From positions 186,001 through 250,000 of the forward strand of contig NZ_POWF01000002.1 of the NCBI RefSeq assembly GCF_002895005.1: DNA of 64,000 nt, read 5' to 3'. The stretch is from Hanstruepera neustonica. GTDB lineage: Bacteria; Bacteroidota; Bacteroidia; Flavobacteriales; Flavobacteriaceae. The notes beneath the pieces were generated by a model. The model had not been told where the DNA came from. It saw only the letters and a list, made by a program, of their open reading frames with translations, and ran no database searches. Below, piece after piece: positions 1-64,000 of the stretch. Numbering within the stretch: the first letter of the stretch is position 1; the number at the start of each line of letters is the position of its first letter. Both the position numbers and the translations under genes were made by a program.

Positions 1-1206
1 ATGTCTTGCTCGAGTGATGATGATAATACCATCATAACCGTTCCGCAATGTGCCAAACCAACCAATGTTTCGGCTAGCAATATAACTTATGAAAGTGCTT
101 CTCTGTCTTGGGATGATACGAATGCTACCTCTTATACTGTTGAATTTGGCCCTTCAGGGTTTAGTTTAGGTATGGGTAATTCGACCAATTCCAATACAAA
201 TAATTTATCTTTAATGGGGTTAACAGCAAATACCACTTATGATGTTTATGTAATGGCCAATTGCAGTTCATCAAACACCAGTATGTACACTGATGCATTC
301 AGCTTTACAACTGCGGCGCCTTTGGTTGTACCCGAGTTTATGCCAACATTGTCTGAACTTAATTTGTTTATTGGAGATATTGAAGACTTAACGCCTAGCC
401 CATATGCCTTTGAATATGAATTGAGCACACCGTTGTTTACAGATTTTGCTCACAAACAGCGAATTATTGCACTACCTCAAGGCACGACCATGGAGTATGT
501 TGATGATGGTTTTCCTGATTTCCCAAACAAAACGGTTATCGCTAAAACATTTTACTATTTCAATGATGAACGCGATGAGTCATTAGGTAAGAAAATTATT
601 GAAACCAGAATATTAATTAAAAATGATGGTGTTTGGGAACTTGGCAACTACAAATGGAACGATGATCAAACAGTTGCAGTTTTAGATAATACTACTGGAA
701 CAGTTCCTGTGAGTTTTATTGATGCCGATGGTGAGAGTTTTGATATTAACTATGTAATTCCTTCAGCAAATCAATGTTTTGATTGTCATAACAGCTATGA
801 CGAGGTAACACCTATTGGTCCTAAACTACGAACCATGAACTTCAACAATCAGCTTCAAAATTTTATTGACGCTGGTCATTTAACTAATTTAACCGATCCC
901 AATACCGTTTCTGTATTGCCAAATTGGTTGGATGAAAGTTACACACTTGAAGAACGTGCAAGAGCTTACATGGACGTAAACTGTGCGCATTGCCATTCTG
1001 ATGGTGGTTTTTGTGAAGTACAAACCTTACTGCGTTTACCTTATGAAACACCGTTTGCAGATTCTTACATATTTGAAGTGAGAGATCAAATAGATACCCG
1101 AATGAGTACCTATAACCCACCATACACGATGCCTTTAATTGGTACAACCATGGTGCATGACAAGGGGTATTCTTTAATTAGATCTTATTTACAAACGTTA
1201 CAATAA
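1..1206 (+). CDS. Diheme c-type cytochrome lipoprotein with fibronectin III domain (5' end outside window)
   Basis: The reading frame is open from the first base and gives 401 residues. The apparent ATG at base 1 is probably not the start. Residues 1-8 read MSCSSDDD, which looks like the end of a lipoprotein signal peptide with the lipid-modified Cys at residue 3, so most of the signal lies upstream of the window. Residues about 16-105 form a fibronectin type III domain. The rest resembles the SO2930/HNE_0200 family of diheme cytochromes, with heme-binding CFDCH at 259-263 and CAHCH at 328-332. The likely role is periplasm-facing or surface-anchored electron transfer; the redox partner is unknown. 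A strong terminator follows the stop codon. Family assignment is from motif recognition only. Confidence 0.8.
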   Translation: MSCSSDDDNTIITVPQCAKPTNVSASNITYESASLSWDDTNATSYTVEFGPSGFSLGMGNSTNSNTNNLSLMGLTANTTYDVYVMANCSSSNTSMYTDAFSFTTAAPLVVPEFMPTLSELNLFIGDIEDLTPSPYAFEYELSTPLFTDFAHKQRIIALPQGTTMEYVDDGFPDFPNKTVIAKTFYYFNDERDESLGKKIIETRILIKNDGVWELGNYKWNDDQTVAVLDNTTGTVPVSFIDADGESFDINYVIPSANQCFDCHNSYDEVTPIGPKLRTMNFNNQLQNFIDAGHLTNLTDPNTVSVLPNWLDESYTLEERARAYMDVNCAHCHSDGGFCEVQTLLRLPYETPFADSYIFEVRDQIDTRMSTYNPPYTMPLIGTTMVHDKGYSLIRSYLQTLQ

Positions 1207-1208
1207 TT

Positions 1209-1255
1209 AATAAATCCAGTGATTTGAATTCAAATCACTGGATTTATTCTTTTTT
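1209..1255 (+). terminator. Rho-independent terminator of the cytochrome gene
   Basis: A perfect 40-base palindrome (20-base arms, 1209-1228 and 1229-1248) is followed by a T-rich run at 1249-1255. It starts a few bases after the stop codon. The facing gene at 1272-1682 ends nearby, so the hairpin may serve both strands. Confidence 0.85.
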
Positions 1256-1271
1256 CTGCTCCATATTGTTT

Positions 1272-1682
1272 TTATTTAATATATGTGGATGGCTTTAGCA
1301 TCCCTTTGTAAGGATTAAAATGTTTTGGAAGATAATTTCGCGTATCAAAACCCAAGTTGACGTCCTCCTCCAACTCAATCAGGGTAATTTTACTCCAATC
1401 TAAATCATCTTTTCCCTTTAAAGGATTAAAGTTTTTTGGCAAGTACTTGCTAATCTCAAAAGGCAAACAAACATCTTCCTCTAACTCCAATACCTGAATG
1501 TCTTCAATAGCAACAGGTTCACTATCAGGATTGTGAAATAAGACAGTCTCCAAGTAACTTTTCTCGCTTAAAACAGTTTCTGTTTTATTAGACGCATAAT
1601 CGTCTGGTTCATCGATGATTGAATCGGCTACAGCTGAACTTGCTGCAAGTATCAAGCTGCTCATAAAAAATACTAGTTTCAT
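1272..1682 (-). CDS. Small secreted acidic protein with two internal repeats
   Basis: The 136-residue product has a signal peptide (MKLVFFMSSLILAASSAVAD) and should be exported. The mature part is acidic. It contains a duplicated unit of about 29 residues at 62-90 and 99-127, each running from a (V/I)xELEEDV core through an YLPK(N/H)FNP motif to KG. I recognise the LP-x-F-NP-style motif from uncharacterised flavobacterial secreted proteins but cannot assign a function. It is transcribed divergently from the gene at 1962, with 279 bases of AT-rich DNA between them that should hold both promoters; I see no clear match there. Confidence 0.75.
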   Translation of the reverse strand: MKLVFFMSSLILAASSAVADSIIDEPDDYASNKTETVLSEKSYLETVLFHNPDSEPVAIEDIQVLELEEDVCLPFEISKYLPKNFNPLKGKDDLDWSKITLIELEEDVNLGFDTRNYLPKHFNPYKGMLKPSTYIK

Positions 1683-1961
1683 AGTGGTAAAGATTTAATA
1701 GTTTAATTTATATTGAAGTGACTGATTTTATTTCAAATCGTTACAGCTATTTTGAAATCTTTAACACTGATGCAGAATACTTTATGCTTTTGTTAAGAAT
1801 CTCGAATACAAAACGTTAAGGATTTTAATAAAACAACTTCAATATGGGATTCTAAAATCAAATGAGTTTAAATGTTAATGTCAGGTTAAAATCATCCTAT
1901 GGATTAAACTAAAATCATTTTCCAAAGTCCTAATCGTATAAATCATTTAAAAAAAACAACG

Positions 1962-2426
1962 ATGAAAAAAATATTCCTAATAGCTCTGGCATTTGTTAGC
2001 CTACAAATGACAGCACAAGAAAAAAGAGACTATGAGAGAAAACAAAAAATGGAACGTGCCGAACGCATGAGCGAATACACCCCAGAAGAAATGGCGCAAC
2101 TGCAAACCAAAAAAATGACTTTGGATTTAGACTTAACCGAAGCCCAGCAAAAGCAAATTATGGCCATCAATCTTAAAAATGCCCAATCAAGAAAAGCTAT
2201 GATGGAAGCCAGAAAAGCACGCATGGAGGAGAACAAAGAGGTCAAAGCAATTTCTAAAGAGGAAAAGTTAAAACTGAAAAATGATATGCTTGATCGGAAA
2301 ATTGAAATGAAAAAGCAAATGAAAGAAGTTCTAAACAAAGAACAATATGAAAAGTGGGAAGCTATGGCAAAAGAAAAAATGAGCAAAGGTCGTCATCAAA
2401 AAAAGCAAATGATGTCTAGAAAATAA
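1962..2426 (+). CDS. Spy/CpxP-like periplasmic protein
   Basis: This 154-residue protein starts with a signal peptide ending at MTAQ. The mature chain is very rich in Lys, Glu and Met and is predicted to be helical. The segment LDLTEAQQKQIMAIN followed by a long charged helix and LNKEQYEKWEAM is the two-part LTxxQ / LTxEQ pattern seen in Spy/CpxP-like proteins. Bacteroidota encode many such small periplasmic proteins, often proposed as chaperone-like or metal-stress proteins. The role here is inferred from fold type only. A terminator follows and separates it from the convergent hemL. Confidence 0.7.
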   Translation: MKKIFLIALAFVSLQMTAQEKRDYERKQKMERAERMSEYTPEEMAQLQTKKMTLDLDLTEAQQKQIMAINLKNAQSRKAMMEARKARMEENKEVKAISKEEKLKLKNDMLDRKIEMKKQMKEVLNKEQYEKWEAMAKEKMSKGRHQKKQMMSRK

Positions 2427-2456
2427 TTTGAGTTAGTTAGATTGGTTAGTTTGTTG

Positions 2457-2496
2457 AAGCGGGTTGGGCAATAAGCGTTCAACCCGCTTTTATTTT
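2457..2496 (+). terminator. Rho-independent terminator
   Basis: Arms AAGCGGGTTG (2457-2466) and CAACCCGCTT (2480-2489) enclose a 13-base loop, followed by a T-rich tail that overlaps the stop codon of the convergent hemL gene. Confidence 0.8.
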
Positions 2497-3781
2497 ATAA
2501 ACTTTTTGCTACTTTATTACAAGCATCTATGGTTTTATCTAAATCCTCATAAGATAAGGCATCAGCAATAAACCAGGTCTCAAACGCGCTAGGTGCAATG
2601 TAAATACCTTCCTTTAACATACCATGAAAAAACTTCTTGAAAGTTTCATTATTTCCAAGTGCAGCCGTTTCAAAATCCATAACTTCTGTATCGCAAAAAT
2701 GAACCGAAATCATAGAACCAACTCTGTTGATCGTATGCTGAACATCATTTGCACTCAAAACTTTAGTCAGTCCGTCATGAAGATATTTTGTTTTTTCTTC
2801 TAATCGATTATAAATTTCCGAATCGCCATTCAACTCTTCAAGCATAGCCAATCCTGCCGCCATGGCCAAAGGATTCCCACTTAAGGTGCCTGCTTGATAT
2901 ACAGAACCCAATGGTGCTAAATGATTCATAATGTCGTTACGGGCTGCAAATGCACCAACTGGTAAACCACCTCCAATGACCTTACCAAAACAAACAATAT
3001 CAGCTGAAACATCATACAATTCTTGGGCACCGCCTCTTGCCAATCTGAAACCAGTCATTACTTCATCAAAAATTAAAAGCACTTTATGCTTATCACATAG
3101 ATTTCTTAATTGATTCAGAAAATCCTTTTTAGGCGGAATACATCCCATATTGCCTGCAACAGGCTCTAGAATAATGCATGCAACTGCTTGTTTATTGGCA
3201 TTTAAAATTTCTTCAACATGCTCAATATCGTTGTACTTAGCCAATAACGTATCTTTTGCTGTTCCTTCAGTTACTCCTGGGCTATTGGGCGATCCAAAAG
3301 TTACAGCACCACTTCCCGCTTGTATCAGGAAGCTGTCACTATGTCCATGATAGCAACCCGAAAACTTGATTATCTTTTCTTTACCCGTATAACCTCTAGC
3401 TAGCCTAACAGCACTCATGCAAGCCTCGGTTCCAGAATTGACAAAACGGATTTTATCAATATTAGGAACCATAGAAACCGCTAATTCGGCGATTTTTGTC
3501 TCAATCTCTGTTGGCGTCCCGAATGATGTGCCCGATTTTGTTTTATCTATAATAGCTTTAACCACTGGCTCATAACCATGCCCTAAAATCATAGGACCCC
3601 AAGAATTAATATAATCAATATATTGATTTCCATCTACATCAAATAAATAAGGGCCTTTGGCTTTTTCTATAAAAATGGGAGTGCCTCCAACAGCCTTAAA
3701 TGCCCTTACTGGCGAATTCACGCCGCCAGGAATTACAAGTTCAGCTTCAGTAAATAAAGCACTACTTCTTTGATAATTCAT
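2495..3781 (-). CDS. hemL: Glutamate-1-semialdehyde 2,1-aminomutase
   Basis: This cytoplasmic PLP enzyme converts glutamate-1-semialdehyde to 5-aminolevulinate in the C5 route of tetrapyrrole synthesis. The 428-residue length is normal for the family. Visible hallmarks are [10 protein letters not shown] near the N terminus, the substrate-loop region [15 protein letters not shown], the PLP-contact sequence [10 protein letters not shown] and the PLP lysine in [15 protein letters not shown]. It is the last gene of a leftward run with the glucosaminidase lipoprotein (10-base gap) and the desulfhydrase-like enzyme (4-base overlap between those two), so all three probably share a transcript, although the functions look unrelated. 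Confidence 0.97.
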
Positions 3782-3791
3782 ATATAATAGA

Positions 3792-4604
3792 TTATTGTGA
3801 TTTGACTACCAAAACATTACCAATGGTCAAATCATTAGATTTTAAATTATTCAATCGCTTAAGCTCATCAACAGTAGTATTATATCGTTTAGAAAGCGAA
3901 TACAGGGTATCCCCTTTGATAATTTGATGCGTCAAAGCCATTTTTACAGAATCTACAGTTGGAGACTCATAGCCCAAAATAGCTTGGTCAAACTTATATA
4001 ACTCATAGCGTTCAATCAAGCTGATTAATTTGTCTGGATATTTTCTATCAGTAGCATAACCAGCTGCACGTAATTCTCTTGCCCAACCCTTATAATCATC
4101 TGGTTTTAATTCAAATAATTTATAATACCGTTTTCGTTCTTTTAAAAATAAGGAGTGGTCTCTAAACGAATATCTCGGGTCGTTATACTTTCTAAAACAC
4201 TCTTGGTGTGCATCATCGTCATGATAGATTTTTGCTCCAGTCCATTCGTGACATTTTATACCAAAATGGTTATTGGCTTCCTTTGAGAGACGCCCCTGAC
4301 CTGAACCAGATTCTAAAATACCTTGTGCCAAAGTAATACTCGCTGGAATACCATATAAACGCATTTCATTTTGAGCAATGGGCCCATATAATTGAATATA
4401 CTGCTCCGTTGGAGTCCCTGTTAATTTTGTTGAATTGTTTGTTTGTATAGGCTCATTCCCTATTTGACTATTAGGCTCTTGTGTGCGCTTAACAACACGC
4501 TCCGTTCTTGTCTTATTTTTATTTGATTGACTCACTGCTCTTTTTTTGGAGCCACAGCTTAAAATCAACAATGTCAAACTAAAAATTAGTATGCTTCTTT
4601 TCAC
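3792..4604 (-). CDS. Glucosaminidase (GH73) lipoprotein with LysM domain
   Basis: The 270-residue product has a lipoprotein signal (LLILSC, Cys about 17) and a basic, Asn/Thr-rich linker. A GH73-type mannosyl-glycoprotein endo-beta-N-acetylglucosaminidase domain follows at about residues 65-205, with the probable catalytic Glu in [11 protein letters not shown] and the NHFGIKC and [14 protein letters not shown] motifs. A LysM peptidoglycan-binding repeat sits at about 222-268 ([16 protein letters not shown]). It should cleave the glycan strands of peptidoglycan from the periplasmic face of a membrane. Its start overlaps the stop of the upstream desulfhydrase-like gene by 4 bases (ATGA), which suggests translational coupling. 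Confidence 0.92.
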
Positions 4605-5491
4605 AATATAAGGGTCATTTTATTTCGTTCCAACTTTTTATTCATACCTTCTATTCCCTGTAAACCGCCAGTATGGATTGCTAATATTTTGGAGTTTTCA
4701 GGAAAGTAACCATTTTTCATCAAATCAAAAATACCATACATCATTTTTCCCGTATAAATAGGATCCAATGGAATGTCATTTTTTTCTTTAAAACTATTTA
4801 TAAAACAGATTAATTCTTCATTTATTTTGGCATAGCCTCCAAAATGATAGTCATTTATCAAATCCCAATTATTTTTTTTTGCAAATTTACGAATATCTTG
4901 CTTTAAAAAATCACCTTTAAGAGCCGGAAATCCTAAAATTTTCTGATGAGACTTGCTCGAATTAATCAAACCCGAAATAGTACCTCCAGTACCAACAGGG
5001 CAACAGATAAAATCAAACTCTGAATCAACCGATGTTAATATTTCTTCACAACCTTTAACTGCCAAGTTATTAGTACCGCCTTCTGCAATAAGATTAAAAT
5101 CTCCAAACTCTTTTTTTAAAGTTTCAACAAAATCGTTGTTCGCTTTATTTCTATACACATCTCGAGATACAAATTTTAATTTCATACCATGCTTTTGAGC
5201 TGAAAATAAGGTTGGATTATCATGCCATTTATTCATTAACTCCTCTCCCCTTATAACTCCAATGGTCTCAAATCCATACTTTTTGCCAGCATATGCCACA
5301 GCGGCAATATGATTTGAATAAGCACCTCCAAAAGTCAATAAAGTCTTACAATTATTAGCTTGAGCTTCAAGCAAATTATACTTTAATTTCCGATACTTAT
5401 TTCCAGAAATCTGCGTGTCTGTTTTGTATTCTGGCTTCAAAAATAGATTTTCATCAATTTTAATATTTAATTGGTCTATGATTTTCATCAT
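4601..5491 (-). CDS. PLP-dependent D-cysteine desulfhydrase / ACC deaminase family enzyme
   Basis: This is a 296-residue fold-type II PLP enzyme. The motif QISGNKYRKLKYNLLEA carries the Schiff-base lysine, and TFGGAYSNHIAAVAYAGK and CPVGTGGTISGL are the phosphate and cofactor loops. The family includes 1-aminocyclopropane-1-carboxylate deaminase and D-cysteine desulfhydrase; motifs alone do not separate the two activities, and desulfhydrase-like function is the more common result in bacteria without plant partners. It is the first gene of the leftward run ending in hemL. The start at 5491 is one of two adjacent ATGs (5491 and 5488). Confidence 0.88.
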   Translation of the reverse strand: MMKIIDQLNIKIDENLFLKPEYKTDTQISGNKYRKLKYNLLEAQANNCKTLLTFGGAYSNHIAAVAYAGKKYGFETIGVIRGEELMNKWHDNPTLFSAQKHGMKLKFVSRDVYRNKANNDFVETLKKEFGDFNLIAEGGTNNLAVKGCEEILTSVDSEFDFICCPVGTGGTISGLINSSKSHQKILGFPALKGDFLKQDIRKFAKKNNWDLINDYHFGGYAKINEELICFINSFKEKNDIPLDPIYTGKMMYGIFDLMKNGYFPENSKILAIHTGGLQGIEGMNKKLERNKMTLIL

Positions 5492-5680
5492 TTTAACGAA
5501 TTTAAAAACAGATACTTACACATTTTCTAAAATTGTGATAATTTAACACCCTAACGAAAGTATGAAATTCATACATTTTTAATGCTATTATAAGGATACA
5601 TTTAAAAAAACTCAAAAGCTTAAATGCTGCAATTAAACTTTACTCTTTTACAAGAAAAAATACTTCCTTATCATAATCCT

Positions 5681-8600
5681 ATGGTCAAGTTCGTATTGTT
5701 GGTAGTCTTTGCATTTGCCATAAATGTAAGTTTTGGGCAAACAGTATTATTATCACCAACGGGTGGTGGTGGCTTTGAGAGCCTGAGTTTTGATAATCTT
5801 GGGTGGCGGGTTACAAGTGATAGAGAAGAAACTTATAATCAATGGGTTAGTAATGCAGGTGCAGAGCCTGGTTTTACAGGTCGTGGCTGTGCCTACATAA
5901 CTAACAATGCAGGATTTGCTGTCCCTCCTCATAAGTATACATACAGTCCGGCAAGAGTGGCACATATTTATAGAGATATTTCTGTTCCTGCTGGAGAAAG
6001 CGAAATAACAGTCGACTTTAAATGGATTGGTCAAGGCCAAAGCATTAGAGACCGTATGCGTATTTGGATAGTGCCAATTACTTACGCTCCAATCTATGGT
6101 ACAGAAATTACGCCTGCTGCAGATCGAATAAGATTAGGAGGTAATTACAGTGGCAGTAGTACTTGGTCAGCTTCTCCCACACTAACTATTCCTAGAAGTT
6201 ATGCTGGAACAACATTCAGATTTGTAGTGGAGTGGGCTAATGATGATAATACGGGTGCAGATCCACCAGCTGCTATTGATGACATCTCAATAATATCAGA
6301 TTTCCCACCCATACCGGTTAATGACGAACCATGCAATGCTATTCTTTTATCATCAAATTCTAATTGTACTTACAGCTATTACACCAATTATGGTGCATCT
6401 GACACAAGTTCTGTACCAAATCCAGGTTGCGCAAATTATGGTGGATCTGATGTCTGGTTTAGAACCGTAGTCCCAGCCAGCGGTGGGATTATTGTAGATA
6501 CTCAAATAGATGAAATGACCGATGGTGGCATGGCATTGTATTCTGGAACTTGCGGTTCGTTAACACTTTTAAGTTGTGATGACAATACCAGTTCTAATGG
6601 TCTTATGCCTCAAATCATGGTTACTAATTTAACCCCTGGACAAACAGTCTATATTAGAGTATGGGAAAATGGCAACAACAATAATGGCACTTTTGGTATT
6701 TGCGTTACACCACCACCACCACCACCAAGTAATGATGAGTGTTCAAATGCTATTGGATTAGTAGTAAATCCTTCTCTAATTTGTAATGATGTTACCTTTG
6801 GGTCAACTGCTTTTGCTACACAATCTCCACAACCCGACAATGTTGTGGGTGTTCCTGATAATGATGTTTGGTTTTCGTTTGTTGCAACCAACACCAACCA
6901 TCAAGTCTCATTATTAGATGTCAATCCTGTAATTGGATCAAATACTAATATGGGGATAGGTGTTTATAATAGTCCTTCAACTAACTGTTCTTCTCTCAAT
7001 TTGGTAACTAGTATCAATTCTCAAACATTAACAATAAACGGACTCAATGTAGGTGATACTTATTTTATTAGAGTTTACGGCTTTGATGCCAGCCCAAATG
7101 CCGCTCAAGTAAATTTTAACATTTGTGTGAGTACTACACCTGATCCACCACCAAATAATTATTGCTCAAGCGCCATTGGTTTACCAGTATCACCTATATG
7201 TAACTATCAAACCTTTACCAATGCAGGTGCGGCAGCAACAACTGGTGTACCAAATCCAGGTTGTGCAAATTATTTAGGAGGAGATGTTTGGTTTTATGTG
7301 GTTGTTGATGACACTGGAGAAATAACGATTGACACAGAAGATCTAGACATGACTAATGGCGGTATGGCCATTTATAGCGGTAATAGTTGTAGTGCTCTAT
7401 CACTATTAGATTGCGATGACAATAGTAGTGCTAATGGACTAATGCCATCAATTACCAGAACTGGATTAACCCCTGGTGAGATTATCTATATTCGAGTTTG
7501 GGAGGAAGGTAATGACAACAATGGTACTTTTGGTATTTGTGTCACCTCACCCACAAATGAAGATACCATAGATGTTACTTTAACCTGCCCTGGCAATCCA
7601 AGTGAGCCTTTATATGCGACACTTGCCTGTACTGGAACTACTAATCTTGGAAACACGTTAAGTGGTATAATGCAAAGTTCTGATCCTGTAGCTTTACAAC
7701 CAATTATTTTTATTTCAAGTTCAGACCCATGCAGTTTTGACACAGACAATACATCTAATTATTCATCTATTGACTTTACCGTAACAACCACAGGAACTTA
7801 CGTGTTTACTATGAATACTCCAGCTCCATTTTTTGATGCTATGGGTTATATCTATGTTAATAATGGTAATTTTAACCCTGGATCATGTGCCACAGGTATT
7901 TTTATTGCAGGTGATGATGACGATGGACCTTCATTAAACCCCCAAATAACCGCAACTCTTACGGCTGGCGTACAATATACTCTGGTGACTACTAAATTTG
8001 CTTTTCAAGATACTTCACATGTAGGTCCTTACCAATGGAATGTTTTAGGGCCACCTACCGATGTGGACTGGTATACTACTGAAACTGGTGGCTCCCCCAT
8101 AGCATCTGGAGCTACATTCAACCCTGTTGGCGTTAGTGGTTCCAATTTGCCAGACACCAATACACCAGGTGTTTACTCCTATTGGGTAACTTGTCCCGGT
8201 AGTTCAGGGCCTCGTGTGAAAGCTGAATTTACCATAGGAAAAATTTGGAAAGGTACTGTTGATTCTGACTGGAATAACATTAACAATTGGAAGCCCATTG
8301 GTAAGCCAACAGCAAATGACTGTGTTTTTATAGAAAATGGACCCAATTCAGCAGTTTTAACATATCCAAATGCTCCAATACCGCCAACACCTGCCTTTGC
8401 CAAAAACTTTACAGTAGGTGCCAACGCTTCAGTAGAATTGTCCTCAGGCACTTCATTAACCGTTACCGATTGGATTAATGTTTCAAGTACTGCAGAATTT
8501 TTAATAAGAGATAGTGCCAACTTGATTCAAATTACTAATGTAACCGTTAATAACAACACTGGAAACATTAAAATGCAACGCACAGTGCCTGGTGGTGTCT

Positions 8601-10015
8601 CTAATTTAGATTACGTTTACTGGTCTAGTCCTGTTGATCGATTTGATGTTAATGATGTTTCACCAGGATCGAATCGCATATACAAATGGATTCCAACGCA
8701 ATCTGGAAATGGTGTTGGTAATTATGGTGAATGGATACCAACTGGTGAAAGAATGACCACTGGAAAAGGTTATATTATACGAGGACTTTCAGGCACATCA
8801 CCAACACCACCCGCAGCAGCCTTTACTACTGAATTTAGTGGAAAAGCTAACAATGGGAAAATAAATGTCCCGATTCAAAGAGGTACATATAATGGTATAG
8901 ACTACCCTGGAGCAGGCTCTTCAATGGCCACGGCTCATGACGATAACTGGAATTTAATTGGAAACCCATATCCTTCATCTATATCGGCCAGAGATTTTAT
9001 TACAGCCAATGCCCTAGACTTATCAGATGATGTTAGTGCGAGTATTATGGGAACAGTTTACTTGTGGCGCCATTTAAGTGCTCCTAGTATTTCAATAGAT
9101 GATCCTTTTTATGGTGATTTTGGGTACAATTACAACCCAAATGATTATATAAAATTCAATCACACAGGGTCATCACCTGCTGGTTTTTCAGGTTATATTG
9201 GCGCTGGCCAAGCTTTTTTCATTTTGATGGATCATAATTCGCCAACTGCATCAAGTCAAGTTACTTTTGGAAACTCCATGCGTCATGAAACCCATCGAAA
9301 TGATCAATTTTATAGAACAACAGAAGGAGAACCTGAACACCACCGAATATGGATTGATCTCATTGCGAGTAATAATATGGCAACGTCTTTATTGGTTGGC
9401 TATATTGAAGGAGCTACTAATCAAAAAGATCGCTTATTTGATGGTTTAGATTTCAATGAAACCAGCACTAGCTTTTATTCTTTAATTGGAGATGAAAAAA
9501 TGGCCATTCAAGGTAAGGCACTTCCTTTTATGGATACCGATATAATTCCATTGGGTATAGAAGTTTCTCAAAGTGGACATTATAGCATAGCCATTAATAA
9601 GGTAGATGGCTTATTCGAATCTGAAGAACAAGCTATATTTTTAGAAGACACCTATTTAAATATAATCCATGACTTAAGGCTTACCCCTTATGAATTTAAT
9701 ACCGATCAAGGTGAGTTTAACGATCGTTTCATATTGCGTTATACTTCGCAATCATTAGGTGTTGAGGAATTGGTTACTACTAACGATATTTTAATTACAG
9801 CGCCACGTTCGGAATTCATTTCTATTCTATCGAGCAATAGTCCAATTGATTCTGTGAGTATTTATGATATGTTAGGAAGAGAGTTGGTTCAAAACAGAAA
9901 CATCAATAAATTAAATTATAGACCAAATACCCAAAGTTTTTCTAATGGTGTTTATCTAGTAACGGTTAATTTACAAAATGGTAAACAGAAAAAGCAACGG
10001 GTTATTTTAAAATAA
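5681..10015 (+). CDS. Giant T9SS-exported surface protein 1 (three PPC-like domains, type C-like sorting tail)
   Basis: I place the start at ATG 5681, giving 1444 residues, because MVKFVLLVVFAFAINVSFGQ is a clean signal peptide; an ATG at 5624 in the same frame would add 19 residues. An N-terminal beta-sandwich (about 20-210) is followed by three tandem pre-peptidase-C-like domains (about 213-347, 350-488, 491-625), joined by Pro-rich linkers including a run of six Pro. Copies 1 and 3 are closely related (both have VPNPGCANY and DNNGTFGICV-like ends). From about 855 the protein carries the module shared with the genes at 14382 and 20110, with DDNWNLIGNPYPSSISA, YIEGAT, RFILRYT and the tail IYDMLGRELVQ ... 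GVYLVTV ... RVILK. That tail resembles the T9SS type C sorting signal. Probable location is the cell surface or medium; a role in adhesion is inferred from architecture. Confidence 0.85.
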   Translation: MVKFVLLVVFAFAINVSFGQTVLLSPTGGGGFESLSFDNLGWRVTSDREETYNQWVSNAGAEPGFTGRGCAYITNNAGFAVPPHKYTYSPARVAHIYRDISVPAGESEITVDFKWIGQGQSIRDRMRIWIVPITYAPIYGTEITPAADRIRLGGNYSGSSTWSASPTLTIPRSYAGTTFRFVVEWANDDNTGADPPAAIDDISIISDFPPIPVNDEPCNAILLSSNSNCTYSYYTNYGASDTSSVPNPGCANYGGSDVWFRTVVPASGGIIVDTQIDEMTDGGMALYSGTCGSLTLLSCDDNTSSNGLMPQIMVTNLTPGQTVYIRVWENGNNNNGTFGICVTPPPPPPSNDECSNAIGLVVNPSLICNDVTFGSTAFATQSPQPDNVVGVPDNDVWFSFVATNTNHQVSLLDVNPVIGSNTNMGIGVYNSPSTNCSSLNLVTSINSQTLTINGLNVGDTYFIRVYGFDASPNAAQVNFNICVSTTPDPPPNNYCSSAIGLPVSPICNYQTFTNAGAAATTGVPNPGCANYLGGDVWFYVVVDDTGEITIDTEDLDMTNGGMAIYSGNSCSALSLLDCDDNSSANGLMPSITRTGLTPGEIIYIRVWEEGNDNNGTFGICVTSPTNEDTIDVTLTCPGNPSEPLYATLACTGTTNLGNTLSGIMQSSDPVALQPIIFISSSDPCSFDTDNTSNYSSIDFTVTTTGTYVFTMNTPAPFFDAMGYIYVNNGNFNPGSCATGIFIAGDDDDGPSLNPQITATLTAGVQYTLVTTKFAFQDTSHVGPYQWNVLGPPTDVDWYTTETGGSPIASGATFNPVGVSGSNLPDTNTPGVYSYWVTCPGSSGPRVKAEFTIGKIWKGTVDSDWNNINNWKPIGKPTANDCVFIENGPNSAVLTYPNAPIPPTPAFAKNFTVGANASVELSSGTSLTVTDWINVSSTAEFLIRDSANLIQITNVTVNNNTGNIKMQRTVPGGVSNLDYVYWSSPVDRFDVNDVSPGSNRIYKWIPTQSGNGVGNYGEWIPTGERMTTGKGYIIRGLSGTSPTPPAAAFTTEFSGKANNGKINVPIQRGTYNGIDYPGAGSSMATAHDDNWNLIGNPYPSSISARDFITANALDLSDDVSASIMGTVYLWRHLSAPSISIDDPFYGDFGYNYNPNDYIKFNHTGSSPAGFSGYIGAGQAFFILMDHNSPTASSQVTFGNSMRHETHRNDQFYRTTEGEPEHHRIWIDLIASNNMATSLLVGYIEGATNQKDRLFDGLDFNETSTSFYSLIGDEKMAIQGKALPFMDTDIIPLGIEVSQSGHYSIAINKVDGLFESEEQAIFLEDTYLNIIHDLRLTPYEFNTDQGEFNDRFILRYTSQSLGVEELVTTNDILITAPRSEFISILSSNSPIDSVSIYDMLGRELVQNRNINKLNYRPNTQSFSNGVYLVTVNLQNGKQKKQRVILK

Positions 10016-10258
10016 TGAAACTACTAAACCATAACTAACTAAAAACGAATACCATAAAATCGAAATGAAAAAAATTTAAAACATGTGATACTAAAAATTT
10101 GCATTTTGTCGAATTTTTTATCAATAATTTAACATTGTGTTAAAATATCTATATATTTAACGTCTCCCCCCAAGCTACGTTTAATAAATTTTATTCCTAA
10201 CATGTTGTTACCCAAATTGTTACGTTAACCTAATTTATTAACTATTAATTATTTTTTT

Positions 10259-13200
10259 ATGAAAAAAATCAACACATTTTTTAGAGGGATTGCATTTGTG
10301 CTGTTCTCTATGTTTGCGCTGTCGGGTTTTTCACAATGTAATTTTACATTAGAAATGAATGACTCGTATGGCGATGGTTGGAATGGAAACAGTCTTGATT
10401 TGTTTGTCAATGGTGGACTAGTTCTGGATAATGCTACGTTTAGTGGCTTTGGCAACTATCAAGCAACATTAAATTTTGGCGTTACCACTGGTGATGCAAT
10501 TACTGTTGTATGGAACGGTGGAGGATCATATGGCTATGAAACTTCTTACAGAATTTTGGATAACACTGGTAATGCAGTAGCAAGTGCTGCTCAATCTGGT
10601 GTTTCTGCAACAGCAGTATGTGCAGTAGCAACATCGTACTGCGAGCGTGATCCAGGTAACCTAACCGATGGTCAAGGTATTACTGCTCTTGACTTAGGAT
10701 CTGAATCGTTTGACTTAAGTTCAACCGATGCTGCTTATTATGATTTAACTGGAACACCAGTTGTATTCCAAGCAGGTCTTCAAGGCAATGTCATAATTAC
10801 ATTTGCAACTGGCTCATATGAGTATGATGTTGACATCTGGATTGATGTTAACGATGATTTTACATTTGATTCTAGCGAACAATTCTTTGATGGGGTTGTG
10901 CCAGATGGTAATGGTAATGGTACGTTTAATGCATCATTCACTTTCCCAGGAGATTTAGGATCACACACCATGCGTATTGGAACTGGTGATTTTCCAGGTT
11001 ATTACAACGGTGACCCATGCTACGATGGCAACTGGGGTGTAACTGTAGATGCTGCTATTGAAATTATTGAACCTTTATGTCAGCCAGCTACTATAGGAGA
11101 TACAACAATTCAACCTGATTGTAACCCAGAAAACCCTGTTTTCTTTGTGAATGTAGATGTTCAGCAAGGTGCTGATGCCGTTTCAATTACTGATGGTGTT
11201 AGTAACTTCCCTATTTTAAGTACAGGAAACAACCAAGTAGGACCATTTGCAAGTGGTACACCAGTTACATTAACTGTGGTACACTCTGATGCAGAATGTA
11301 ATATCAATTTAGGAGAGTTTGTTTATAACTGCCCACCACCTAATGATACTTGTGGCTATGCTGAAGCTATTGTTTGTGGTGATGTTAAAACAGGTTCAAC
11401 AGAATATGCAAACAGCGAGTCTCTTGCTGATTGTGATGGTTTAGGAATTTCTTCTGGAAATGGTGTTTGGTACTCACTTGTTGGTACAGGCGGTGATATT
11501 GTTGTAGACTTATCTGGATCTGATTTTGATACCAAATTAGCTATATTCTCTGGAAGTTGTGGCGCATTAGTTTGTGAGGCTTCTGATGATGATGGTGGAA
11601 CTGGTTTGGATTCTAGATTGACTTTTGGATCAGTAATGGGAACCACATACTATGTTTATGTAACAGGTTTTAGCAGTTTTTCTTCTGGAGATTATGTTAT
11701 TTCTATTGACTGTATTTGTGATGCTTATATTGAACAGGGTGAGTGCGTAAAATTATTCACTGGATATGGTCCAACGTCTAGCACTGATTTAACTGCTGTT
11801 GGTCAATTTGGTTTGGCGCCTTACACCTATGAGTGGAGTACAGGAGAAACTACAGCTACAATAAATGTAGCACCAACTTCTCAAACTGATTATATGGTAA
11901 CAGTTACTGATGCTGCTGGTTGCACTCAAGTAATTAATACTACTGTACTTGTTCAAGATATTTCTTGTCAAGACAATGGCAATCCAAATAATGCTAAAGT
12001 TAATGTATGCCATGATGGTGAACCATTATGTGTATCTACCAATGCAGTGCAAGCGCACTTAAATCATGGTGATTCACTAGGTGCTTGTGATGATTTAGTA
12101 GATTGTAACACGATACCATTATGTGATGCTCGTTTAAAAGTACCTGCTCCAATGGCAACAGATGTAGATGCATCTATTGAAATTTCTTGGGGTGCGGCAA
12201 CAGGTTATGTTCAAGGTTACCTCTTAAGTGTTGGAACAACTGCAGGTGGTACTGATGTATTAAATGCTGTAGATGTTGGTTATGTATTAGATTACAGTTT
12301 AGATGGTCTATTAGATTTCAACACGACTTATCATGTAACAATTGTACCTTATAATAACATTGGTGTTGGTGAATCTTGTGAATCTTCTTACTTCACAACG
12401 GAATCTGGACCATGGTGTGTAGCAACTCCTATTGATTGTAATAGCTCAACCGATGGAAATGTTAATGACGGTGAAATAAACAGTTATTTAACTTCTTGCG
12501 GAGGTTCTTCATTTACAAGTATCAACGATGCACCAGGTGTTTGGTATTCATTTACTGGTACAGGATACGATGTTGAAGTAAGCTTGTGCGGTGCTACATG
12601 GGATACAACACTTGGTATTTATGAAGGTGATTGCTCATCACTTAATTGTGTAGATGTTGATGACGACGGATGTCCATTTGGAGGTTCTGGTTCTTCACTA
12701 GCTTCTACATCAACGATTCCTACAACTGAAGGTGCTACATATTATGTTTTTGTAACATCTTTCAGCCCAACTACTTCTGGTAGAGGCCCATTTACGTTGA
12801 ATTTAACATGTGCAGGCCCACCACCAGTATTACCAGCTTGTGAGGCAGCTACTAGTATTGAATGTGGTCAAACACTTTCTGGTACTAACGCAGGTGGTGC
12901 AGTTTTTAATGATTTAGGTACTTGTACTACTAATTTTAGCACAAATAACGCACCAGGAGTATTCTATAAAATTGAAGGTACAGGTGAATTGTTGATTGCT
13001 AGTACATGTAATGCAGCAAGCAGCGGATTTGACACTAAAATAGGTGTATTCACATCTGATGATTGCGCATTATTTACTTGTGTAGCAGGAAATGACGATA
13101 GTTCAGGTTGTTCAGGAGGTACTTCAGAAGTGGCCTTCCCAACTGAAGCAGGAACCACATATTTCATTTATGTAACCGGGTTTAACTCTGGTGATATTGG

Positions 13201-13930
13201 AACATTTGACTTAACTGTCACTTGCTCAGAACCTCCAGCTCCTGAAGATGTATGTGGTGGAATTTATGTAGATTCAGGTGGTGTTTTAGGAAATTATTCG
13301 ACTAACGAACTTAGAACGACTACAATTTCACCAGATGTTGCTGGCGAAGCAGTGACTATAACTTTTACATACGTTGATATTGAATCGTCTTCTTTTGGTA
13401 ATGGTACTAATAGTTGTTGGGATTTCTTAACAATTTACAATGGACCAAGTACTTCTTCTCCTGTTTTAGCCCAAACGCTTTGTGGTGAGGAAAGTGGTGA
13501 TGGTGGTGCACCTTCAAATGCAAGTAGTTTATTATCTGTTGGGATGTCATTTACATCTACAGATCCTTCTGGAGCCTTAACGATTGTTTTTGATTCTGAT
13601 AGTTCTGTAAATGAAACTGGTTGGGTTGCTGATATAACTTGTGGCTCTTCTAATCGAACTATTTCTAGTTCAACGGCAGACTGGAGCTTATATCCTAACC
13701 CAGCAACAAACGGTGAGGTGCAATTAGATCTTTCCAATTACTTAAACCAAGATGTTAGCATCCAAATGATGGACTTCTCTGGTAAAGTATTGGTTAACAA
13801 AGATGAACCAAACTTACAAACTCCTAGATATCGTTTAAGCACGTCAGGTATGGCTTATGGCATGTACTTTGTTCGTGTAGCAACGCCTTCTGGTGTATCA
13901 ACTAAAAAGTTAATGATAGCCAACAACTAG
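10259..13930 (+). CDS. Giant T9SS-exported surface protein 2 (GEVED, PPC-like, FnIII and CUB-like domains, type A sorting tail)
   Basis: The 1223-residue product begins with a signal peptide ending at GFSQ. In order I see a beta domain with NDSYGDGWNGN (about 26-120), a GEVED-type domain (about 128-270, DIWIDVNDDFTFDSSEQ), a PPC-like domain (about 361-490), a SprB-like Cys/Thr-rich repeat (PYTYEWSTGETTATI, about 493-575) and a short VCHDGEPLC ... NAVQAHLNHGDSLGAC cassette. A fibronectin III domain (about 625-720), two more PPC-like domains (about 722-985) and a CUB-like domain (about 990-1130) follow. The end is a canonical type A T9SS tail beginning WSLYPNPATNGEVQLDLS. It lacks the shared C-terminal module of its three neighbours. 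A secreted or surface adhesin is the likely role; no catalytic motif was seen. Confidence 0.85.
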   Translation: MKKINTFFRGIAFVLFSMFALSGFSQCNFTLEMNDSYGDGWNGNSLDLFVNGGLVLDNATFSGFGNYQATLNFGVTTGDAITVVWNGGGSYGYETSYRILDNTGNAVASAAQSGVSATAVCAVATSYCERDPGNLTDGQGITALDLGSESFDLSSTDAAYYDLTGTPVVFQAGLQGNVIITFATGSYEYDVDIWIDVNDDFTFDSSEQFFDGVVPDGNGNGTFNASFTFPGDLGSHTMRIGTGDFPGYYNGDPCYDGNWGVTVDAAIEIIEPLCQPATIGDTTIQPDCNPENPVFFVNVDVQQGADAVSITDGVSNFPILSTGNNQVGPFASGTPVTLTVVHSDAECNINLGEFVYNCPPPNDTCGYAEAIVCGDVKTGSTEYANSESLADCDGLGISSGNGVWYSLVGTGGDIVVDLSGSDFDTKLAIFSGSCGALVCEASDDDGGTGLDSRLTFGSVMGTTYYVYVTGFSSFSSGDYVISIDCICDAYIEQGECVKLFTGYGPTSSTDLTAVGQFGLAPYTYEWSTGETTATINVAPTSQTDYMVTVTDAAGCTQVINTTVLVQDISCQDNGNPNNAKVNVCHDGEPLCVSTNAVQAHLNHGDSLGACDDLVDCNTIPLCDARLKVPAPMATDVDASIEISWGAATGYVQGYLLSVGTTAGGTDVLNAVDVGYVLDYSLDGLLDFNTTYHVTIVPYNNIGVGESCESSYFTTESGPWCVATPIDCNSSTDGNVNDGEINSYLTSCGGSSFTSINDAPGVWYSFTGTGYDVEVSLCGATWDTTLGIYEGDCSSLNCVDVDDDGCPFGGSGSSLASTSTIPTTEGATYYVFVTSFSPTTSGRGPFTLNLTCAGPPPVLPACEAATSIECGQTLSGTNAGGAVFNDLGTCTTNFSTNNAPGVFYKIEGTGELLIASTCNAASSGFDTKIGVFTSDDCALFTCVAGNDDSSGCSGGTSEVAFPTEAGTTYFIYVTGFNSGDIGTFDLTVTCSEPPAPEDVCGGIYVDSGGVLGNYSTNELRTTTISPDVAGEAVTITFTYVDIESSSFGNGTNSCWDFLTIYNGPSTSSPVLAQTLCGEESGDGGAPSNASSLLSVGMSFTSTDPSGALTIVFDSDSSVNETGWVADITCGSSNRTISSSTADWSLYPNPATNGEVQLDLSNYLNQDVSIQMMDFSGKVLVNKDEPNLQTPRYRLSTSGMAYGMYFVRVATPSGVSTKKLMIANN

Positions 13931-13980
13931 GAATTGTAAATAAATATCAATCAATCGGTTCTTATCGTTTGATTAATAAA

Positions 13981-14020
13981 AAAGCTGGACAGTTAAAACT
14001 GTCCAGCTTTTCTTTTTTTT
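13981..14020 (+). terminator. Strong Rho-independent terminator
   Basis: Fourteen-base arms AAAGCTGGACAGTT (13981-13994) and AACTGTCCAGCTTT (13997-14010) are followed by TCTTTTTTTT. It lies about 50 bases after the stop of the preceding surface-protein gene. Confidence 0.93.
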
Positions 14021-14381
14021 ATCTTTCTTTTAATTGCTGTAAAAATCCTACAAACTACTGATTATCAAAATAGAAAAGTTATTCAACTAATATTATAGTC
14101 CATATATCGATTTGTTGCCGAACTAGTATGTATATTCAAAAATCTATAATATTTTTATGTTAATAAATTTGCGTAAAATCAATAATAAATTGTTATCTTT
14201 TAGAGAATAAAATTGCTATTTTTCGTAACTTTATTGCCTTATTCGTTTGATTGCGAATTTATTATAGATTTCCCCAAAATCTACACATCGGTTTAACCAC
14301 TATTGTTATACATGACATTTTTTGTCAGAATTAATTTTTAGCAACCCTAAAACGAGTATATCGTTTTTAATTAACAATACA
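14021..14381. other. AT-rich intergenic region without a gene
   Basis: These 361 bases between the terminator and the next surface-protein gene hold no convincing ORF or RNA gene. TAAATTTG at 14164-14171 matches the Bacteroidota -7 consensus TAnnTTTG, but I see no clear TTTG at the expected distance upstream. The region probably carries the promoter and a long leader of the gene at 14382. Confidence 0.5.
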
Positions 14382-17300
14382 ATGAGCCACAATTACAAGC
14401 TTGCCACGTTTACTAAAACAACATTATTTTTTAACCTATTATTGTCCGCTGTATTTATGCTGTTTTTCTCCCTTCAGGGTTTTGGACAGACTTTTACAGA
14501 TAATACCCCTCAAGCAGCAGCAGAAACATGGACTGTGCCTGCTGGAGTATCTTCCATCACTATAGAATGTTGGGGTGCTGGTGGTGCTGGTGGTGGTAGT
14601 TCGAGTGGTAGCTCCGGTGGTTCTGGCGGTGGTGGTGGTGGCTACACCATAAACACCTTTACTGTGACTGTTGGCCAAGTAGTGACATATAGAGTAGGAT
14701 CTGGTGGTGCTGGTGCTTCACAAGCAGCTGGTGGAGCTGGTACTAATACGACAGTAAATGCTCCATTTAATCTAGCTGCCAATGGTGGCGCTGGTGGTGG
14801 TGCTAATATGGGGACTCCAGGTGCTGGTGGAACGGCTACAGGAGGTTCAACTAATGCCGTTGGGCAGCCAGGTATATTAGGAACTACTGGCAATGGTGGT
14901 AATGGTGGTGATGGTGCGAATGGTGGTGCTGGAGGTGCTGGTGCAACAAGTGGGAATGGAAATCCTGGATTGCCGCCTGGTGGTGGTGGTGGTGGTGCCA
15001 TTAGACAAGGTGGTAATAGAACCGGTGGCGCTGGTGCCAATGGTCAAATAAGAATAACTTATACCATTAGTTTTGCTCCACCTAATGATGAATGTGCTAA
15101 TGCCGAAGTCTTAACCGTAAACCCAGATGAAAGTTGTAGTGTGGTAACTTCAGGAACCATTGACAGTGCAACAAATTCAGGAATTAGCTCTGCTTGTGGT
15201 GGTACAGATGATGACGACGTTTGGTATACCTTTACAGCAACTAGTGCATCGCATACCATTGATTTATTAAATATAGTGGGAAGTACTTCCGACCTGTATA
15301 TCGCCATTTATGGTAGTGATCCTTGTTCAGGACCTGATACGGCACTTTTATGTTCGGACGATGAAAATATTGTTGTTACAGGATTTACACCAGGAGCAAC
15401 TTATTACGTACAGATATATTCTTGGTCTTCTATAGCTCAAACATCTGATTTTGATATTTGTATAGGGACTCCTCCCCCTCCTCCTAGCAACAATGTGTGT
15501 ACAACTGCAACGTCATTAACGGTTAACCCAGATTATTCTTGTACAACGGTTACTGCTGGCACGGTAGAGTATGCTACGCCTTCTGGCGTCGCTAATTGTG
15601 GTGGTACTGAAGATGATGATGTATGGTACAGTTTTGTTGCAACCTCAACCTCTCATAGAGTATCTATATTAAACGTTAGTGGTTCTACTACCGATATGTA
15701 CCACGCAGTTTATGACGCTGCGCCAGGATGTGGTAGTTTAGCTGCTCCTATTATTTGTAGTGATCCTAATACATCTGATCTAACTGGGTTGACTCCGGGA
15801 AACACCTATTACGTTCAAGTGTATACCTGGACATCGATAGGAGGCCAAAATACAACCTTTGATATTTGTGTAGGAACACCACCTGCTTGTACAACCCCTA
15901 TCACCCCAGCGGCACCTATAACATTTGGAACCATAACGGACTCGCTAATAGATGGAACATTTCCACCATCCGTTCCTGCTGCTGACAATTACTTGGTTTT
16001 AATTAATACTACTGGAACACCTCCAATCCAACCAACAGATGGGGTGTTGTATCCAGTGGGAGACACATCATTAGGTGCTACCGTAATTGATGATGATAGT
16101 AACGTGAATTTTACCGCAACAGGCTTAACTCAAAATACAACTTATTTCTTCTACGTTTTTGCTTTCAATAATGACAACTGTGGTGGTGGACCTCTGTATA
16201 GCACACCGCCTTTAAGTAGTAGTGCTACAACAATAATACCCACTTATTGTATACCAGAATCGACTACCAACGCTTCATCATATTATATTGATGACTTCAC
16301 AACTTCAGGTGGCTCTACCAATATTACGCATACTAATTCAGGCTTTTCAGGAATTGGTTATGGTGATTTTACTGGCATGGTTGTTACACAACTGCCAGCT
16401 AGTAATGTTAACTTTAATATGACCTTTGTTGGTGGTACTTTTGAAACTAATATTTGGGTGGACTGGAACAATGATTTAGATTTTAACGATGCCAATGAAT
16501 TGGTATTTCAAACTACAGGATATAGCAACCCGACAGCTGGTTCCTTTACAGTTTTAGCCAGTGCGGTAGCAGGCGATTATAGAATGCGTGTAAGATCTGA
16601 TGAAAATACAACAAATCCTAATTCGTGCTTTGATAATGATCGTAGCGAAACCCATGACTATACATTAAGGGTTTCTCCTTTGAATTGTACTGCTGACCCT
16701 ATTTCTGTGGTTGCATCGGCTACCTCCCCAACTTCGGGCACCATTAGTTGGACGGCACCCGCACCACCACCAGGAAATGGTTATGAATACATTGTTTCAT
16801 TGGATAATACCCCAAACACACCAGGCGGAGATATTACTGGTACAACATTTTCTACGAGTGTTACGATAACAGGGCTTTCAGCAGGAACTACTTATTACGT
16901 GTTTGTAAGAGGTGATTGTAACGGTACAGATCAAGGTCTCTGGCAAAGTTCTACTTTTAGTACCGGTTGTACCACAACTGTAAGTACACCAACACTTTGT
17001 GGAATTATTGTAGATGAGGCTGGAAATGACCCTTTTAATGCAGATCCATTTGATGCTGATCCAACAGCATTTATAGATTGTAACAGTAGTGCCGTGACTC
17101 TAGAAGCGCACGCTAACTTGAGGGAAACCACAGATTATATTGTTGAACAAATACAATACCCAACTACTCCACCTAATTATGAATTCACAGATGGTCTTGG
17201 GACTGGTACTAATCAAGGATTAAATACCTCTGATGACACTTGGGCAGGTACTACTACAAGCATTGGTTTTGATTTCCAGTTTTATGGTAACTGTTACTCT

Positions 17301-19886
17301 AATTTGCTTGTGGGAGCAAATGGAATGGTAACCTTTGATTTAGCCAATAATTTTGCTGGCACAGGTCATGATTGGGTAATTGACAGTAATTTGCCAGGAA
17401 GACATGATAATGGCTTTTCTCCAAAACTACTCGAGTACACAATTTTCGGTGTTATGCATGATATTTATCCCGTAGGCGCACCCTCAAATTCAGTAAAAAC
17501 GAGAACAATTGGTACAGCACCATGCAGGCAATTCCAAATTACATATCATGATATACCCATGTTTGGCGATTCATCCAGAACATATACAGGTATGATAGTA
17601 TTGCATGAAACCACGAACATTATTGAAGTATTTATCGAACAAAAACTCATTGAGAATGGTAATGTGAGCCCTTGGAATGATGGTAATGCTATAGTAGCCA
17701 TTCAAGGTAATAATGTGGATTCTAACCCTGGTAATCCTGCCAATGAATATGTTGTAGCCCCTTGCCGTAATTCATTAGATCCAAACTGGGAAACCTTTAA
17801 CGAGGCGTGGCGTTTTACTCCAGACGGAGCAGTTATTGCACCAAACTCTGTAGATTGGGTTGCTGCAAGCAGTGGTGCTTCTGTTGGATCAGGAACAACA
17901 TTAAGCGTAACTACTGCAGATACCTATACAGCTACTTCTGAATATACTATTTGTGGAAATACGGTGACATTAACTGATGATATTGTAGTGACATCAAGTT
18001 CATTGAAATTATGGAATGGTTCAGTTAGTACGGCATGGACTGATGCCAATAACTGGACACCTGCTGCTGAACCAGATTTGACGGATTGTGTTTTAATTCC
18101 TCAAGGACTATCCAGATACCCAATTATTGACGGCACCTATGATAATGCACAAGCTGGTACGCTAACCATTCAAGGACCAACCGTTCCTGGTGGTACCGAT
18201 TATGGTAGCCTGTTAATTTTAGCTGGTGGTACATTGACTGTTAATAATGACGTTATTGTTGAAAATGAAGCTATTTTGGAATTGGAAGGAGTAGCCGGTG
18301 CTTCAGGAACGACAAGTGGTAACCAAACTACATTTGACTCAAGTTTGACCGCTAACCTGATACAAAATGATGATTCGGCCACTAATTCTGGAGAAATCAC
18401 TATAGAAAGACACGTATATGTTAGATCACGAGATTATGTCTATTGGTCATCACCAGTTGAAAACTGGAATACATCATCTATTTATACTACGCCCTATATT
18501 TATGAATGGATACCAACAATTTACACAAATGCAACTACCCAATTCGGAAATTGGAGTTCAGCAACTAATACTATCATGGATCCCGGCAAAGGTTATATTA
18601 TACGTGGGCCAAGTGGAAATGGTAATACTCCAATTTTAGGCACCTGGAATTCGGCCTCATTTACTGGTGTTCCTCATAATGGTATATATCAACCAACTGT
18701 TTCAAGAGGTACGTTTACATCTGGTACTTCAAATGGAAATAACAATGGTGATCCTGGTGATGAAGATGCTACCGCAGAAGATGATAACTGGAATTTATTA
18801 GGTAACCCCTACCCTTCTGGGTTAAGTGCTGATGATTTTCTTTTTGAAAATGCAGTTTCCAATGTTCGAATTGATGGTGTGGTTTATTTATGGCAACATG
18901 GTCTTCAGATTAGAAGAGGGAATAGTCCATTCTTTGGTGACTTCGTATTTACCTATGATGAAGCTGATTATTTAGCTTACAACTATTCTGGCTCAACTGG
19001 TGGTTTTAATGGCACAATTGGATCAGGTCAAGGATTCTTTGTATATATGGAAGATAGTCATGGTTCTCCAAATGGCAACCAATTTGACGGCACGGTTACA
19101 TTCAACAATAGTATGCGTGTGGGATCTGATGAAATGTACTTCAGACAATCTAATCCTGACAGAAACAGAATTCAAAGACCTTCCGATTTAGAACGTCATA
19201 GAATTTGGTTAAGTTTGGTGCAACCTTCTGACAATGTTAGCACGCTTCTAGTTGGATATATTGAAGGTGCTACCATGGAAAAAGATAGAATGTTTGATGC
19301 TGGTCTCATGAGTGGCAGTAGCAGAAAACTATATTCTATCATTAATGATGATGAGAAAAAATATGTCATTCAAGGTAGAGCGTTACCTTTTGATGAGTCA
19401 GACACTATTCCGTTAGGAATAATTATTGACCAAGAAGGTGAATATGCCATAAATCTGGAAGATGTTGATGGATTGTTTGATATGGAACTTTCTCAGAACA
19501 TCTTTATTGAAGATTTAGATTTAGGTATTATCCATAATATTAAGGAATCACCTTATTTCTTTACACCAACTGAAATGGGAGAATTTACTGATCGTTTCAG
19601 AATTCGATTCACAACAAATTCTTTAGGTGTTGATGAATTTACGTCTGATACCATTATATCGATAATTGCGCCAAATAGCGATTATATTAAAATCAATTCA
19701 ACTACTGATGTTATTGATTCGGTTGTAGTCTATGATATTTTAGGCCGCAACTTAATGAGTTTTGATAAAGTTAATGAGCAAGAACTTATTATTGAAAATA
19801 GTTCCTTGAGTGATGGTGTACTGATGGTTAAAGTAACCTTGGCTAATGGTGCACAGAAAATCCAAAAATTAGTGTTAAGACAATAA
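14382..19886 (+). CDS. Giant T9SS-exported surface protein 3 (glycine-rich, PPC-like, GEVED, FnIII, type C-like tail)
   Basis: I start at ATG 14382 (1834 residues), which gives a long signal peptide ending at LQGFGQ; an in-frame TTG at 14322 is less likely. A glycine-rich domain fills about 51-226 and opens with WTVPAGVSSITIECWGAGG. Two PPC-like domains (about 234-505), a FnIII-like segment, a GEVED domain (about 623-766, NIWVDWNNDLDFNDANE) and a FnIII domain (about 768-863) follow. A nidogen-like block (about 905-1155, FDFQFYGNCYSNLLVGANG and RTYTGMIVLHE) is shared with the next gene. The shared C-terminal module begins near 1208 and ends in VVYDILGRNLMSF ... KIQKLVLRQ, a type C-like T9SS tail. 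Likely a surface adhesin or matrix protein; no enzyme motif was found. Confidence 0.85.
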   Translation: MSHNYKLATFTKTTLFFNLLLSAVFMLFFSLQGFGQTFTDNTPQAAAETWTVPAGVSSITIECWGAGGAGGGSSSGSSGGSGGGGGGYTINTFTVTVGQVVTYRVGSGGAGASQAAGGAGTNTTVNAPFNLAANGGAGGGANMGTPGAGGTATGGSTNAVGQPGILGTTGNGGNGGDGANGGAGGAGATSGNGNPGLPPGGGGGGAIRQGGNRTGGAGANGQIRITYTISFAPPNDECANAEVLTVNPDESCSVVTSGTIDSATNSGISSACGGTDDDDVWYTFTATSASHTIDLLNIVGSTSDLYIAIYGSDPCSGPDTALLCSDDENIVVTGFTPGATYYVQIYSWSSIAQTSDFDICIGTPPPPPSNNVCTTATSLTVNPDYSCTTVTAGTVEYATPSGVANCGGTEDDDVWYSFVATSTSHRVSILNVSGSTTDMYHAVYDAAPGCGSLAAPIICSDPNTSDLTGLTPGNTYYVQVYTWTSIGGQNTTFDICVGTPPACTTPITPAAPITFGTITDSLIDGTFPPSVPAADNYLVLINTTGTPPIQPTDGVLYPVGDTSLGATVIDDDSNVNFTATGLTQNTTYFFYVFAFNNDNCGGGPLYSTPPLSSSATTIIPTYCIPESTTNASSYYIDDFTTSGGSTNITHTNSGFSGIGYGDFTGMVVTQLPASNVNFNMTFVGGTFETNIWVDWNNDLDFNDANELVFQTTGYSNPTAGSFTVLASAVAGDYRMRVRSDENTTNPNSCFDNDRSETHDYTLRVSPLNCTADPISVVASATSPTSGTISWTAPAPPPGNGYEYIVSLDNTPNTPGGDITGTTFSTSVTITGLSAGTTYYVFVRGDCNGTDQGLWQSSTFSTGCTTTVSTPTLCGIIVDEAGNDPFNADPFDADPTAFIDCNSSAVTLEAHANLRETTDYIVEQIQYPTTPPNYEFTDGLGTGTNQGLNTSDDTWAGTTTSIGFDFQFYGNCYSNLLVGANGMVTFDLANNFAGTGHDWVIDSNLPGRHDNGFSPKLLEYTIFGVMHDIYPVGAPSNSVKTRTIGTAPCRQFQITYHDIPMFGDSSRTYTGMIVLHETTNIIEVFIEQKLIENGNVSPWNDGNAIVAIQGNNVDSNPGNPANEYVVAPCRNSLDPNWETFNEAWRFTPDGAVIAPNSVDWVAASSGASVGSGTTLSVTTADTYTATSEYTICGNTVTLTDDIVVTSSSLKLWNGSVSTAWTDANNWTPAAEPDLTDCVLIPQGLSRYPIIDGTYDNAQAGTLTIQGPTVPGGTDYGSLLILAGGTLTVNNDVIVENEAILELEGVAGASGTTSGNQTTFDSSLTANLIQNDDSATNSGEITIERHVYVRSRDYVYWSSPVENWNTSSIYTTPYIYEWIPTIYTNATTQFGNWSSATNTIMDPGKGYIIRGPSGNGNTPILGTWNSASFTGVPHNGIYQPTVSRGTFTSGTSNGNNNGDPGDEDATAEDDNWNLLGNPYPSGLSADDFLFENAVSNVRIDGVVYLWQHGLQIRRGNSPFFGDFVFTYDEADYLAYNYSGSTGGFNGTIGSGQGFFVYMEDSHGSPNGNQFDGTVTFNNSMRVGSDEMYFRQSNPDRNRIQRPSDLERHRIWLSLVQPSDNVSTLLVGYIEGATMEKDRMFDAGLMSGSSRKLYSIINDDEKKYVIQGRALPFDESDTIPLGIIIDQEGEYAINLEDVDGLFDMELSQNIFIEDLDLGIIHNIKESPYFFTPTEMGEFTDRFRIRFTTNSLGVDEFTSDTIISIIAPNSDYIKINSTTDVIDSVVVYDILGRNLMSFDKVNEQELIIENSSLSDGVLMVKVTLANGAQKIQKLVLRQ

Positions 19887-19912
19887 CATACTAATTAATC
19901 CATAATTCCCTC

Positions 19913-19946
19913 AAAAGGGCCTTGAAATTTTAAGGTCCTTTTTTTA
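19913..19946 (+). terminator. Rho-independent terminator
   Basis: Arms AAAAGGGCCTT (19913-19923) and AAGGTCCTTTT (19932-19942) pair with one G-T wobble and continue into a T run. It follows the stop of the 1834-residue surface-protein gene by 26 bases. Confidence 0.8.
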
Positions 19947-20109
19947 TATAGTTGATTTTCAGCAACAAATGGTATTACAAATAAAATTTTAGTCGTTCAC
20001 CGAATTTGATTTTTATTTGAGAATTAATTACATAAAATTGTTAACAAAATTAGCTTAAACGCTTAATTTTTAGTAATTTAAATGAGCTATTAATCAATTG
20101 AGGTGGAAT

Positions 20110-23100
20110 ATGAAGAAAAATACATTTGCTGGTAACTTTCTTAAGTACCTTTTTTTAACTTTTTTTATTCCTTTTTTGGGGTATTCTCAATCTAATGATT
20201 GTGATACGTCTCTTGCTACAGGATTTGAACTAACCGTTGGGTCTAGCTGCACGCCTGTTTCCTTTAACAGTACTAACAGTACTGATTACTGGAATGGCGC
20301 CTCTGGATGTAATGCACAAGACCGAGATGATGCTTGGGGATGGTTTACCGCCACAAGCACCAATACAACCATTTCTTATACCTCTAGTCAAGATGCTATC
20401 TTAACATTATTTACCGGTGCATGTAATGTCAATATGACTAGTTTAGCGTGTGCTGATAATTTTGTTGCAGGTGGTACGGAAACAATAAATTATGCTACAA
20501 CAATTGGTACAGTTTATATTGTACGCATTCAGCGTTACAATTCAAATAATAATATGACTGGTACCATTTGTGTATACAATTCAACACCTCCACCATCAAA
20601 TGACAACTGTAGTGGTGCTATTACCCTGACACCCAATGCCACTTGTGTTACAACAGCAGGCACAACAGTTGGTGCTACCTATTCTGGGCCTGCTGGTTGT
20701 TCTGGGACATCGGATGATGATGTCTGGTATTCCTTTACAGCAACAAATACAGACCATATCATCACCGTTTCAGAAGGCACCATTAACGATATTGTTTTTG
20801 AGATTTTTGTCGGATCTTGTGGTGGTTTGACAAGTGCTTTATGTGTTGACAACTTTTTTGGCGGTACGGATGAAGTGGGCGACATCACAGGATTTACAGT
20901 TGGTGTAACCTATTATATTCGGGTATTTAGTTGGGGTAATGGAATTGATCAAGGAACTTTTGATATCTGTATAACGGCTCCCACGCCTCTTTCAAACGAC
21001 TTATGTACTGATGCCACAACATTAAATTGTAATGATGTCAATATTCCAGGAACTACGGTTGGCACATCAAACACACCTGAAAACACACCATGTTCTTTAA
21101 GTAACTACGGTGTTTGGTACACGTTTGTTGGTGATGGAAACCAAACGACTATCATTGTAACACCGGAAACTGGATTTGATCCTGAAATGGCCATTATGAG
21201 TTCCAGTAGTGATTGTTCTGGAACTTTTACTCAAGTTACTTGTGAAGATGACAATCTTGATGGTGAAGTAGAATCTTACACCTTTGATACCGTTAATGGC
21301 ACCAATTATTATATTTATGTCGCTGATTATTTTGCAGGTGCCAGTTCCACATTCACGGGTGATTTTACTATCTCAAGAACTTGTGTAGATACTTGTAATC
21401 CTACCAGTACGCCTAATCATTCTGATTTGGCTTGTCCTTCAGTTATTTCAGCTGAATCTATAACAGGAAACAATCCTGTTAATTTAGATTATTGCAGTGG
21501 TGCCACAAGTGTGAATTTAGAAGCAACCTATCTGGATTTAGGCGACACCACATCTTATAATGTTACTGATATTTCTGGGACAGACCCACCTTTTGATTTT
21601 GGATGTTTAGCCAATCAGGTGAGTTTAGATCAAGATGATGTTTGGTCTTCAAGCATTAGCTTACCATTTAATTTCTGTTTCTATGGACAAACCTATAACT
21701 CTTGTGTTATTGGATCCAATGGAGTTATTAGTTTCGATACCGCTTTAGCTAATCAATATTCAGCGTGGGCAACCTATGAAAATGTTCCACATCCGACAGA
21801 GAATGCGTATGAAGTAGTTTTTCCATTTTTATATCAATTTCATTATGGTCCTTCAATTTTTGGTGCACATAATGATATTGATCCGCGTTTTGGCGGTGAA
21901 GTTGGTTGGGAACTTATTACTCTAGATACAGGATGTCGTGCGTTAGTTGCCTCTTGGAATGAAGTGCCTTATTTCCTAAATGCTAACGCGGGTGATTTGT
22001 CAAAACGCTATACTGGCATGATCGTCCTTTACGAGGATACGAATGTCATTGAGGTCTATATCAAAGAAAAAGTTTTAGATGATGAAACCAGCCCAGGTGT
22101 CATTTGGAATGAAGGAAATGCAACTATTGCTATCCAAAATGCCAATGGTAGTGATGGTTTAGCAGCACCAGGAAGAAATACGCAAGATGCTAATTGGACA
22201 GCAACCGACGAAGCTTATCGATTTACACCAGATGGTGGAAGCATAACAAACTTAACATGGTACGAGGGTTCTGGTACTAGTGGCCCTAATTTGGGATCAA
22301 CTGATATCATTACTGTTTCACCTTTAGTACCAACCACCTACACGGCAGCAATAACCTACACACTATGCGATGCATCCACTATTACAGTTACAGATGAAGT
22401 GACTGTTAATCCTTCTGGTAAAATATGGTTGGGTGGAGACACCACTATTGGTGGTAATACAGATCCAGAGGATTGGATGAATCCAGAAAACTGGTTAGGT
22501 AATTCCGTGCCTACCATATCAGACTGTGTAATTATTCCTGATAGACCTTATGATCCAATTATATATGATGGGGATTCTGGATATGGACTTAATTTGTATA
22601 TTGCTACGGATGCTATTTTAACATTAGAAGGTGATACAGCTTCTTCTCCTCCGTTTAGTGGTAGTCCAACTGCTTCAACATTAACCATTCAAAATGTCAT
22701 AAATAATAATGGCACCTTAAATATTCAAGATGATGCTAGTTTGGTTCAGATTGATAATGTAGCTAATATTGGATCTGGAATCACTAATGTCGTTAGAGAA
22801 AGCATTATCAATGATGCTTCAGATTATGTTTATTGGTCAACACCTATTGCTGGTTTCAATGTTGGTAGTATTCCTGGAGATTTAACCTATCAATGGACGC
22901 CTACCATAAATGGATATGGTATAGGAAATCATGGTGATTGGGCAGGAGCTTCTGGTGCTATGCAGGTAGGAAAAGGATACATCAAACGTGCATCAACAAC
23001 GCCTAGTATCACAACGACATTTACGGGTACAAACAACAACCTTAACAATGGTAATATAAGCACTCCTATTTCGAGTGGAAGTTATACGGGAGGTCCTTAT

Positions 23101-24216
23101 AATACAAGCGGTAGTACCACCAATGCAACTTTTGATGATGATAACTGGAACTTAATTGGCAATCCTTATCCATCTTCTATTAGTGCTAGCGATTTTTTAA
23201 GCACCAACACCAATATCGCTGGTTACATAAACATCTGGACGCATGGAACACCAATAGGAGATACTGATGATCCTTTTTATTATGATTTTGGACAAAATTA
23301 TTCTGTTTCAGATTACATAGCTTATAATGGCTCTGGTCCTCAAATCCAAAATGGATTTCATGGTAATATTGCTTCAGGGCAAGGGTTTATGATACTAATG
23401 AATCATGTTGGCCCTTCATATCCTAATAATGGAACAGTTACATTCGATAACAGTATGCGCTATTTTGGTGTTTCGCCATATACCCATTATGGAAATAACC
23501 AATTTTATAGAACTTCCAATTCTTCCCATAGTGGTTCAGAGGAACGCCATCGTATATGGTTAAGTTTGATTTCTCCTTCAGAACAGGTTTTTGGAACACT
23601 TGTAGCATACACCGAAAATGCAACTATGGGAAAAGATAGATTATATGACGCCGAAACCAATCAAATAAATAGCATGAACATTTACTCATTGATTGATAAT
23701 GACCGCATGGTCATTCAAGGACGAAGTTTGCCTTTTAATACAAATGACCTTGTTCCTATGGGAGTAATAACTAAAGTTTCCGGTATACATACTATTGCTA
23801 TTAATGGCGTGGATGGTCTTTTTGATAATGATAATCAAGCCATTTATTTGGAAGATTTAGAATTAGGCATTATTCATAACTTAAGGGAACAACCTTATAC
23901 TTTTACTGTTGAACCTGGTCGTCATGACCGTTTTGTCTTGCGATATACTAACAATTCCCTTTCTACTGAAAGCATTAATGATATAGCTGGATTGACAATT
24001 TCCGCTCCTAAAAGTGAGTATATTAAAATTGTCTCTAACACAAGTACTATTGATAAAGTAACTATTTATAACCTTTTAGGCAGAACCTTACTTGATAAAA
24101 AACAACTAAACCTGAATGAATTAAAAATAAATCATATCGGACAAGGAAATGTTTTACTGATTAAAGTTACTTTGATGGACGGTAGTCAAAAAATTCAAAA
24201 AGTTGTATTGAAATAA
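20110..24216 (+). CDS. Giant T9SS-exported surface protein 4 (three PPC-like domains, nidogen-like block, type C-like tail)
   Basis: The start is ATG 20110 (1368 residues), preceded by AGGTGG at 20101-20106, which could act as a ribosome-binding site; a TTG at 20098 is in frame but would precede that site. The signal peptide ends at FLGYSQ. PPC-like domains lie at about 29-155, 163-295 and 296-430 (each opening with ND-x-C and holding a DDVWYSF-like strand). A nidogen-like block at about 467-710 (LPFNFCFYGQTYNSCVIGSNG, KRYTGMIVLYED) is clearly related to the one in the preceding gene. The shared C-terminal module starts near 770 and has DDNWNLIGNPYPSSISA, then RFVLRYT and a tail with IYNLLGRTLLDKK ... 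KIQKVVLK. Probably paralogous to the surface proteins at 5681 and 14382. Confidence 0.85.
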   Translation: MKKNTFAGNFLKYLFLTFFIPFLGYSQSNDCDTSLATGFELTVGSSCTPVSFNSTNSTDYWNGASGCNAQDRDDAWGWFTATSTNTTISYTSSQDAILTLFTGACNVNMTSLACADNFVAGGTETINYATTIGTVYIVRIQRYNSNNNMTGTICVYNSTPPPSNDNCSGAITLTPNATCVTTAGTTVGATYSGPAGCSGTSDDDVWYSFTATNTDHIITVSEGTINDIVFEIFVGSCGGLTSALCVDNFFGGTDEVGDITGFTVGVTYYIRVFSWGNGIDQGTFDICITAPTPLSNDLCTDATTLNCNDVNIPGTTVGTSNTPENTPCSLSNYGVWYTFVGDGNQTTIIVTPETGFDPEMAIMSSSSDCSGTFTQVTCEDDNLDGEVESYTFDTVNGTNYYIYVADYFAGASSTFTGDFTISRTCVDTCNPTSTPNHSDLACPSVISAESITGNNPVNLDYCSGATSVNLEATYLDLGDTTSYNVTDISGTDPPFDFGCLANQVSLDQDDVWSSSISLPFNFCFYGQTYNSCVIGSNGVISFDTALANQYSAWATYENVPHPTENAYEVVFPFLYQFHYGPSIFGAHNDIDPRFGGEVGWELITLDTGCRALVASWNEVPYFLNANAGDLSKRYTGMIVLYEDTNVIEVYIKEKVLDDETSPGVIWNEGNATIAIQNANGSDGLAAPGRNTQDANWTATDEAYRFTPDGGSITNLTWYEGSGTSGPNLGSTDIITVSPLVPTTYTAAITYTLCDASTITVTDEVTVNPSGKIWLGGDTTIGGNTDPEDWMNPENWLGNSVPTISDCVIIPDRPYDPIIYDGDSGYGLNLYIATDAILTLEGDTASSPPFSGSPTASTLTIQNVINNNGTLNIQDDASLVQIDNVANIGSGITNVVRESIINDASDYVYWSTPIAGFNVGSIPGDLTYQWTPTINGYGIGNHGDWAGASGAMQVGKGYIKRASTTPSITTTFTGTNNNLNNGNISTPISSGSYTGGPYNTSGSTTNATFDDDNWNLIGNPYPSSISASDFLSTNTNIAGYINIWTHGTPIGDTDDPFYYDFGQNYSVSDYIAYNGSGPQIQNGFHGNIASGQGFMILMNHVGPSYPNNGTVTFDNSMRYFGVSPYTHYGNNQFYRTSNSSHSGSEERHRIWLSLISPSEQVFGTLVAYTENATMGKDRLYDAETNQINSMNIYSLIDNDRMVIQGRSLPFNTNDLVPMGVITKVSGIHTIAINGVDGLFDNDNQAIYLEDLELGIIHNLREQPYTFTVEPGRHDRFVLRYTNNSLSTESINDIAGLTISAPKSEYIKIVSNTSTIDKVTIYNLLGRTLLDKKQLNLNELKINHIGQGNVLLIKVTLMDGSQKIQKVVLK

Positions 24217-24219
24217 AAA

Positions 24220-24543
24220 TCATAAATATTTTTTAAATGCCCAAAAGGACCTTGACTTTAAATAATCAAGGTCTTTTTCATGTTGATATGCTTCTCTTTC
24301 AAATGAAATATTAAGATAAGCTAAACGCCAATTCTTACAGTGAAAAAACCTAATTAAAAACTCTATAACATACCAAACATAAAACAATACAATAAGTAAT
24401 TCCAATTGTTGACGTAAATGAATCCGTTCATGATTAATCAATACCCTATCCTGTTTATTTGTGTGATATTTTAGGATGATAAATGGAAATAATGAAATTC
24501 CAATATAGCCTCTAGGTACCAGATATTTTGAAATCAAAATCAT
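24220..24543 (-). CDS. Small membrane protein with HExxH motif (putative minimal metallopeptidase)
   Basis: This 107-residue protein has the zinc-protease signature HERIH at 38-42, a hydrophobic helix at about 47-66 and an acidic FEREAY motif at 81-86 that could give the third metal ligand, as in M48/M56-type membrane peptidases. The protein is far shorter than those families. Similar short proteins are common in Flavobacteriia as uncharacterised ORFs, as far as I recall. Its start is 47 bases from the divergent DUF5522 gene. It may be a real minimal peptidase or only a metal-binding membrane protein; no substrate can be proposed. Confidence 0.65.
   Translation of the reverse strand: MILISKYLVPRGYIGISLFPFIILKYHTNKQDRVLINHERIHLRQQLELLIVLFYVWYVIEFLIRFFHCKNWRLAYLNISFEREAYQHEKDLDYLKSRSFWAFKKYL
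24243..24279 (+). terminator. Rho-independent terminator lying inside a facing gene
   Basis: Arms AAAAGGACCTTGA (24243-24255) and TCAAGGTCTTTTT (24266-24278) form a hairpin with a T run soon after the stop of the surface-protein gene. It sits within the 3' end of the convergent gene at 24220-24543, where it encodes part of the C-terminal residues. Confidence 0.7.
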
Positions 24544-24578
24544 ATTTTACAACAATCAAAAATCAATCCAAATTACAT

Positions 24579-24586
24579 TATCTTTG
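24579..24586 (+). promoter_or_regulatory. Candidate -7 box for the DUF5522 gene
   Basis: TATCTTTG matches the Bacteroidota -7 consensus TAnnTTTG exactly. It ends only four bases before the ATG at 24591, so transcription would begin at or very near the start codon. No clear TTTG box is visible upstream, so this is tentative. Confidence 0.4.
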
Positions 24587-24590
24587 TGGT

Positions 24591-24749
24591 ATGAAAAAAA
24601 TAATACCTATTGAAGAAGGTGATTTTTATTGGACACCTGAAGGGTATCGTTGTTTCACCGAACAATACCATTTAAAACGTGGTTATTGTTGCGAAAGTGG
24701 TTGTAGACATTGTCCGTATGGCTACAATAAAAAAACGAATTCACAATAA
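24591..24749 (+). CDS. Small Cys-rich protein (DUF5522-like)
   Basis: A 52-residue protein with the sequence YCCESGCRHCPYGY near its C terminus. This Cys cluster is characteristic of the DUF5522 family of small bacterial proteins; related Cys-rich C-termini occur in larger oxidoreductases. Metal or Fe-S binding is plausible but not shown. The ATG at 24591 fits the conserved MKKIIPIEEGDFYWTPEG start; an in-frame ATG at 24528 would add 21 residues that look non-coding and would overlap the divergent gene. Confidence 0.75.
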   Translation: MKKIIPIEEGDFYWTPEGYRCFTEQYHLKRGYCCESGCRHCPYGYNKKTNSQ

Positions 24750-24792
24750 AGAATTTGGACATTCTTTTAATGACATACCGTATTAAAGTTGC

Positions 24793-24861
24793 CAACACAC
24801 ATCATCGTGTTGATATTCGCTATCCTTAGTTTCTATCTAAATTCAGACATAAAATTTAGAT
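24793..24861. other. Two inverted repeats upstream of hutU
   Basis: CAACAC (24793-24798) pairs with GTGTTG (24807-24812), and ATCTAAATT (24835-24843) pairs perfectly with AATTTAGAT (24853-24861) across nine bases. The second ends 27 bases before the hutU start. Neither has a following T run, so operators or mRNA-leader hairpins are more likely than terminators. Function is inferred from position only. Confidence 0.4.
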
Positions 24862-24888
24862 GATAATATTGATAAAAACACAAATTAA

Positions 24889-26883
24889 ATGACATTTCAA
24901 GAACATATACTTCAGGGTATACCTGAAATATTACCCAATAAAAAACCTTTTGATGCAACCATCAACCATGCACCAAAACGAAAGGATATCCTTTCTGATG
25001 AAGAGAAAAAATTAGCGTTACAAAACGCCTTGCGCTACTTTGAATCAAAACACCATGCTACATTACTTCCCGAGTTTAAAAAAGAACTCGAAACATTTGG
25101 CCGTATTTATATGTATCGTTTCCGTCCAGATTACAAAATGTATGCGAGACCTATAGAAGAATATCCTGCAAAAAGCAAACAAGCTGCAGCAATCATGCTC
25201 ATGATTCAAAATAACTTGGATTATGCTGTAGCCCAGCACCCTCATGAATTGATTACCTATGGTGGTAATGGTGCCGTTTTCTCCAATTGGGCGCAATATT
25301 TGTTAACCATGCAATACTTGGCTACCATGACCAATGAGCAAACGTTAGTGATGTATTCTGGACATCCAATGGGATTATTTCCATCTCATAAAGATGCACC
25401 TCGTGTAGTCGTTACGAATGGGATGATGATTCCAAATTATTCCAAACCTGATGATTGGGAAAAATTCAATGCACTTGGGGTTACCCAATATGGTCAAATG
25501 ACTGCAGGCAGTTATATGTACATTGGGCCACAAGGAATTGTCCATGGGACAACCATAACCGTCTTAAATGGTTTTAGAAAAATAAATAAATCACCCAAAG
25601 GGAACATATTTGTTACTTCTGGTTTGGGAGGTATGTCTGGTGCACAACCCAAAGCCGGTAATATTGCAGGTTGCATTACAATCTGTGCCGAGGTGAATCC
25701 TAAAATCACTCAAATACGTTTAGATCAAGGTTGGATAGATGAAAAAATAACTGATTTGGATCAGTTGGTTGAACGTGTGAATACAGCACAAAGAAATAGT
25801 GAAACAGTTTCCATAGCCTATTTAGGCAATGTCGTTGAGGTTTGGGAAAAATTTAATGAAGCTAATATCCATATTGATTTAGGAAGTGATCAAACGTCCT
25901 TACATAACCCCTGGGCTGGTGGCTACTATCCAGTGGGTTTATCATTTGAAGAATCCAATGATTTGATGGTTAACAATCCAGAACTTTTTAAAACCAAAGT
26001 TCAAGAAAGTCTTCGTCGTCATGCGGCAGCTATCAATAAACATACAGAAAAGGGCACCTATTTCTTTGACTACGGAAACGCCTTTTTACTGGAAGCCTCT
26101 CGAGCCGGAGCAGATGTCATGTCTGATAATCCAACCATTGGGCGTGAATTTAAATACCCAAGTTATGTTCAAGACATTATGGGACCCATGTGTTTTGATT
26201 ATGGTTTTGGTCCTTTTCGTTGGGTATGTGCATCTGGTAAATCAGAAGATTTAGCTAAAACAGATGCCATTGCATGTAGTGTTTTGGAGGATATTATGAA
26301 GAATTCTCCAAATGAAATTCAGCAGCAAATGGCCGATAACATTCAATGGATAAAGGGCGCTCAAGAAAATAAATTGGTTGTAGGCTCACAAGCACGCATC
26401 TTGTATGCTGATGCCGAAGGACGTATGAAAATTGCTAAAGCCTTCAATGACGCTATAGCAAAAGGCGATATTGGTTATGTAGTGCTTGGTCGTGATCATC
26501 ACGATGTATCAGGAACCGATTCTCCTTACAGAGAAACCAGTAATATTTATGATGGTTCACGTTTTACAGCCGATATGGCCATTCATAACGTCATTGGTGA
26601 TAGTTTTAGAGGAGCTACCTGGGTGAGTATTCATAATGGTGGTGGCGTAGGTTGGGGAGAGGTTATAAATGGTGGGTTCGGCATGGTTCTTGATGGTAGT
26701 AATGATGCGCAAAGACGTTTAAAATCGATGCTTTTCTGGGATGTTAACAATGGTATATCTCGTAGAAGTTGGGCAAAAAATGAAGGTGCTATTTTCGCTT
26801 TAAAACGTGCTATGGAAAGCAATCCAGATTTAAAAGTTACGTTACCAAATATTGTAGACAAGGATTTACTAAACTCGTTATAA
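24889..26883 (+). CDS. hutU: Urocanate hydratase
   Basis: Urocanase hydrates urocanate to 4-imidazolone-5-propionate in histidine degradation, using tightly bound NAD+. The 664-residue protein carries YGGNGAVFSNWAQYLLTM, MYSGHPMGLFPS, the glycine-rich VTSGLGGMSGAQPKAG dinucleotide loop, and DYGFGPFRWVCASG, which includes the region of the active-site Cys. It is longer than the roughly 560-residue Pseudomonas/Bacillus type, which fits the longer Bacteroidota form. No hutH, hutI or hutG lies in the window, so the pathway must be completed elsewhere. A DUF4136 lipoprotein gene follows after 20 bases. Confidence 0.96.
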   Translation: MTFQEHILQGIPEILPNKKPFDATINHAPKRKDILSDEEKKLALQNALRYFESKHHATLLPEFKKELETFGRIYMYRFRPDYKMYARPIEEYPAKSKQAAAIMLMIQNNLDYAVAQHPHELITYGGNGAVFSNWAQYLLTMQYLATMTNEQTLVMYSGHPMGLFPSHKDAPRVVVTNGMMIPNYSKPDDWEKFNALGVTQYGQMTAGSYMYIGPQGIVHGTTITVLNGFRKINKSPKGNIFVTSGLGGMSGAQPKAGNIAGCITICAEVNPKITQIRLDQGWIDEKITDLDQLVERVNTAQRNSETVSIAYLGNVVEVWEKFNEANIHIDLGSDQTSLHNPWAGGYYPVGLSFEESNDLMVNNPELFKTKVQESLRRHAAAINKHTEKGTYFFDYGNAFLLEASRAGADVMSDNPTIGREFKYPSYVQDIMGPMCFDYGFGPFRWVCASGKSEDLAKTDAIACSVLEDIMKNSPNEIQQQMADNIQWIKGAQENKLVVGSQARILYADAEGRMKIAKAFNDAIAKGDIGYVVLGRDHHDVSGTDSPYRETSNIYDGSRFTADMAIHNVIGDSFRGATWVSIHNGGGVGWGEVINGGFGMVLDGSNDAQRRLKSMLFWDVNNGISRRSWAKNEGAIFALKRAMESNPDLKVTLPNIVDKDLLNSL

Positions 26884-26903
26884 TTTAATTTAAAACAAAC
26901 GCT

Positions 26904-27446
26904 ATGAAAAATAAATTTTATAACCTGCCTATCTTGGTTGTCTTGACCCTTTTTATAACATCTTGTAGTTCTGTTAGGGTTATTGCAGATTACGATAAAC
27001 AAGTGAATTTTGATAATTATCAAACATTTGCTTTTTACAAAACCGGAATTGACAAAGCTGAAATAAGTGATTTGGACAAAAGACGTATTTTAAAAGCCAT
27101 TGAGTCTGAATTATTGGCAAAAGGATTTACGAAATCTGAAAATCCAGATTTACTGGTAAGTATTATAGCCTCATCACGAGAAAAAATTGATGTTTACAAC
27201 AATTTCTATGGCCCTGGTTGGGGTTGGGGTTGGAACCCTTATTTTTACGGTAATTACAATACTGTATCTACTTCAACAGAAGGGGTTTTATACATTGATT
27301 TGATTGATGCGAATAAAAAGGAGCTGGTTTGGCAAGGACAAGGTGTAGGCTACTTAAGTGTTTCTAACAACATAGATAAAAAAGAAGCGCGAATCAAGGA
27401 ATTTGTAAATACGATACTTGAAAAATATCCACCTCAAAAACAATAA
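26904..27446 (+). CDS. DUF4136 family lipoprotein
   Basis: A 180-residue protein with a lipoprotein signal (LFITSCSS, Cys about 22). The mature part has the DUF4136 pattern: VRVIADYDKQVNFDNYQTFAFYK near the start, and VLYIDLIDANKKELVWQGQG in the second half, separated by a Trp/Gly/Tyr-rich stretch (GPGWGWGWNPYFYGNY). Function is unknown; such proteins sit in the bacterial envelope. It lies 20 bases after hutU and may share its transcript, but no functional link to histidine catabolism is evident. A bidirectional terminator follows. Confidence 0.85.
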   Translation: MKNKFYNLPILVVLTLFITSCSSVRVIADYDKQVNFDNYQTFAFYKTGIDKAEISDLDKRRILKAIESELLAKGFTKSENPDLLVSIIASSREKIDVYNNFYGPGWGWGWNPYFYGNYNTVSTSTEGVLYIDLIDANKKELVWQGQGVGYLSVSNNIDKKEARIKEFVNTILEKYPPQKQ

Positions 27447-27450
27447 ATAA

Positions 27451-27476
27451 AAAAAGCGGCTTAAAGCCGCTTTTTT
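27451..27476. terminator. Bidirectional Rho-independent terminator
   Basis: AAAAAGCGGC (27451-27460) and GCCGCTTTTT (27466-27475) form a GC-rich hairpin flanked by A and T runs between two convergent genes, so it can work on both strands. Confidence 0.9.
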
Positions 27477-27492
27477 AGTAGTTAACTCAAAC

Positions 27493-27852
27493 TTATTTTT
27501 TTACCTTATCTTTTTCTTTTTCCAGCGATTTTAAATAAATAGCATACTGCTCTGGATTTAAAATAGCCTTTATTCTAGTATTTGTATTTTCTAGAACAGC
27601 TGATTTAGTTTTTTGAGATGCCTGTATATTTTGACCTTGTGAACTAATTGCAGACATGTTACTTTCAGCATCAACAAAAACCTTAAAAATCTCTCCTTGT
27701 TGCTCACCAGTTAAATCTACCAATTGGTGAAGATCATGTGTTTTAATTTTAGCAATTTCTTCAGGTCTCTGTTTTTTTTCTTGCGCTACTGAATTTTGCA
27801 TTCCCACAAAAAACAAGGCAATAACACTAAATAATGTAATGTATTTTTTCAT
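27493..27852 (-). CDS. Small secreted Spy/CpxP-like protein
   Basis: The 119-residue product has a signal peptide ending at NSVAQ. It then shows LHQLVDLTGEQQGEIFKVF and a C-terminal ILNPEQYAIYLKSLEKEKD, the LTxxQ ... LxxEQ pattern of small helical periplasmic Spy-like proteins. It has no obvious partner gene and faces the hutU-DUF4136 pair across a shared terminator. About 150 bases of AT-rich DNA separate it from the end of the E1 gene. A chaperone-like or stress role is inferred only from family resemblance. Confidence 0.7.
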   Translation of the reverse strand: MKKYITLFSVIALFFVGMQNSVAQEKKQRPEEIAKIKTHDLHQLVDLTGEQQGEIFKVFVDAESNMSAISSQGQNIQASQKTKSAVLENTNTRIKAILNPEQYAIYLKSLEKEKDKVKK

Positions 27853-28006
27853 GATAACTTTTTGTTTTATTGATTTTAAGATGTTGAATATACAAAATAT
27901 ATCACTATTACATTAAGAACATATTTAATATTCCTCATACTACCAAAATATCGGGTAAAGTACACCAATGCTAACAATAGCCCATACTAAATCGATAAAC
28001 TTAAAC

Positions 28007-30076
28007 TCAATAGTTCAATAAATCTTCTATCTTCTTTTTCACTTTTGCTGTTGAAGGAATCATGGTTTGTTCCAATGTAGAATTTAACGGAATTGCCGGC
28101 ATGTTTTCACTACCTATAGTCATAACAGGCGCATCCAAATATTGGAAACATTCTTCTTGAATTTTACCTGCCAAAGCTCTTGCAAAACTATTATTACTAG
28201 GCTCTTCAGTAACAACTAAACATTTTCCTGTTTTCTTAACAGACTTCATGACGGTATCCTCGTCCAATGGATACAATGTTCTCAAATCAATAATCTCAAT
28301 TTGATCCCTCAAATTTAATTCTCCCGAAGCATTATAAGCCCAGTGTACACCCATTCCGTATGTAACAATCGTACAGGTTTCTACATCTTCCTGTTTCCAG
28401 ATTTCCTGTAACAACCAAGCTTTTCCAAAAGGCAACACATAATCTTCTGCAGGTTCCACGGACGTAGCCCCTTGTGTTCCTGGAACTTTAGACCAATATA
28501 AACCTTTATGCTCAAAAATCACGACTGGATTAGGATCATGATAGGCAGCCTTCATCAAGCCTTTCAAATCAGCTCCATTACTTGGATAGGCTATTTTTAC
28601 ACCTCTAATATTTGTCACAACACTTTCAACTGAAGATGAGTGATAAGGTCCGCCACTACCATACGCACCAATTGGCACACGTAAAATCATACTGACTGGC
28701 CATTTGCCATTACTTAAATAGCAGCTACGACTTACTTCAGTAAATAATTGGTTTAGTCCTGGCCAAATGTAATCCGCAAATTGGACCTCAACAATTGGTT
28801 TTAATCCAACAGCACTCATCCCAACTGTAGAGCCAATAATAAACGCTTCTTGAATGGGTGTATTAAAAACGCGGTCATCGCCAAACTTTTGTGCCAGTGT
28901 TGCCGCTTCACGAAAGACACCTCCAAGTCTCCCTCCTACGTCTTGACCATACAACAAACACTCTGGGTATTCTTTCATAAGTTCTTCAACAGCAAATAAA
29001 GCACAGTCAACCATCACTACCTTATCAGCTCCTTTTGGTGAACGCTCACCTGTTTCTTCTAAAATAGGTGTTGGAGCAAAATCATGTGTAAATAAATCTT
29101 CAGGTTTTGGATCTTCCGCTTTTAACGCTTTTTTAAAATCATTTTCTACTAACGTTTTTACATCAGCTTCAATCTTATTTATATCTTTTTGTGTAAAACC
29201 ATTATCCAATAATTGCTGTTTTAAAACCGGGTATGGATCACGTGATTTAGCTTCTTCCAAATCGTCACGATACCATTCCATGCGCACACCAGATGTATGG
29301 TGATTTAATAAGGGAACTTTTGCGTGAACTAAAAACGGACGACGTTCCTTACGAATGGTTTTTATGACTTTCTCAAGTGCCATATAACTTTCCATAAAAT
29401 TAGCGCCATCTATAGAAATAGCTTCTAATCCGTGAAACCCTTTTGCATATTCAGCTGCATTTTGTGCCCTAGTTTCAGCTTCATTTGCCGAAATATCCCA
29501 ACCATTATCTTGCACTAAATATAAAATGGGCATTTGCTTTAAAGCAGCCATTTGAAATGCCTCCGCAATTTCACCTTCCGTAACAGAAGCATCTCCCAAA
29601 CTACATACCGTAATTGGTAAATCCGAAGATAAATTAGCATCACTCAAATTTGGGTTTTTTAGGTTCTTCTTTTCTAAATATTGCATACCCATGGCAACAC
29701 CTGTTGCTGGAATAGCTTGCATTCCTGTAGCCGAAGATTGATGCGGGATTTTTGGTTTATCGGTATCTTTTAAACTGGGGTGAGCATAGTAAGTTCGACC
29801 ACCAGAAAACGGATCGTCTTTTTTGGCTAACACTTGAAGCATTAAATCATGTGGACGCATACCAAAAGCCAGAAGCATGGCATCATCTCGATAATAAGGG
29901 AAAGCGTAATCCTGCGGAAGTAATTGCATGCCCAAGGCAGTTTGAATGGCTTCATGTCCTCGAGACGTGGCATGCACATATTTAGACACCACTTTAAAAT
30001 TAGCTTCGTATAATTCCGCCATGGTTTTGGCAGTAACCAAATTTGTAAATGCCTTCTTTAATATTGTTTTGTTCAT
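28007..30076 (-). CDS. 2-oxo acid dehydrogenase E1, fused alpha and beta subunits
   Basis: This 689-residue thiamine-diphosphate enzyme joins E1-alpha and E1-beta in one chain. The alpha half has HQSSATGMQAIPATGVAMGMQ and the ThDP motif beginning GDASVTEGE at 161 and ending in DN about 30 residues later. The beta half starts near 345 (KVVMVDCALFAVEELMKEYP) and has QEAFIIGSTVGMSAVGLKPI and RVPIGAYGSGGPYHSSS. E1 decarboxylates a 2-oxo acid and passes the acyl group to lipoyl-E2. The usual annotation is branched-chain (2-oxoisovalerate) dehydrogenase. Its 4-base overlap with the E2 gene and its place at the end of the paa cluster make phenylpyruvate a possible substrate; that is inference. No E3 gene is present. 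Confidence 0.92.
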   Translation of the reverse strand: MNKTILKKAFTNLVTAKTMAELYEANFKVVSKYVHATSRGHEAIQTALGMQLLPQDYAFPYYRDDAMLLAFGMRPHDLMLQVLAKKDDPFSGGRTYYAHPSLKDTDKPKIPHQSSATGMQAIPATGVAMGMQYLEKKNLKNPNLSDANLSSDLPITVCSLGDASVTEGEIAEAFQMAALKQMPILYLVQDNGWDISANEAETRAQNAAEYAKGFHGLEAISIDGANFMESYMALEKVIKTIRKERRPFLVHAKVPLLNHHTSGVRMEWYRDDLEEAKSRDPYPVLKQQLLDNGFTQKDINKIEADVKTLVENDFKKALKAEDPKPEDLFTHDFAPTPILEETGERSPKGADKVVMVDCALFAVEELMKEYPECLLYGQDVGGRLGGVFREAATLAQKFGDDRVFNTPIQEAFIIGSTVGMSAVGLKPIVEVQFADYIWPGLNQLFTEVSRSCYLSNGKWPVSMILRVPIGAYGSGGPYHSSSVESVVTNIRGVKIAYPSNGADLKGLMKAAYHDPNPVVIFEHKGLYWSKVPGTQGATSVEPAEDYVLPFGKAWLLQEIWKQEDVETCTIVTYGMGVHWAYNASGELNLRDQIEIIDLRTLYPLDEDTVMKSVKKTGKCLVVTEEPSNNSFARALAGKIQEECFQYLDAPVMTIGSENMPAIPLNSTLEQTMIPSTAKVKKKIEDLLNY

Positions 30077-31386
30077 ATCTTTCTATCTACATCAAATTGT
30101 TCAAAATAATCGGCTACCCGTCGTACAAAACTACCTCCAAGAAATCCATCCACCACACGATGATCAAAAGACAAGGATAAATACATCATACTACGAATAG
30201 CAATTTCATCACCTTTTTCAGTTTCAATCACTTCTGGTCGTTTTTTAATAATGCCCAAAGCCAAAATAGCCACTTCTGGTTGGTTAATAATTGGCGTACC
30301 CATAACACTTCCAAACGTTCCAACGTTAGAAATAGTGAATGTACTACCTTGAATATCATCTGCTTTCAGGTTATTATCACGCGCTTTTTCAGCTAGATCA
30401 TTGACATTAGCAGCTAATTCCTGAAGATTTTTGGAATCCGCATTCCTGACCACTGGCACTATAAGATTACCACTTGGCAAAGCGGTCGCCATACCAATAT
30501 TGATATCATCTTTAACAATGATATTTTTTCCATCTACAGAAGCATTGATATTTGGGAAATCTTTTATGGCTTTGGCAACAGCCTCAACAAATAACGGTGT
30601 GAAGGTTAAACGTTCGCCATATTTTTCCTGAAAGGCCTTTTTATGTTTATTTCGCCAGTTAACCATATTCGTCAAATCGGCTTCCACATAGGCCGTTACA
30701 TGTGGTGATGTGTGCTTGGAGTACACCATATGATCGGCTATCATTTGACGCATTCTGTCCATTTCCACAATTTTACCTTTGCCTTTATCAAAATTTAACT
30801 GTGGAATACGATATGCCGTAGGGTCTTGAAGCATTGGTTGGGCAAATTGATACGGACGACCTTCTTCTATATAATTGAATACATCACTTTTTCGTAAACG
30901 TCCTTCCTTTCCTGTTGCTGGAATTCGAGCTAATTCTTCAAAACTAATATGGTGTTGTTTGGCAATTGAAATGACCAATGGTGAAAAGAATCGATCTTCG
31001 TTAGAAACTGTAAATGACGTGCCGCTCGAAGGCATGCTTATAGACGGCTTTGATACTGTTCTTTTCTTATTTTCCTTTTGTTTTACTTGAGGCTTTTCTT
31101 CAACCTTCAAAGGTGTTTCTTTCTTTTTAGATGCAGAAACTTTACCGTCTGTTTTGATAATTGCAATAGTCTCGCCTATTTTAATAACCTCATTCGCCTT
31201 ATACCGAATTTCCTCAACAACACCTGTAACGCTTGAAGGCACCTCGGAATCTACTTTATCTGTGGCAACTTCCAATAGCATTTCGTCTTGCTCAACCGTA
31301 TCACCAACATTCTTAAACCAAGTTATAATGGCGGCTTCGGTTATACTTTCACCCAATTTGGGCATTTTAAATTCGAATTTTGACAT
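30073..31386 (-). CDS. Dihydrolipoamide acyltransferase (E2) of a 2-oxo acid dehydrogenase complex
   Basis: The 437-residue protein has one N-terminal lipoyl domain (about 1-80, lipoylated Lys in EVATDKVDSEVPS), a Lys/Pro-rich linker, and a peripheral subunit-binding domain (about 132-175, SPLVISIAKQHHISFEELARI). The catalytic acyltransferase domain ends with SFDHRVVDGFLGG, including the His and Asp-Gly of the active site. It transfers the acyl group from E1 to CoA. The gene begins 3 bases after paaY and overlaps E1 by 4 bases (ATGA), so it is translated as part of the paa transcript. Acyl specificity (branched-chain, aryl or other) cannot be read from the sequence by eye. Confidence 0.94.
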   Translation of the reverse strand: MSKFEFKMPKLGESITEAAIITWFKNVGDTVEQDEMLLEVATDKVDSEVPSSVTGVVEEIRYKANEVIKIGETIAIIKTDGKVSASKKKETPLKVEEKPQVKQKENKKRTVSKPSISMPSSGTSFTVSNEDRFFSPLVISIAKQHHISFEELARIPATGKEGRLRKSDVFNYIEEGRPYQFAQPMLQDPTAYRIPQLNFDKGKGKIVEMDRMRQMIADHMVYSKHTSPHVTAYVEADLTNMVNWRNKHKKAFQEKYGERLTFTPLFVEAVAKAIKDFPNINASVDGKNIIVKDDINIGMATALPSGNLIVPVVRNADSKNLQELAANVNDLAEKARDNNLKADDIQGSTFTISNVGTFGSVMGTPIINQPEVAILALGIIKKRPEVIETEKGDEIAIRSMMYLSLSFDHRVVDGFLGGSFVRRVADYFEQFDVDRKI

Positions 31387-31389
31387 TCT

Positions 31390-31986
31390 TTATTGTTTCA
31401 TAAAATCGCGAAGGGTATCATAAGCTCCTTCTTGTATTTTCATTTTTTTTGGAACCTCGCGTAATGGTTCTACTTCCTTTAAACTCGCATGACAATCTTT
31501 AGGCAACTGTTGATACAATTGTGTTCCTTTAGTTTTCCATGCAATCATATCATCACTCACTTCTTTTACTACTTTAGCTGGATTACCAACCACTAAACTT
31601 CGCTTTGGAATTTTGGTTTCGGCTTTTACAAAAGCCATGGCTCCCACTATACTTTCATCACCTATTTCAGCATCGTCCATAATAACCGAGTTCATACCAA
31701 TCAAGCAATTCCTTCCCAAATTGGCACCATGAATAATGGCACCATGACCAACATGGGCACTTTCTTTTAATGTAATTGATTTACCCGGAAACATATGAAC
31801 GGTACAGTTTTCTTGAACGTTTACACCATCTTCCAGAATGATCTGTCCCCAATCACCACGAATAGCAGCTCCAGGACCTATGTAACAGTTTTTACCAATA
31901 ATTACATTTCCTGTAATTGCCGCCAATGGGTGAACAAAACTACTTTCGTGAACAACTGGTATGTAATCTTTAAATGAATATATCAT
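31390..31986 (-). CDS. paaY: PaaY-like hexapeptide-repeat thioesterase
   Basis: This 198-residue left-handed beta-helix protein matches the length of E. coli PaaY (about 196). It shows hexapeptide repeats from about 20 to 140 (ITGNVIIGKNCYIGPGAAI) and the metal ligands in CTVHMFPG and SAHVGHGAIIHG, as in gamma-carbonic-anhydrase relatives. PaaY-type enzymes hydrolyse CoA thioesters that would otherwise trap CoA during phenylacetate breakdown. Context in the paa cluster supports this over a generic carbonic anhydrase-like assignment. It is separated from the next upstream paa gene by the four-helix-bundle gene. Confidence 0.88.
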   Translation of the reverse strand: MIYSFKDYIPVVHESSFVHPLAAITGNVIIGKNCYIGPGAAIRGDWGQIILEDGVNVQENCTVHMFPGKSITLKESAHVGHGAIIHGANLGRNCLIGMNSVIMDDAEIGDESIVGAMAFVKAETKIPKRSLVVGNPAKVVKEVSDDMIAWKTKGTQLYQQLPKDCHASLKEVEPLREVPKKMKIQEGAYDTLRDFMKQ

Positions 31987-32020
31987 AGCTGGTAGAAACT
32001 AGTTAGTAGAGGGTAGTATT

Positions 32021-32395
32021 TCATTTAGATTTGCTTTTTAAATGTTTCATCAAAGCAGATAACATTTTATTGATTTCTACTAAAACCTCTCTGTTACTTT
32101 CGCTTTGTTCAAAAGAAATGTAACCTCTCAAATATGCCTTTGTGGTAGCAGCTACACATTCTTTTGAACTATCTCTTGCAATTCTTAAATAATTCAAAAA
32201 AACTGCATCTGAACTTCCTGAACCTTCTGCAATATTAAAGGCAATAGAATCAGCTGCTCGCGCAAATTGTGATGATAGCCTATAATCTTCAATTTTTGGA
32301 AAATCATTAAGCTGTTGATGCACTAACTCACCATACTCAATAGCTTTTTGATACACTTTTAACTCTTCAAAATTAAAATGATATTTACTTTTCAT
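32021..32395 (-). CDS. Four-helix-bundle protein (23S rRNA intervening-sequence type)
   Basis: A 124-residue protein of the S23 / four-helix-bundle family. Family signs are FEELKVYQKAIEYGELVHQ at the start, the LSSQFARAADSIAFNIAEGSG centre and YLRIARDSSKECVAATTKAY. Members are often found inside rRNA intervening sequences or as single genes scattered in Bacteroidota genomes; the biochemical role is unknown. Here it lies between paaY and the crotonase gene, where it has no apparent metabolic role. It has short flanks of 34 and 45 bases, in contrast to the tight packing of the neighbouring paa genes, which suggests a later insertion. Confidence 0.88.
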   Translation of the reverse strand: MKSKYHFNFEELKVYQKAIEYGELVHQQLNDFPKIEDYRLSSQFARAADSIAFNIAEGSGSSDAVFLNYLRIARDSSKECVAATTKAYLRGYISFEQSESNREVLVEINKMLSALMKHLKSKSK

Positions 32396-32440
32396 TTATT
32401 TATTTCTAAAAAAAACTATTCTCTACCCGCTACACTCTTA

Positions 32441-33193
32441 TCATTTAAATCGTTTTAAGGTCTCTTTTGTAAATTCACTTAATACCAAACGACCACTAAT
32501 GGCAGCACGTTCAGCTAATAAGTTATCCCAATCTTCAGTGCCTTTCCAAAAAATGGCTTTCATCTCTTGCATGGCTTCAGGATTGTAAGTACATAAATGT
32601 TCTGCAGCAGTCTTGACAGCTTCGTCCAATGCTTCGGTACTTTCAAATACTTGCGTAAACAAACCTTTTTCTTTTGCCCATTCGGCTGGATAAAAGGTAT
32701 TCGCATCAATGGCTATTTGAGACATGGCACTTAACCCCATTTTACGCTCAATAGCTGGACCAACTACAAACGGTCCTATACCAATATTCAATTCGCTTAA
32801 TTTTATAGCTGCAAACTTGGTTGCCATGCAATAATCTGTAGCGGCTGCCAATCCTACTCCACCTCCAACCGTTTTGCCTTGAATACGGCCAATAATAAAT
32901 TTGGAACATTTTCGCATGGCATTAATGACATTAGCAAAACCAGAGAAAAACACTTTACCTGTGGCATCATCATTTATATTAATTAATTCTTTAAAACTGG
33001 CCCCAGCACAAAATGTTCTGTCTCCGCCACTTTTTAATACGATGACTTTTATAGCATCATTTGTTCCCGCATCGGTTATGGTTTGGGCTAATTCTGCCAA
33101 AACATCACCTGGCAAGGAATTATGTGCAGGATGAAAAAATTCTATATAGCCTACTTCATTTACAATATCCAACTTTACGTAAGGATCACTCAT
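32441..33193 (-). CDS. Crotonase-family enoyl-CoA hydratase in the paa cluster
   Basis: This 250-residue crotonase has the oxyanion-hole segments GDRTFCAGASFKEL and IQGKTVGGGVGLAAATD. At the position of the first catalytic Glu of classical enoyl-CoA hydratase it has Gly (GGGVGLAAATD), while the second acidic residue is kept in KLSELNIGIGPFVVGPAI. That pattern recalls LiuC/methylglutaconyl-CoA hydratase-type sequences more than E. coli PaaF. Context would call for the 2,3-dehydroadipyl-CoA hydratase step, but the substrate is uncertain. It ends 25 bases from the start-side of the paaZ stop and is probably in the same transcript. Confidence 0.85.
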   Translation of the reverse strand: MSDPYVKLDIVNEVGYIEFFHPAHNSLPGDVLAELAQTITDAGTNDAIKVIVLKSGGDRTFCAGASFKELININDDATGKVFFSGFANVINAMRKCSKFIIGRIQGKTVGGGVGLAAATDYCMATKFAAIKLSELNIGIGPFVVGPAIERKMGLSAMSQIAIDANTFYPAEWAKEKGLFTQVFESTEALDEAVKTAAEHLCTYNPEAMQEMKAIFWKGTEDWDNLLAERAAISGRLVLSEFTKETLKRFK

Positions 33194-33217
33194 ACTATCA
33201 ATTATTATTTAAGTTTA

Positions 33218-35755
33218 TTATATTAATCCAAATTGTTCAAAATGGTGATTCAAGTGCTTACGCTCCAATAAATACCATTCATATCGGTTCATGTTGCCAA
33301 ACACCGCATTTTTCAATACTGCCTCTGGCTGTTCTTTAAAAAACTCCAAATAGGCTTCGCGAGATTCGATTAGTTTGGATTTGGCGGCTTCCAAACTATC
33401 ATATTTGGTTTCTTTTATCTTTGATTTTTCGGCTAATGGAAAATCATATTGACGCGGCATTTTATCATAATTGTATAAAGTCGCATGAACTTTTTCCAAT
33501 ATCTTTTCTGGTGTTGCTATATCAAAATCTTGAATGTCACCCGATGCAATTCTATAGGTATATTCTAAATGTTCGACCATTTGTTGTGGCGTCATGGTTC
33601 CCCATAGCGGTTTAGAATCTTCTGTTAATTTGTTTAGGCATTCATGGATTTTATCATTAGTCATTTCAACAAAAGTCTGTTGCTTTTTCTCGACCATGGT
33701 TAATATTGTAGCCACTGCTACTAATGGACTATCCTTATCCGTCTTTTGACTTGCTGGCCTATTCTCAAAATTTGCATCGAATACCTCAACATGCCACTTG
33801 ACAATACCACTTGGATGTTCTTTACCGTTAACATCTCTATCAACTTTTTCTTTACAGGTCAATCGCACATAAATGGTGTCGTTGTGATATAAGGGTCTTA
33901 AAAATCGGATGGAATCCAAACCATAATTTGCTGCGACAGGACCCTTGTTGGGATAAACAAATAAACCAGCCGCAGCTGAAATAATGAAGTAACCATGAGC
34001 CGTACGTTTTTCAAAAATACTGCCATCCAGTGATGTAATATCGGTATGTGCATAAAAATGATCCCAAGTTAAATTGGCAAAATTTTGTATATCGGAATCT
34101 GTTAGTGTACGCTTGTGCGTTTTTAAAGACATTCCTGGTTGAATATCCTCCCAGTGATATTTAAACAGATGATCCTCGGCATCTTTATACTTGGCGTTTT
34201 GCTGATAAATACCAGTAATTTTAGTAATAGTTGAAGGCGTACCTTGAATAGCTGTACGTTGTAAATAGTGTTTTATACCACGCAATCCACCCATTTCTTC
34301 ACCACCACCTGCGCGTCCGGGACCACCATGAACCAAATAAGGTAGTGGTGAGCCATGTCCTGTACTTTCTTTTGCCATTTCACGATTAATCACCAAAATA
34401 CGTCCATGATGACTCGCTGCATTTACAACATATTCGGTTGCAATTTTATCATCAAAAGTTGCGATTGATGAAACTAAAGATCCTTTACCCATTTGCGCTA
34501 ATTGAACTGCCTCATCCAGAGTTTTGTACGGCATAATGGTACTTACTGGACCAAAAGCTTCTCTTTCATGAACCGCGTGACTTTTAAAGGGTTCATTTGT
34601 TCTAAATAATACTGGGCTTATGAACGCGCCTTTATTAGCATCAGCACCAATGGTCTCCAATTTATCTAAATTGCCATATACTATTTCAGCCTCTTTGGCG
34701 ATATCTGAAATAGAATTTCTAACGGCTTCGACTTGTTGTTTACTTACTAAAGATCCCATGCGAACCTCTTTTAATCGCGGGTCACCGATAGTTACTTTAT
34801 CCAATTCTTTCCCTAAAGCAATCTGAACATCTTCAACTAAATTTTCCGGAACAATAATACGTCGGATAGCAGTACATTTTTGACCAGCTTTAACCGTCAT
34901 TTCTTTTCTAATCTCTTTAATAAAGAGATCAAATTCAGGTGTTCCAGGAACCGCATCTTCACCTAAAACAGCCGCATTTAAGGAATCAGCTTCCATAGTA
35001 AATGGCACGGATTCCTGAATTAATCTTGGATGCGCTTTTAATAATCTTCCTGTAGAAGCAGAACCAGTAAAAGTCACAACATCTTGAGATTCAACTGTAT
35101 CTAATATAGAAGTCACCGTACCATTAATTATTTGTAAAGCGCCTTCTGGTAAGATACCCGAATTAATAATTTCTCTTGCAACAGCTTCTGCCAAATATGA
35201 TGACGAAGGTGCTGGCAAAACAATTGCTGGCACTCCGGCCATCCAGTTAACCGCACACTTTTCTAGCATTCCCCAAACTGGGAAGTTAAATGCATTGATG
35301 TGCACAGCAACCCCTTTTTTAGGGACCATGATGTGATGCGCCATAAATCGTCCGCCACGTGATAAATCAATAGGATCACCTTCAACATGATAGGGTTGGT
35401 TGGGGAATAACTTTCTTAAGGATGCATTGGCGAACAAGTTACCGAAACCACCTTCAATATCTATCCAACTATCTACTTTTGTCGCACCTGTGCGATAACT
35501 TAATTCGTAAAAAGCCTCCTTTCGTTTGGTCAAATATAACGCGAGACTCTTAAGCATGTTTCCACGCTCTTGAAAAGTCATCTTACGAAGTTCCTCTCCT
35601 CCTTTTGTTCGTCCATAATTAAGAACCTCCGGAATATCCAATCCTTCTACTGCCCAGTTAGTAAAATGTTCACCCGTTATGGCATCATAAATAGGCATAC
35701 CTTCTTCTTTGCCTTCAGTCCATTGTCCTTGGACATAATGTTTTATTTTGTTCAT
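33218..35755 (-). CDS. paaZ: Bifunctional PaaZ with an extra C-terminal DUF1569/DinB-like domain
   Basis: PaaZ opens the oxepin-CoA ring and oxidises the resulting aldehyde. The N-terminal aldehyde dehydrogenase domain (about 1-515) has the catalytic Cys in VKAGQKCTAIRR and the Glu in FTMEADSLNAAV. The MaoC-like hydratase domain (about 530-680) has TWDHFYAHTD with its Asp/His pair. E. coli PaaZ is about 681 residues; this one is 845. The extra 155 residues (KPLWGTMTPQQMVEHLEY ... ERKHLNHHFEQFGLI) resemble DUF1569, a DinB-superfamily helical metal-binding fold. The frame is continuous, so this is a fusion and not a frameshift artefact. What the extra domain does is unknown. Confidence 0.93.
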   Translation of the reverse strand: MNKIKHYVQGQWTEGKEEGMPIYDAITGEHFTNWAVEGLDIPEVLNYGRTKGGEELRKMTFQERGNMLKSLALYLTKRKEAFYELSYRTGATKVDSWIDIEGGFGNLFANASLRKLFPNQPYHVEGDPIDLSRGGRFMAHHIMVPKKGVAVHINAFNFPVWGMLEKCAVNWMAGVPAIVLPAPSSSYLAEAVAREIINSGILPEGALQIINGTVTSILDTVESQDVVTFTGSASTGRLLKAHPRLIQESVPFTMEADSLNAAVLGEDAVPGTPEFDLFIKEIRKEMTVKAGQKCTAIRRIIVPENLVEDVQIALGKELDKVTIGDPRLKEVRMGSLVSKQQVEAVRNSISDIAKEAEIVYGNLDKLETIGADANKGAFISPVLFRTNEPFKSHAVHEREAFGPVSTIMPYKTLDEAVQLAQMGKGSLVSSIATFDDKIATEYVVNAASHHGRILVINREMAKESTGHGSPLPYLVHGGPGRAGGGEEMGGLRGIKHYLQRTAIQGTPSTITKITGIYQQNAKYKDAEDHLFKYHWEDIQPGMSLKTHKRTLTDSDIQNFANLTWDHFYAHTDITSLDGSIFEKRTAHGYFIISAAAGLFVYPNKGPVAANYGLDSIRFLRPLYHNDTIYVRLTCKEKVDRDVNGKEHPSGIVKWHVEVFDANFENRPASQKTDKDSPLVAVATILTMVEKKQQTFVEMTNDKIHECLNKLTEDSKPLWGTMTPQQMVEHLEYTYRIASGDIQDFDIATPEKILEKVHATLYNYDKMPRQYDFPLAEKSKIKETKYDSLEAAKSKLIESREAYLEFFKEQPEAVLKNAVFGNMNRYEWYLLERKHLNHHFEQFGLI

Positions 35756-35773
35756 ACTTGAAACTTTATAGTA

Positions 35774-35803
35774 GACTCCACATCAAACGTGGAATGACAA
35801 ATC
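35774..35803. repeat. Intergenic hairpin repeat, copy 1 (TGACAAATC end)
   Basis: TCCAC (35777-35781) pairs with GTGGA (35789-35793), followed at once by ATGACAAATC. It sits between paaJ and paaZ, touching the paaJ stop codon. It shares its GAATGACAAATC end with the copies at 39909 and 42526. Confidence 0.6.
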
Positions 35804-37019
35804 ATTTAATATTTACATTTTCAATAATTGCAGCATAACCTTGCCCAACACCTACACACATTGTGACCAAAGCATAACGTTTATTTTGTTCTTGTAATTC
35901 TAAAGCAGCCGAATAAGCAATTCTTGCCCCTGTAACACCCAATGGATGACCAATAGCAATGGATCCTCCATTTGGATTTAATCTAGGATCATCATCGGCT
36001 AATCCCCAAGCTCTAGTACATGCCAAAGCTTGTGCTGCAAAAGCTTCGTTAAGCTCAATGATATCTATATCGTCCATCGTTAGACCCGCTTTTGCCAATG
36101 CTTTGTTTGAAGCTTCAACAGGACCTATGCCCATAATTCTGGGTTCTACCCCAACCACAGCGGAACTAACGATTCTTGCCAATGGTTTTAAGTTATATTT
36201 TTTAACCGCTTCGTCTGATGCAATAATGGTAGCTACTGCACCATCATTCAATCCTGATGAATTACCAGCAGTCACACTTCCGCCTTCGCTTTTAAAAGCA
36301 GGGCGTAATTTTGCTAAGATATCTTTTGTGGTTGTTGGTTTAACAAATTCATCTTTTGAAAACACGATGGGGTCTTTTTTACGTTGCGGAATGGTCACTG
36401 GAACAATCTCCTTAGCTAACCGTCCATTTTCCTGCGCTTTGGTTGCTTTCATTTGACTCCAATAGGCAAATGCGTCCTGATCTTCACGTGAAATATTATG
36501 AATTTCCACCAAGTTTTCAGCCGTGTTTCCCATGCCATCTGTACCATACATTTTTTCCATCATCGGATTTATAAAACGCCAGCCAAAACTACTGTCATAC
36601 ATTTTAGCATCTGTACCAAAGGCACTTGACGCTTTTGCAATGACATATGGGCCTCTGGTCATATTTTCCACACCTCCTGAAATAAAAAGATCGCCATCTC
36701 CGGCTTTAATAGCTCTATTAGCGTGAATGATAGCTGATAATCCTGAACTACATAAGCGATTAACAGTTTCACCAGGAACGGTATATGGTAATCCTGCCAA
36801 TAGCGAGCACATACGTGCCACGTTACGGTTATCCTCACCTGCTTGATTGGCACAGCCTAAAATAACATCGTCATAAGCCTCTTTTGGGATATTAGGATTG
36901 CGCTTTACAATTTCTTTAATGACCAATGCTCCTAAATCATCTGTACGAACGACTGATAAGGTCCCTTTGTAATTTCCTATAGGTGTTCTGATACCATCTA
37001 TTATATATGCTTCTTTCAT
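35802..37019 (-). CDS. paaJ: 3-oxoadipyl-CoA / 3-oxo-5,6-dehydrosuberyl-CoA thiolase
   Basis: This 405-residue thiolase has the nucleophile Cys in NRLCSSGLSAIIHANRA, then NEAFAAQALACTRAWG, GHPLGVTGARIAYSAALEL and the second Cys in TMCVGVGQGYA. In the paa pathway it cleaves the C8 and C6 3-oxoacyl-CoA intermediates to acetyl-CoA and succinyl-CoA. Its start overlaps the stop of the small secreted-protein gene by 4 bases (ATGA). The name follows E. coli usage; Pseudomonas literature uses PaaE for this enzyme. Position in the cluster strongly supports the assignment over a generic acetyl-CoA acetyltransferase. Confidence 0.93.
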   Translation of the reverse strand: MKEAYIIDGIRTPIGNYKGTLSVVRTDDLGALVIKEIVKRNPNIPKEAYDDVILGCANQAGEDNRNVARMCSLLAGLPYTVPGETVNRLCSSGLSAIIHANRAIKAGDGDLFISGGVENMTRGPYVIAKASSAFGTDAKMYDSSFGWRFINPMMEKMYGTDGMGNTAENLVEIHNISREDQDAFAYWSQMKATKAQENGRLAKEIVPVTIPQRKKDPIVFSKDEFVKPTTTKDILAKLRPAFKSEGGSVTAGNSSGLNDGAVATIIASDEAVKKYNLKPLARIVSSAVVGVEPRIMGIGPVEASNKALAKAGLTMDDIDIIELNEAFAAQALACTRAWGLADDDPRLNPNGGSIAIGHPLGVTGARIAYSAALELQEQNKRYALVTMCVGVGQGYAAIIENVNIK

Positions 37020-37453
37020 TCTTCTATTATTTTAGCAGATTTTGCAGCTTCAACAATCATCTGATAATAATTCTCTTTTTTATCATTTGGCATGAATGCC
37101 ATCAAATTTATTATTTGATTTTCTCCAGCTTTTTTCATTATCAATAATGTAAAAACAACTTCTTCGTTTTTTTGCTCAACTTCTTGAATAAAGAAAATTT
37201 TAGTTCCCTCAATGAATCCCATTTCAACATTTTCTCCAAAGGATTTATCACCTTTAGCTTCATTTATCAAATTTTGAAAATCACCTGGGACTATCATCGT
37301 TTTCAGCATGGCTCCATCCTCCGTGATTAGAAACTCTCCTAGATCCTTAAATACATTTCTATTTATTTCAAAAGATATCTCGTTTTGACCCAATGACAAA
37401 TAACTATTTGTAACGAAAAATAGACATATTAAAACTTTAAAAAATCTATTCAT
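37016..37453 (-). CDS. Small secreted protein of unknown function inside the paa operon
   Basis: I start at ATG 37453 (145 residues), which overlaps the paaI stop as TAATG; an in-frame TTG at 37462 would give three more residues. The start MNRFFKVLICLFFVTNSYLSLGQ is a signal peptide. The mature part is a mixed alpha/beta chain of about 122 residues with no Cys and no motif I recognise. It overlaps paaI by 1 base and paaJ by 4 bases, so it is tightly coupled to two cytoplasmic catabolic genes although it should be exported. Possible roles (envelope sensing, uptake of aromatics) are speculation. Confidence 0.7.
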   Translation of the reverse strand: MNRFFKVLICLFFVTNSYLSLGQNEISFEINRNVFKDLGEFLITEDGAMLKTMIVPGDFQNLINEAKGDKSFGENVEMGFIEGTKIFFIQEVEQKNEEVVFTLLIMKKAGENQIINLMAFMPNDKKENYYQMIVEAAKSAKIIEE

Positions 37454-37857
37454 TATTCCCAATCTTTTTGAGTGCGATAAACCACTCCCTTAAAAAGGGC
37501 TACCAATTCATCATCGCGTTTGACTTCTATGATATTAAATCCTAATTTAGTATTAACCTTTTCAATGACTGATTCGGCAACCAAATAATCACCTTCTTCC
37601 AATGCTTCAATATGATTAATACTAGTTTCGATGGATACTGCAAATTTACCATGTGTATTGGCTGCAAATCCAAAAGCGGTGTCAGCTAATGCATAACTAA
37701 TGCCGCCATGAGCTTTCCCCATACTATTTAACATATCATTCCTGACAGTCATTGCAACACGGCAACGACCAATTTCACATTCCAATATTTCTATACCCAA
37801 CCATGTGCTGAATGGATCTAGACTCAACATTTTATGTGGAATTAATTCTCCTTTCAT
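37453..37857 (-). CDS. paaI: Hydroxyphenylacetyl-CoA thioesterase PaaI
   Basis: A hotdog-fold thioesterase of 134 residues from ATG 37857. The GTG at 37872 is in frame but falls inside the end of an intergenic repeat (GTGACAAATTC), so I reject it as start. The hotdog core NSMGKAHGGISYALADTAFGFAAN carries the conserved HGG and the Asp of the PaaI subfamily. E. coli PaaI removes CoA from ring-hydroxylated phenylacetyl-CoA dead ends and rescues CoA. The stop codon overlaps the next gene by one base. Length and context both fit. Confidence 0.9.
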   Translation of the reverse strand: MKGELIPHKMLSLDPFSTWLGIEILECEIGRCRVAMTVRNDMLNSMGKAHGGISYALADTAFGFAANTHGKFAVSIETSINHIEALEEGDYLVAESVIEKVNTKLGFNIIEVKRDDELVALFKGVVYRTQKDWE

Positions 37858-37861
37858 ATTT

Positions 37862-37947
37862 GAATTTGTCACTTCGAGTGATTTTCGAAAGAAAATTGTA
37901 TCGAGAAGTTTCGCTTGTTCTCGATACGCTTCGCAATCGAACTGACG
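37862..37947 (-). repeat. Intergenic hairpin repeat, long copy with GTATCGAGAA arms
   Basis: This element fills the gap between paaH and paaI. GTATCGAGAA (37898-37907) and TTCTCGATAC (37918-37927) are perfect 10-base arms around a 10-base loop. Read on the minus strand the element ends in CACTCGAAGTGACAAATTC, similar to the ends of the other copies. Such CTCGATAC elements are familiar intergenic repeats of flavobacterial genomes, as I recall. Confidence 0.7.
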
Positions 37948-39105
37948 CTAGTTAAAAAATGTTTTATTTTCTCTATTCATTTCCCGTAACATCGGACTAC
38001 AACGATAGCGGTCTTCGTGATACTCGTTATACAACTCATCTAGTTTTGCAACACACCAATCAATACCTTTTTCATCAGCCCATGCTAATAAGCCTTTAGG
38101 ATAGTTAACCCCTTTTGTCATGGCATTATCAATATCTTCAGCAGAAGCAATATTCAAAAACAAGGCATCTGCCGCCTCATTAATAAGCATTACTAACACA
38201 CGGTCAAAAATTGATTGTGATAATTCATGGTCTTGCGTTGGTTCAGGTTTAGTCGCAGCTTCTGAATAGTCATAATAGCCTTTTCCAGATTTTCGTCCTA
38301 AATAACCTGCTTCTGCAAATCGTTTTTGAGTAAAGCTTGGTTTATACCTTGGATCGAAATAGAACGCCGTAAACACAGTTTCTGTTACTGTATAATTAAC
38401 ATCGTTCCCTATGAAATCCATTAGTTCAAATGGTCCCATTCTAAAACCACCGAGAGTTTTTAAACTATGGTCTATCGTTGCAAAATCAGCTATACCTTCT
38501 TCATAGATACGGAGGGATTCACCATAAAACGGCCTTGCAACTCTATTGACAATAAACCCGGGAGTATCTTTGGCTACAGCCACTGTTTTTTTCCAGTTTT
38601 TAATGATATCAACTGATTTATCTAAAACCGTCTTTGAGGTTTGCACAGCTGGAATGACCTCAACCAATTTCATTAATGGTGCTGGATTGAAAAAGTGTAT
38701 ACCGATACAGCGTTCCGGTTTTTGCAATGATGAAGCTATTGAAGCTATTGACAAACTCGACGTGTTTGATGCGATAATGCATTCGTCTGCAACATAGCTT
38801 TCCAATTCAGAAAAAACTTTCTTTTTTATATCTAGGTTTTCGATAATGGCTTCAATGGTCAAGTTGGAATCTCCTAAATCCTTTAAGCTATCCACATAGG
38901 TAATATGTCCTTGTATTCTTGATTTTTCATCAGAATCGATACGTCCCTTTTCCACTAATCGACTCAATATTTTTTCTAAACTATCTTTGGCTTTATCTAA
39001 AGCCGCTTGGTTGGTATCGTATAATTTGACCTGGCAACCTGCAGTGGCAGCCACTTGCGCAATGCCACTTCCCATAGTTCCAGAACCGATGATTCCTACA
39101 TTCAT
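37948..39105 (-). CDS. paaH: 3-hydroxyacyl-CoA dehydrogenase PaaH
   Basis: The 385-residue enzyme has an N-terminal Rossmann NAD-binding motif (VGIIGSGTMGSGIAQVAA), the active-site region ERCIGIHFFNPAPLMKLVEVI and two C-terminal 3HCDH domains (about 185-280 and 295-380). It oxidises 3-hydroxyadipyl-CoA to 3-oxoadipyl-CoA in the lower paa pathway. E. coli PaaH is longer (about 475 residues); this size suits the shorter form. Its ATG overlaps the paaG stop as TAATG. The 86-base gap downstream, before paaI, is taken up by the long hairpin repeat. Confidence 0.92.
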   Translation of the reverse strand: MNVGIIGSGTMGSGIAQVAATAGCQVKLYDTNQAALDKAKDSLEKILSRLVEKGRIDSDEKSRIQGHITYVDSLKDLGDSNLTIEAIIENLDIKKKVFSELESYVADECIIASNTSSLSIASIASSLQKPERCIGIHFFNPAPLMKLVEVIPAVQTSKTVLDKSVDIIKNWKKTVAVAKDTPGFIVNRVARPFYGESLRIYEEGIADFATIDHSLKTLGGFRMGPFELMDFIGNDVNYTVTETVFTAFYFDPRYKPSFTQKRFAEAGYLGRKSGKGYYDYSEAATKPEPTQDHELSQSIFDRVLVMLINEAADALFLNIASAEDIDNAMTKGVNYPKGLLAWADEKGIDWCVAKLDELYNEYHEDRYRCSPMLREMNRENKTFFN

Positions 39106-39890
39106 TATTTTCCTTTAAAAGTTGGCTTGCGTTTTTCAACAAATGCCGAAACACCTTCGGTGTAATCATCTGTTTGAGCCGCTTCGATTTGTAATTTTGA
39201 TTCCAACGCCAATTGCTGCTCCAAATTATTAGTCAACGATTGGTTGAAGGCTTCTTTTATTTTTCCTAATGCCAATGTTGGCATATTGGCCATTTTAAGT
39301 GCTAACTTGTTCACTTCCTCTTGAAAACTATCAAACGGAATGACTTTATAAATCATTCCCATTTTTTCAGCTTCTTCTGCCGAAACCTTATCTCCTAACA
39401 TAGCTAATGCTGATGCTTTTTGAAACCCAATTAAACGCGGTAAGAAAAATGTACCCGCACTATCAGGTATCAGTCCTATAAGACTAAAGGCTTGAATAAA
39501 ACTGACATTTTCGTGGGCCACAACAACATCACAAGCTAGGGCAATATTTGCTCCAGCTCCAGCAGCCACACCATTTATTGCTCCAATTACAGGTTTTTTT
39601 ATATTCCTTATTCTTGTAATAATCGGATTGTAATGCTCCTCCAATATCTTTTTAAACCCTGGATTCAATTCTGGAGTTGTGACTTCTTTTAAATCTTGAC
39701 CAGCGCAAAACGCTTTTCCATTTCCAGTTAAAACAATGGCTCTAACTTCTTTATTTGATTCACAATCATCAAAAACTGTCTGTAACCTTAAAGCCATTTC
39801 ACGATTGAAACTGTTAAAAACTTCAGGTCGGTTAAGTGTTATGTACGCTATGTTGTCTTCAATTTTTAATGCAATTGAATTGCTACTCAT
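39105..39890 (-). CDS. paaG: 1,2-epoxyphenylacetyl-CoA isomerase PaaG
   Basis: A crotonase-fold isomerase of 261 residues that converts the ring epoxide to oxepin-CoA. It aligns by eye with E. coli PaaG along its length: ITLNRPEVFNSFNREM, GKAFCAGQDLKEV, INGVAAGAGANIALACDVV, FSLIGLIPDSAGTFFLPRL and the C-terminal YTEGVSAFVEKRKPTFKGK. The classical hydratase Glu positions are replaced, and the PaaG-type Asp in LIPDSAG is present. It follows paaD after a repeat-bearing 49-base gap and is coupled to paaH by a 1-base overlap. Confidence 0.94.
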   Translation of the reverse strand: MSSNSIALKIEDNIAYITLNRPEVFNSFNREMALRLQTVFDDCESNKEVRAIVLTGNGKAFCAGQDLKEVTTPELNPGFKKILEEHYNPIITRIRNIKKPVIGAINGVAAGAGANIALACDVVVAHENVSFIQAFSLIGLIPDSAGTFFLPRLIGFQKASALAMLGDKVSAEEAEKMGMIYKVIPFDSFQEEVNKLALKMANMPTLALGKIKEAFNQSLTNNLEQQLALESKLQIEAAQTDDYTEGVSAFVEKRKPTFKGK

Positions 39891-39908
39891 ACCTTTTATT
39901 TATTTTTA

Positions 39909-39938
39909 GATTCTGAAACTAGTTCAGAATGACAAATC
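39909..39938. repeat. Intergenic hairpin repeat, copy 2 (TGACAAATC end)
   Basis: ATTCTGAA (39910-39917) pairs perfectly with TTCAGAAT (39923-39930) around a short ACTAG centre, followed by GACAAATC. It fills the gap between paaD and paaG. Confidence 0.65.
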
Positions 39939-39939
39939 T

Positions 39940-40440
39940 TTATTTTAAACATTTAAAATAATCAAATGGCTCTTGGCAGTCTTCACACTGAAATTGTGCC
40001 TTGCACGCTGTTGAACCAAATTGACTGACCATTTTAGTGTTTTTACTTCCACATTGAGGGCATTTCACTAATTTCTTACCATGAAGCAAAACATCTTTAT
40101 CAGCTTCAGCTTCCAATGGAGCCGCTATACCATATTTTTCCAATGCTTCCCTTCCTTTTGGTGTAATCCAATCGGTTGTCCAAGCAGGATGCAGAATTAA
40201 ATCAATTTCAGACTCATAACCAGCATCTTTTAAAGCCTTTTTAATATCATCACCAATAACATCCATGGCTGGGCAACCACTGTAGGTTGGTGTGATTTCA
40301 ATTTTCACTAGATTATTTTCGATAACAGCTGAACGTACAACACCCATATCCATAATAGAAAGCACAGGAATTTCAGGGTCTGACACTTGTTCCAAAATTG
40401 GAATTAAGTTTTCGTCTATATGTTGTTCTTGTGTTACCAT
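39940..40440 (-). CDS. paaD: Phenylacetyl-CoA epoxidase assembly protein PaaD
   Basis: A 166-residue protein with an N-terminal MIP18/DUF59 domain (about 8-95, VSDPEIPVLSIMDMGVV and PTYSGCPAMDVIGDD) and a C-terminal zinc-ribbon-like part with CPQCGS and CEDCQ pairs (about 128-157). PaaD is needed for activity of the PaaABCE epoxidase and is thought to help deliver Fe-S or diiron cofactors. The gene follows paaC after 67 bases that contain a hairpin repeat. Alternative naming (PaaJ) occurs in other organisms. Confidence 0.93.
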   Translation of the reverse strand: MVTQEQHIDENLIPILEQVSDPEIPVLSIMDMGVVRSAVIENNLVKIEITPTYSGCPAMDVIGDDIKKALKDAGYESEIDLILHPAWTTDWITPKGREALEKYGIAAPLEAEADKDVLLHGKKLVKCPQCGSKNTKMVSQFGSTACKAQFQCEDCQEPFDYFKCLK

Positions 40441-40443
40441 TTT

Positions 40444-40473
40444 GAGACCTCTCGACTAGGCTCGAGGTGACAT
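40444..40473. repeat. Intergenic hairpin repeat, copy 3 (GGTGACAT end)
   Basis: ACCTCTCGA (from 40447) pairs with TCGAGGT (40462-40468) with one bulged base, followed by GACAT. It lies between paaC and paaD and is a divergent relative of the GAATGACAAATC elements. Confidence 0.55.
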
Positions 40474-40507
40474 TTTTTTATAAGATTCCTGTATACACAG
40501 GAATTGG

Positions 40508-41263
40508 TTACCATTCCATATTGGGATATGCCCGTTGCATATATTGTAATTCAGCCAATAAATAGCCTAAATGTTCGGTGTGAATACCTTGTTTGCCGCC
40601 TTTTTGAAAATATTTCCTCTCTGGAATTTCCAAGGTAGCTTCTTCCAAGATATTCCCAACTTGATTGTAATAGTCATCTTTTAACTTCGTAACATCTACA
40701 CCTATACCTTCAGCTACCATGACTTTATCGGCTTCTGTTTGATGAAATAACTCATCGGTATATGTCCATAAATCATTTATGGCCATTTGAATACGGTCAT
40801 GACTTTCTGATGTCCCATCACCCAAACGTTTGATCCAATCTGAAGAAAATCGTTTATGATAACTAACTTCCTTTAGTGATTTAGTTGCAATGGCTGAAAG
40901 TGTTAAATCTTGACTTTTTTCAAGTTCCGTTAGCATTAAGAAATGATAAACATCAAACAAAAATTGTCTAGCTATGGTATAGCCAAAATCCGTATTGGGC
41001 TGTTCTACTAATAGTACATTTAAATAATCACGCTCTTTTCGTAGCATAGCGATGTCATCTTCTTTTCGCCCATCTCCAGCAATTTTAGCAGCATATTGAT
41101 AAAAGCTTCGCACTTGACCTAACAAATCCAGAGAGATATTAGTACATGCAATATCTGTTTCCAAAGTTGGACCATGCCCACATAATTCACCTAAACGCTG
41201 ACCTAAAATCAGATTATTGTCAGCAATACCAAGAATATAATTGTATAAATTTTCGTTTTTCAT
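40508..41263 (-). CDS. paaC: Phenylacetyl-CoA epoxidase structural subunit PaaC
   Basis: A ferritin-like helical subunit of 251 residues. Marks include YILGIADNNLILGQRLGELCGHGP at the start, DIACTNISLDLLGQ, LLVEQPNTDFGYTIARQFLFD, EVSYHKRFSSDWIKRLGDGT and the C-terminal HTEHLGYLLAELQYMQR. In the epoxidase, PaaC forms the scaffold pair with catalytic PaaA. The start overlaps the paaB stop by one base, which fits tight stoichiometry. Full length compared with the E. coli protein (about 248). Confidence 0.95.
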   Translation of the reverse strand: MKNENLYNYILGIADNNLILGQRLGELCGHGPTLETDIACTNISLDLLGQVRSFYQYAAKIAGDGRKEDDIAMLRKERDYLNVLLVEQPNTDFGYTIARQFLFDVYHFLMLTELEKSQDLTLSAIATKSLKEVSYHKRFSSDWIKRLGDGTSESHDRIQMAINDLWTYTDELFHQTEADKVMVAEGIGVDVTKLKDDYYNQVGNILEEATLEIPERKYFQKGGKQGIHTEHLGYLLAELQYMQRAYPNMEW

Positions 41264-41553
41264 TACATATGTTTTACTTCATCTGGTAAATCATAAAACG
41301 TTGGGTGACGATATACCTTATCTTGAGCTGGCTCAAACAATTCTCCATTGTGTTCTGGGTTTGAAGCTGTAATATGCTTTGATTCAACTACCCAAATACT
41401 GACGCCTTCATTACGACGCGTGTAGACGTCACGAGCATTTTCAAGAGCCATTTCTGCATCAGCCGCATGAAGACTTCCAAAATGACGGTGTTCTAATCCA
41501 TTTTTACTTCTCACAAATACCTCCCATAGAGGCCAGTTCTTTTTATCTGACAT
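41263..41553 (-). CDS. paaB: Phenylacetyl-CoA epoxidase subunit PaaB
   Basis: A 96-residue protein with the family signature WPLWEVFVRSKNGLEHRHFG, DAEMALENARDVYTRRNEGV and SIWVVESKHITASNP. PaaB bridges PaaAC heterodimers in the multicomponent epoxidase. It starts two bases after paaA stops and overlaps paaC by one base. Length is that of the known family (about 95). Confidence 0.95.
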   Translation of the reverse strand: MSDKKNWPLWEVFVRSKNGLEHRHFGSLHAADAEMALENARDVYTRRNEGVSIWVVESKHITASNPEHNGELFEPAQDKVYRHPTFYDLPDEVKHM

Positions 41554-41555
41554 AT

Positions 41556-42512
41556 CTAAACCGCTTGTTTATTTTTTAATTCACTCTTTTTATCGGCATA
41601 AGCCATGGCAGCATCTCTTACCCAAGCGCCATTTTCCCAAGCATTAACTCTTGCTTTCATACGCTCTTTATTACATGGACCATGACCTTTTACCACTTGC
41701 CAAAACTCATCCCAATCAATTTCACCAAAGTCATAACCTTGCTTGGCTTCATTCCATTTTAAATCCGGATCCGGAATTGTCAATCCTAATATGTCGGCTT
41801 GAGGTACTGTTTGGTCAATAAATTGTTGACGCAAGTCATCATTTGTTTTTCTTTTTAGTTTCCACTTCATGGATTGAGCCGTATGTGGTGATTCATCATC
41901 TTTAGGACCGAACATCATTAAAGATGGCCACCAAAAACGATTTAATGCGTCTTGCGCCATGTCCTTTTGCTCTGGCGCTCCGTTAGCTAATTTTAGCATG
42001 ATTTCATAGCCTTGTCTTTGATGAAAACTTTCTTCCTTACAAATTCTGACCATAGCTCTGGCATATGGCCCATAAGATGTTCCACATAACGCCACTTGAT
42101 TAATAATTGCTGCGCCATCAACCAACCAACCAATAGCTCCCATATCAGCCCATGTTAAGGCTGGATAATTGAATATGGACGAATATTTAGCCTTACCTGT
42201 ATGCAATTGATCAAACATTTCATCACGTGAAATACCTAATGTTTCAGCTGCACTATAGAGATACAGACCATGTCCGCCTTCATCCTGAACTTTTGCCAGA
42301 AGCGCCACTTTTCGTCTTAAAGAAGGTGCTCTGGTTATCCAGTTACCTTCTGGTAGCATTCCCACAATTTCAGAATGGGCATGCTGCGAAATCTGACGAA
42401 TGTGGGTTTGCCTGTATTTTTCAGGCATCCAATCTTTAGGTTCAATTTTATCATCACGTAAAATTCGCGCTTCAAATTGTTCTTCTAAATTTTTTATTTG
42501 TTCTTCACTCAT
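41556..42512 (-). CDS. paaA: Phenylacetyl-CoA epoxidase catalytic subunit PaaA
   Basis: The 318-residue diiron subunit matches E. coli PaaA over nearly its whole length by eye. The two Glu-x-x-His iron motifs are visible in [16 protein letters not shown] and [33 protein letters not shown] and [20 protein letters not shown] are also conserved. It inserts one oxygen atom into the ring of phenylacetyl-CoA to give the 1,2-epoxide. A repeat-containing gap of 71 bases separates it from paaE. The start ATG at 42512 matches the family N terminus. Confidence 0.96.
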
Positions 42513-42525
42513 AATTCAGTATTTA

Positions 42526-42576
42526 GATTCCACATCACATTTCGAGCACCTCAATGTCCGTGGAGAATGACAAATC
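42526..42576. repeat. Intergenic hairpin repeat, copy 4 (GAATGACAAATC end)
   Basis: TCCAC at the left pairs with GTGGA at the right, with ACATT and AATGT pairing further in, and the element ends in GAATGACAAATC. It fills most of the gap between paaE and paaA and is the longest of the elements with this exact end. Confidence 0.6.
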
Positions 42577-42583
42577 TTTTTAT

Positions 42584-43657
42584 TTAAACATCGAAATCAA
42601 CGACTACTTTATCTGATGTTGGCACCGCTTGGCAACTCAATACATAGTTTTGAGCCACTTCCTTATCTTCTAGGGCATAATTAATTTTCATTTCTACCGC
42701 TCCTTCCTTAACTTGACATTTACAGGTGCTACACACCCCTCCTTTACAAGCAAAAGGCAAATCGGCCCCTGCACCTAAAGCAGCATCTAAAATATTATCA
42801 TATTCCTTGGTCATGGTAAATAAAAACTCTTTACCACCATCAATTATGGTTACTTGAGTACCTTCTACATTTTGTTGTGAGAGACGTTCAGCCCTTTTTA
42901 TGTCTTCTTCAGTCAGCCCTTTAACAAATAACTCAAAGTGAATTAACTCTTTTGGCAAACCGGCATTGGCTAAATAATTACTCACGTAATTGACCATATC
43001 TTCCGGACCACATAAAAACACCTCGCTAGTATCCGGAATATCAATAAATGTTCCCGTAAGAACTTTCATTTTTTCATCATCAAAACGACCGTTGAAAAGT
43101 TCTATATCACGTCTTTCTTTAGTTAGGAAATAATAGATTTCCAATCGCCCAAAATAGGTGTTTCGTAATTGCTCTAGTTCTTCCTTAAAGATAATGGATT
43201 TTGCGGTCTTATTCACATAAAACAGCTTGCATGTAGAATTAGGTTCAGCTGCTAAATGTGTTTTAATCATGGACATGATTGGTGTAATACCACTGCCAGC
43301 AGCAAAAAACAAATAATTTTTAGCATTTGTGGTATTCGTTTTTACTCCAAATGTACCACTCGGTTCCATAATATCGAGCACGTCACCTTTTTTAAGTGTG
43401 GTATTGACATAGGTAGAGAATTTACCTCCTGGAATTTGCTTTACAGCCACTTTCCATTGGTCTTCCATAGGGCTTGAACATAAGGAATAGGATCGTCTTA
43501 AATCTTCACCATCTATAAGGGTTCGCAACGTTAAATGTTGACCTTGTGCGTATTTAAAAGTCTCTTTTAAATCTTCCGGGATATCAAAAGTTACTACCGA
43601 AGTATCTTTTGTCTCTTTGTAAATATCTTTAATTTTTATTTTATGAAAGTCTGCCAT
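42584..43657 (-). CDS. paaE: Phenylacetyl-CoA epoxidase reductase PaaE
   Basis: Starting at ATG 43657 gives 357 residues beginning MADFHKIKIKD, the expected N terminus; an upstream in-frame codon at 43705 would run through the operator. An FAD/ferredoxin-NADP reductase-like part (about 1-235) has the FAD motif RRSYSLCSSP and FFAAGSGITPIMSMIK. A C-terminal plant-type [2Fe-2S] ferredoxin domain (about 265-357) has CKGGVCSTCKC and a fourth Cys in VLSCQAVP. It passes electrons from NADPH to the PaaA diiron centre. It is the first catabolic gene after the regulator. Confidence 0.95.
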   Translation of the reverse strand: MADFHKIKIKDIYKETKDTSVVTFDIPEDLKETFKYAQGQHLTLRTLIDGEDLRRSYSLCSSPMEDQWKVAVKQIPGGKFSTYVNTTLKKGDVLDIMEPSGTFGVKTNTTNAKNYLFFAAGSGITPIMSMIKTHLAAEPNSTCKLFYVNKTAKSIIFKEELEQLRNTYFGRLEIYYFLTKERRDIELFNGRFDDEKMKVLTGTFIDIPDTSEVFLCGPEDMVNYVSNYLANAGLPKELIHFELFVKGLTEEDIKRAERLSQQNVEGTQVTIIDGGKEFLFTMTKEYDNILDAALGAGADLPFACKGGVCSTCKCQVKEGAVEMKINYALEDKEVAQNYVLSCQAVPTSDKVVVDFDV

Positions 43658-43676
43658 ACAAATTAAAAAAACCATT

Positions 43677-43696
43677 AAACTAACACTTGTTAGTTT
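43677..43696. promoter_or_regulatory. Candidate operator for the TetR-type paa regulator
   Basis: AAACTAACACTTGTTAGTTT is a perfect inverted repeat with 9-base arms and a 2-base centre. It lies 7 bases downstream of a -7-like box and 20 bases upstream of paaE, where a repressor would cover the transcription start. Its core CTAAC-n4-GTTAG resembles, from memory, the CNAACGNNCGTTNG-type site reported for the TetR-family PaaR of Thermus. No second copy was noticed near the tetR start. Confidence 0.7.
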
Positions 43697-43702
43697 GCTT
43701 GA

Positions 43703-43710
43703 CAAATTTA
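43703..43710 (-). promoter_or_regulatory. Candidate -7 box of the paa operon
   Basis: On the minus strand TAAATTTG matches the Bacteroidota TAnnTTTG box exactly. It sits in the 69-base gap between the regulator and paaE, next to the palindrome. A TTG lies upstream at a shorter distance than usual, so the -33 element is uncertain. Confidence 0.5.
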
Positions 43711-43726
43711 CAAAATAATTTTCAAT

Positions 43727-44296
43727 TTAGATGTTAATACCGTTTATCAAGACCTTACTCAATTGAGACGATAGTAATTGGGTATCTAAATCTTCTTTTT
43801 TAGGTATCCAAAGATACAATGAGCGTAAGGTTGATAGGACCGAAAACAGCATAACTTCAATGTTGACATTAACAATTTCACCTTTATTGACACCGTCAAT
43901 CAAAACATTTCTAAAATCATTTTCATAGGCCGCACGCAAAGCCAGATAGTAATCTCTTTTTTCTTCTAAATGCATCCAGTCATTATTCAGCGATGCCATA
44001 CCATAGGTATTATTAGCCGTAATATCAACGTGTAGCTGGACAACCTTTTCCAATTTGTCAATATTGGAAATATTAGCCTGCTTGATATTTTGCATGCCTT
44101 TCGTGAAATTTTCAGCTAAAGAAATAATGATCTCCTTTAAAATTTCCTGTTTAGAGCTAATATGATTGTAAAGACTGGCTGCTTTGATACCCATTTCTGC
44201 AGCTAAATCCCTCATAGTAACAGCGCTATAGCCTTTTTCTTTAAAAAGTTTAGCCGCTGTATTGATGATTTCTTCTCTTCTTGTTTCTTGCCTCAA
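43727..44296 (-). CDS. TetR/AcrR-family regulator of the paa cluster
   Basis: A 189-residue repressor-type protein. The N-terminal helix-turn-helix (about 8-55, IINTAAKLFKEKGYSAVTMRDLAAEMGIKAASLYNHISSKQ region) is typical TetR; the C-terminal ligand domain is helical and not conserved enough to name a ligand. It is transcribed in the same direction as paaE, 69 bases ahead, with the palindromic operator candidate between. By analogy with PaaR-type TetR regulators, phenylacetyl-CoA or a related CoA ester is a likely inducer; that is inference. It is divergent from the rhodanese gene. Confidence 0.88.
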   Translation of the reverse strand: MRQETRREEIINTAAKLFKEKGYSAVTMRDLAAEMGIKAASLYNHISSKQEILKEIIISLAENFTKGMQNIKQANISNIDKLEKVVQLHVDITANNTYGMASLNNDWMHLEEKRDYYLALRAAYENDFRNVLIDGVNKGEIVNVNIEVMLFSVLSTLRSLYLWIPKKEDLDTQLLSSQLSKVLINGINI

Positions 44297-44333
44297 TTTT
44301 ATATTCTATAATTTTATTGTAAATTTAAGTAAA

Positions 44334-44340
44334 AAGGAGG
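44334..44340 (+). promoter_or_regulatory. Strong Shine-Dalgarno sequence before the rhodanese gene
   Basis: AAGGAGG, a full anti-Shine-Dalgarno match, ends three bases before the ATG at 44344. Such strong sites are uncommon in Flavobacteriia, where most genes in this window show only A-rich leaders. Confidence 0.6.
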
Positions 44341-44343
44341 ATT

Positions 44344-44649
44344 ATGGGATTTTTAGATTTTTTGTTTGGAGCTAAAAAGAGGCAGGTACAATTTTATATG
44401 GAAAATGGTGCTGAAATTCTTGATGTGAGAACGCAACGGGAGTGGGACCATGGCCATATTGAAGGTGCCAGACATATTCCCCTTAATGATTTACAAAATC
44501 ATGTGGACGAACTTAAATCTTTAGAAAAGCCCTTTATAGTATGTTGTGCCAGTGGCGTGCGTTCGGCAAAAGCTGCAAAATTTTTGAATCTGCATAATAT
44601 TGAGGCTACTAATGGTGGCGGTTGGGTGAGCCTTAAGCGAAAATTATAG
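44344..44649 (+). CDS. Single-domain rhodanese-like protein
   Basis: A 101-residue cytoplasmic protein consisting of one rhodanese domain. It has ILDVRTQREWDHGHIEGARHIP and the active-site loop with the sulfur-carrying Cys in IVCCASGVRSAKAA. It probably carries a persulfide for sulfur transfer or detoxification; the partner is unknown. The stop codon overlaps the convergent DUF4230 gene by 6 bases. It is divergent from the paa regulator, with 47 bases between the two starts. Confidence 0.9.
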   Translation: MGFLDFLFGAKKRQVQFYMENGAEILDVRTQREWDHGHIEGARHIPLNDLQNHVDELKSLEKPFIVCCASGVRSAKAAKFLNLHNIEATNGGGWVSLKRKL

Positions 44650-45258
44650 TTTTAACCCTTGAAAATCTTCTGGAAGCAATATTGGTGTTTCATGATACTT
44701 TAATGTCCAACCCAATGAATTTGTCAGAATATAGAACTTGGACAATTCACTAATCAATCTATTTTTAGCATTTTGCTTTAATTCTGATTTTTCTAGTTTT
44801 TTTAATAAAGATGCCTTGACAGTTTCTTTGATGCTATTGTAATCATTAGCCTCAAAGGGGTTAAAAAAATCGGCCTGAATATCATAATACTCCAAGTCTG
44901 GACTTATTTTAATTTCTTCTTTTGGGATATCGATTATGGTTAATGTTTTAGTAGCTTCATCAATTTTAAAAGCAATCTTACTCAAATCATAAGCCACATA
45001 AACATCAGCATTAACAACAACCAATGCTTTTTTTTCTGAAGTAATATATTCCCCAAAAATCTCTTTGGAGTTTTTATAATTAAACACCTCACTAAAATGG
45101 CCTTCGGTAACTATTAGCTTACTGACATTATTAATCTGTTCCTGAATCAATGACGAGCTTTCTTTCAATATGACTTGATCACTTACTTTATCGTTACAGT
45201 TCTTGACTATCAATAGGGTAATAAGTGTTATGATAACACCCAACAATATTTTTCTCAT
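44644..45258 (-). CDS. DUF4230 domain protein
   Basis: The 204-residue product has one N-terminal hydrophobic helix (about 4-18), which could be an anchor or signal, and a periplasmic DUF4230 domain (about 40-190). The family pattern is seen in KLIVTEGHFSEVF, KKALVVVNADVYVAYDLSK, LTIIDIPKEEIKISPDLEYYDIQ and the helix ending in LLKKLEKSEL. Function is unknown. The gene follows the terminator of the two-component operon, so it should have its own promoter in the roughly 15 bases of A/T-rich DNA left upstream, or be reached by read-through. Confidence 0.85.
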   Translation of the reverse strand: MRKILLGVIITLITLLIVKNCNDKVSDQVILKESSSLIQEQINNVSKLIVTEGHFSEVFNYKNSKEIFGEYITSEKKALVVVNADVYVAYDLSKIAFKIDEATKTLTIIDIPKEEIKISPDLEYYDIQADFFNPFEANDYNSIKETVKASLLKKLEKSELKQNAKNRLISELSKFYILTNSLGWTLKYHETPILLPEDFQGLKL

Positions 45259-45272
45259 ACCCTAAAATACAT

Positions 45273-45322
45273 AAAAAAAACAAAGCATTGGAAACTTCGA
45301 CGTTGAAGTCTTACCAATGCTT
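45273..45322 (-). terminator. Terminator of the two-component operon
   Basis: Outer arms AAGCATTGG (45283-45291) and CCAATGCTT (45314-45322) enclose an inner stem ACTTC / GAAGT. On the minus strand the hairpin is followed by a run of eight T (45280 down to 45273). It lies between the response regulator and the DUF4230 gene. Confidence 0.85.
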
Positions 45323-45399
45323 AAGTCCTCCTTGATTAATAGCACTTCAAAAGTATACCATAACCATAATAACGATGTTATTTAAAAGTTAATTAACCA

Positions 45400-46050
45400 T
45401 TAAATCAGATTATTCTTTTTGGCTTTTTGAACGGCTTCCAGTTTATTGTGAACCTGTAACTTTTTGTAGATGTTTTCGATGTGTTTTCTCACAGTCCCTG
45501 AAGACAAAATTAAGTTTTCAGCAATTAAGTTATAACTCAAACCTTTACTCAATTGTTCCAAGACTTCCACCTCCCGTGGAGTTAGTTTGATGTCGTCTTG
45601 ATCTTTTTTACTTTCAATATCTATGGGATTTCGCAGCAGCTTTAAAGTTTTCATCGCAATAGAAGGATTCATAGCGGCTCCACCGTTTAAGGTTTCTAAA
45701 ATACCATCGTGTAAGTCCTTAGCGTTAATTTCCTTAAGTAAATAACCATCGGCTCCTGCTTTGATAGCATTAAAAATATTTTCATCATTGTCAAAAACTG
45801 TTAGCATGATGATTTTTATGTGCGGATATTTTTGCTTGACAATTTGCGTACTTTCTATGCCATTTAAAACTGGCATTTCGATATCCATGAGGATTAAATC
45901 TAAATTGTGGTTTTCTTCAAGCTTGCTCAATAAATCTGAACCATCTTTTGCAGAAAATTTGAAATTTAAATCTTCAAAAAAAGACAGCTTTTCCTTCACT
46001 GTGTTTATCAGAAAAGAATTGTCATCAACTATAGCTATTTTAACATTCAT
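45400..46050 (-). CDS. NarL/LuxR-type response regulator
   Basis: A 216-residue response regulator. The receiver domain (about 1-120) has the acidic pair in VDDN, the phosphorylation Asp 56 in LILMDIEMP and the Lys in YLLKEINAKDL. The C-terminal LuxR helix-turn-helix (about 150-210) has LTPREVEVLEQLSKG and SSGTVRKHIENIYKKL. It is encoded 48 bases after the TPR histidine kinase, which is its probable cognate kinase. Targets are unknown. A terminator follows the gene. Confidence 0.94.
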   Translation of the reverse strand: MNVKIAIVDDNSFLINTVKEKLSFFEDLNFKFSAKDGSDLLSKLEENHNLDLILMDIEMPVLNGIESTQIVKQKYPHIKIIMLTVFDNDENIFNAIKAGADGYLLKEINAKDLHDGILETLNGGAAMNPSIAMKTLKLLRNPIDIESKKDQDDIKLTPREVEVLEQLSKGLSYNLIAENLILSSGTVRKHIENIYKKLQVHNKLEAVQKAKKNNLI

Positions 46051-46098
46051 AAAAAGAAATTAATCTGGTGTTTCAGTATCCTTTTGTCATAAAATCAA

Positions 46099-48000
46099 TT
46101 ACGAATTGGCAATATGATCAATTGTTATGGTAGTACCTTCACCTTTTTTGGAACTTAAATGAAACCTTGCGCCTATTTCAAGCGCACGCTTTTTCATATT
46201 GCTCAATCCGTTACCTAATTCTACCTCCTGTTCATTAAAACCCTTGCCATTATCGGTTATTTCAACTTGTAATTCATCATCTTCATTTTCAACTTTTACT
46301 TCAATTTTATTCGCTGAAGCATATTTTAAAGCATTATTGACAGCTTCTTGAATAATTCGGTAAATATTCATACCCTTAACCGAACTGAACTTCAGATTAC
46401 TGTCTACATTTTCATTTTTTATGAATTGGAACGAAATGCCTTCAGATGCTAAATGGGCTTTGTCAATAAAGTTTGAAATTCTGGTTTGTAGATCTTCCAA
46501 AGTGATTTCACTTTTATTCATGGCCCAAATAGTATCGCGTAATTCGTAAATGGTCGATGTTGTAAAATTGCCAATAGCGTTTAACTTATCATTTAATTTT
46601 TTAGGTAAATCAAAACCGTATTTAAGATTATCCAGAGACGATATAATAAAAGTCAATTGAGCTCCAATATTATCATGTAAATCCCTTGATATTCTCAATC
46701 TCTGCTCTTGAAGCCTGTTTTGGGTTTCAATTTTTACCAAAGCCTCTTTTAGTTCACCTTCTCGTTGTAGTTGTTTGTTTTTGAGTTTTTGCTGGCTGTA
46801 AAATAAATAACCCAATATCGTCAAGAGCACAGTCAATATGATCAGACCTATGACTTGTGTGTTTTTTCTATTTAAATTCAGTTCTTTTTCAGCCAAATCA
46901 GCTCTTTGAGCAAGAATTTCCTTCTCTTTTTTTTCCGTTTGGTATTCAATCTCCAATTCGGCTATCTTGCTTTTTGTTGATTGATTATGAATACTATCTT
47001 TAAATGCTGTAAAATTTTTATAGTATTCCAATGCTTTTTGTGGCTCATTATTCGCCTGATAATACGTAGAATAATTCTCAAGAGCCATTTCAATATCCGT
47101 AGCAACCTTGTATTCTTTTGCTGTAGCATAAGCACTATCAATATACATTTTTGCTTGTGACAGCCTATTGTTTTCTAGTAAAACCTGGGCCATATTATTG
47201 TAACTAGCACCTAAACCTGCATAATTCCCTATTTCTTTTTCCAGTTGAGCAGACTTCTCAAAATAGACCAGTGCCGAGTCTATTTGTGACATATAATAAT
47301 ACACAGCCCCCACATTATTAGCCGATTCAGCTATGCCTTTCTTATCTTCTAAATTTTCTTCTATTTCCAAAGAGTATTGAAAGTATTCCAATGCCTTTTT
47401 TAAATCTCCTTCATTGGCATAAATGATGGCAATATTATTATATACTTCTGAAATACCTTTTTTATCATCTAGTTTTTCAAAATCTAATTTGGCCTTTAAA
47501 TGATATTCAATTGCTTTCTCATACAGATTATTGAAACTGTAAACAATTCCAATATTATTATTGGTTGTCGCCGATTCTTTCAGCATGTTCTTAACATCAT
47601 AGATTTCTAAAGCCTTTATAAGATATTCTACAGCTTCATCGTAAAGCCCCAAACTCCTGTTAACAACACCAATATTGTTATATGCAGAGGCATTAATGAT
47701 GGAATCATTGGTATATTTCAAGGATTCCAGAGAAAGTGATTTTGATTTCTCAAACTCACCTAAATCCCTATAAACAATTCCCATACTATTCTTTAACCGC
47801 CCTTTTTCTTTGTTATCATTATTTCTCTCGGCAAAAGTCAATCCTTCTTCCAATATCAACATAGCCTTTTGGTGGTCTTTTTTGTAAACCTTTAAGGCTG
47901 AATCATTCAAAACTTGCGCTTGGTTTTGTGAAAAAGAAAGTGATGTAAAGAAAACTAACAGACAATAAATTACTTGCTTCATATAGGTGTTTTTTAACAT
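46099..48000 (-). CDS. TPR-containing sensor histidine kinase
   Basis: This 633-residue protein has a signal-like N terminus (ending FSQNQAQ), followed by about seven tetratricopeptide repeats over residues 25-330, a coiled-coil, one transmembrane helix (about 382-402) and a cytoplasmic kinase. The HisKA_3 motif SRDLHDNIGAQLTF holds the phosphorylated His at 442. The ATPase has NNALKYASANKI, ITDNGKGF and GNGLSNMKKRA. This arrangement, with periplasmic TPRs and a LuxR-type partner, is common in Bacteroidota. Signal unknown. The ATG at 47985 (MKQVIYCLLVFFTSLSFSQ) is an alternative start that gives a cleaner signal peptide. Confidence 0.93.
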   Translation of the reverse strand: MLKNTYMKQVIYCLLVFFTSLSFSQNQAQVLNDSALKVYKKDHQKAMLILEEGLTFAERNNDNKEKGRLKNSMGIVYRDLGEFEKSKSLSLESLKYTNDSIINASAYNNIGVVNRSLGLYDEAVEYLIKALEIYDVKNMLKESATTNNNIGIVYSFNNLYEKAIEYHLKAKLDFEKLDDKKGISEVYNNIAIIYANEGDLKKALEYFQYSLEIEENLEDKKGIAESANNVGAVYYYMSQIDSALVYFEKSAQLEKEIGNYAGLGASYNNMAQVLLENNRLSQAKMYIDSAYATAKEYKVATDIEMALENYSTYYQANNEPQKALEYYKNFTAFKDSIHNQSTKSKIAELEIEYQTEKKEKEILAQRADLAEKELNLNRKNTQVIGLIILTVLLTILGYLFYSQQKLKNKQLQREGELKEALVKIETQNRLQEQRLRISRDLHDNIGAQLTFIISSLDNLKYGFDLPKKLNDKLNAIGNFTTSTIYELRDTIWAMNKSEITLEDLQTRISNFIDKAHLASEGISFQFIKNENVDSNLKFSSVKGMNIYRIIQEAVNNALKYASANKIEVKVENEDDELQVEITDNGKGFNEQEVELGNGLSNMKKRALEIGARFHLSSKKGEGTTITIDHIANS

Positions 48001-48018
48001 CTCAATAATAAATAAAAA

Positions 48019-48300
48019 TTAATTATCCATCATTCTATAGGATATAATGCTGTTTTGCAAATCTATCAGCTCCTTAATTATAACTGTTACACGTTTGAGC
48101 ATGATTGCATTAAGTCCATCCAACAACTTTATTCTAGGTTTAAGAGACCTTTGAATTTCTAGTTCCGTATATAATTTGCTCCTTATAATTTTGATTTCTT
48201 TGTTCATTTTTATGGACTCTTGAAAAACTTCCAATGTTTTAAAAATAGACACAATGGTAAGGAGAACTATAAATATAAAAAGTATAACAGTAAAATACAT
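48019..48300 (-). CDS. Small membrane protein with coiled-coil, upstream of the histidine kinase
   Basis: The 93-residue product has an N-terminal transmembrane helix (about 1-22) followed by a charged helical stretch with heptad-like spacing (EVFQESIKMNKEIKIIRSKLYTEL region). No family is recognised. It ends 18 bases before the histidine kinase gene and is in the same direction, so it may be an accessory membrane part of the signalling system; that is inference from context alone. Confidence 0.6.
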   Translation of the reverse strand: MYFTVILFIFIVLLTIVSIFKTLEVFQESIKMNKEIKIIRSKLYTELEIQRSLKPRIKLLDGLNAIMLKRVTVIIKELIDLQNSIISYRMMDN

Positions 48301-48319
48301 TTTCAGGAAAGGTATTAAA

Positions 48320-48372
48320 CAAAAAAAACACCAATCTTAAATCGCTTTTACCCGATCTAATAAATTGATGTT
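48320..48372 (-). terminator. Terminator-like hairpin in the leader of the two-component operon
   Basis: On the minus strand AACATCAAT and ATTGGTGTT pair with one wobble, with further pairing inside, and are followed by a T run. The hairpin ends about 20 bases before the small membrane-protein start. An upstream terminator already ends the preceding gene, so this one may act as an attenuator. Confidence 0.5.
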
Positions 48373-48398
48373 TCTTTATATATTGATTAATAGCATAA

Positions 48399-48426
48399 TA
48401 AATTTACAACTAAAAGTGGTTTCCAA
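48399..48426 (-). promoter_or_regulatory. Candidate promoter of the two-component operon
   Basis: On the minus strand TTTG (48426-48423) is followed after 17 bases by TAAATTTA (48406-48399), close to the Bacteroidota TTTG / TAnnTTTG pattern with one mismatch. It lies between the two hairpins and would give a leader of about 90 bases. Confidence 0.4.
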
Positions 48427-48449
48427 ATTAAATTTTCGATAAACGGCTT

Positions 48450-48495
48450 TTAAAAAAGATTAAGCGTAATAACACTCTTGTCATCACGCCTAATC
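48450..48495 (-). terminator. Terminator of the lipoprotein gene
   Basis: On the minus strand GATTAGGCGT and ACGCTTAATC pair with one wobble and are followed by TTTTTT. It lies about 70 bases after the stop of the lipoprotein gene at 48567. Confidence 0.7.
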
Positions 48496-48566
48496 AACAA
48501 ATCTCAACAACAAGATTTATCAATTTACTTGTTAAGATTTTCGGACATTGACTTAAAAATCAAATA

Positions 48567-49094
48567 CTATGATGATTGAAGTGTTAAGTCAAATGACCCT
48601 TCAGTAACACTTTTTATGGTATCATCATTACTATTCTTACAATCAAAACTAAACGTTCCTTTTACTTTAGTATCAGTCTCTTCAGAAATACTTATTTCTC
48701 CGATTACTCCTGAATCTTGATATGGTGCAGTCCATGTTTGAGTTTCTGAAGGATTACTGATGTTAGGCTCTATGTATGAAGCTGTGATAAATACATTATT
48801 ATCCGAAATTTCATAACTACCGACACCTTCATAGCCATTGATAACAATGTTAATTGCCTGGGACTGGGTATTTCCCTGAATTACCAGAGTTGTCTGACCT
48901 CCTCCTGAAGCCATATTTGCAAATGACGTTATTGCTAACGAAGTGAATTGGTTTCCGTCTATTTTGGCCTCAATAGTTCCTGAACTAGCGCCAACATTGA
49001 ATGGGTTTCCTCCATCATCATCACTCTTACACGATGTTAATGTTACCATAGACGTTACTATAACCAGTAACATAATTTGTTTTAAAGTTCTCAT
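48567..49094 (-). CDS. Small lipoprotein (DUF6252-like)
   Basis: A 175-residue lipoprotein with the lipobox in LTSCKSDDDGG. The mature domain is a beta-rich fold beginning GTIEAKIDGNQFTSLAIT and ending in VKGTFSFDCKNSNDDTIKSVTEGSFDL, the pattern of DUF6252-type Bacteroidota lipoproteins. Function unknown. It stands alone between a terminator and the GSCFA gene 82 bases upstream. Confidence 0.75.
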   Translation of the reverse strand: MRTLKQIMLLVIVTSMVTLTSCKSDDDGGNPFNVGASSGTIEAKIDGNQFTSLAITSFANMASGGGQTTLVIQGNTQSQAINIVINGYEGVGSYEISDNNVFITASYIEPNISNPSETQTWTAPYQDSGVIGEISISEETDTKVKGTFSFDCKNSNDDTIKSVTEGSFDLTLQSS

Positions 49095-49176
49095 TGTTGA
49101 TAATATTTATTGTTAATAATGGTTCAAAAATGAGATAAAATGAAAGTGAAAACAATACGATGAATTACGTATTTTT

Positions 49177-50127
49177 CTAAAATATGATATGAGAATATAC
49201 CTCTTGTACCTTTTGTTGCTTTGTTTTTAATTCTTCAAGAAACTCTTGGTAGGATTCAGAATTCGGATTAAATGGCTTATGGTCTAATCCTTTTTGAATA
49301 GCCTCAATCTCTTTAAGTGTACTATTAGCTTCTTTTGAAATCCAAACATCTTGAAACTTCTTCCATATATATTCTATGGCCAAGTTATTGGGATGTATCA
49401 TATCATCCTTATAGAATCGATAATCGCGCAGTTCATCCAACATGATTTCATAGGAAGGAAAATAATAACTCTGATTTCTGGGTTCCACCACATTATGAAT
49501 GGCAGATATTAAATGTGCTTTACTTTGTGAATTAGCAATAAAACCATCTTTTAAATGCCTCACCGGCGAAACCGTAAAAATAATCGAAACCTTCGGATTG
49601 ACACTTTTTAACATAACCCTAATAGCCTCTAACGACTCTGTTATCTGATCAACCGTCAATAGTTCTTTTTCAAACTGTTTTTGTGGCACTTTATGACAGT
49701 TTGCCACTAAAGAATCCGATTCAATATGTCTATAAACCCAAGCTGTCCCCAATGTAATTATGACATGTGAACACGATTTTATAAAACTTGAAGTAAGTAA
49801 AATTTGATTATTTAGAGTATTTAAAAAACTTCCTTTTGAGGCATCACTCAATTTAGAATGCGCATCAAAACAATGCCATTGTTCATTATGAAAAAAAATA
49901 TCCTGCTCTTGATATTCGTTTTCATTGATAGCATTGGTAATTAATTGTTCAATGGCCAACGGATGGAATAAAATTCCAAACGGGTTTTGAAGATGTTGAA
50001 ATTTATAGTAGTTGAACTTCTCCCCAATATTTTCAGCAAAACAAGATCCCAATAATACTATTTTGGAGTGATAATCAATCTGATTATAGGGCTCTGATTG
50101 CAACGGTATTTGGGTTTGTAGTTTCAT
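49177..50127 (-). CDS. GSCFA domain protein
   Basis: The 316-residue protein carries the family signature LGSCFAENIGEKF near residue 32, which is a GDS(L)-like nucleophile block of the SGNH-hydrolase type. Further family motifs are FGILFHPLAIEQL, VIITLGTAWVYRH, IFTVSPVRHLKDG and the C-terminal YRFYKDDMIHPNNLAIEY, with the Asp/His pair expected of the fold. The substrate is unknown. In many Flavobacteriia the gene is next to alaS, as here (36-base gap), probably in one transcript. Confidence 0.92.
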   Translation of the reverse strand: MKLQTQIPLQSEPYNQIDYHSKIVLLGSCFAENIGEKFNYYKFQHLQNPFGILFHPLAIEQLITNAINENEYQEQDIFFHNEQWHCFDAHSKLSDASKGSFLNTLNNQILLTSSFIKSCSHVIITLGTAWVYRHIESDSLVANCHKVPQKQFEKELLTVDQITESLEAIRVMLKSVNPKVSIIFTVSPVRHLKDGFIANSQSKAHLISAIHNVVEPRNQSYYFPSYEIMLDELRDYRFYKDDMIHPNNLAIEYIWKKFQDVWISKEANSTLKEIEAIQKGLDHKPFNPNSESYQEFLEELKTKQQKVQEVYSHIIF

Positions 50128-50163
50128 AACATGAGATTCTGAATAGTCTTCAGAAAGATAGTT

Positions 50164-52776
50164 TTATGCTATATAGTTTTTTACAGCCCCTAAAGCTTCT
50201 TTTATACCGCTAGGATTTTTTCCACCAGCAGTCGCAAAAAATGGCTGTCCACCACCTCCACCTTGAATATACTTTCCTAACTCCCTAACTATTTGCCCTG
50301 CATTCAAGCCTTTTTCAGCTACCAATTCTTTTGAAATATAACAGGTCAATAAGGCTTTTCCATCATTTTCAGCACCAAAAAGCAAGAACAAATTATCATA
50401 CTGACTTCCCAATTCAAAGCATAGATCCTTAATACCTGCTGCATCTAAATCTACTTGCTTGGTCAAAAACTGAATACCATTTATATTGGTAATTTCATTT
50501 TTCAACTCGCCTTTTATGTTTTTAGCCTTATCTTTAAGAAGTTGTTCAATCTGCTTTTTTAAACTACTGTTCTCTTCTTGTAAATTTTCAATTGCTTTAA
50601 CTGGTTCCTTGGCATTATTCAATAGGCTTTTAATTTCTGATAAAACTTGGTAGCCTTCTTCAAAATAATCTTTCATGGCGTCATTAGTAATGGCCTCAAT
50701 TCTTCTTATTCCAGCGGCCACAGCACTTTCTGAAACTATTTTAAAATACCAAATATCACCTGTATTTTTAACATGGGTACCTCCACACAATTCTATTGAC
50801 TGCCCAAATCTTACCGTACGTACCGTATCGCCATATTTTTCACCAAATAGTGCCATAGCACCTTCAGAAATGGCTTGTTCCATGGGTACGTTTCGTTGTT
50901 CCTTCAAAGGCAATTTTCCTGCTATTCTAGCATTGACAAAGTTTTCAACTTCTTGTAATTCCTCTGAAGTTACTTTAGAAAAGTGAGAAAAATCAAATCG
51001 TAAGTGTTTGGCATGTACCGCACTTCCTTTTTGTTCCACATGTGTTCCTAAAATATCACGTAATGCTTGATGTAACAAATGTGTGGCTGTATGGTTACAT
51101 TCAGTTCGATAACGCTGATTGGCATCCACAACGGCTTTGTGGGTTTCAGATAAATGCTCGGGTAGATTTTTGACAAAATGTATGATGACATTATTTTCCT
51201 TTTTAGTATCCAAAACATAGACCACATCACCATTGATATCTTCCAAATATCCTTTGTCACCAACTTGCCCACCACCTTCGGCATAAAATGGCGTTAAATT
51301 AAACACCAACTGGTACATATCACCATCTTTTTTTGATGTCACCTTACGATATCTTGTGATTTTTACATTAGCTTCAAGATTATCGTACCCAATAAATTCC
51401 TGCTCGGCATCATCAATTAAAACCGTCCAGTCCTCCGTACTCATTTCACTTGCCGCTCGCGAACGGTTTTTCTGTTTCTCCAATTGTTCCTGAAAACCTT
51501 GTTCATCCAATTTCAATCCCTTTTCAGAAAGGATCAAAGCGGTCAAGTCTATTGGAAAGCCATAGGTGTCATATAATTCAAAAGCTCGCTCTCCGGAAAC
51601 AGTATCCCCTTTTGTATTAGAAACAATACCATCCAACAACACCAGACCCTGATCCAGTGTTCGTAAAAATGAGGCTTCCTCTTCTTTAATCACATTCTCA
51701 ATCAAATGTTTCTCCTTTTTTAACTCTGGAAAGGCCTCTCCCATCTTCTTGCTCAATACATCAACTAATCTGTAAATAAATGGGTCTTTTTGATCTAAAA
51801 AAGTAAAACTATAACGAATGGCACGACGTAAAATTCTACGAATGACATAACCAGCACCAGTATTACTTGGTAATTGTCCATCAGCAATAGAGAATGCCAC
51901 GGCTCGTACGTGGTCAGAAATTACTCGAATGGCCACATCTACCTTCTCGTTTTTACCATAATCCTTTCCTGCTATGGTTTCAATTTCTCGAATGATAGGC
52001 GTGAAAACATCGGTATCATAATTACTTTTCACACCTTGAAGCACCATACACAAACGCTCAAAGCCCATACCTGTATCTATGTGCTTACTTGGCAAGCTTT
52101 CAAGTGATCCATTGGCTTTTCGATTGTATTGCATAAAAACCAAATTCCAAATTTCAACCACTTGTGGATGATCCATATTAACTAAATCCTTTCCAGAAAC
52201 TTTCGATTTTTCTTCATCAGAGCGAATATCTACATGTATCTCACTACAGGGTCCGCATGGTCCTTGATCACCCATTTCCCAGAAGTTATCCTTTTTATTA
52301 CCCATCAGGATTCTATCTTCGGAAATGTGTTCTTTCCAAAAATCATAAGCCTCTTGGTCCATAGGTAAATCATCACCTTTGTCACCCTCAAAAACTGTTA
52401 CATATAATATATTTTTATCAATCTTGTATACTTCTGTCAACAACTCCCAAGCCCAGGCAATAGCCTCTTTTTTAAAGTAATCACCAAAACTCCAGTTACC
52501 CAACATCTCAAACAAGGTATGATGGTAAGTATCATAACCAACTTCTTCTAAATCATTATGCTTACCAGAAACACGCAAACATTTTTGCGTATCAGCTATA
52601 CGCTTGCTTTTAGGCTCGGCATTTCCCAAAAAATACTCTTTAAAAGGTGCCATTCCTGAGTTAACAAACATCAACGTTGGATCATCCTTTAAGACCATAG
52701 GTGCTGAAGGTACGATGGCATGTTGCTTGTCTTCAAAAAACTTTAAAAATTTAGAGCGGATATCTTGGGATTTCAT
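50164..52776 (-). CDS. alaS: Alanyl-tRNA synthetase
   Basis: The 870-residue enzyme has the class II catalytic core (about 1-400: [57 protein letters not shown]), the editing domain with the zinc-type [11 protein letters not shown] and [11 protein letters not shown] motifs, and a C-terminal coiled-coil plus DHHA1 domain ending in [14 protein letters not shown]. It charges tRNA-Ala in the cytoplasm. Full length. It is divergent from the M23 peptidase gene with a 130-base gap. Confidence 0.98.
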
Positions 52777-52906
52777 ATATGAATTTGTGTTTCAGGCTTA
52801 TGTTAAAATTCAGTAATGTGCTAAACTATTTTTATATTTGTTAGTTTACGTGCTATAAAAACTAATTATTCCTTATAATTAACTGCAAAAATAGTAAATT
52901 TAGCCA

Positions 52907-53878
52907 ATGAGTAAGGTAAAATATTATTACGATTCCGAAACGCTTTCTTACCGAAAAATTGAGAAAAGAAAGGGTCGTACTCTTAAATATATATCTGTAT
53001 TTCTATTAGGGTCTGCTTTGTTTGGTTTTCTTACTGTTTTCATTACGAGCCAATATTTGGAATCACCTAAAGAAAAAGCGTTAAAACGTGAATTAGCCAA
53101 TATGCAGTTGCAATATGAATTATTGAACAGAAAGATGGACGAGGCCCAATTGGTTTTAGAAGATATCGCCAATAGAGATAATAATATCTACCGTCTTTAT
53201 TTTGAAGCCAATCCCATACCAGATGAGCAGCGCAAAGCAGGTTTTGGAGGGGTAAATCGCTACAAATATCTTGAGGGCTTTGACAATTCAAAGCTAATTA
53301 TAGAGAGTAGTAAACGCTTGGATATCCTTCAAAAACAAATCGTTGTACAATCAAAATCACTTGATGAAATAGCTAAACTTGCTGAAGAAAAGGAAAAATT
53401 ACTAGCTGCCATTCCTGCCATTCAACCCGTTAGAAACGAAGATTTAACGCGAATGGCTTCAGGTTATGGAATGCGTAATGATCCTTTTACTAAAATAAGA
53501 AAAATGCACTGGGGAATGGACTTTACAGCTCCTAGAGGTACACCAGTATATGCATCTGGAGATGGTGTTGTTACTCGTGCTGATAGCAACTCCTCAGGTT
53601 ATGGCAAGCACATAAGAATTGATCATGGTTATGGTTACGTGAGCCTTTATGCACATTTATACAAATATAACGTAAGAAAAAACCAAAAAGTAAAACGTGG
53701 TGACCTCATTGGCTTCGTCGGAAGTTCTGGACGTTCTGAAGCACCGCATTTACACTATGAAATTTTCAAGGACGAGCAGCGCATTAACCCGATTAATTTC
53801 TACTATGGTAGTTTATCGCCTCAAGAATTTAATGAGCTACTGGAAAAAGCAACTTTAGAAAACCAATCTTTAGACTAA
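52907..53878 (+). CDS. M23-family (LytM) metallopeptidase
   Basis: A 323-residue membrane-anchored protein with a transmembrane helix (about 28-48), a coiled-coil (about 55-100 and 125-165) and a C-terminal M23 peptidase domain (about 185-300). The zinc motifs are complete: GMRNDPFTKIRKMHWGMDF (His and Asp), YVSLYAHL and the final HLHYEIF. It may cleave peptidoglycan cross-links or act in envelope shape control. The stop codon overlaps the MerR-type gene by one base (TAATG). A TATATTTG box at 52833-52840 is a possible promoter element. Confidence 0.93.
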   Translation: MSKVKYYYDSETLSYRKIEKRKGRTLKYISVFLLGSALFGFLTVFITSQYLESPKEKALKRELANMQLQYELLNRKMDEAQLVLEDIANRDNNIYRLYFEANPIPDEQRKAGFGGVNRYKYLEGFDNSKLIIESSKRLDILQKQIVVQSKSLDEIAKLAEEKEKLLAAIPAIQPVRNEDLTRMASGYGMRNDPFTKIRKMHWGMDFTAPRGTPVYASGDGVVTRADSNSSGYGKHIRIDHGYGYVSLYAHLYKYNVRKNQKVKRGDLIGFVGSSGRSEAPHLHYEIFKDEQRINPINFYYGSLSPQEFNELLEKATLENQSLD

Positions 53879-54207
53879 TGCATATTGAATTACCTGAAAA
53901 ACGTTATTATGGAATTGGCGAAGTTGCCAAGGCATTTGACGTTAATACATCATTGATTCGATTTTGGGAAAAGGAATTTGATGTTCTCAAACCCAAAAAA
54001 AATGCCAAAGGCAATCGAAAATTCACACCAGATGATATTAAAAACTTAAAGCTTATTTATCATTTAGTTAAAGAGCGTGGCTTTACTTTGGAAGGAGCTA
54101 AAATCCATTTAAAAGAAGAAAAGCAACAAACATTAAGCACGTTCGATATTATTATTAAGTTAGAAGATGTCAAAGCCCAGCTTATTAAAATCAAGGAGCA
54201 ACTGTAA
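53878..54207 (+). CDS. MerR-family transcriptional regulator
   Basis: A 109-residue protein made of a MerR winged-helix domain: YYGIGEVAKAFDVNTSLIRFWEKEF, then KGNRKFTPDDIKNLKLIYHLVKERGFTLEGAK, and a short helical C terminus. There is no effector domain, which is usual for this small flavobacterial type. It is translationally coupled to the M23 peptidase gene and precedes lemA, so it may regulate envelope functions; target not visible. Confidence 0.92.
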   Translation: MHIELPEKRYYGIGEVAKAFDVNTSLIRFWEKEFDVLKPKKNAKGNRKFTPDDIKNLKLIYHLVKERGFTLEGAKIHLKEEKQQTLSTFDIIIKLEDVKAQLIKIKEQL

Positions 54208-54275
54208 CAAAATATTTGTTTTTACAACAAATAGATAAAACACTATTTTACACTAACATTAAAATTTTAGATATT

Positions 54276-54875
54276 ATGAAAAAATGGCTTATTCCTGTAA
54301 TCATTATTGCCGTTATTGCTTTTTCACTTTATTCATGGGCAGTAGGATTTAACAATACCGCAGTAGAATATCAAGCTGATGCCGAAACAGCATGGGCTGA
54401 TGTAGAAAGTTCTTATCAGCGTAGAAACGATTTAATAGGTAATTTAGTCAAAACGGTACAAGGTGCTGCCGATTTCGAGCGTACCACATTACGAGAAGTT
54501 ATTGAAGCACGTGCCAAAGCGACTTCTACAACCATTGATGCCAGTAATTTAACTGCTGAAAATATGGCCCAATTCCAACAGGCACAAACAGGGTTAAGTG
54601 GAGCATTATCTAAATTATTAGTATCTGTTGAACGCTATCCAGACATCAAAGCCAATCAAAACTTTCTGGAACTTCAAACCCAATTAGAAGGTACTGAAAA
54701 TCGTATAAATGTGGCGAGAGATCGTTATAATGAAAGTGTGAATATTTACGACAAACATATTTCAAAATTCCCAGGGAAATTGTTAGCTGGTTTGTTCGGT
54801 TTTGATGACATGCCACGATATAAAGCCGATCCTGGTAGCGAAAATGCACCTGACGTAGATTTTGATTTTGAATAA
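54276..54875 (+). CDS. LemA family protein
   Basis: ATG 54276 gives 199 residues with the N-terminal transmembrane helix MKKWLIPVIIIAVIAFSLYSW; a TTG at 54216 in the same frame is unlikely. The LemA body has VEYQADAETAWADVESSYQRRNDLI, LVKTVQGAADFERTTLREVIEAR and ALSKLLVSVERYPDIKANQNF, followed by FPGKLLAGLFGF. It is a helical membrane-anchored protein of unclear function. In this phylum lemA is regularly followed by two TPM genes, as here, which suggests one unit. Confidence 0.94.
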   Translation: MKKWLIPVIIIAVIAFSLYSWAVGFNNTAVEYQADAETAWADVESSYQRRNDLIGNLVKTVQGAADFERTTLREVIEARAKATSTTIDASNLTAENMAQFQQAQTGLSGALSKLLVSVERYPDIKANQNFLELQTQLEGTENRINVARDRYNESVNIYDKHISKFPGKLLAGLFGFDDMPRYKADPGSENAPDVDFDFE

Positions 54876-54881
54876 TCAGGT

Positions 54882-55319
54882 ATGTCTAAAATTGAGGATT
54901 TTCTAACTGCACAAGAGGAACAAGAAATCATTGAGGCTATACGAATAGCCGAAAAAAACACATCTGGTGAAATTCGCGTTCACATTGAAGCATCTACAAC
55001 ATTAGATGTTTTTGAACGTGCCAAAGAGGTGTTCCACATGCTTAAAATGGACAATACCAAACAGCAAAATGGCGTGTTGATTTATGTAGCTGTGGAAGAC
55101 AAAACATTTGTTATTTATGGAGACCAAGGTATCAATGATATGGTTGCCAGTGATTTTTGGGATGCTACAAGAGATGCCATGCTCTCCCACTTTAAAAAAG
55201 GACATTTTAAACAAGGACTTGTTGACGGTGTTTTAAAAGCTGGTAAAGAACTAGAAACCTATTTCCCTTGGGAACATGGAGATACCAACGAACTTCCAAA
55301 TACTATTTCAAAAGGTTGA
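54882..55319 (+). CDS. TPM-domain protein (cytoplasmic type)
   Basis: A 145-residue protein with a TPM_phosphatase-like domain (TLP18.3/Psb32 type): IEAIRIAEKNTSGEIRVHIEAS, NGVLIYVAVEDKTFVIYGDQGIN, VASDFWDATRDAMLSHFKKGHFKQGLVDGV. No signal peptide or membrane segment. It is 6 bases after lemA and overlaps the next TPM gene. The precise role is unknown; some relatives show acid phosphatase activity. Confidence 0.88.
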   Translation: MSKIEDFLTAQEEQEIIEAIRIAEKNTSGEIRVHIEASTTLDVFERAKEVFHMLKMDNTKQQNGVLIYVAVEDKTFVIYGDQGINDMVASDFWDATRDAMLSHFKKGHFKQGLVDGVLKAGKELETYFPWEHGDTNELPNTISKG

Positions 55320-56146
55320 TAAAAACAAGTAATATATTTTTCAAAATTGTCATCCTAATCAGTATTTTACTGATTAGTAATAGAAACTCTTTTGCTCAAT
55401 TCAAAATACCTGAAAAACCAGCTGAGCAAACCAGTGTCTATGATTACATCAATTTACTGCCATCATCAGAAAGAAATAGACTTGAGGAAAAATTAATCAG
55501 ATATTCGGACACCACCTCTACCCAAATAGTGATAGCCATAATTTCTTCAACCGATGGTGAGAACATCAATTATCTTGGTGCACAATGGGGCCAAAAGTGG
55601 GGCATTGGTCAAGAAAAGGAAGACAACGGTATTTTAATTCTATTAGCTAAAGATGATCGTAAAATTGCTATTAATACGGGTTATGGTGTTGAGCATCTAT
55701 TAACTGATGCTATGTCAAAGCGGATTATTGAGCGAGATATTATACCCTATTTTAAAAATAATGACTATGCAGGTGGATTAAATCGTGGAGCAGATGCCAT
55801 TTTTGAGGTCATGACTGGTGAATATCAAGGCACAAGGCAATCTTCCTCAAATGATTTCCCAATTGGTTTATTCTTCTTTCTATTCATTGTTTTTATCATC
55901 ATTTTGATTGCCATTTCTAAAAACCGACGAGGTGGTAACAATGGTGGCTCTGGTGGTAAAAAACACGAAGGCATGAGTATATTGGATGCCATAATTTTGA
56001 GCAATATGGGACGTGGCAGTTATGGCCGCAGCTCTGGAGGCGGCTTATTTGGTGGTGGTTCCAGCGGTGGTTTTGGAGGCGGTGGTTTTGGAGGCGGCTT
56101 CGGCGGAGGTGGCTTCGGCGGAGGCGGCGCTTCAGGCGGTTGGTAA
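55316..56146 (+). CDS. TPM-domain membrane protein with glycine-rich tail (YgcG-like)
   Basis: No ATG lies near the N terminus. A TTG at 55316, overlapping the previous stop as TTGA and preceded by AAAAGG, gives a good signal peptide (MIKTSNIFFKIVILISILLI) and 276 residues; a TTG at 55268 is an alternative with 16 extra residues. The TPM domain (about 35-160) has VYDYINLLPSSERNRLEEKL, GTGYGVEHLLTD-like sequence and YFKNNDYAGGLNRGADAI. One transmembrane helix (about 182-202) follows, and the tail is almost only Gly, Phe and Ser. It probably sits in the inner membrane with LemA. Confidence 0.85.
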   Translation: MIKTSNIFFKIVILISILLISNRNSFAQFKIPEKPAEQTSVYDYINLLPSSERNRLEEKLIRYSDTTSTQIVIAIISSTDGENINYLGAQWGQKWGIGQEKEDNGILILLAKDDRKIAINTGYGVEHLLTDAMSKRIIERDIIPYFKNNDYAGGLNRGADAIFEVMTGEYQGTRQSSSNDFPIGLFFFLFIVFIIILIAISKNRRGGNNGGSGGKKHEGMSILDAIILSNMGRGSYGRSSGGGLFGGGSSGGFGGGGFGGGFGGGGFGGGGASGGW

Positions 56147-56156
56147 CCTTAAATTC

Positions 56157-58964
56157 TTAATCAAAAAAGAACACGTCATCTCCACCTGATTCTCCTTTTT
56201 TACCAAGGCTGTTAAATTTCCAGCTAAAACTCAACATAAAATATTGTTCCAATACCGTACTTTGAGAATCTTGGATATAATTTTGTGTAGCCGTTCTTCG
56301 AGCATTGGTGTTTTGATTTAATAAATCATACACCTTTAAAGTAACTGTGCCATTATCTTTCAACACGGAATAGGCCAACGTTGAATTCCAAAACCAGGCA
56401 CTTTTCTGAAAACCTGCACCAATATTAGGGTTATAATTGTAGAGTATGTCATTACGCCATTCAAAATTTTTAGGTAGGAATAAAGCTGTTTTGATGTTCA
56501 AATCATGAAAAGCAAATTCCCTATCTTCAAAATCATCAATATCATATTGATTTTTTGTAAATGAAATGCGGTATCTAGGTCTGATTTCTAGTATGTCTTT
56601 CCATGTAAAAGTTAAGCTGGCACTAGGTGATATAGATCGCACTCTACTGGCATATTGAACATCATTATTAAAATTGATATTCTTACTTAATTCACCAAAT
56701 GCTCCAACACCCAACTTAATAGTTCTTAAGCTATCTATTTTAACATCTTTACTATAGTCTAAATTTCCGTTGATCCTATAATTACCATTAACATTGGCAT
56801 AGGTAGTTTCTCTTACAAAATTTTCATCAATTGTCGTTTTAGAAACGACTTGATTATTAATAAAATTAGCACTGAAATAACTGTAAAATCCTGTGCGTTT
56901 TTGCCAATCAAAGGCATTAACTCCTAAACTTATCCAATGACTATTAGTAGGTTCCAGATTAGGATTACCCACTACGGTATTCAAAGGGTCCGTTACGTTG
57001 GCAAATGGCTGCAATTGCTCCAATTGTGGTGGATTATTATTTAAACGATAACTTGTCCATAAAGACGCTTTAGGATTAAATCGATAATTAAAACTCGCCC
57101 AAGACTCCATGGCCTCAAAACGACGTTTAATATTTAATTCCGGCCTTAATAAATCAATATTTTCAAGTGTTCTAAAAATATAATCAAAACCTGCTCTTGC
57201 TGACCATTTTTCCTTTCGGTAGCTCAAACTAATTCCAGGAGCCATACTCTCATTTAAGTACTCGAAATCAGTACTCAAATCTGTATTAAAATCGTTAAAA
57301 TTACCAGTGCCATCGTTATCGAAAGTACTTCTTCTATTGGTGCTTTTATCACGATTATATTCATAATCAAAGTTTATAAAAAACTCTTTTTTAATAATTG
57401 GCAATCGGTATCTAATATCTGAACTAAAATTATTGACTTTTCCTTCTCCCTCCGTAAATTGATCTCTAATAACCTGGTCAATAAGTACGTAATCCGGGTT
57501 ATTTATATCATTAGGATCTTCTCCATAAACATTCGTTTGAGAGGTTAAATAATCATCAGAATTCCTAGCTGTTATCTCATTTGTTAAATTGACCCTAACA
57601 AATGCACCTTTATCTCCAAAACGTTTAGTAGTACTGATTCGATTTCTAAAATTTTTAGCGTAATTTTCTACAAATGAATTGGTATTCGATTCGTTGGTCA
57701 ATACTTTGTCGTCATTTAAGGATTCCTCATATCTGTCATAGGTATTCTTACTAATGGAATATCTAAATGACGGATCTATATTTATTAAAAAAGTAGAATC
57801 TACTTCAATATCAAATCCAATATTGGCACTATGACTATCACTATCATTGTAGCTACTCGATAGGGAGTTAGTATAATATCTAGAGTCAGGCAATATATTT
57901 TCTCTTTGAGTAGCTGTCTTATTTTCAGAACTACTACCAGAGTGAAAATAATCAGCCGAAATATCGGTTGTTTCGCTTAATTCATCAGCATAATTAGCAC
58001 CTACATTTTGAGATTTCACAATACCTTCACCGCCTCCAAACGAACGTCCATCAATGGTAAACGATCCGTTGCTGGACATAGACATACTATATCCACCACC
58101 AAACATTTTTCTGATCTCACCAAAACTAAAACCAGGCGAATTAATATTATTCCCTCCTGCCAAAACACTAATTCTTTGGTCGTTGTCAAAATAATTTAGC
58201 ATTCCCGCCATTTCGTACCGTTCATCCGTTCCACCTCCAGCAGCAACCCGACCAAAAACACCTTTATTGTTTTCTTCTTTTATGGTTAGGTTTATTGTTT
58301 TGTTCTCACCATCAACCGTTTCACCCGTAAAGGCTTCCGATTTAGTTTTGGTATCAACTACCTGTATTTTTTCAATGATGTCTTTGGTAAGGTTTTTAGT
58401 AGTGATTGTTGGATCGTCACCAAAAAAGGGCTTCCCATTCACCAATATCTTGTTAACTTCTTTACCATTAACCCGAATTTTACCCTCATCATCCACCTCT
58501 ACACCAGGCAATTGTTTGAGCAAATCTTCAACGGTTGCGTCTTTCTTGGTTTTAAATGACTTCACATTAAATTCCAATGTGTCTTTTTTAATGGTTATTG
58601 GTGCAGCCGATTTAATGACTACTTCATCCAAAGCATTGGAAACTTCCATTTCAATTTCACCCAAATCAATGACCTCACTTTTTAAATCAACTTTTTTGAA
58701 ATAGGTCTTATAACCTACATAGGATACAAATAGGTTTACAGATTCGTCATTGGATTTATCCTCCAATTCAAATCTTCCTTCTTTATTCGTAATAGTGTAA
58801 GTGATTACAGTACTATCCTTCACTCGCTCTACATGAACCGTTGCTGATTCCAAAGGCACATTTTCGTCAATTGATTTTATACTTCCAATGATTCTAAAAT
58901 CTTCAGATTGCGAAAATGAAAAAGTAAGGCAAAAAAAAGTAATTACAAGAAATAGGTACTTCAT
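56157..58964 (-). CDS. Outer-membrane beta-barrel protein with carboxypeptidase-regulatory-like and plug domains
   Basis: The 935-residue protein has a signal peptide (ending FSFSQ), an N-terminal beta-sandwich of the carboxypeptidase-regulatory-like type (about 24-110), a TonB-receptor-like plug (about 120-215: DLLKQLPGVEVDDEGKIRV, INGKPFFGDDPTI-like) and a C-terminal barrel of the OMP_b-brl_3 type that ends in an aromatic strand (FMLSFSWKF). No SusD partner gene is next to it. Ligand unknown. A glycine-rich loop (FGGGYSMSMSSNG) is present near residue 285. Confidence 0.88.
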   Translation of the reverse strand: MKYLFLVITFFCLTFSFSQSEDFRIIGSIKSIDENVPLESATVHVERVKDSTVITYTITNKEGRFELEDKSNDESVNLFVSYVGYKTYFKKVDLKSEVIDLGEIEMEVSNALDEVVIKSAAPITIKKDTLEFNVKSFKTKKDATVEDLLKQLPGVEVDDEGKIRVNGKEVNKILVNGKPFFGDDPTITTKNLTKDIIEKIQVVDTKTKSEAFTGETVDGENKTINLTIKEENNKGVFGRVAAGGGTDERYEMAGMLNYFDNDQRISVLAGGNNINSPGFSFGEIRKMFGGGYSMSMSSNGSFTIDGRSFGGGEGIVKSQNVGANYADELSETTDISADYFHSGSSSENKTATQRENILPDSRYYTNSLSSSYNDSDSHSANIGFDIEVDSTFLINIDPSFRYSISKNTYDRYEESLNDDKVLTNESNTNSFVENYAKNFRNRISTTKRFGDKGAFVRVNLTNEITARNSDDYLTSQTNVYGEDPNDINNPDYVLIDQVIRDQFTEGEGKVNNFSSDIRYRLPIIKKEFFINFDYEYNRDKSTNRRSTFDNDGTGNFNDFNTDLSTDFEYLNESMAPGISLSYRKEKWSARAGFDYIFRTLENIDLLRPELNIKRRFEAMESWASFNYRFNPKASLWTSYRLNNNPPQLEQLQPFANVTDPLNTVVGNPNLEPTNSHWISLGVNAFDWQKRTGFYSYFSANFINNQVVSKTTIDENFVRETTYANVNGNYRINGNLDYSKDVKIDSLRTIKLGVGAFGELSKNINFNNDVQYASRVRSISPSASLTFTWKDILEIRPRYRISFTKNQYDIDDFEDREFAFHDLNIKTALFLPKNFEWRNDILYNYNPNIGAGFQKSAWFWNSTLAYSVLKDNGTVTLKVYDLLNQNTNARRTATQNYIQDSQSTVLEQYFMLSFSWKFNSLGKKGESGGDDVFFFD

Positions 58965-58994
58965 GTTTTTTGATTGATGGATGATTAGATTTTT

Positions 58995-59024
58995 TTCAAA
59001 AAACGAAAGTAATTCGAATTTCGT
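58995..59024 (-). terminator. Possible terminator of der
   Basis: On the minus strand ACGAAA and TTTCGT form a short stem followed by TTTTTT. It is 33 bases after the der stop and before the barrel gene. The stem is short, so confidence is limited. Confidence 0.45.
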
Positions 59025-59056
59025 ATGAATTTTCTTAAAAAAAAGATAAAGTTCTG

Positions 59057-60361
59057 TTATTTTTTGCGCATGTAGACACTTACCGGAACACCATGAAAGT
59101 CAAAATGTTCCCGAAGTTTGTTTTCCAAGAATCTCTTATACGGGTCTCGAACATATTGCGGTAAATTACAGAAAAACGCAAACTGCGGCTGTGGTGTTGG
59201 CAGTTGCATAATATATTTAATTTTTACAAACTTCCCTTTGTAGGCTGGTGGCGGATAGCTTTCAATGATGGGAAGCAAAATTTCATTAAGCTTACTAGTC
59301 TTAATCTTTTTGGTTCGGTTATTATAAACCTCAACAGCCGTTTCAATAGCTTTAAAAATACGTTGCTTGTTTAAAACTGAAATGAAAACAATTGGCACAT
59401 CGGTAAATGGTTCAATTTGGGATTTTATATACTTTTCAAACTCTTTAATAGTTTTATTGTCCTTCTCAACCAAATCCCATTTATTCACCAAAATCACGAT
59501 ACCTTTTCGGTTACGTTCTGCCAACCAAAAAATGTTTTGTACTTGACCATCAAACCCTCTAGTTGCATCCAAAACCAACAAACAAACATCACAATGCTCA
59601 ATGGCACGAACACTGCGCATCACGGAATAGAATTCTAAATCCTCCTTGACTTTTGATTTTTTTCTGATTCCTGCTGTATCAACCAAATTAAATTCAAATC
59701 CAAACCGATTGTATTTGGTATCTATGGCATCACGAGTGGTTCCCGCAATATCAGTAACTATGTATCTATCCTCACCTATTAACGCATTAATGAATGATGA
59801 TTTTCCAGCATTGGGTCTTCCAACAACTGCAAATCGCGGTAATTCTTCTTCCTGCGTTTCTTCTTTTTCCGGCAAAGCAGCAACAAGTGCATCCAAAAGA
59901 TCACCTGTACCACTACCATTTATACTAGCAATTGTAAAATAATCACCTAATCCCAATGAATAAAATTCAACAGCATCTTCAGCGCGTTTGGCATTATCCA
60001 CTTTATTAACAGCTAAAAAAACAGGTTTTTTGACTTTTCGTAATAGTCTAGCCACATCTTCATCCATTCCAGTAACGCCAGTTTCAACATCAACCATAAA
60101 TATTATAGCATCGGCTTCTTCAATGGCTATTTCAACCTGTTTATCAATTTCAGCCTCAAAAATATCATCACTACCCTTGACATAACCTCCTGTGTCTATT
60201 AAGGAAAACTCTCTCCCATTCCAATCACTTTTCCCATAATGACGGTCTCTTGTCACACCACTTACAGCATCAACAATAGCTTCGCGTCGTTGAATTAAGC
60301 GGTTAAAAAAAGTTGATTTGCCCACATTTGGCCTTCCTACTATGGCTACAATATTGACCAT
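59057..60361 (-). CDS. der: Ribosome-assembly GTPase Der (EngA)
   Basis: Starting at ATG 60361 gives 434 residues beginning [16 protein letters not shown]; a start at 60427 would add 22 residues ahead of the G1 motif that the family lacks. Two tandem GTPase domains are visible (GRPNVGKST / DTGG / NKVD and GRPNAGKSS / DTAG / NKWD), then a KH-like C-terminal domain (about 350-434). Der acts in 50S ribosomal subunit maturation. A TATATTTG box lies just upstream. Confidence 0.97.
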
Positions 60362-60379
60362 TGCTTGTAAAATTTGCTG

Positions 60380-60387
60380 CAAATATA
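60380..60387 (-). promoter_or_regulatory. Candidate -7 box of der
   Basis: On the minus strand TATATTTG matches TAnnTTTG and ends 18 bases before the der ATG. No clear TTTG lies at the expected upstream distance. Confidence 0.35.
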
Positions 60388-60469
60388 ATGATAACCTTAT
60401 GATTTCGTTATATTTTAGTGACAACAAAAAAGGTTACTTTAGTCGATATCAAAATTAAGTCCAATAAAA

Positions 60470-60976
60470 ATGTCCATCAACAAACAAGACATTGTATTAA
60501 GACCACGATTTAAAAAGTTATTAAATAAAAGAAACATATTTTATTTAGAACAGTTTAAACTGGCTAAAACTACCCAAAATAAATTTATTGTCTCGGTTAT
60601 TGACGACCATGTCTTTTTAAAACTTCCCAAAGACAAACAACAGTTTTGGTCTCCGCAATTGCATTTGGAAATTAATGAAGATGGCGAAAAAACATCTATC
60701 CTTTATGGGGTTTTCGGCCCAAATCCAACCGTTTGGACCATGTTCATGTTTTTGCACTTTTTGGTAGCTGGTTTGTTTATTGCTTTTGCCATTTGGGCCT
60801 ACTCCAATTGGTCTTTAGACAACTCCTATAGTGTTCAATTAGGTGTGATGTTTTTATTAGTTGTGTTATGGTTTGTGCTTTATTTTGCTGGGCGCATAGG
60901 TAAAGATTCCAGTAAGGAAGAAATGCACGACCTGTATGATTTTATGAATAGCATTATAGAAGAAAAGTCCAACTAA
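60470..60976 (+). CDS. Small membrane protein of unknown function
   Basis: The 168-residue protein has a hydrophilic N-terminal domain (about 1-85) with KFIVSVIDDHVFLKLPKDKQQFWSPQLHLEI, two transmembrane helices (about 93-113 and 124-142) and a charged C-terminal tail. No family is recognised with confidence. It is divergent from der and convergent with the propeller lipoprotein gene. The ATG at 60470 is the first in the frame and is preceded by an A-rich leader. Confidence 0.72.
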   Translation: MSINKQDIVLRPRFKKLLNKRNIFYLEQFKLAKTTQNKFIVSVIDDHVFLKLPKDKQQFWSPQLHLEINEDGEKTSILYGVFGPNPTVWTMFMFLHFLVAGLFIAFAIWAYSNWSLDNSYSVQLGVMFLLVVLWFVLYFAGRIGKDSSKEEMHDLYDFMNSIIEEKSN

Positions 60977-61027
60977 ATACAGTTGAACTTTCCTTCCTAA
61001 CTAACTTAAAAATAAAAACTTATCAGA

Positions 61028-62563
61028 CTAATTTCTGTTTTCGTATATCGTTACTGTACCACTATCTTCATTGGAAACAATCAATAAATCTTTACCATTT
61101 GGACTATCTTTTGACGGAACAGCCAACAATCCCTCCGGAGCTTCATCGCCAGGTGTCGATAAGATTGTCATAAACTCTGGAGCCATTGGATTCGTGATAT
61201 CATAAACCAAAACTTGATCGGTTCTTTCTAAACCAACAAATAATACATATTTATTACCCTTGACCTTTAACACCTCAACAGCTTCTGGTTCCGCACCTTT
61301 ATCATCACTTCTTCCATCATCATCATTAAACGTATCTGGTGTCAAGTTCAATGTTTGTTGCGAAATATCATTAGCACTATCATAAACCATTTGACCATTG
61401 CCATTCCAAACGGTAAATGACCGTCCACCATAGCTGTATAGCTCATCATAATCGCCATCATTATCGGTATCACCCAAGGAGGTAGTAATCTTTAAACGCC
61501 CTAAATTTTCATCTTCTTTCAAAAATTCAGCATCTGGAAATGCTACTGGATCTAATATGATATTGTCATCCTTAATACGCGCTTCCTCACTAAAACCATC
61601 ATAATCTCTCGAATCACCTTCATTGGCAGTGATAATGTAATCTGTTCCATTGACTTTGATGTATTCAATAGCATCAGGCATATAAACACCAAAAACTGGC
61701 CAATTTGCTAATACTTTGGCATCATCTCGGTCGCTGACATCTATAGCATTTCCTGGCATATTAAAATCTTTAAATCCAAGTGGATAAATAGCTTCAATGG
61801 TTTTGGTAAGTAAATTAACTTTCGCCACGCCATTATTCTCTTGTAAAGTCACCCAAGCATAATTTGAATTATCTGAAATAGCCACATATTCTGGCTCAAT
61901 ATCTTGTGTAAAAGAGGCATTCGGACCAAATACTCGGAAACCGTTAGCTTCTAAATTTTCTTGTTGGGCTGCAAATGCATCAAAGCCTAAAGTCGTCACA
62001 TTACCTGAAACAACTTCAATTATACTTATTGTACCATCTGGATCCACTGTATACTCATCATTTGGTTCTCCTTCATTGGCCGATACAATAAATTGTCCGT
62101 TTGGTGAAAAGGTAACCATATCTGGTAAGGCTCCCACAGTATAAGACGCTATTAAAGCGCCAGAATCTGTATCAAATAACAATACAGAACCAGGATTTTG
62201 CTTGGTGTCTGCTTCAACAGCAACAGCCAATTTACCGTTATGAACAGCCACACTATTTGGCGCTCCCGATGGCAACGAAATGGCTGGCTCTTCTATAATA
62301 TTATCAAGGTCTGTTAAGTTGTAAACAGAAATTTGGGTGGATGCTACATTAACTACGAAAAGCTTGTTGTTTTTGGAATCAAATGCTGAAATCTCTGAAG
62401 CACCCTCACCGCCAACATAAACAGTAGCCTTATGTTGAAAATTGACAGTTGACGATCGGAATTGATTTTCTTGATTGGTTTCAACCACGTTATCCTCTAC
62501 ATTGGAACAAGAAACTATGGTTAATAAAAACGTTAAAATGGATAGATTAATTAATTTTTTCAT
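61028..62563 (-). CDS. Choice-of-anchor I family beta-propeller lipoprotein
   Basis: ATG 62563 gives 511 residues with a lipoprotein signal (LTFLLTIVSCSN); ATG 62584 would add 7. The mature part resembles the choice-of-anchor I / mesenchyme-specific surface glycoprotein-like family: repeated propeller blades with VYVGGEGASEISAFD, GALPDMVTFSPNGQFIVSANEGEP, EPEYVAISDNSNYAWVTLQENNGVA, DYIITANEGDSRDY and EGLLAVPSKDSPNGKDLLIVSNEDSGTV. It should be surface or periplasm exposed. Family members are often encoded with alkaline phosphatase-like proteins, but none is seen here. Confidence 0.87.
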   Translation of the reverse strand: MKKLINLSILTFLLTIVSCSNVEDNVVETNQENQFRSSTVNFQHKATVYVGGEGASEISAFDSKNNKLFVVNVASTQISVYNLTDLDNIIEEPAISLPSGAPNSVAVHNGKLAVAVEADTKQNPGSVLLFDTDSGALIASYTVGALPDMVTFSPNGQFIVSANEGEPNDEYTVDPDGTISIIEVVSGNVTTLGFDAFAAQQENLEANGFRVFGPNASFTQDIEPEYVAISDNSNYAWVTLQENNGVAKVNLLTKTIEAIYPLGFKDFNMPGNAIDVSDRDDAKVLANWPVFGVYMPDAIEYIKVNGTDYIITANEGDSRDYDGFSEEARIKDDNIILDPVAFPDAEFLKEDENLGRLKITTSLGDTDNDGDYDELYSYGGRSFTVWNGNGQMVYDSANDISQQTLNLTPDTFNDDDGRSDDKGAEPEAVEVLKVKGNKYVLFVGLERTDQVLVYDITNPMAPEFMTILSTPGDEAPEGLLAVPSKDSPNGKDLLIVSNEDSGTVTIYENRN

Positions 62564-62647
62564 TGGATGATTATTTAAATTCATCCAAATGTAAACTCCA
62601 ATTGTAAAGTTAGCGTTACTTAAAAATAAAGGAATGTTTAGATATTG

Positions 62648-63526
62648 CTACTGATTGTAACCAAAACGTTTCAGCTGCTGTTGGTTGCTGCGCCAATTTT
62701 TATTCACCTTAACATATAATTCCAAATGCACCTGCTTTCCAAAGAACTTTTCCAGATCTTTTCGAGCTTCTATCCCAACACGCTTTAAGGCACTTCCCTT
62801 ATGTCCAATAATAATCCCTTTTTGTGTATCTCTTTCGACCATGATAACCGATCGCATTCTAATAATATCATCTTCTTCAAAAAATTCTTCGGTGTCTATT
62901 TCAACAGCATAGGGAATTTCTTTCTTGTAGTGCAATAATATTTTCTCACGAATGGTTTCATTAACAAAAAAGCGTTCGGGCTTATCCGTTAGTTGATCTT
63001 TCGGATAAAAGGGTGGTGACTCTGGTAACAATTCAATAATGCGATTGAAAACTTCCTGAACCTGAAATCCTTCTAAAGCAGAAATGGCAAATATTTCAGC
63101 ATTGGGTACTTTTTCAGACCATAAGGCTACTTGTGTTTCTAATTGTTCCTGATTGGAGGTGTCAATCTTATTGAGTAATAGTAAAACAGGAATTTTGGAA
63201 TTGGTTATTTTTTTAAAAAAGGCTTCATCTTTTAATTCTTTTTCGCCGATTTCAACCATATAGATTAATACATCAGCATCGTCAAAAGCCGATTTCACAA
63301 AATCCATCATGGATTCTTGTAACTCATAAGCCGGTTTAATGATACCAGGTGTGTCCGAAAAAATCACCTGAAAATCGGCACCATTGACAATACCGAGAAT
63401 GCGGTGTCTTGTAGTTTGTGCCTTTGATGTAATAATGGAAAGTTTTTCACCAACAAAAGCATTCATTAATGTAGACTTACCCACATTGGGATTCCCTATA
63501 ATATTTACAAAACCAGCTTTGTGCAT
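62648..63526 (-). CDS. era: GTPase Era
   Basis: A 292-residue Ras-like GTPase with GNPNVGKST (G1), DTPGI (G3) and LNKID (G4), followed by a C-terminal KH RNA-binding domain (about 205-290) with GIIIGHKGSALKRVGIEAR. Era binds 16S rRNA in 30S assembly. Length normal. It is 18 bases downstream of the TrmH-family gene, in the same direction. Confidence 0.97.
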   Translation of the reverse strand: MHKAGFVNIIGNPNVGKSTLMNAFVGEKLSIITSKAQTTRHRILGIVNGADFQVIFSDTPGIIKPAYELQESMMDFVKSAFDDADVLIYMVEIGEKELKDEAFFKKITNSKIPVLLLLNKIDTSNQEQLETQVALWSEKVPNAEIFAISALEGFQVQEVFNRIIELLPESPPFYPKDQLTDKPERFFVNETIREKILLHYKKEIPYAVEIDTEEFFEEDDIIRMRSVIMVERDTQKGIIIGHKGSALKRVGIEARKDLEKFFGKQVHLELYVKVNKNWRSNQQQLKRFGYNQ

Positions 63527-63544
63527 GTCAAATTTTTTACAAAG

Positions 63545-64000
63545 TTACGACCTTGGTTTGTTTATTCCTCTATCATACATGACAATACTTCCAGCAACCG
63601 ATACATTTAAACTTAATTCCGAATTAAATTTTACTAAATGGTGGGATTTTTCTATGGCCTGTTTCGACAAACCATGATCTTCAGCACCGAGAAGATACAC
63701 GCAACGTCTGGGATGATGAAAAGTCTCTAAAGACACTGCATGATCACTCAACTCAACACCTACCAGCATAGCCCCTTTGGGTAAATGATTGTAGAAATCA
63801 TCAAAAGTCTCATAATGAAAATACGGCATGGCCTTAACCGCATTGTGGGTATCACAAGCTTGTTTGGCATAGCGATTTCCAATAGTAAAAATAAAACTTG
63901 CTCCAAGGTTTTGAGCTGAACGCCACAGCACACCTAAATTTTCTGGGGTTTTACCATTTTGAATACCAATACCAAAGAATTCGTTATGAAAATTGTCTAC
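63545..64000 (-). CDS. TrmH/SpoU-family RNA 2'-O-methyltransferase, partial (5' end outside window)
   Basis: The frame stays open to the last base of the window, so the N terminus lies beyond it; the GTG at 63931 is internal. About 151 residues are visible. The SpoU fold is seen in FFGIGIQNGKTPENLGVLWR, AQNLGASFIFTIG, CVYLLGAEDHGLSKQAIEK and the knot motif LNVSVAGSIVMYDRG. It should methylate a ribose in tRNA or rRNA; the exact target cannot be told. Confidence 0.9.
   Translation of the reverse strand, partial: VDNFHNEFFGIGIQNGKTPENLGVLWRSAQNLGASFIFTIGNRYAKQACDTHNAVKAMPYFHYETFDDFYNHLPKGAMLVGVELSDHAVSLETFHHPRRCVYLLGAEDHGLSKQAIEKSHHLVKFNSELSLNVSVAGSIVMYDRGINKPRS

Follow-up and report, generated by a model that had tools for sequence, protein, structure and literature searches.

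In the window, the 64,000-nucleotide stretch of Hanstruepera neustonica DNA analysed here, an E2-E1 gene pair forms the end of a ∼16-kb paa operon. The operon is organized with all 17 open reading frames, from a TetR gene (44296) to E1 (28007), on the minus strand, with intergenic gaps of -10 to 75 bases. At its head is a TetR-family regulator gene (43727 to 44296; TetR-type models, all below cut-off), followed by paaE (reductase; 42584 to 43705), paaA (epoxidase catalytic subunit; 41556 to 42512; TIGR02156, 535 bits, above the cut-off of 280), paaB (41263 to 41553), paaC (40508 to 41263), paaD (39940 to 40440; TIGR02159, 186.8 bits, above cut-off), a paaG-type isomerase gene (39105 to 39890; TIGR02280, 303 bits, below the cut-off of 345), paaH (37948 to 39105), a paaI-type thioesterase gene (37453 to 37872), a gene for a small protein that matches no family at 0.001 (37016 to 37462), the paaJ thiolase gene (35802 to 37019; TIGR02430, 603.8 bits, above cut-off), and paaZ (ALDH and MaoC; 33218 to 35755; TIGR02278, 861 bits, above cut-off), which codes for an extra ∼180 aa at its C terminus. 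The names of paaE, paaB, paaC, paaH, and paaI were assigned by sequence reading and operon position. Next are ECH2, an enoyl-CoA hydratase family gene (32441 to 33193; PF00378) that is often a neighbor of this type of E1 (17 of 40 E1 loci), a four-helix-bundle/23S rRNA IVP-type gene (32021 to 32395; TIGR02436, PF05635) that is inserted in the operon and probably lies outside the pathway, and a paaY-like thioesterase gene (31390 to 31986; TIGR02287, 236 bits, below the cut-off of 319.6). The E2 gene (30073 to 31386) lies 3 bases beyond paaY and overlaps the E1 gene (28007 to 30076) by 4 bases, as a preliminary description had stated and the coordinates bear out. Scans for sigma-70-like promoters (55 found versus 62.6 in shuffles), Bacteroidota-type promoters (3 found versus 5.8 expected), and terminators (13 found versus 12.2 in shuffles) are uninformative.

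The fold of both proteins is plain from their sequences. E2 (437 aa) is a dihydrolipoyl acyltransferase of the 2-oxo acid dehydrogenase type, with lipoyl, E3-binding, and catalytic domains, and shares 50% identity with a further E2 encoded in the genome. E1 (689 aa) combines, by domain scan, E1_dh, Transket_pyr, and Transketolase_C on a single polypeptide, and is thus a fused alpha/beta 2-oxo acid dehydrogenase E1. It belongs to a discrete clade, E1-689, in which orthologues are 58 to 100% identical and from which paralogues differ at 30 to 37% identity. E1-689 scores above cut-off in none of the NCBIfam models matched, and is below the curated cut-offs of the pyruvate dehydrogenase (PDH) E1 equivalogs (best 206 bits versus 454). 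Its top-scoring solved structures are 2-oxoisovalerate dehydrogenases (BCKDH), which have the same domains, and PDH E1 chains also match; this kinship, judged from sequence, leaves the substrate of E1-689 unfixed. E1-689 differs from BCKDH in its tie to PaaA and in T117 and W193, which are present in all 106 sequences tabulated. Position 117 is I in 1um9 and L in the paralogue E1-668, and position 193 is Y in 1um9, 1dtw, and E1-668; we take positions 117, 193, and 438 to be near the cofactor. Family f5 deviates at D194 and W438 (G and Y, respectively), but these changes were dropped as a signal because f5 is three genomes of one genus and other loci vary singly (G194 in L113, L123, and L124; N194 in L085 and L088; F438 in L200).

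The operon resembles canonical Paa operons in containing paaABCDE, G, H, I, J, Z, and Y, several of them named by reading only, and PaaA above its curated cut-off places it in the Paa (phenylacetyl-CoA epoxidase) pathway. It differs in the E2/E1 pair at its end, the TetR-type gene at its head, and the lack of PaaK among the 17 open reading frames. The canonical entry through the ligase PaaK was not found anywhere in the 3.05-Mb genome (99.99% complete), where the best TIGR02155 match scores 168 bits (cut-off 646); the best PaaK-family protein scores as the flexirubin protein FlxY (754 bits, cut-off 520). A second branched-chain-type set is present, with E1-668 on contig C11 and a related E2 on contig C9 (C9:31984). 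The alpha half of E1-668 best matches branched-chain E1 and the beta half also matches PDH, and E1-668 is likely the branched-chain enzyme. With no PaaK found and a second branched-chain-type E1/E2, the genome does not contain the facts that would speak against the reading in the preliminary description, in which the pair feeds the operon from phenylpyruvate.

The linkage of E1-689 with paa genes extends to relatives. Among 33 with E1 and PaaA (own genome counted), the two are on one contig in 27, and in 24 of these 27 E1 follows paaA in the same orientation, within 34 kb, so the linkage is not attributable to chance; the home family f1 has this arrangement in 19 of 19, at 10.9 to 17.6 kb. The best 80 E1 loci, which are mostly Flavobacteriaceae and form the named-locus set, contain a same-strand upstream E2 (72 loci), ECH2 (67), paaY (65), paaZ (59), and an aminotransferase gene (52), the latter sitting between E2 and E1 in many relatives. 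In the class-wide loci, ECH2 or paaZ is close to E1-689 in 5 of 17 (20 minus 3 that had been chosen because they lie near PaaA), and none of 20 E1-668 loci has either gene close by, 5 of the 20 ending at a contig edge (p 0.014); removing 5 more E1-689 loci that had been chosen because PaaA is on their contig leaves 3 of 12 (p 0.044). E1-689 is accompanied by its own E2 and an aminotransferase in many Flavobacteriaceae. The aminotransferase in many of these loci is of the branched-chain type, and the only clustered one scanned is of the branched-chain family (TIGR01123, 332 bits, above the cut-off of 250). The aminotransferase of locus L109 scores as HisC and may simply be a histidine gene, and in f5 E1-689 is near a Met gamma-lyase-like gene and an Lrp-like gene.

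Co-occurrence with PaaA is strong across the class. In 296 genomes of Bacteroidia, each at least 95% complete, E1-689 is present in 224 and PaaA, always above its curated cut-off, in 222; both are present in 218, E1-689 only in 6, PaaA only in 4, and neither in 68. Tallied by genus (n = 167), 125 have both, one has E1-689 only, none has PaaA only, and 41 have neither. The control paralogue E1-668 is in 252 of the 296 genomes and in 43 of the 74 that lack PaaA, versus 6 of these 74 for E1-689, and seven families include PaaA-containing members with E1-689 as well as PaaA-lacking members that have E1-668 and no E1-689. Of the two E1 types, only E1-689 was found in families f5 and f2 and in 13 PaaA-containing genomes. 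In two of the seven families, PaaA and E1-689 are on different contigs, in all seven f39 genomes with both and in 10 of 11 such f44 genomes, so that joint loss need not reflect one deletion; this weakens a one-deletion explanation of the co-occurrence, with the qualification that these are drafts and some genes are near contig ends. In a set of 80 genomes, five have E1-689 without PaaA, and three of these (G062, G071, and G073) keep ECH2 beside it.

Strong PaaK matches are rare in these genomes. A class search with one PaaK query, taking matches to E 1e-110, found a strong match (at least 510 bits) in 7 of the 222 PaaA genomes and none in 215. All seven retain E1-689, which therefore does more than replace PaaK. 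In all three f5 genomes the first gene of the paa operon is PaaK, and E1-689 is located elsewhere; outside f5, no PaaK-like gene was recognized beside paa genes, where genes were labeled by similarity to a reference set. Low-scoring PaaK-family matches, 23 in total, are in 23 of the set of 80 genomes and are more common with paa (17 of 34 PaaA-containing genomes, including 4 with a true PaaK, versus 6 of 46 without PaaA). A second PaaK was rejected as their identity, since the protein in the own genome and the 10 scanned of the other 22 score as FlxY.

We favor, as the probable reading, that E2/E1 is the entry to this paa operon, converting phenylpyruvate to phenylacetyl-CoA for the Paa pathway and bypassing free phenylacetate and PaaK, with the substrate deduced from context. 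Phenylalanine would be transaminated to phenylpyruvate, in the own genome by an enzyme encoded elsewhere, and E1/E2 with a shared E3 would decarboxylate phenylpyruvate oxidatively and transfer the acyl group to CoA. The resulting phenylacetyl-CoA would feed PaaABCDE, with a gain of one NADH and no need for the ATP-consuming ligase. The organism would be expected to use phenylalanine and to leave phenylacetate from outside unused. The substrate, the E3, the aminotransferase substrate, and the growth phenotype are all predicted. The Paa steps, in the excerpts of the literature consulted, name no 2-oxo acid other than phenylpyruvate. The phenylpyruvate feed put forward in the preliminary description gains from the PaaA co-occurrence, the scarcity of strong PaaK matches, and the clustered aminotransferases; against it are the branched-chain family of the scanned aminotransferase and the lineages that showed E1-689 but not E1-668, in which it may also serve branched-chain acids.

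The same two observations, together with the 2-oxoisovalerate dehydrogenase structures, support the alternative given earlier, a standard dehydrogenase of branched-chain 2-oxo acids (Val, Leu, and Ile) that is grouped with a branched-chain aminotransferase in an amino acid catabolism cluster and co-occurs with PaaA through an amino-acid-degrading lifestyle. This is unlikely: the own genome has another set, E1-668 is far more frequent than E1-689 in PaaA-lacking genomes, ECH2 or paaZ is near E1-689 in some of the class-wide loci and near E1-668 in none of them, and 215 of 222 PaaA genomes would be left without an identified source of phenylacetyl-CoA. The second set and the PaaA coupling weaken this alternative. 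Somewhat less likely still is a broad enzyme acting alike on phenylpyruvate and branched-chain acids (or 2-oxobutyrate), with the aromatic role one of several; E1-689 is retained whether or not E1-668 is present and has varied neighbors (Met gamma-lyase-like, HisC-scoring, and branched-chain-type), but its co-occurrence with PaaA (10 of 296 genomes discordant) is tighter than a generalist needs. It is very improbable that an AMP-binding CoA ligase unlike PaaK makes phenylacetyl-CoA and that E1/E2 has some unrelated 2-oxo acid as its substrate, because, although the class search covered PaaK-like proteins only and weaker ones escape it, the low-scoring PaaK-family proteins scanned are FlxY and, among reference-similar genes, none outside f5 is a PaaK-like neighbor of paa.

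A phenylpyruvate dehydrogenase function, which we infer for E1/E2 from gene context, has partial precedents. The enzyme of Phaeobacter inhibens is indolepyruvate ferredoxin oxidoreductase, and the H. neustonica genome differs in that a search gave no IorA, by which an IorA route was rejected. The two are alike in skipping free phenylacetate, P. inhibens having, in the excerpted account, a direct route from phenylalanine through phenylpyruvate to phenylacetyl-CoA (PMC7497051). PglB/PglC of Streptomyces pristinaespiralis, in the portions of the reports cited, is a pyruvate-dehydrogenase-like E1 alpha/beta proposed to convert phenylpyruvate to phenylacetyl-CoA in pristinamycin (L-phenylglycine) biosynthesis (PMC7089894, PMC10685826). 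PglB/PglC have one gene per subunit, located in an antibiotic cluster, and feed phenylglycine, with Paa a competing drain, whereas here a fused E1 and an E2 are within a catabolic paa operon. With such a dehydrogenase already proposed for pristinamycin biosynthesis, an E2/E1 entry to a catabolic paa operon would be a new variant.

The literature search did not find any paper describing a Paa pathway without PaaK in Bacteroidota. A 2026 survey of Paa, as excerpted, uses the ligase as its key and describes the complete pathway as uncommon in Flavobacteriia and Cytophagia (PMC13186573), in contrast to the 222 of 296 class genomes with PaaA here, 7 with a strong PaaK match. The chances seem about even that the default Paa pathway of Bacteroidia lacks the ligase and has a dedicated phenylpyruvate dehydrogenase, E1-689, as its normal entry, making it a pathway for phenylalanine rather than phenylacetate that PaaK-keyed surveys miss. 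If so, growth on phenylalanine but not phenylacetate is predicted, an E1 below all cut-offs of the NCBIfam models matched would have a function, and a widespread aromatic pathway would have a second, ATP-sparing entrance that annotation has missed.

The E2 and fused E1 genes of the window close a paa operon in a genome of 3.05 Mb (16 contigs, 99.99% completeness), in which the window lies within contig C9. The operon contains 17 open frames, all on the minus strand between 44296 and 28007 and separated by -10 to 75 bases, in the order TetR-family gene, paaE, A, B, C, D, G, H, I, a small unknown gene, paaJ, paaZ, an enoyl-CoA hydratase-family gene (ECH2), a four-helix-bundle gene, paaY, E2 (dihydrolipoyl acyltransferase, 30073-31386), and fused E1 (28007-30076); the names of paaE, paaB, paaC, paaH, and paaI come only from reading the sequence. 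Frame coordinates show that the preliminary description placed E2/E1 exactly, 3 bases past paaY and with a 4-base overlap.

The four-helix-bundle gene (32021-32395), between ECH2 and paaY, is of the 23S rRNA intervening-sequence type (PF05635, TIGR02436). Its position differs among the paa operons of relatives, as if it were mobile: it is found at paaA/paaB and paaH/paaI (loci L095, L184, L192, and L197) and immediately upstream of E1 (L187, L190, and L193). PaaZ (33218-35755) has an extra C-terminal region of ~180 residues with no Pfam match at 1e-3, which we take to resemble a DinB-type domain; long PaaZ proteins (832-869 aa) are also coded by three relatives in the home family, f1 (L093, L107, and L108), and those of other families are about 680-716 aa. 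ECH2 (32441-33193) passes no cut-off among its best 25 NCBIfam models (top 97 bits against a cut-off of 283), and the small protein between paaI and paaJ (37016-37462), whose gene overlaps both, has no Pfam or NCBIfam match.

The ligase reported as lacking from the window was not seen elsewhere in the genome either, the top PaaK match scoring 168 bits where the cut-off is 646. That match is the flexirubin biosynthesis protein FlxY (754 bits against a cut-off of 520). IorA was also searched for in this genome and not found. Five E1 genes score above 100 bits, and two further matches are weak. The five are a 333-aa frame and a 929-aa frame, taken respectively as pyruvate dehydrogenase (PDH) alpha and OGDH, a 668-aa fusion (E1-668, on contig C11), the window E1, and an 803-aa fusion. 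The last, a third fused E1 (L012:8893-11304, contig C14), is 27% identical to the window E1 and scores under the cut-off of each NCBIfam model that it hit. There are four E2 genes, of which C9:31984 is nearest to the operon E2 (50% identity; the remaining two are at 32-34%). In E1-668 the alpha half best matches branched-chain E1, but the beta half also matches PDH; we infer that E1-668 is the branched-chain enzyme and that it pairs with the C9:31984 E2. Neither of the two genome findings that the preliminary description set against its proposal, a paaK gene at another site or the operon pair being the sole branched-chain E1/E2 set, was observed.

Orthologues of the window E1 (E1-689) are present in 38 of 80 genomes (this one and relatives) at 58-100% identity. 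Remaining matches up to E 1e-60 in these genomes are only 30-37% identical, except for the second fragment of one split gene, and in these comparisons E1-689 is a discrete clade. PaaA is present in 34 genomes; 33 have both, five have E1-689 alone (G049, G062, G064, G071, and G073), one has PaaA alone (G072), and 41 have neither. Agreement is complete among the 49 genomes of f1 (22 both, 27 neither). PaaK at ≥550 bits is found in four of the 80, namely G026 and three genomes of family f5, in which PaaK is the first gene of the paa operon and E1-689 is located elsewhere. Low-scoring PaaK-family matches (23 in the 80 genomes) were considered as a second PaaK, but all 11 of those scanned are FlxY.

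The association extends across the class, which is taken to be Bacteroidia, with f1 as Flavobacteriaceae, since the nearest named loci belong to that family. Among 296 genomes of ≥95% completeness, E1-689 is present in 224 and PaaA, always over its curated cut-off, in 222; 218 have both, six have E1-689 alone (G132, G139, G165, G188, G323, and G364), and 68 have neither. The four with PaaA and no E1-689 (G236, G271, G294, and G348) are drafts of about 160-290 contigs. By genus (n=167), the counts are 125 both, one E1-689 alone, none PaaA alone, and 41 neither. With genomes treated as independent, the odds ratio is 618 by Fisher's test; because they are not, the control paralogue E1-668 weighs more. 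It is present in 252 of the 296 and also accompanies PaaA, although more loosely (209/222 PaaA-positive versus 43/74 PaaA-lacking genomes), whereas only 6/74 PaaA-lacking genomes have E1-689. Seven families (f1, f18, f29, f39, f44, f46, and f71) mix members having PaaA and E1-689 with members that have E1-668 and lack both; among the genomes listed, G298 (f1) lacks PaaA and E1-668, and f39 additionally holds three discordant genomes (G139, G348, and G364). PaaA and E1-689 sit on separate contigs in 7/7 of the f39 genomes that have both, and in 10/11 of those in f44.

In each of the 19 contiguous cases in f1, paaA and E1 share a strand and E1 comes downstream. Named loci were compared as the best 80 of at least 589; most are from Flavobacteriaceae (including Winogradskyella, Psychroserpens, Lacinutrix, Aquimarina, and Flavobacterium) and several are on short contigs. 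In these, the nine frames upstream include a same-strand E2 (72 loci), ECH2 (67), paaY (65), and paaZ (59). Of the 80, 52 carry an aminotransferase gene, which in 48 immediately precedes E1 (51 of 120 loci, minus L076, L077, and L093); the window has none in its cluster. In 40 loci from the surveyed genomes, some picked for nearness to PaaA, ECH2 is found in 17 and paaZ in 11. ECH2 or paaZ is near E1-689 in 5/17 class loci (20 minus three picked for nearness to PaaA) versus 0/20 for E1-668, five of which are cut short (p 0.014), and dropping five more picked for E1/PaaA contig sharing leaves 3/12 versus 0/20 (p 0.044). E1-668 loci give one weak match each to paaD (36%), paaE (44%), paaG (27%), and a HisC-like reference (23%).

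Elsewhere, the E2-E1 gap is filled by small look-alike genes at L172:7874-8257 (PF13366, PDDEXK_3), L196:9558-9938, and L199:9553-9789 (the latter two judged by eye), where other loci have the aminotransferase. A contig labelled as a Rickettsiales MAG (L207) bears an E1-689 gene at 75% identity and is probably a mis-binned Bacteroidota contig.

Of 120 aligned E1-689 sequences, 106 were tabulated (81 window and named, three f5, two f2, and 20 class; 14 left out). T117 and W193 are invariant; the corresponding E1-668 residues are L and Y. Among the solved enzymes in the alignment, position 117 is I (1um9) and position 193 is Y (1um9, 1dtw). H260, E410, and H479, residues with catalytic roles, are conserved. 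The alignment gives the clade its own residue signature, shared by the PaaK-positive f5, although the signature alone names no substrate.

A broader or branched-chain activity of E1-689 fits several of these observations. Of the two E1 types, E1-689 alone was found in f5, f2, and 13 PaaA-positive genomes, and the one clustered aminotransferase scanned (L093) is of a family named for branched-chain amino acids (TIGR01123, 332 bits against a cut-off of 250). Counting against phenylpyruvate as substrate are the few E1-689 genomes without PaaA, three of which keep ECH2 beside E1-689 (L085, L087, and L088), and the retention of E1-689 despite PaaK. A class-wide search with one f5 PaaK, cut at E 1e-110 such that more distant PaaK would escape, matched 15 of 296 genomes, seven PaaA-positive (≥510 bits) and eight PaaA-lacking (389-422 bits); all seven retain E1-689. 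In one PaaK-positive genome (G338, L109) E1 is preceded by an Lrp-like gene and followed by an aminotransferase gene that scores over the HisC cut-off and could therefore just belong to histidine synthesis. Near E1 in f5 are genes read as Met gamma-lyase-like and Lrp-like.

With the Paa steps as described in section 11 of PMC9007349, the PaaA-tied 2-oxo acid dehydrogenase is best placed upstream of Paa, with phenylpyruvate as its putative substrate. E1/E2 would convert phenylpyruvate, CoA, and NAD+ to phenylacetyl-CoA, CO2, and NADH, with phenylpyruvate supplied by the clustered aminotransferase, assuming that it acts on Phe. Related routes have been described: the pyruvate-dehydrogenase-like PglB/C is proposed to convert phenylpyruvate to phenylacetyl-CoA in pristinamycin biosynthesis (PMC7089894, PMC10685826), and a review describes Phe passing via phenylpyruvate to phenylacetyl-CoA without free phenylacetate in Phaeobacter inhibens (PMC7497051). 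Our literature search turned up no account of Bacteroidota running the Paa pathway without PaaK. A 2026 Paa survey takes the ligase as the start and regards complete pathways as uncommon among Flavobacteriia and Cytophagia (PMC13186573). In the single-query search, strong PaaK is absent from 215 of the 222 PaaA genomes, and entry of phenylpyruvate through E1/E2 would explain why PaaK shows in so few of them.
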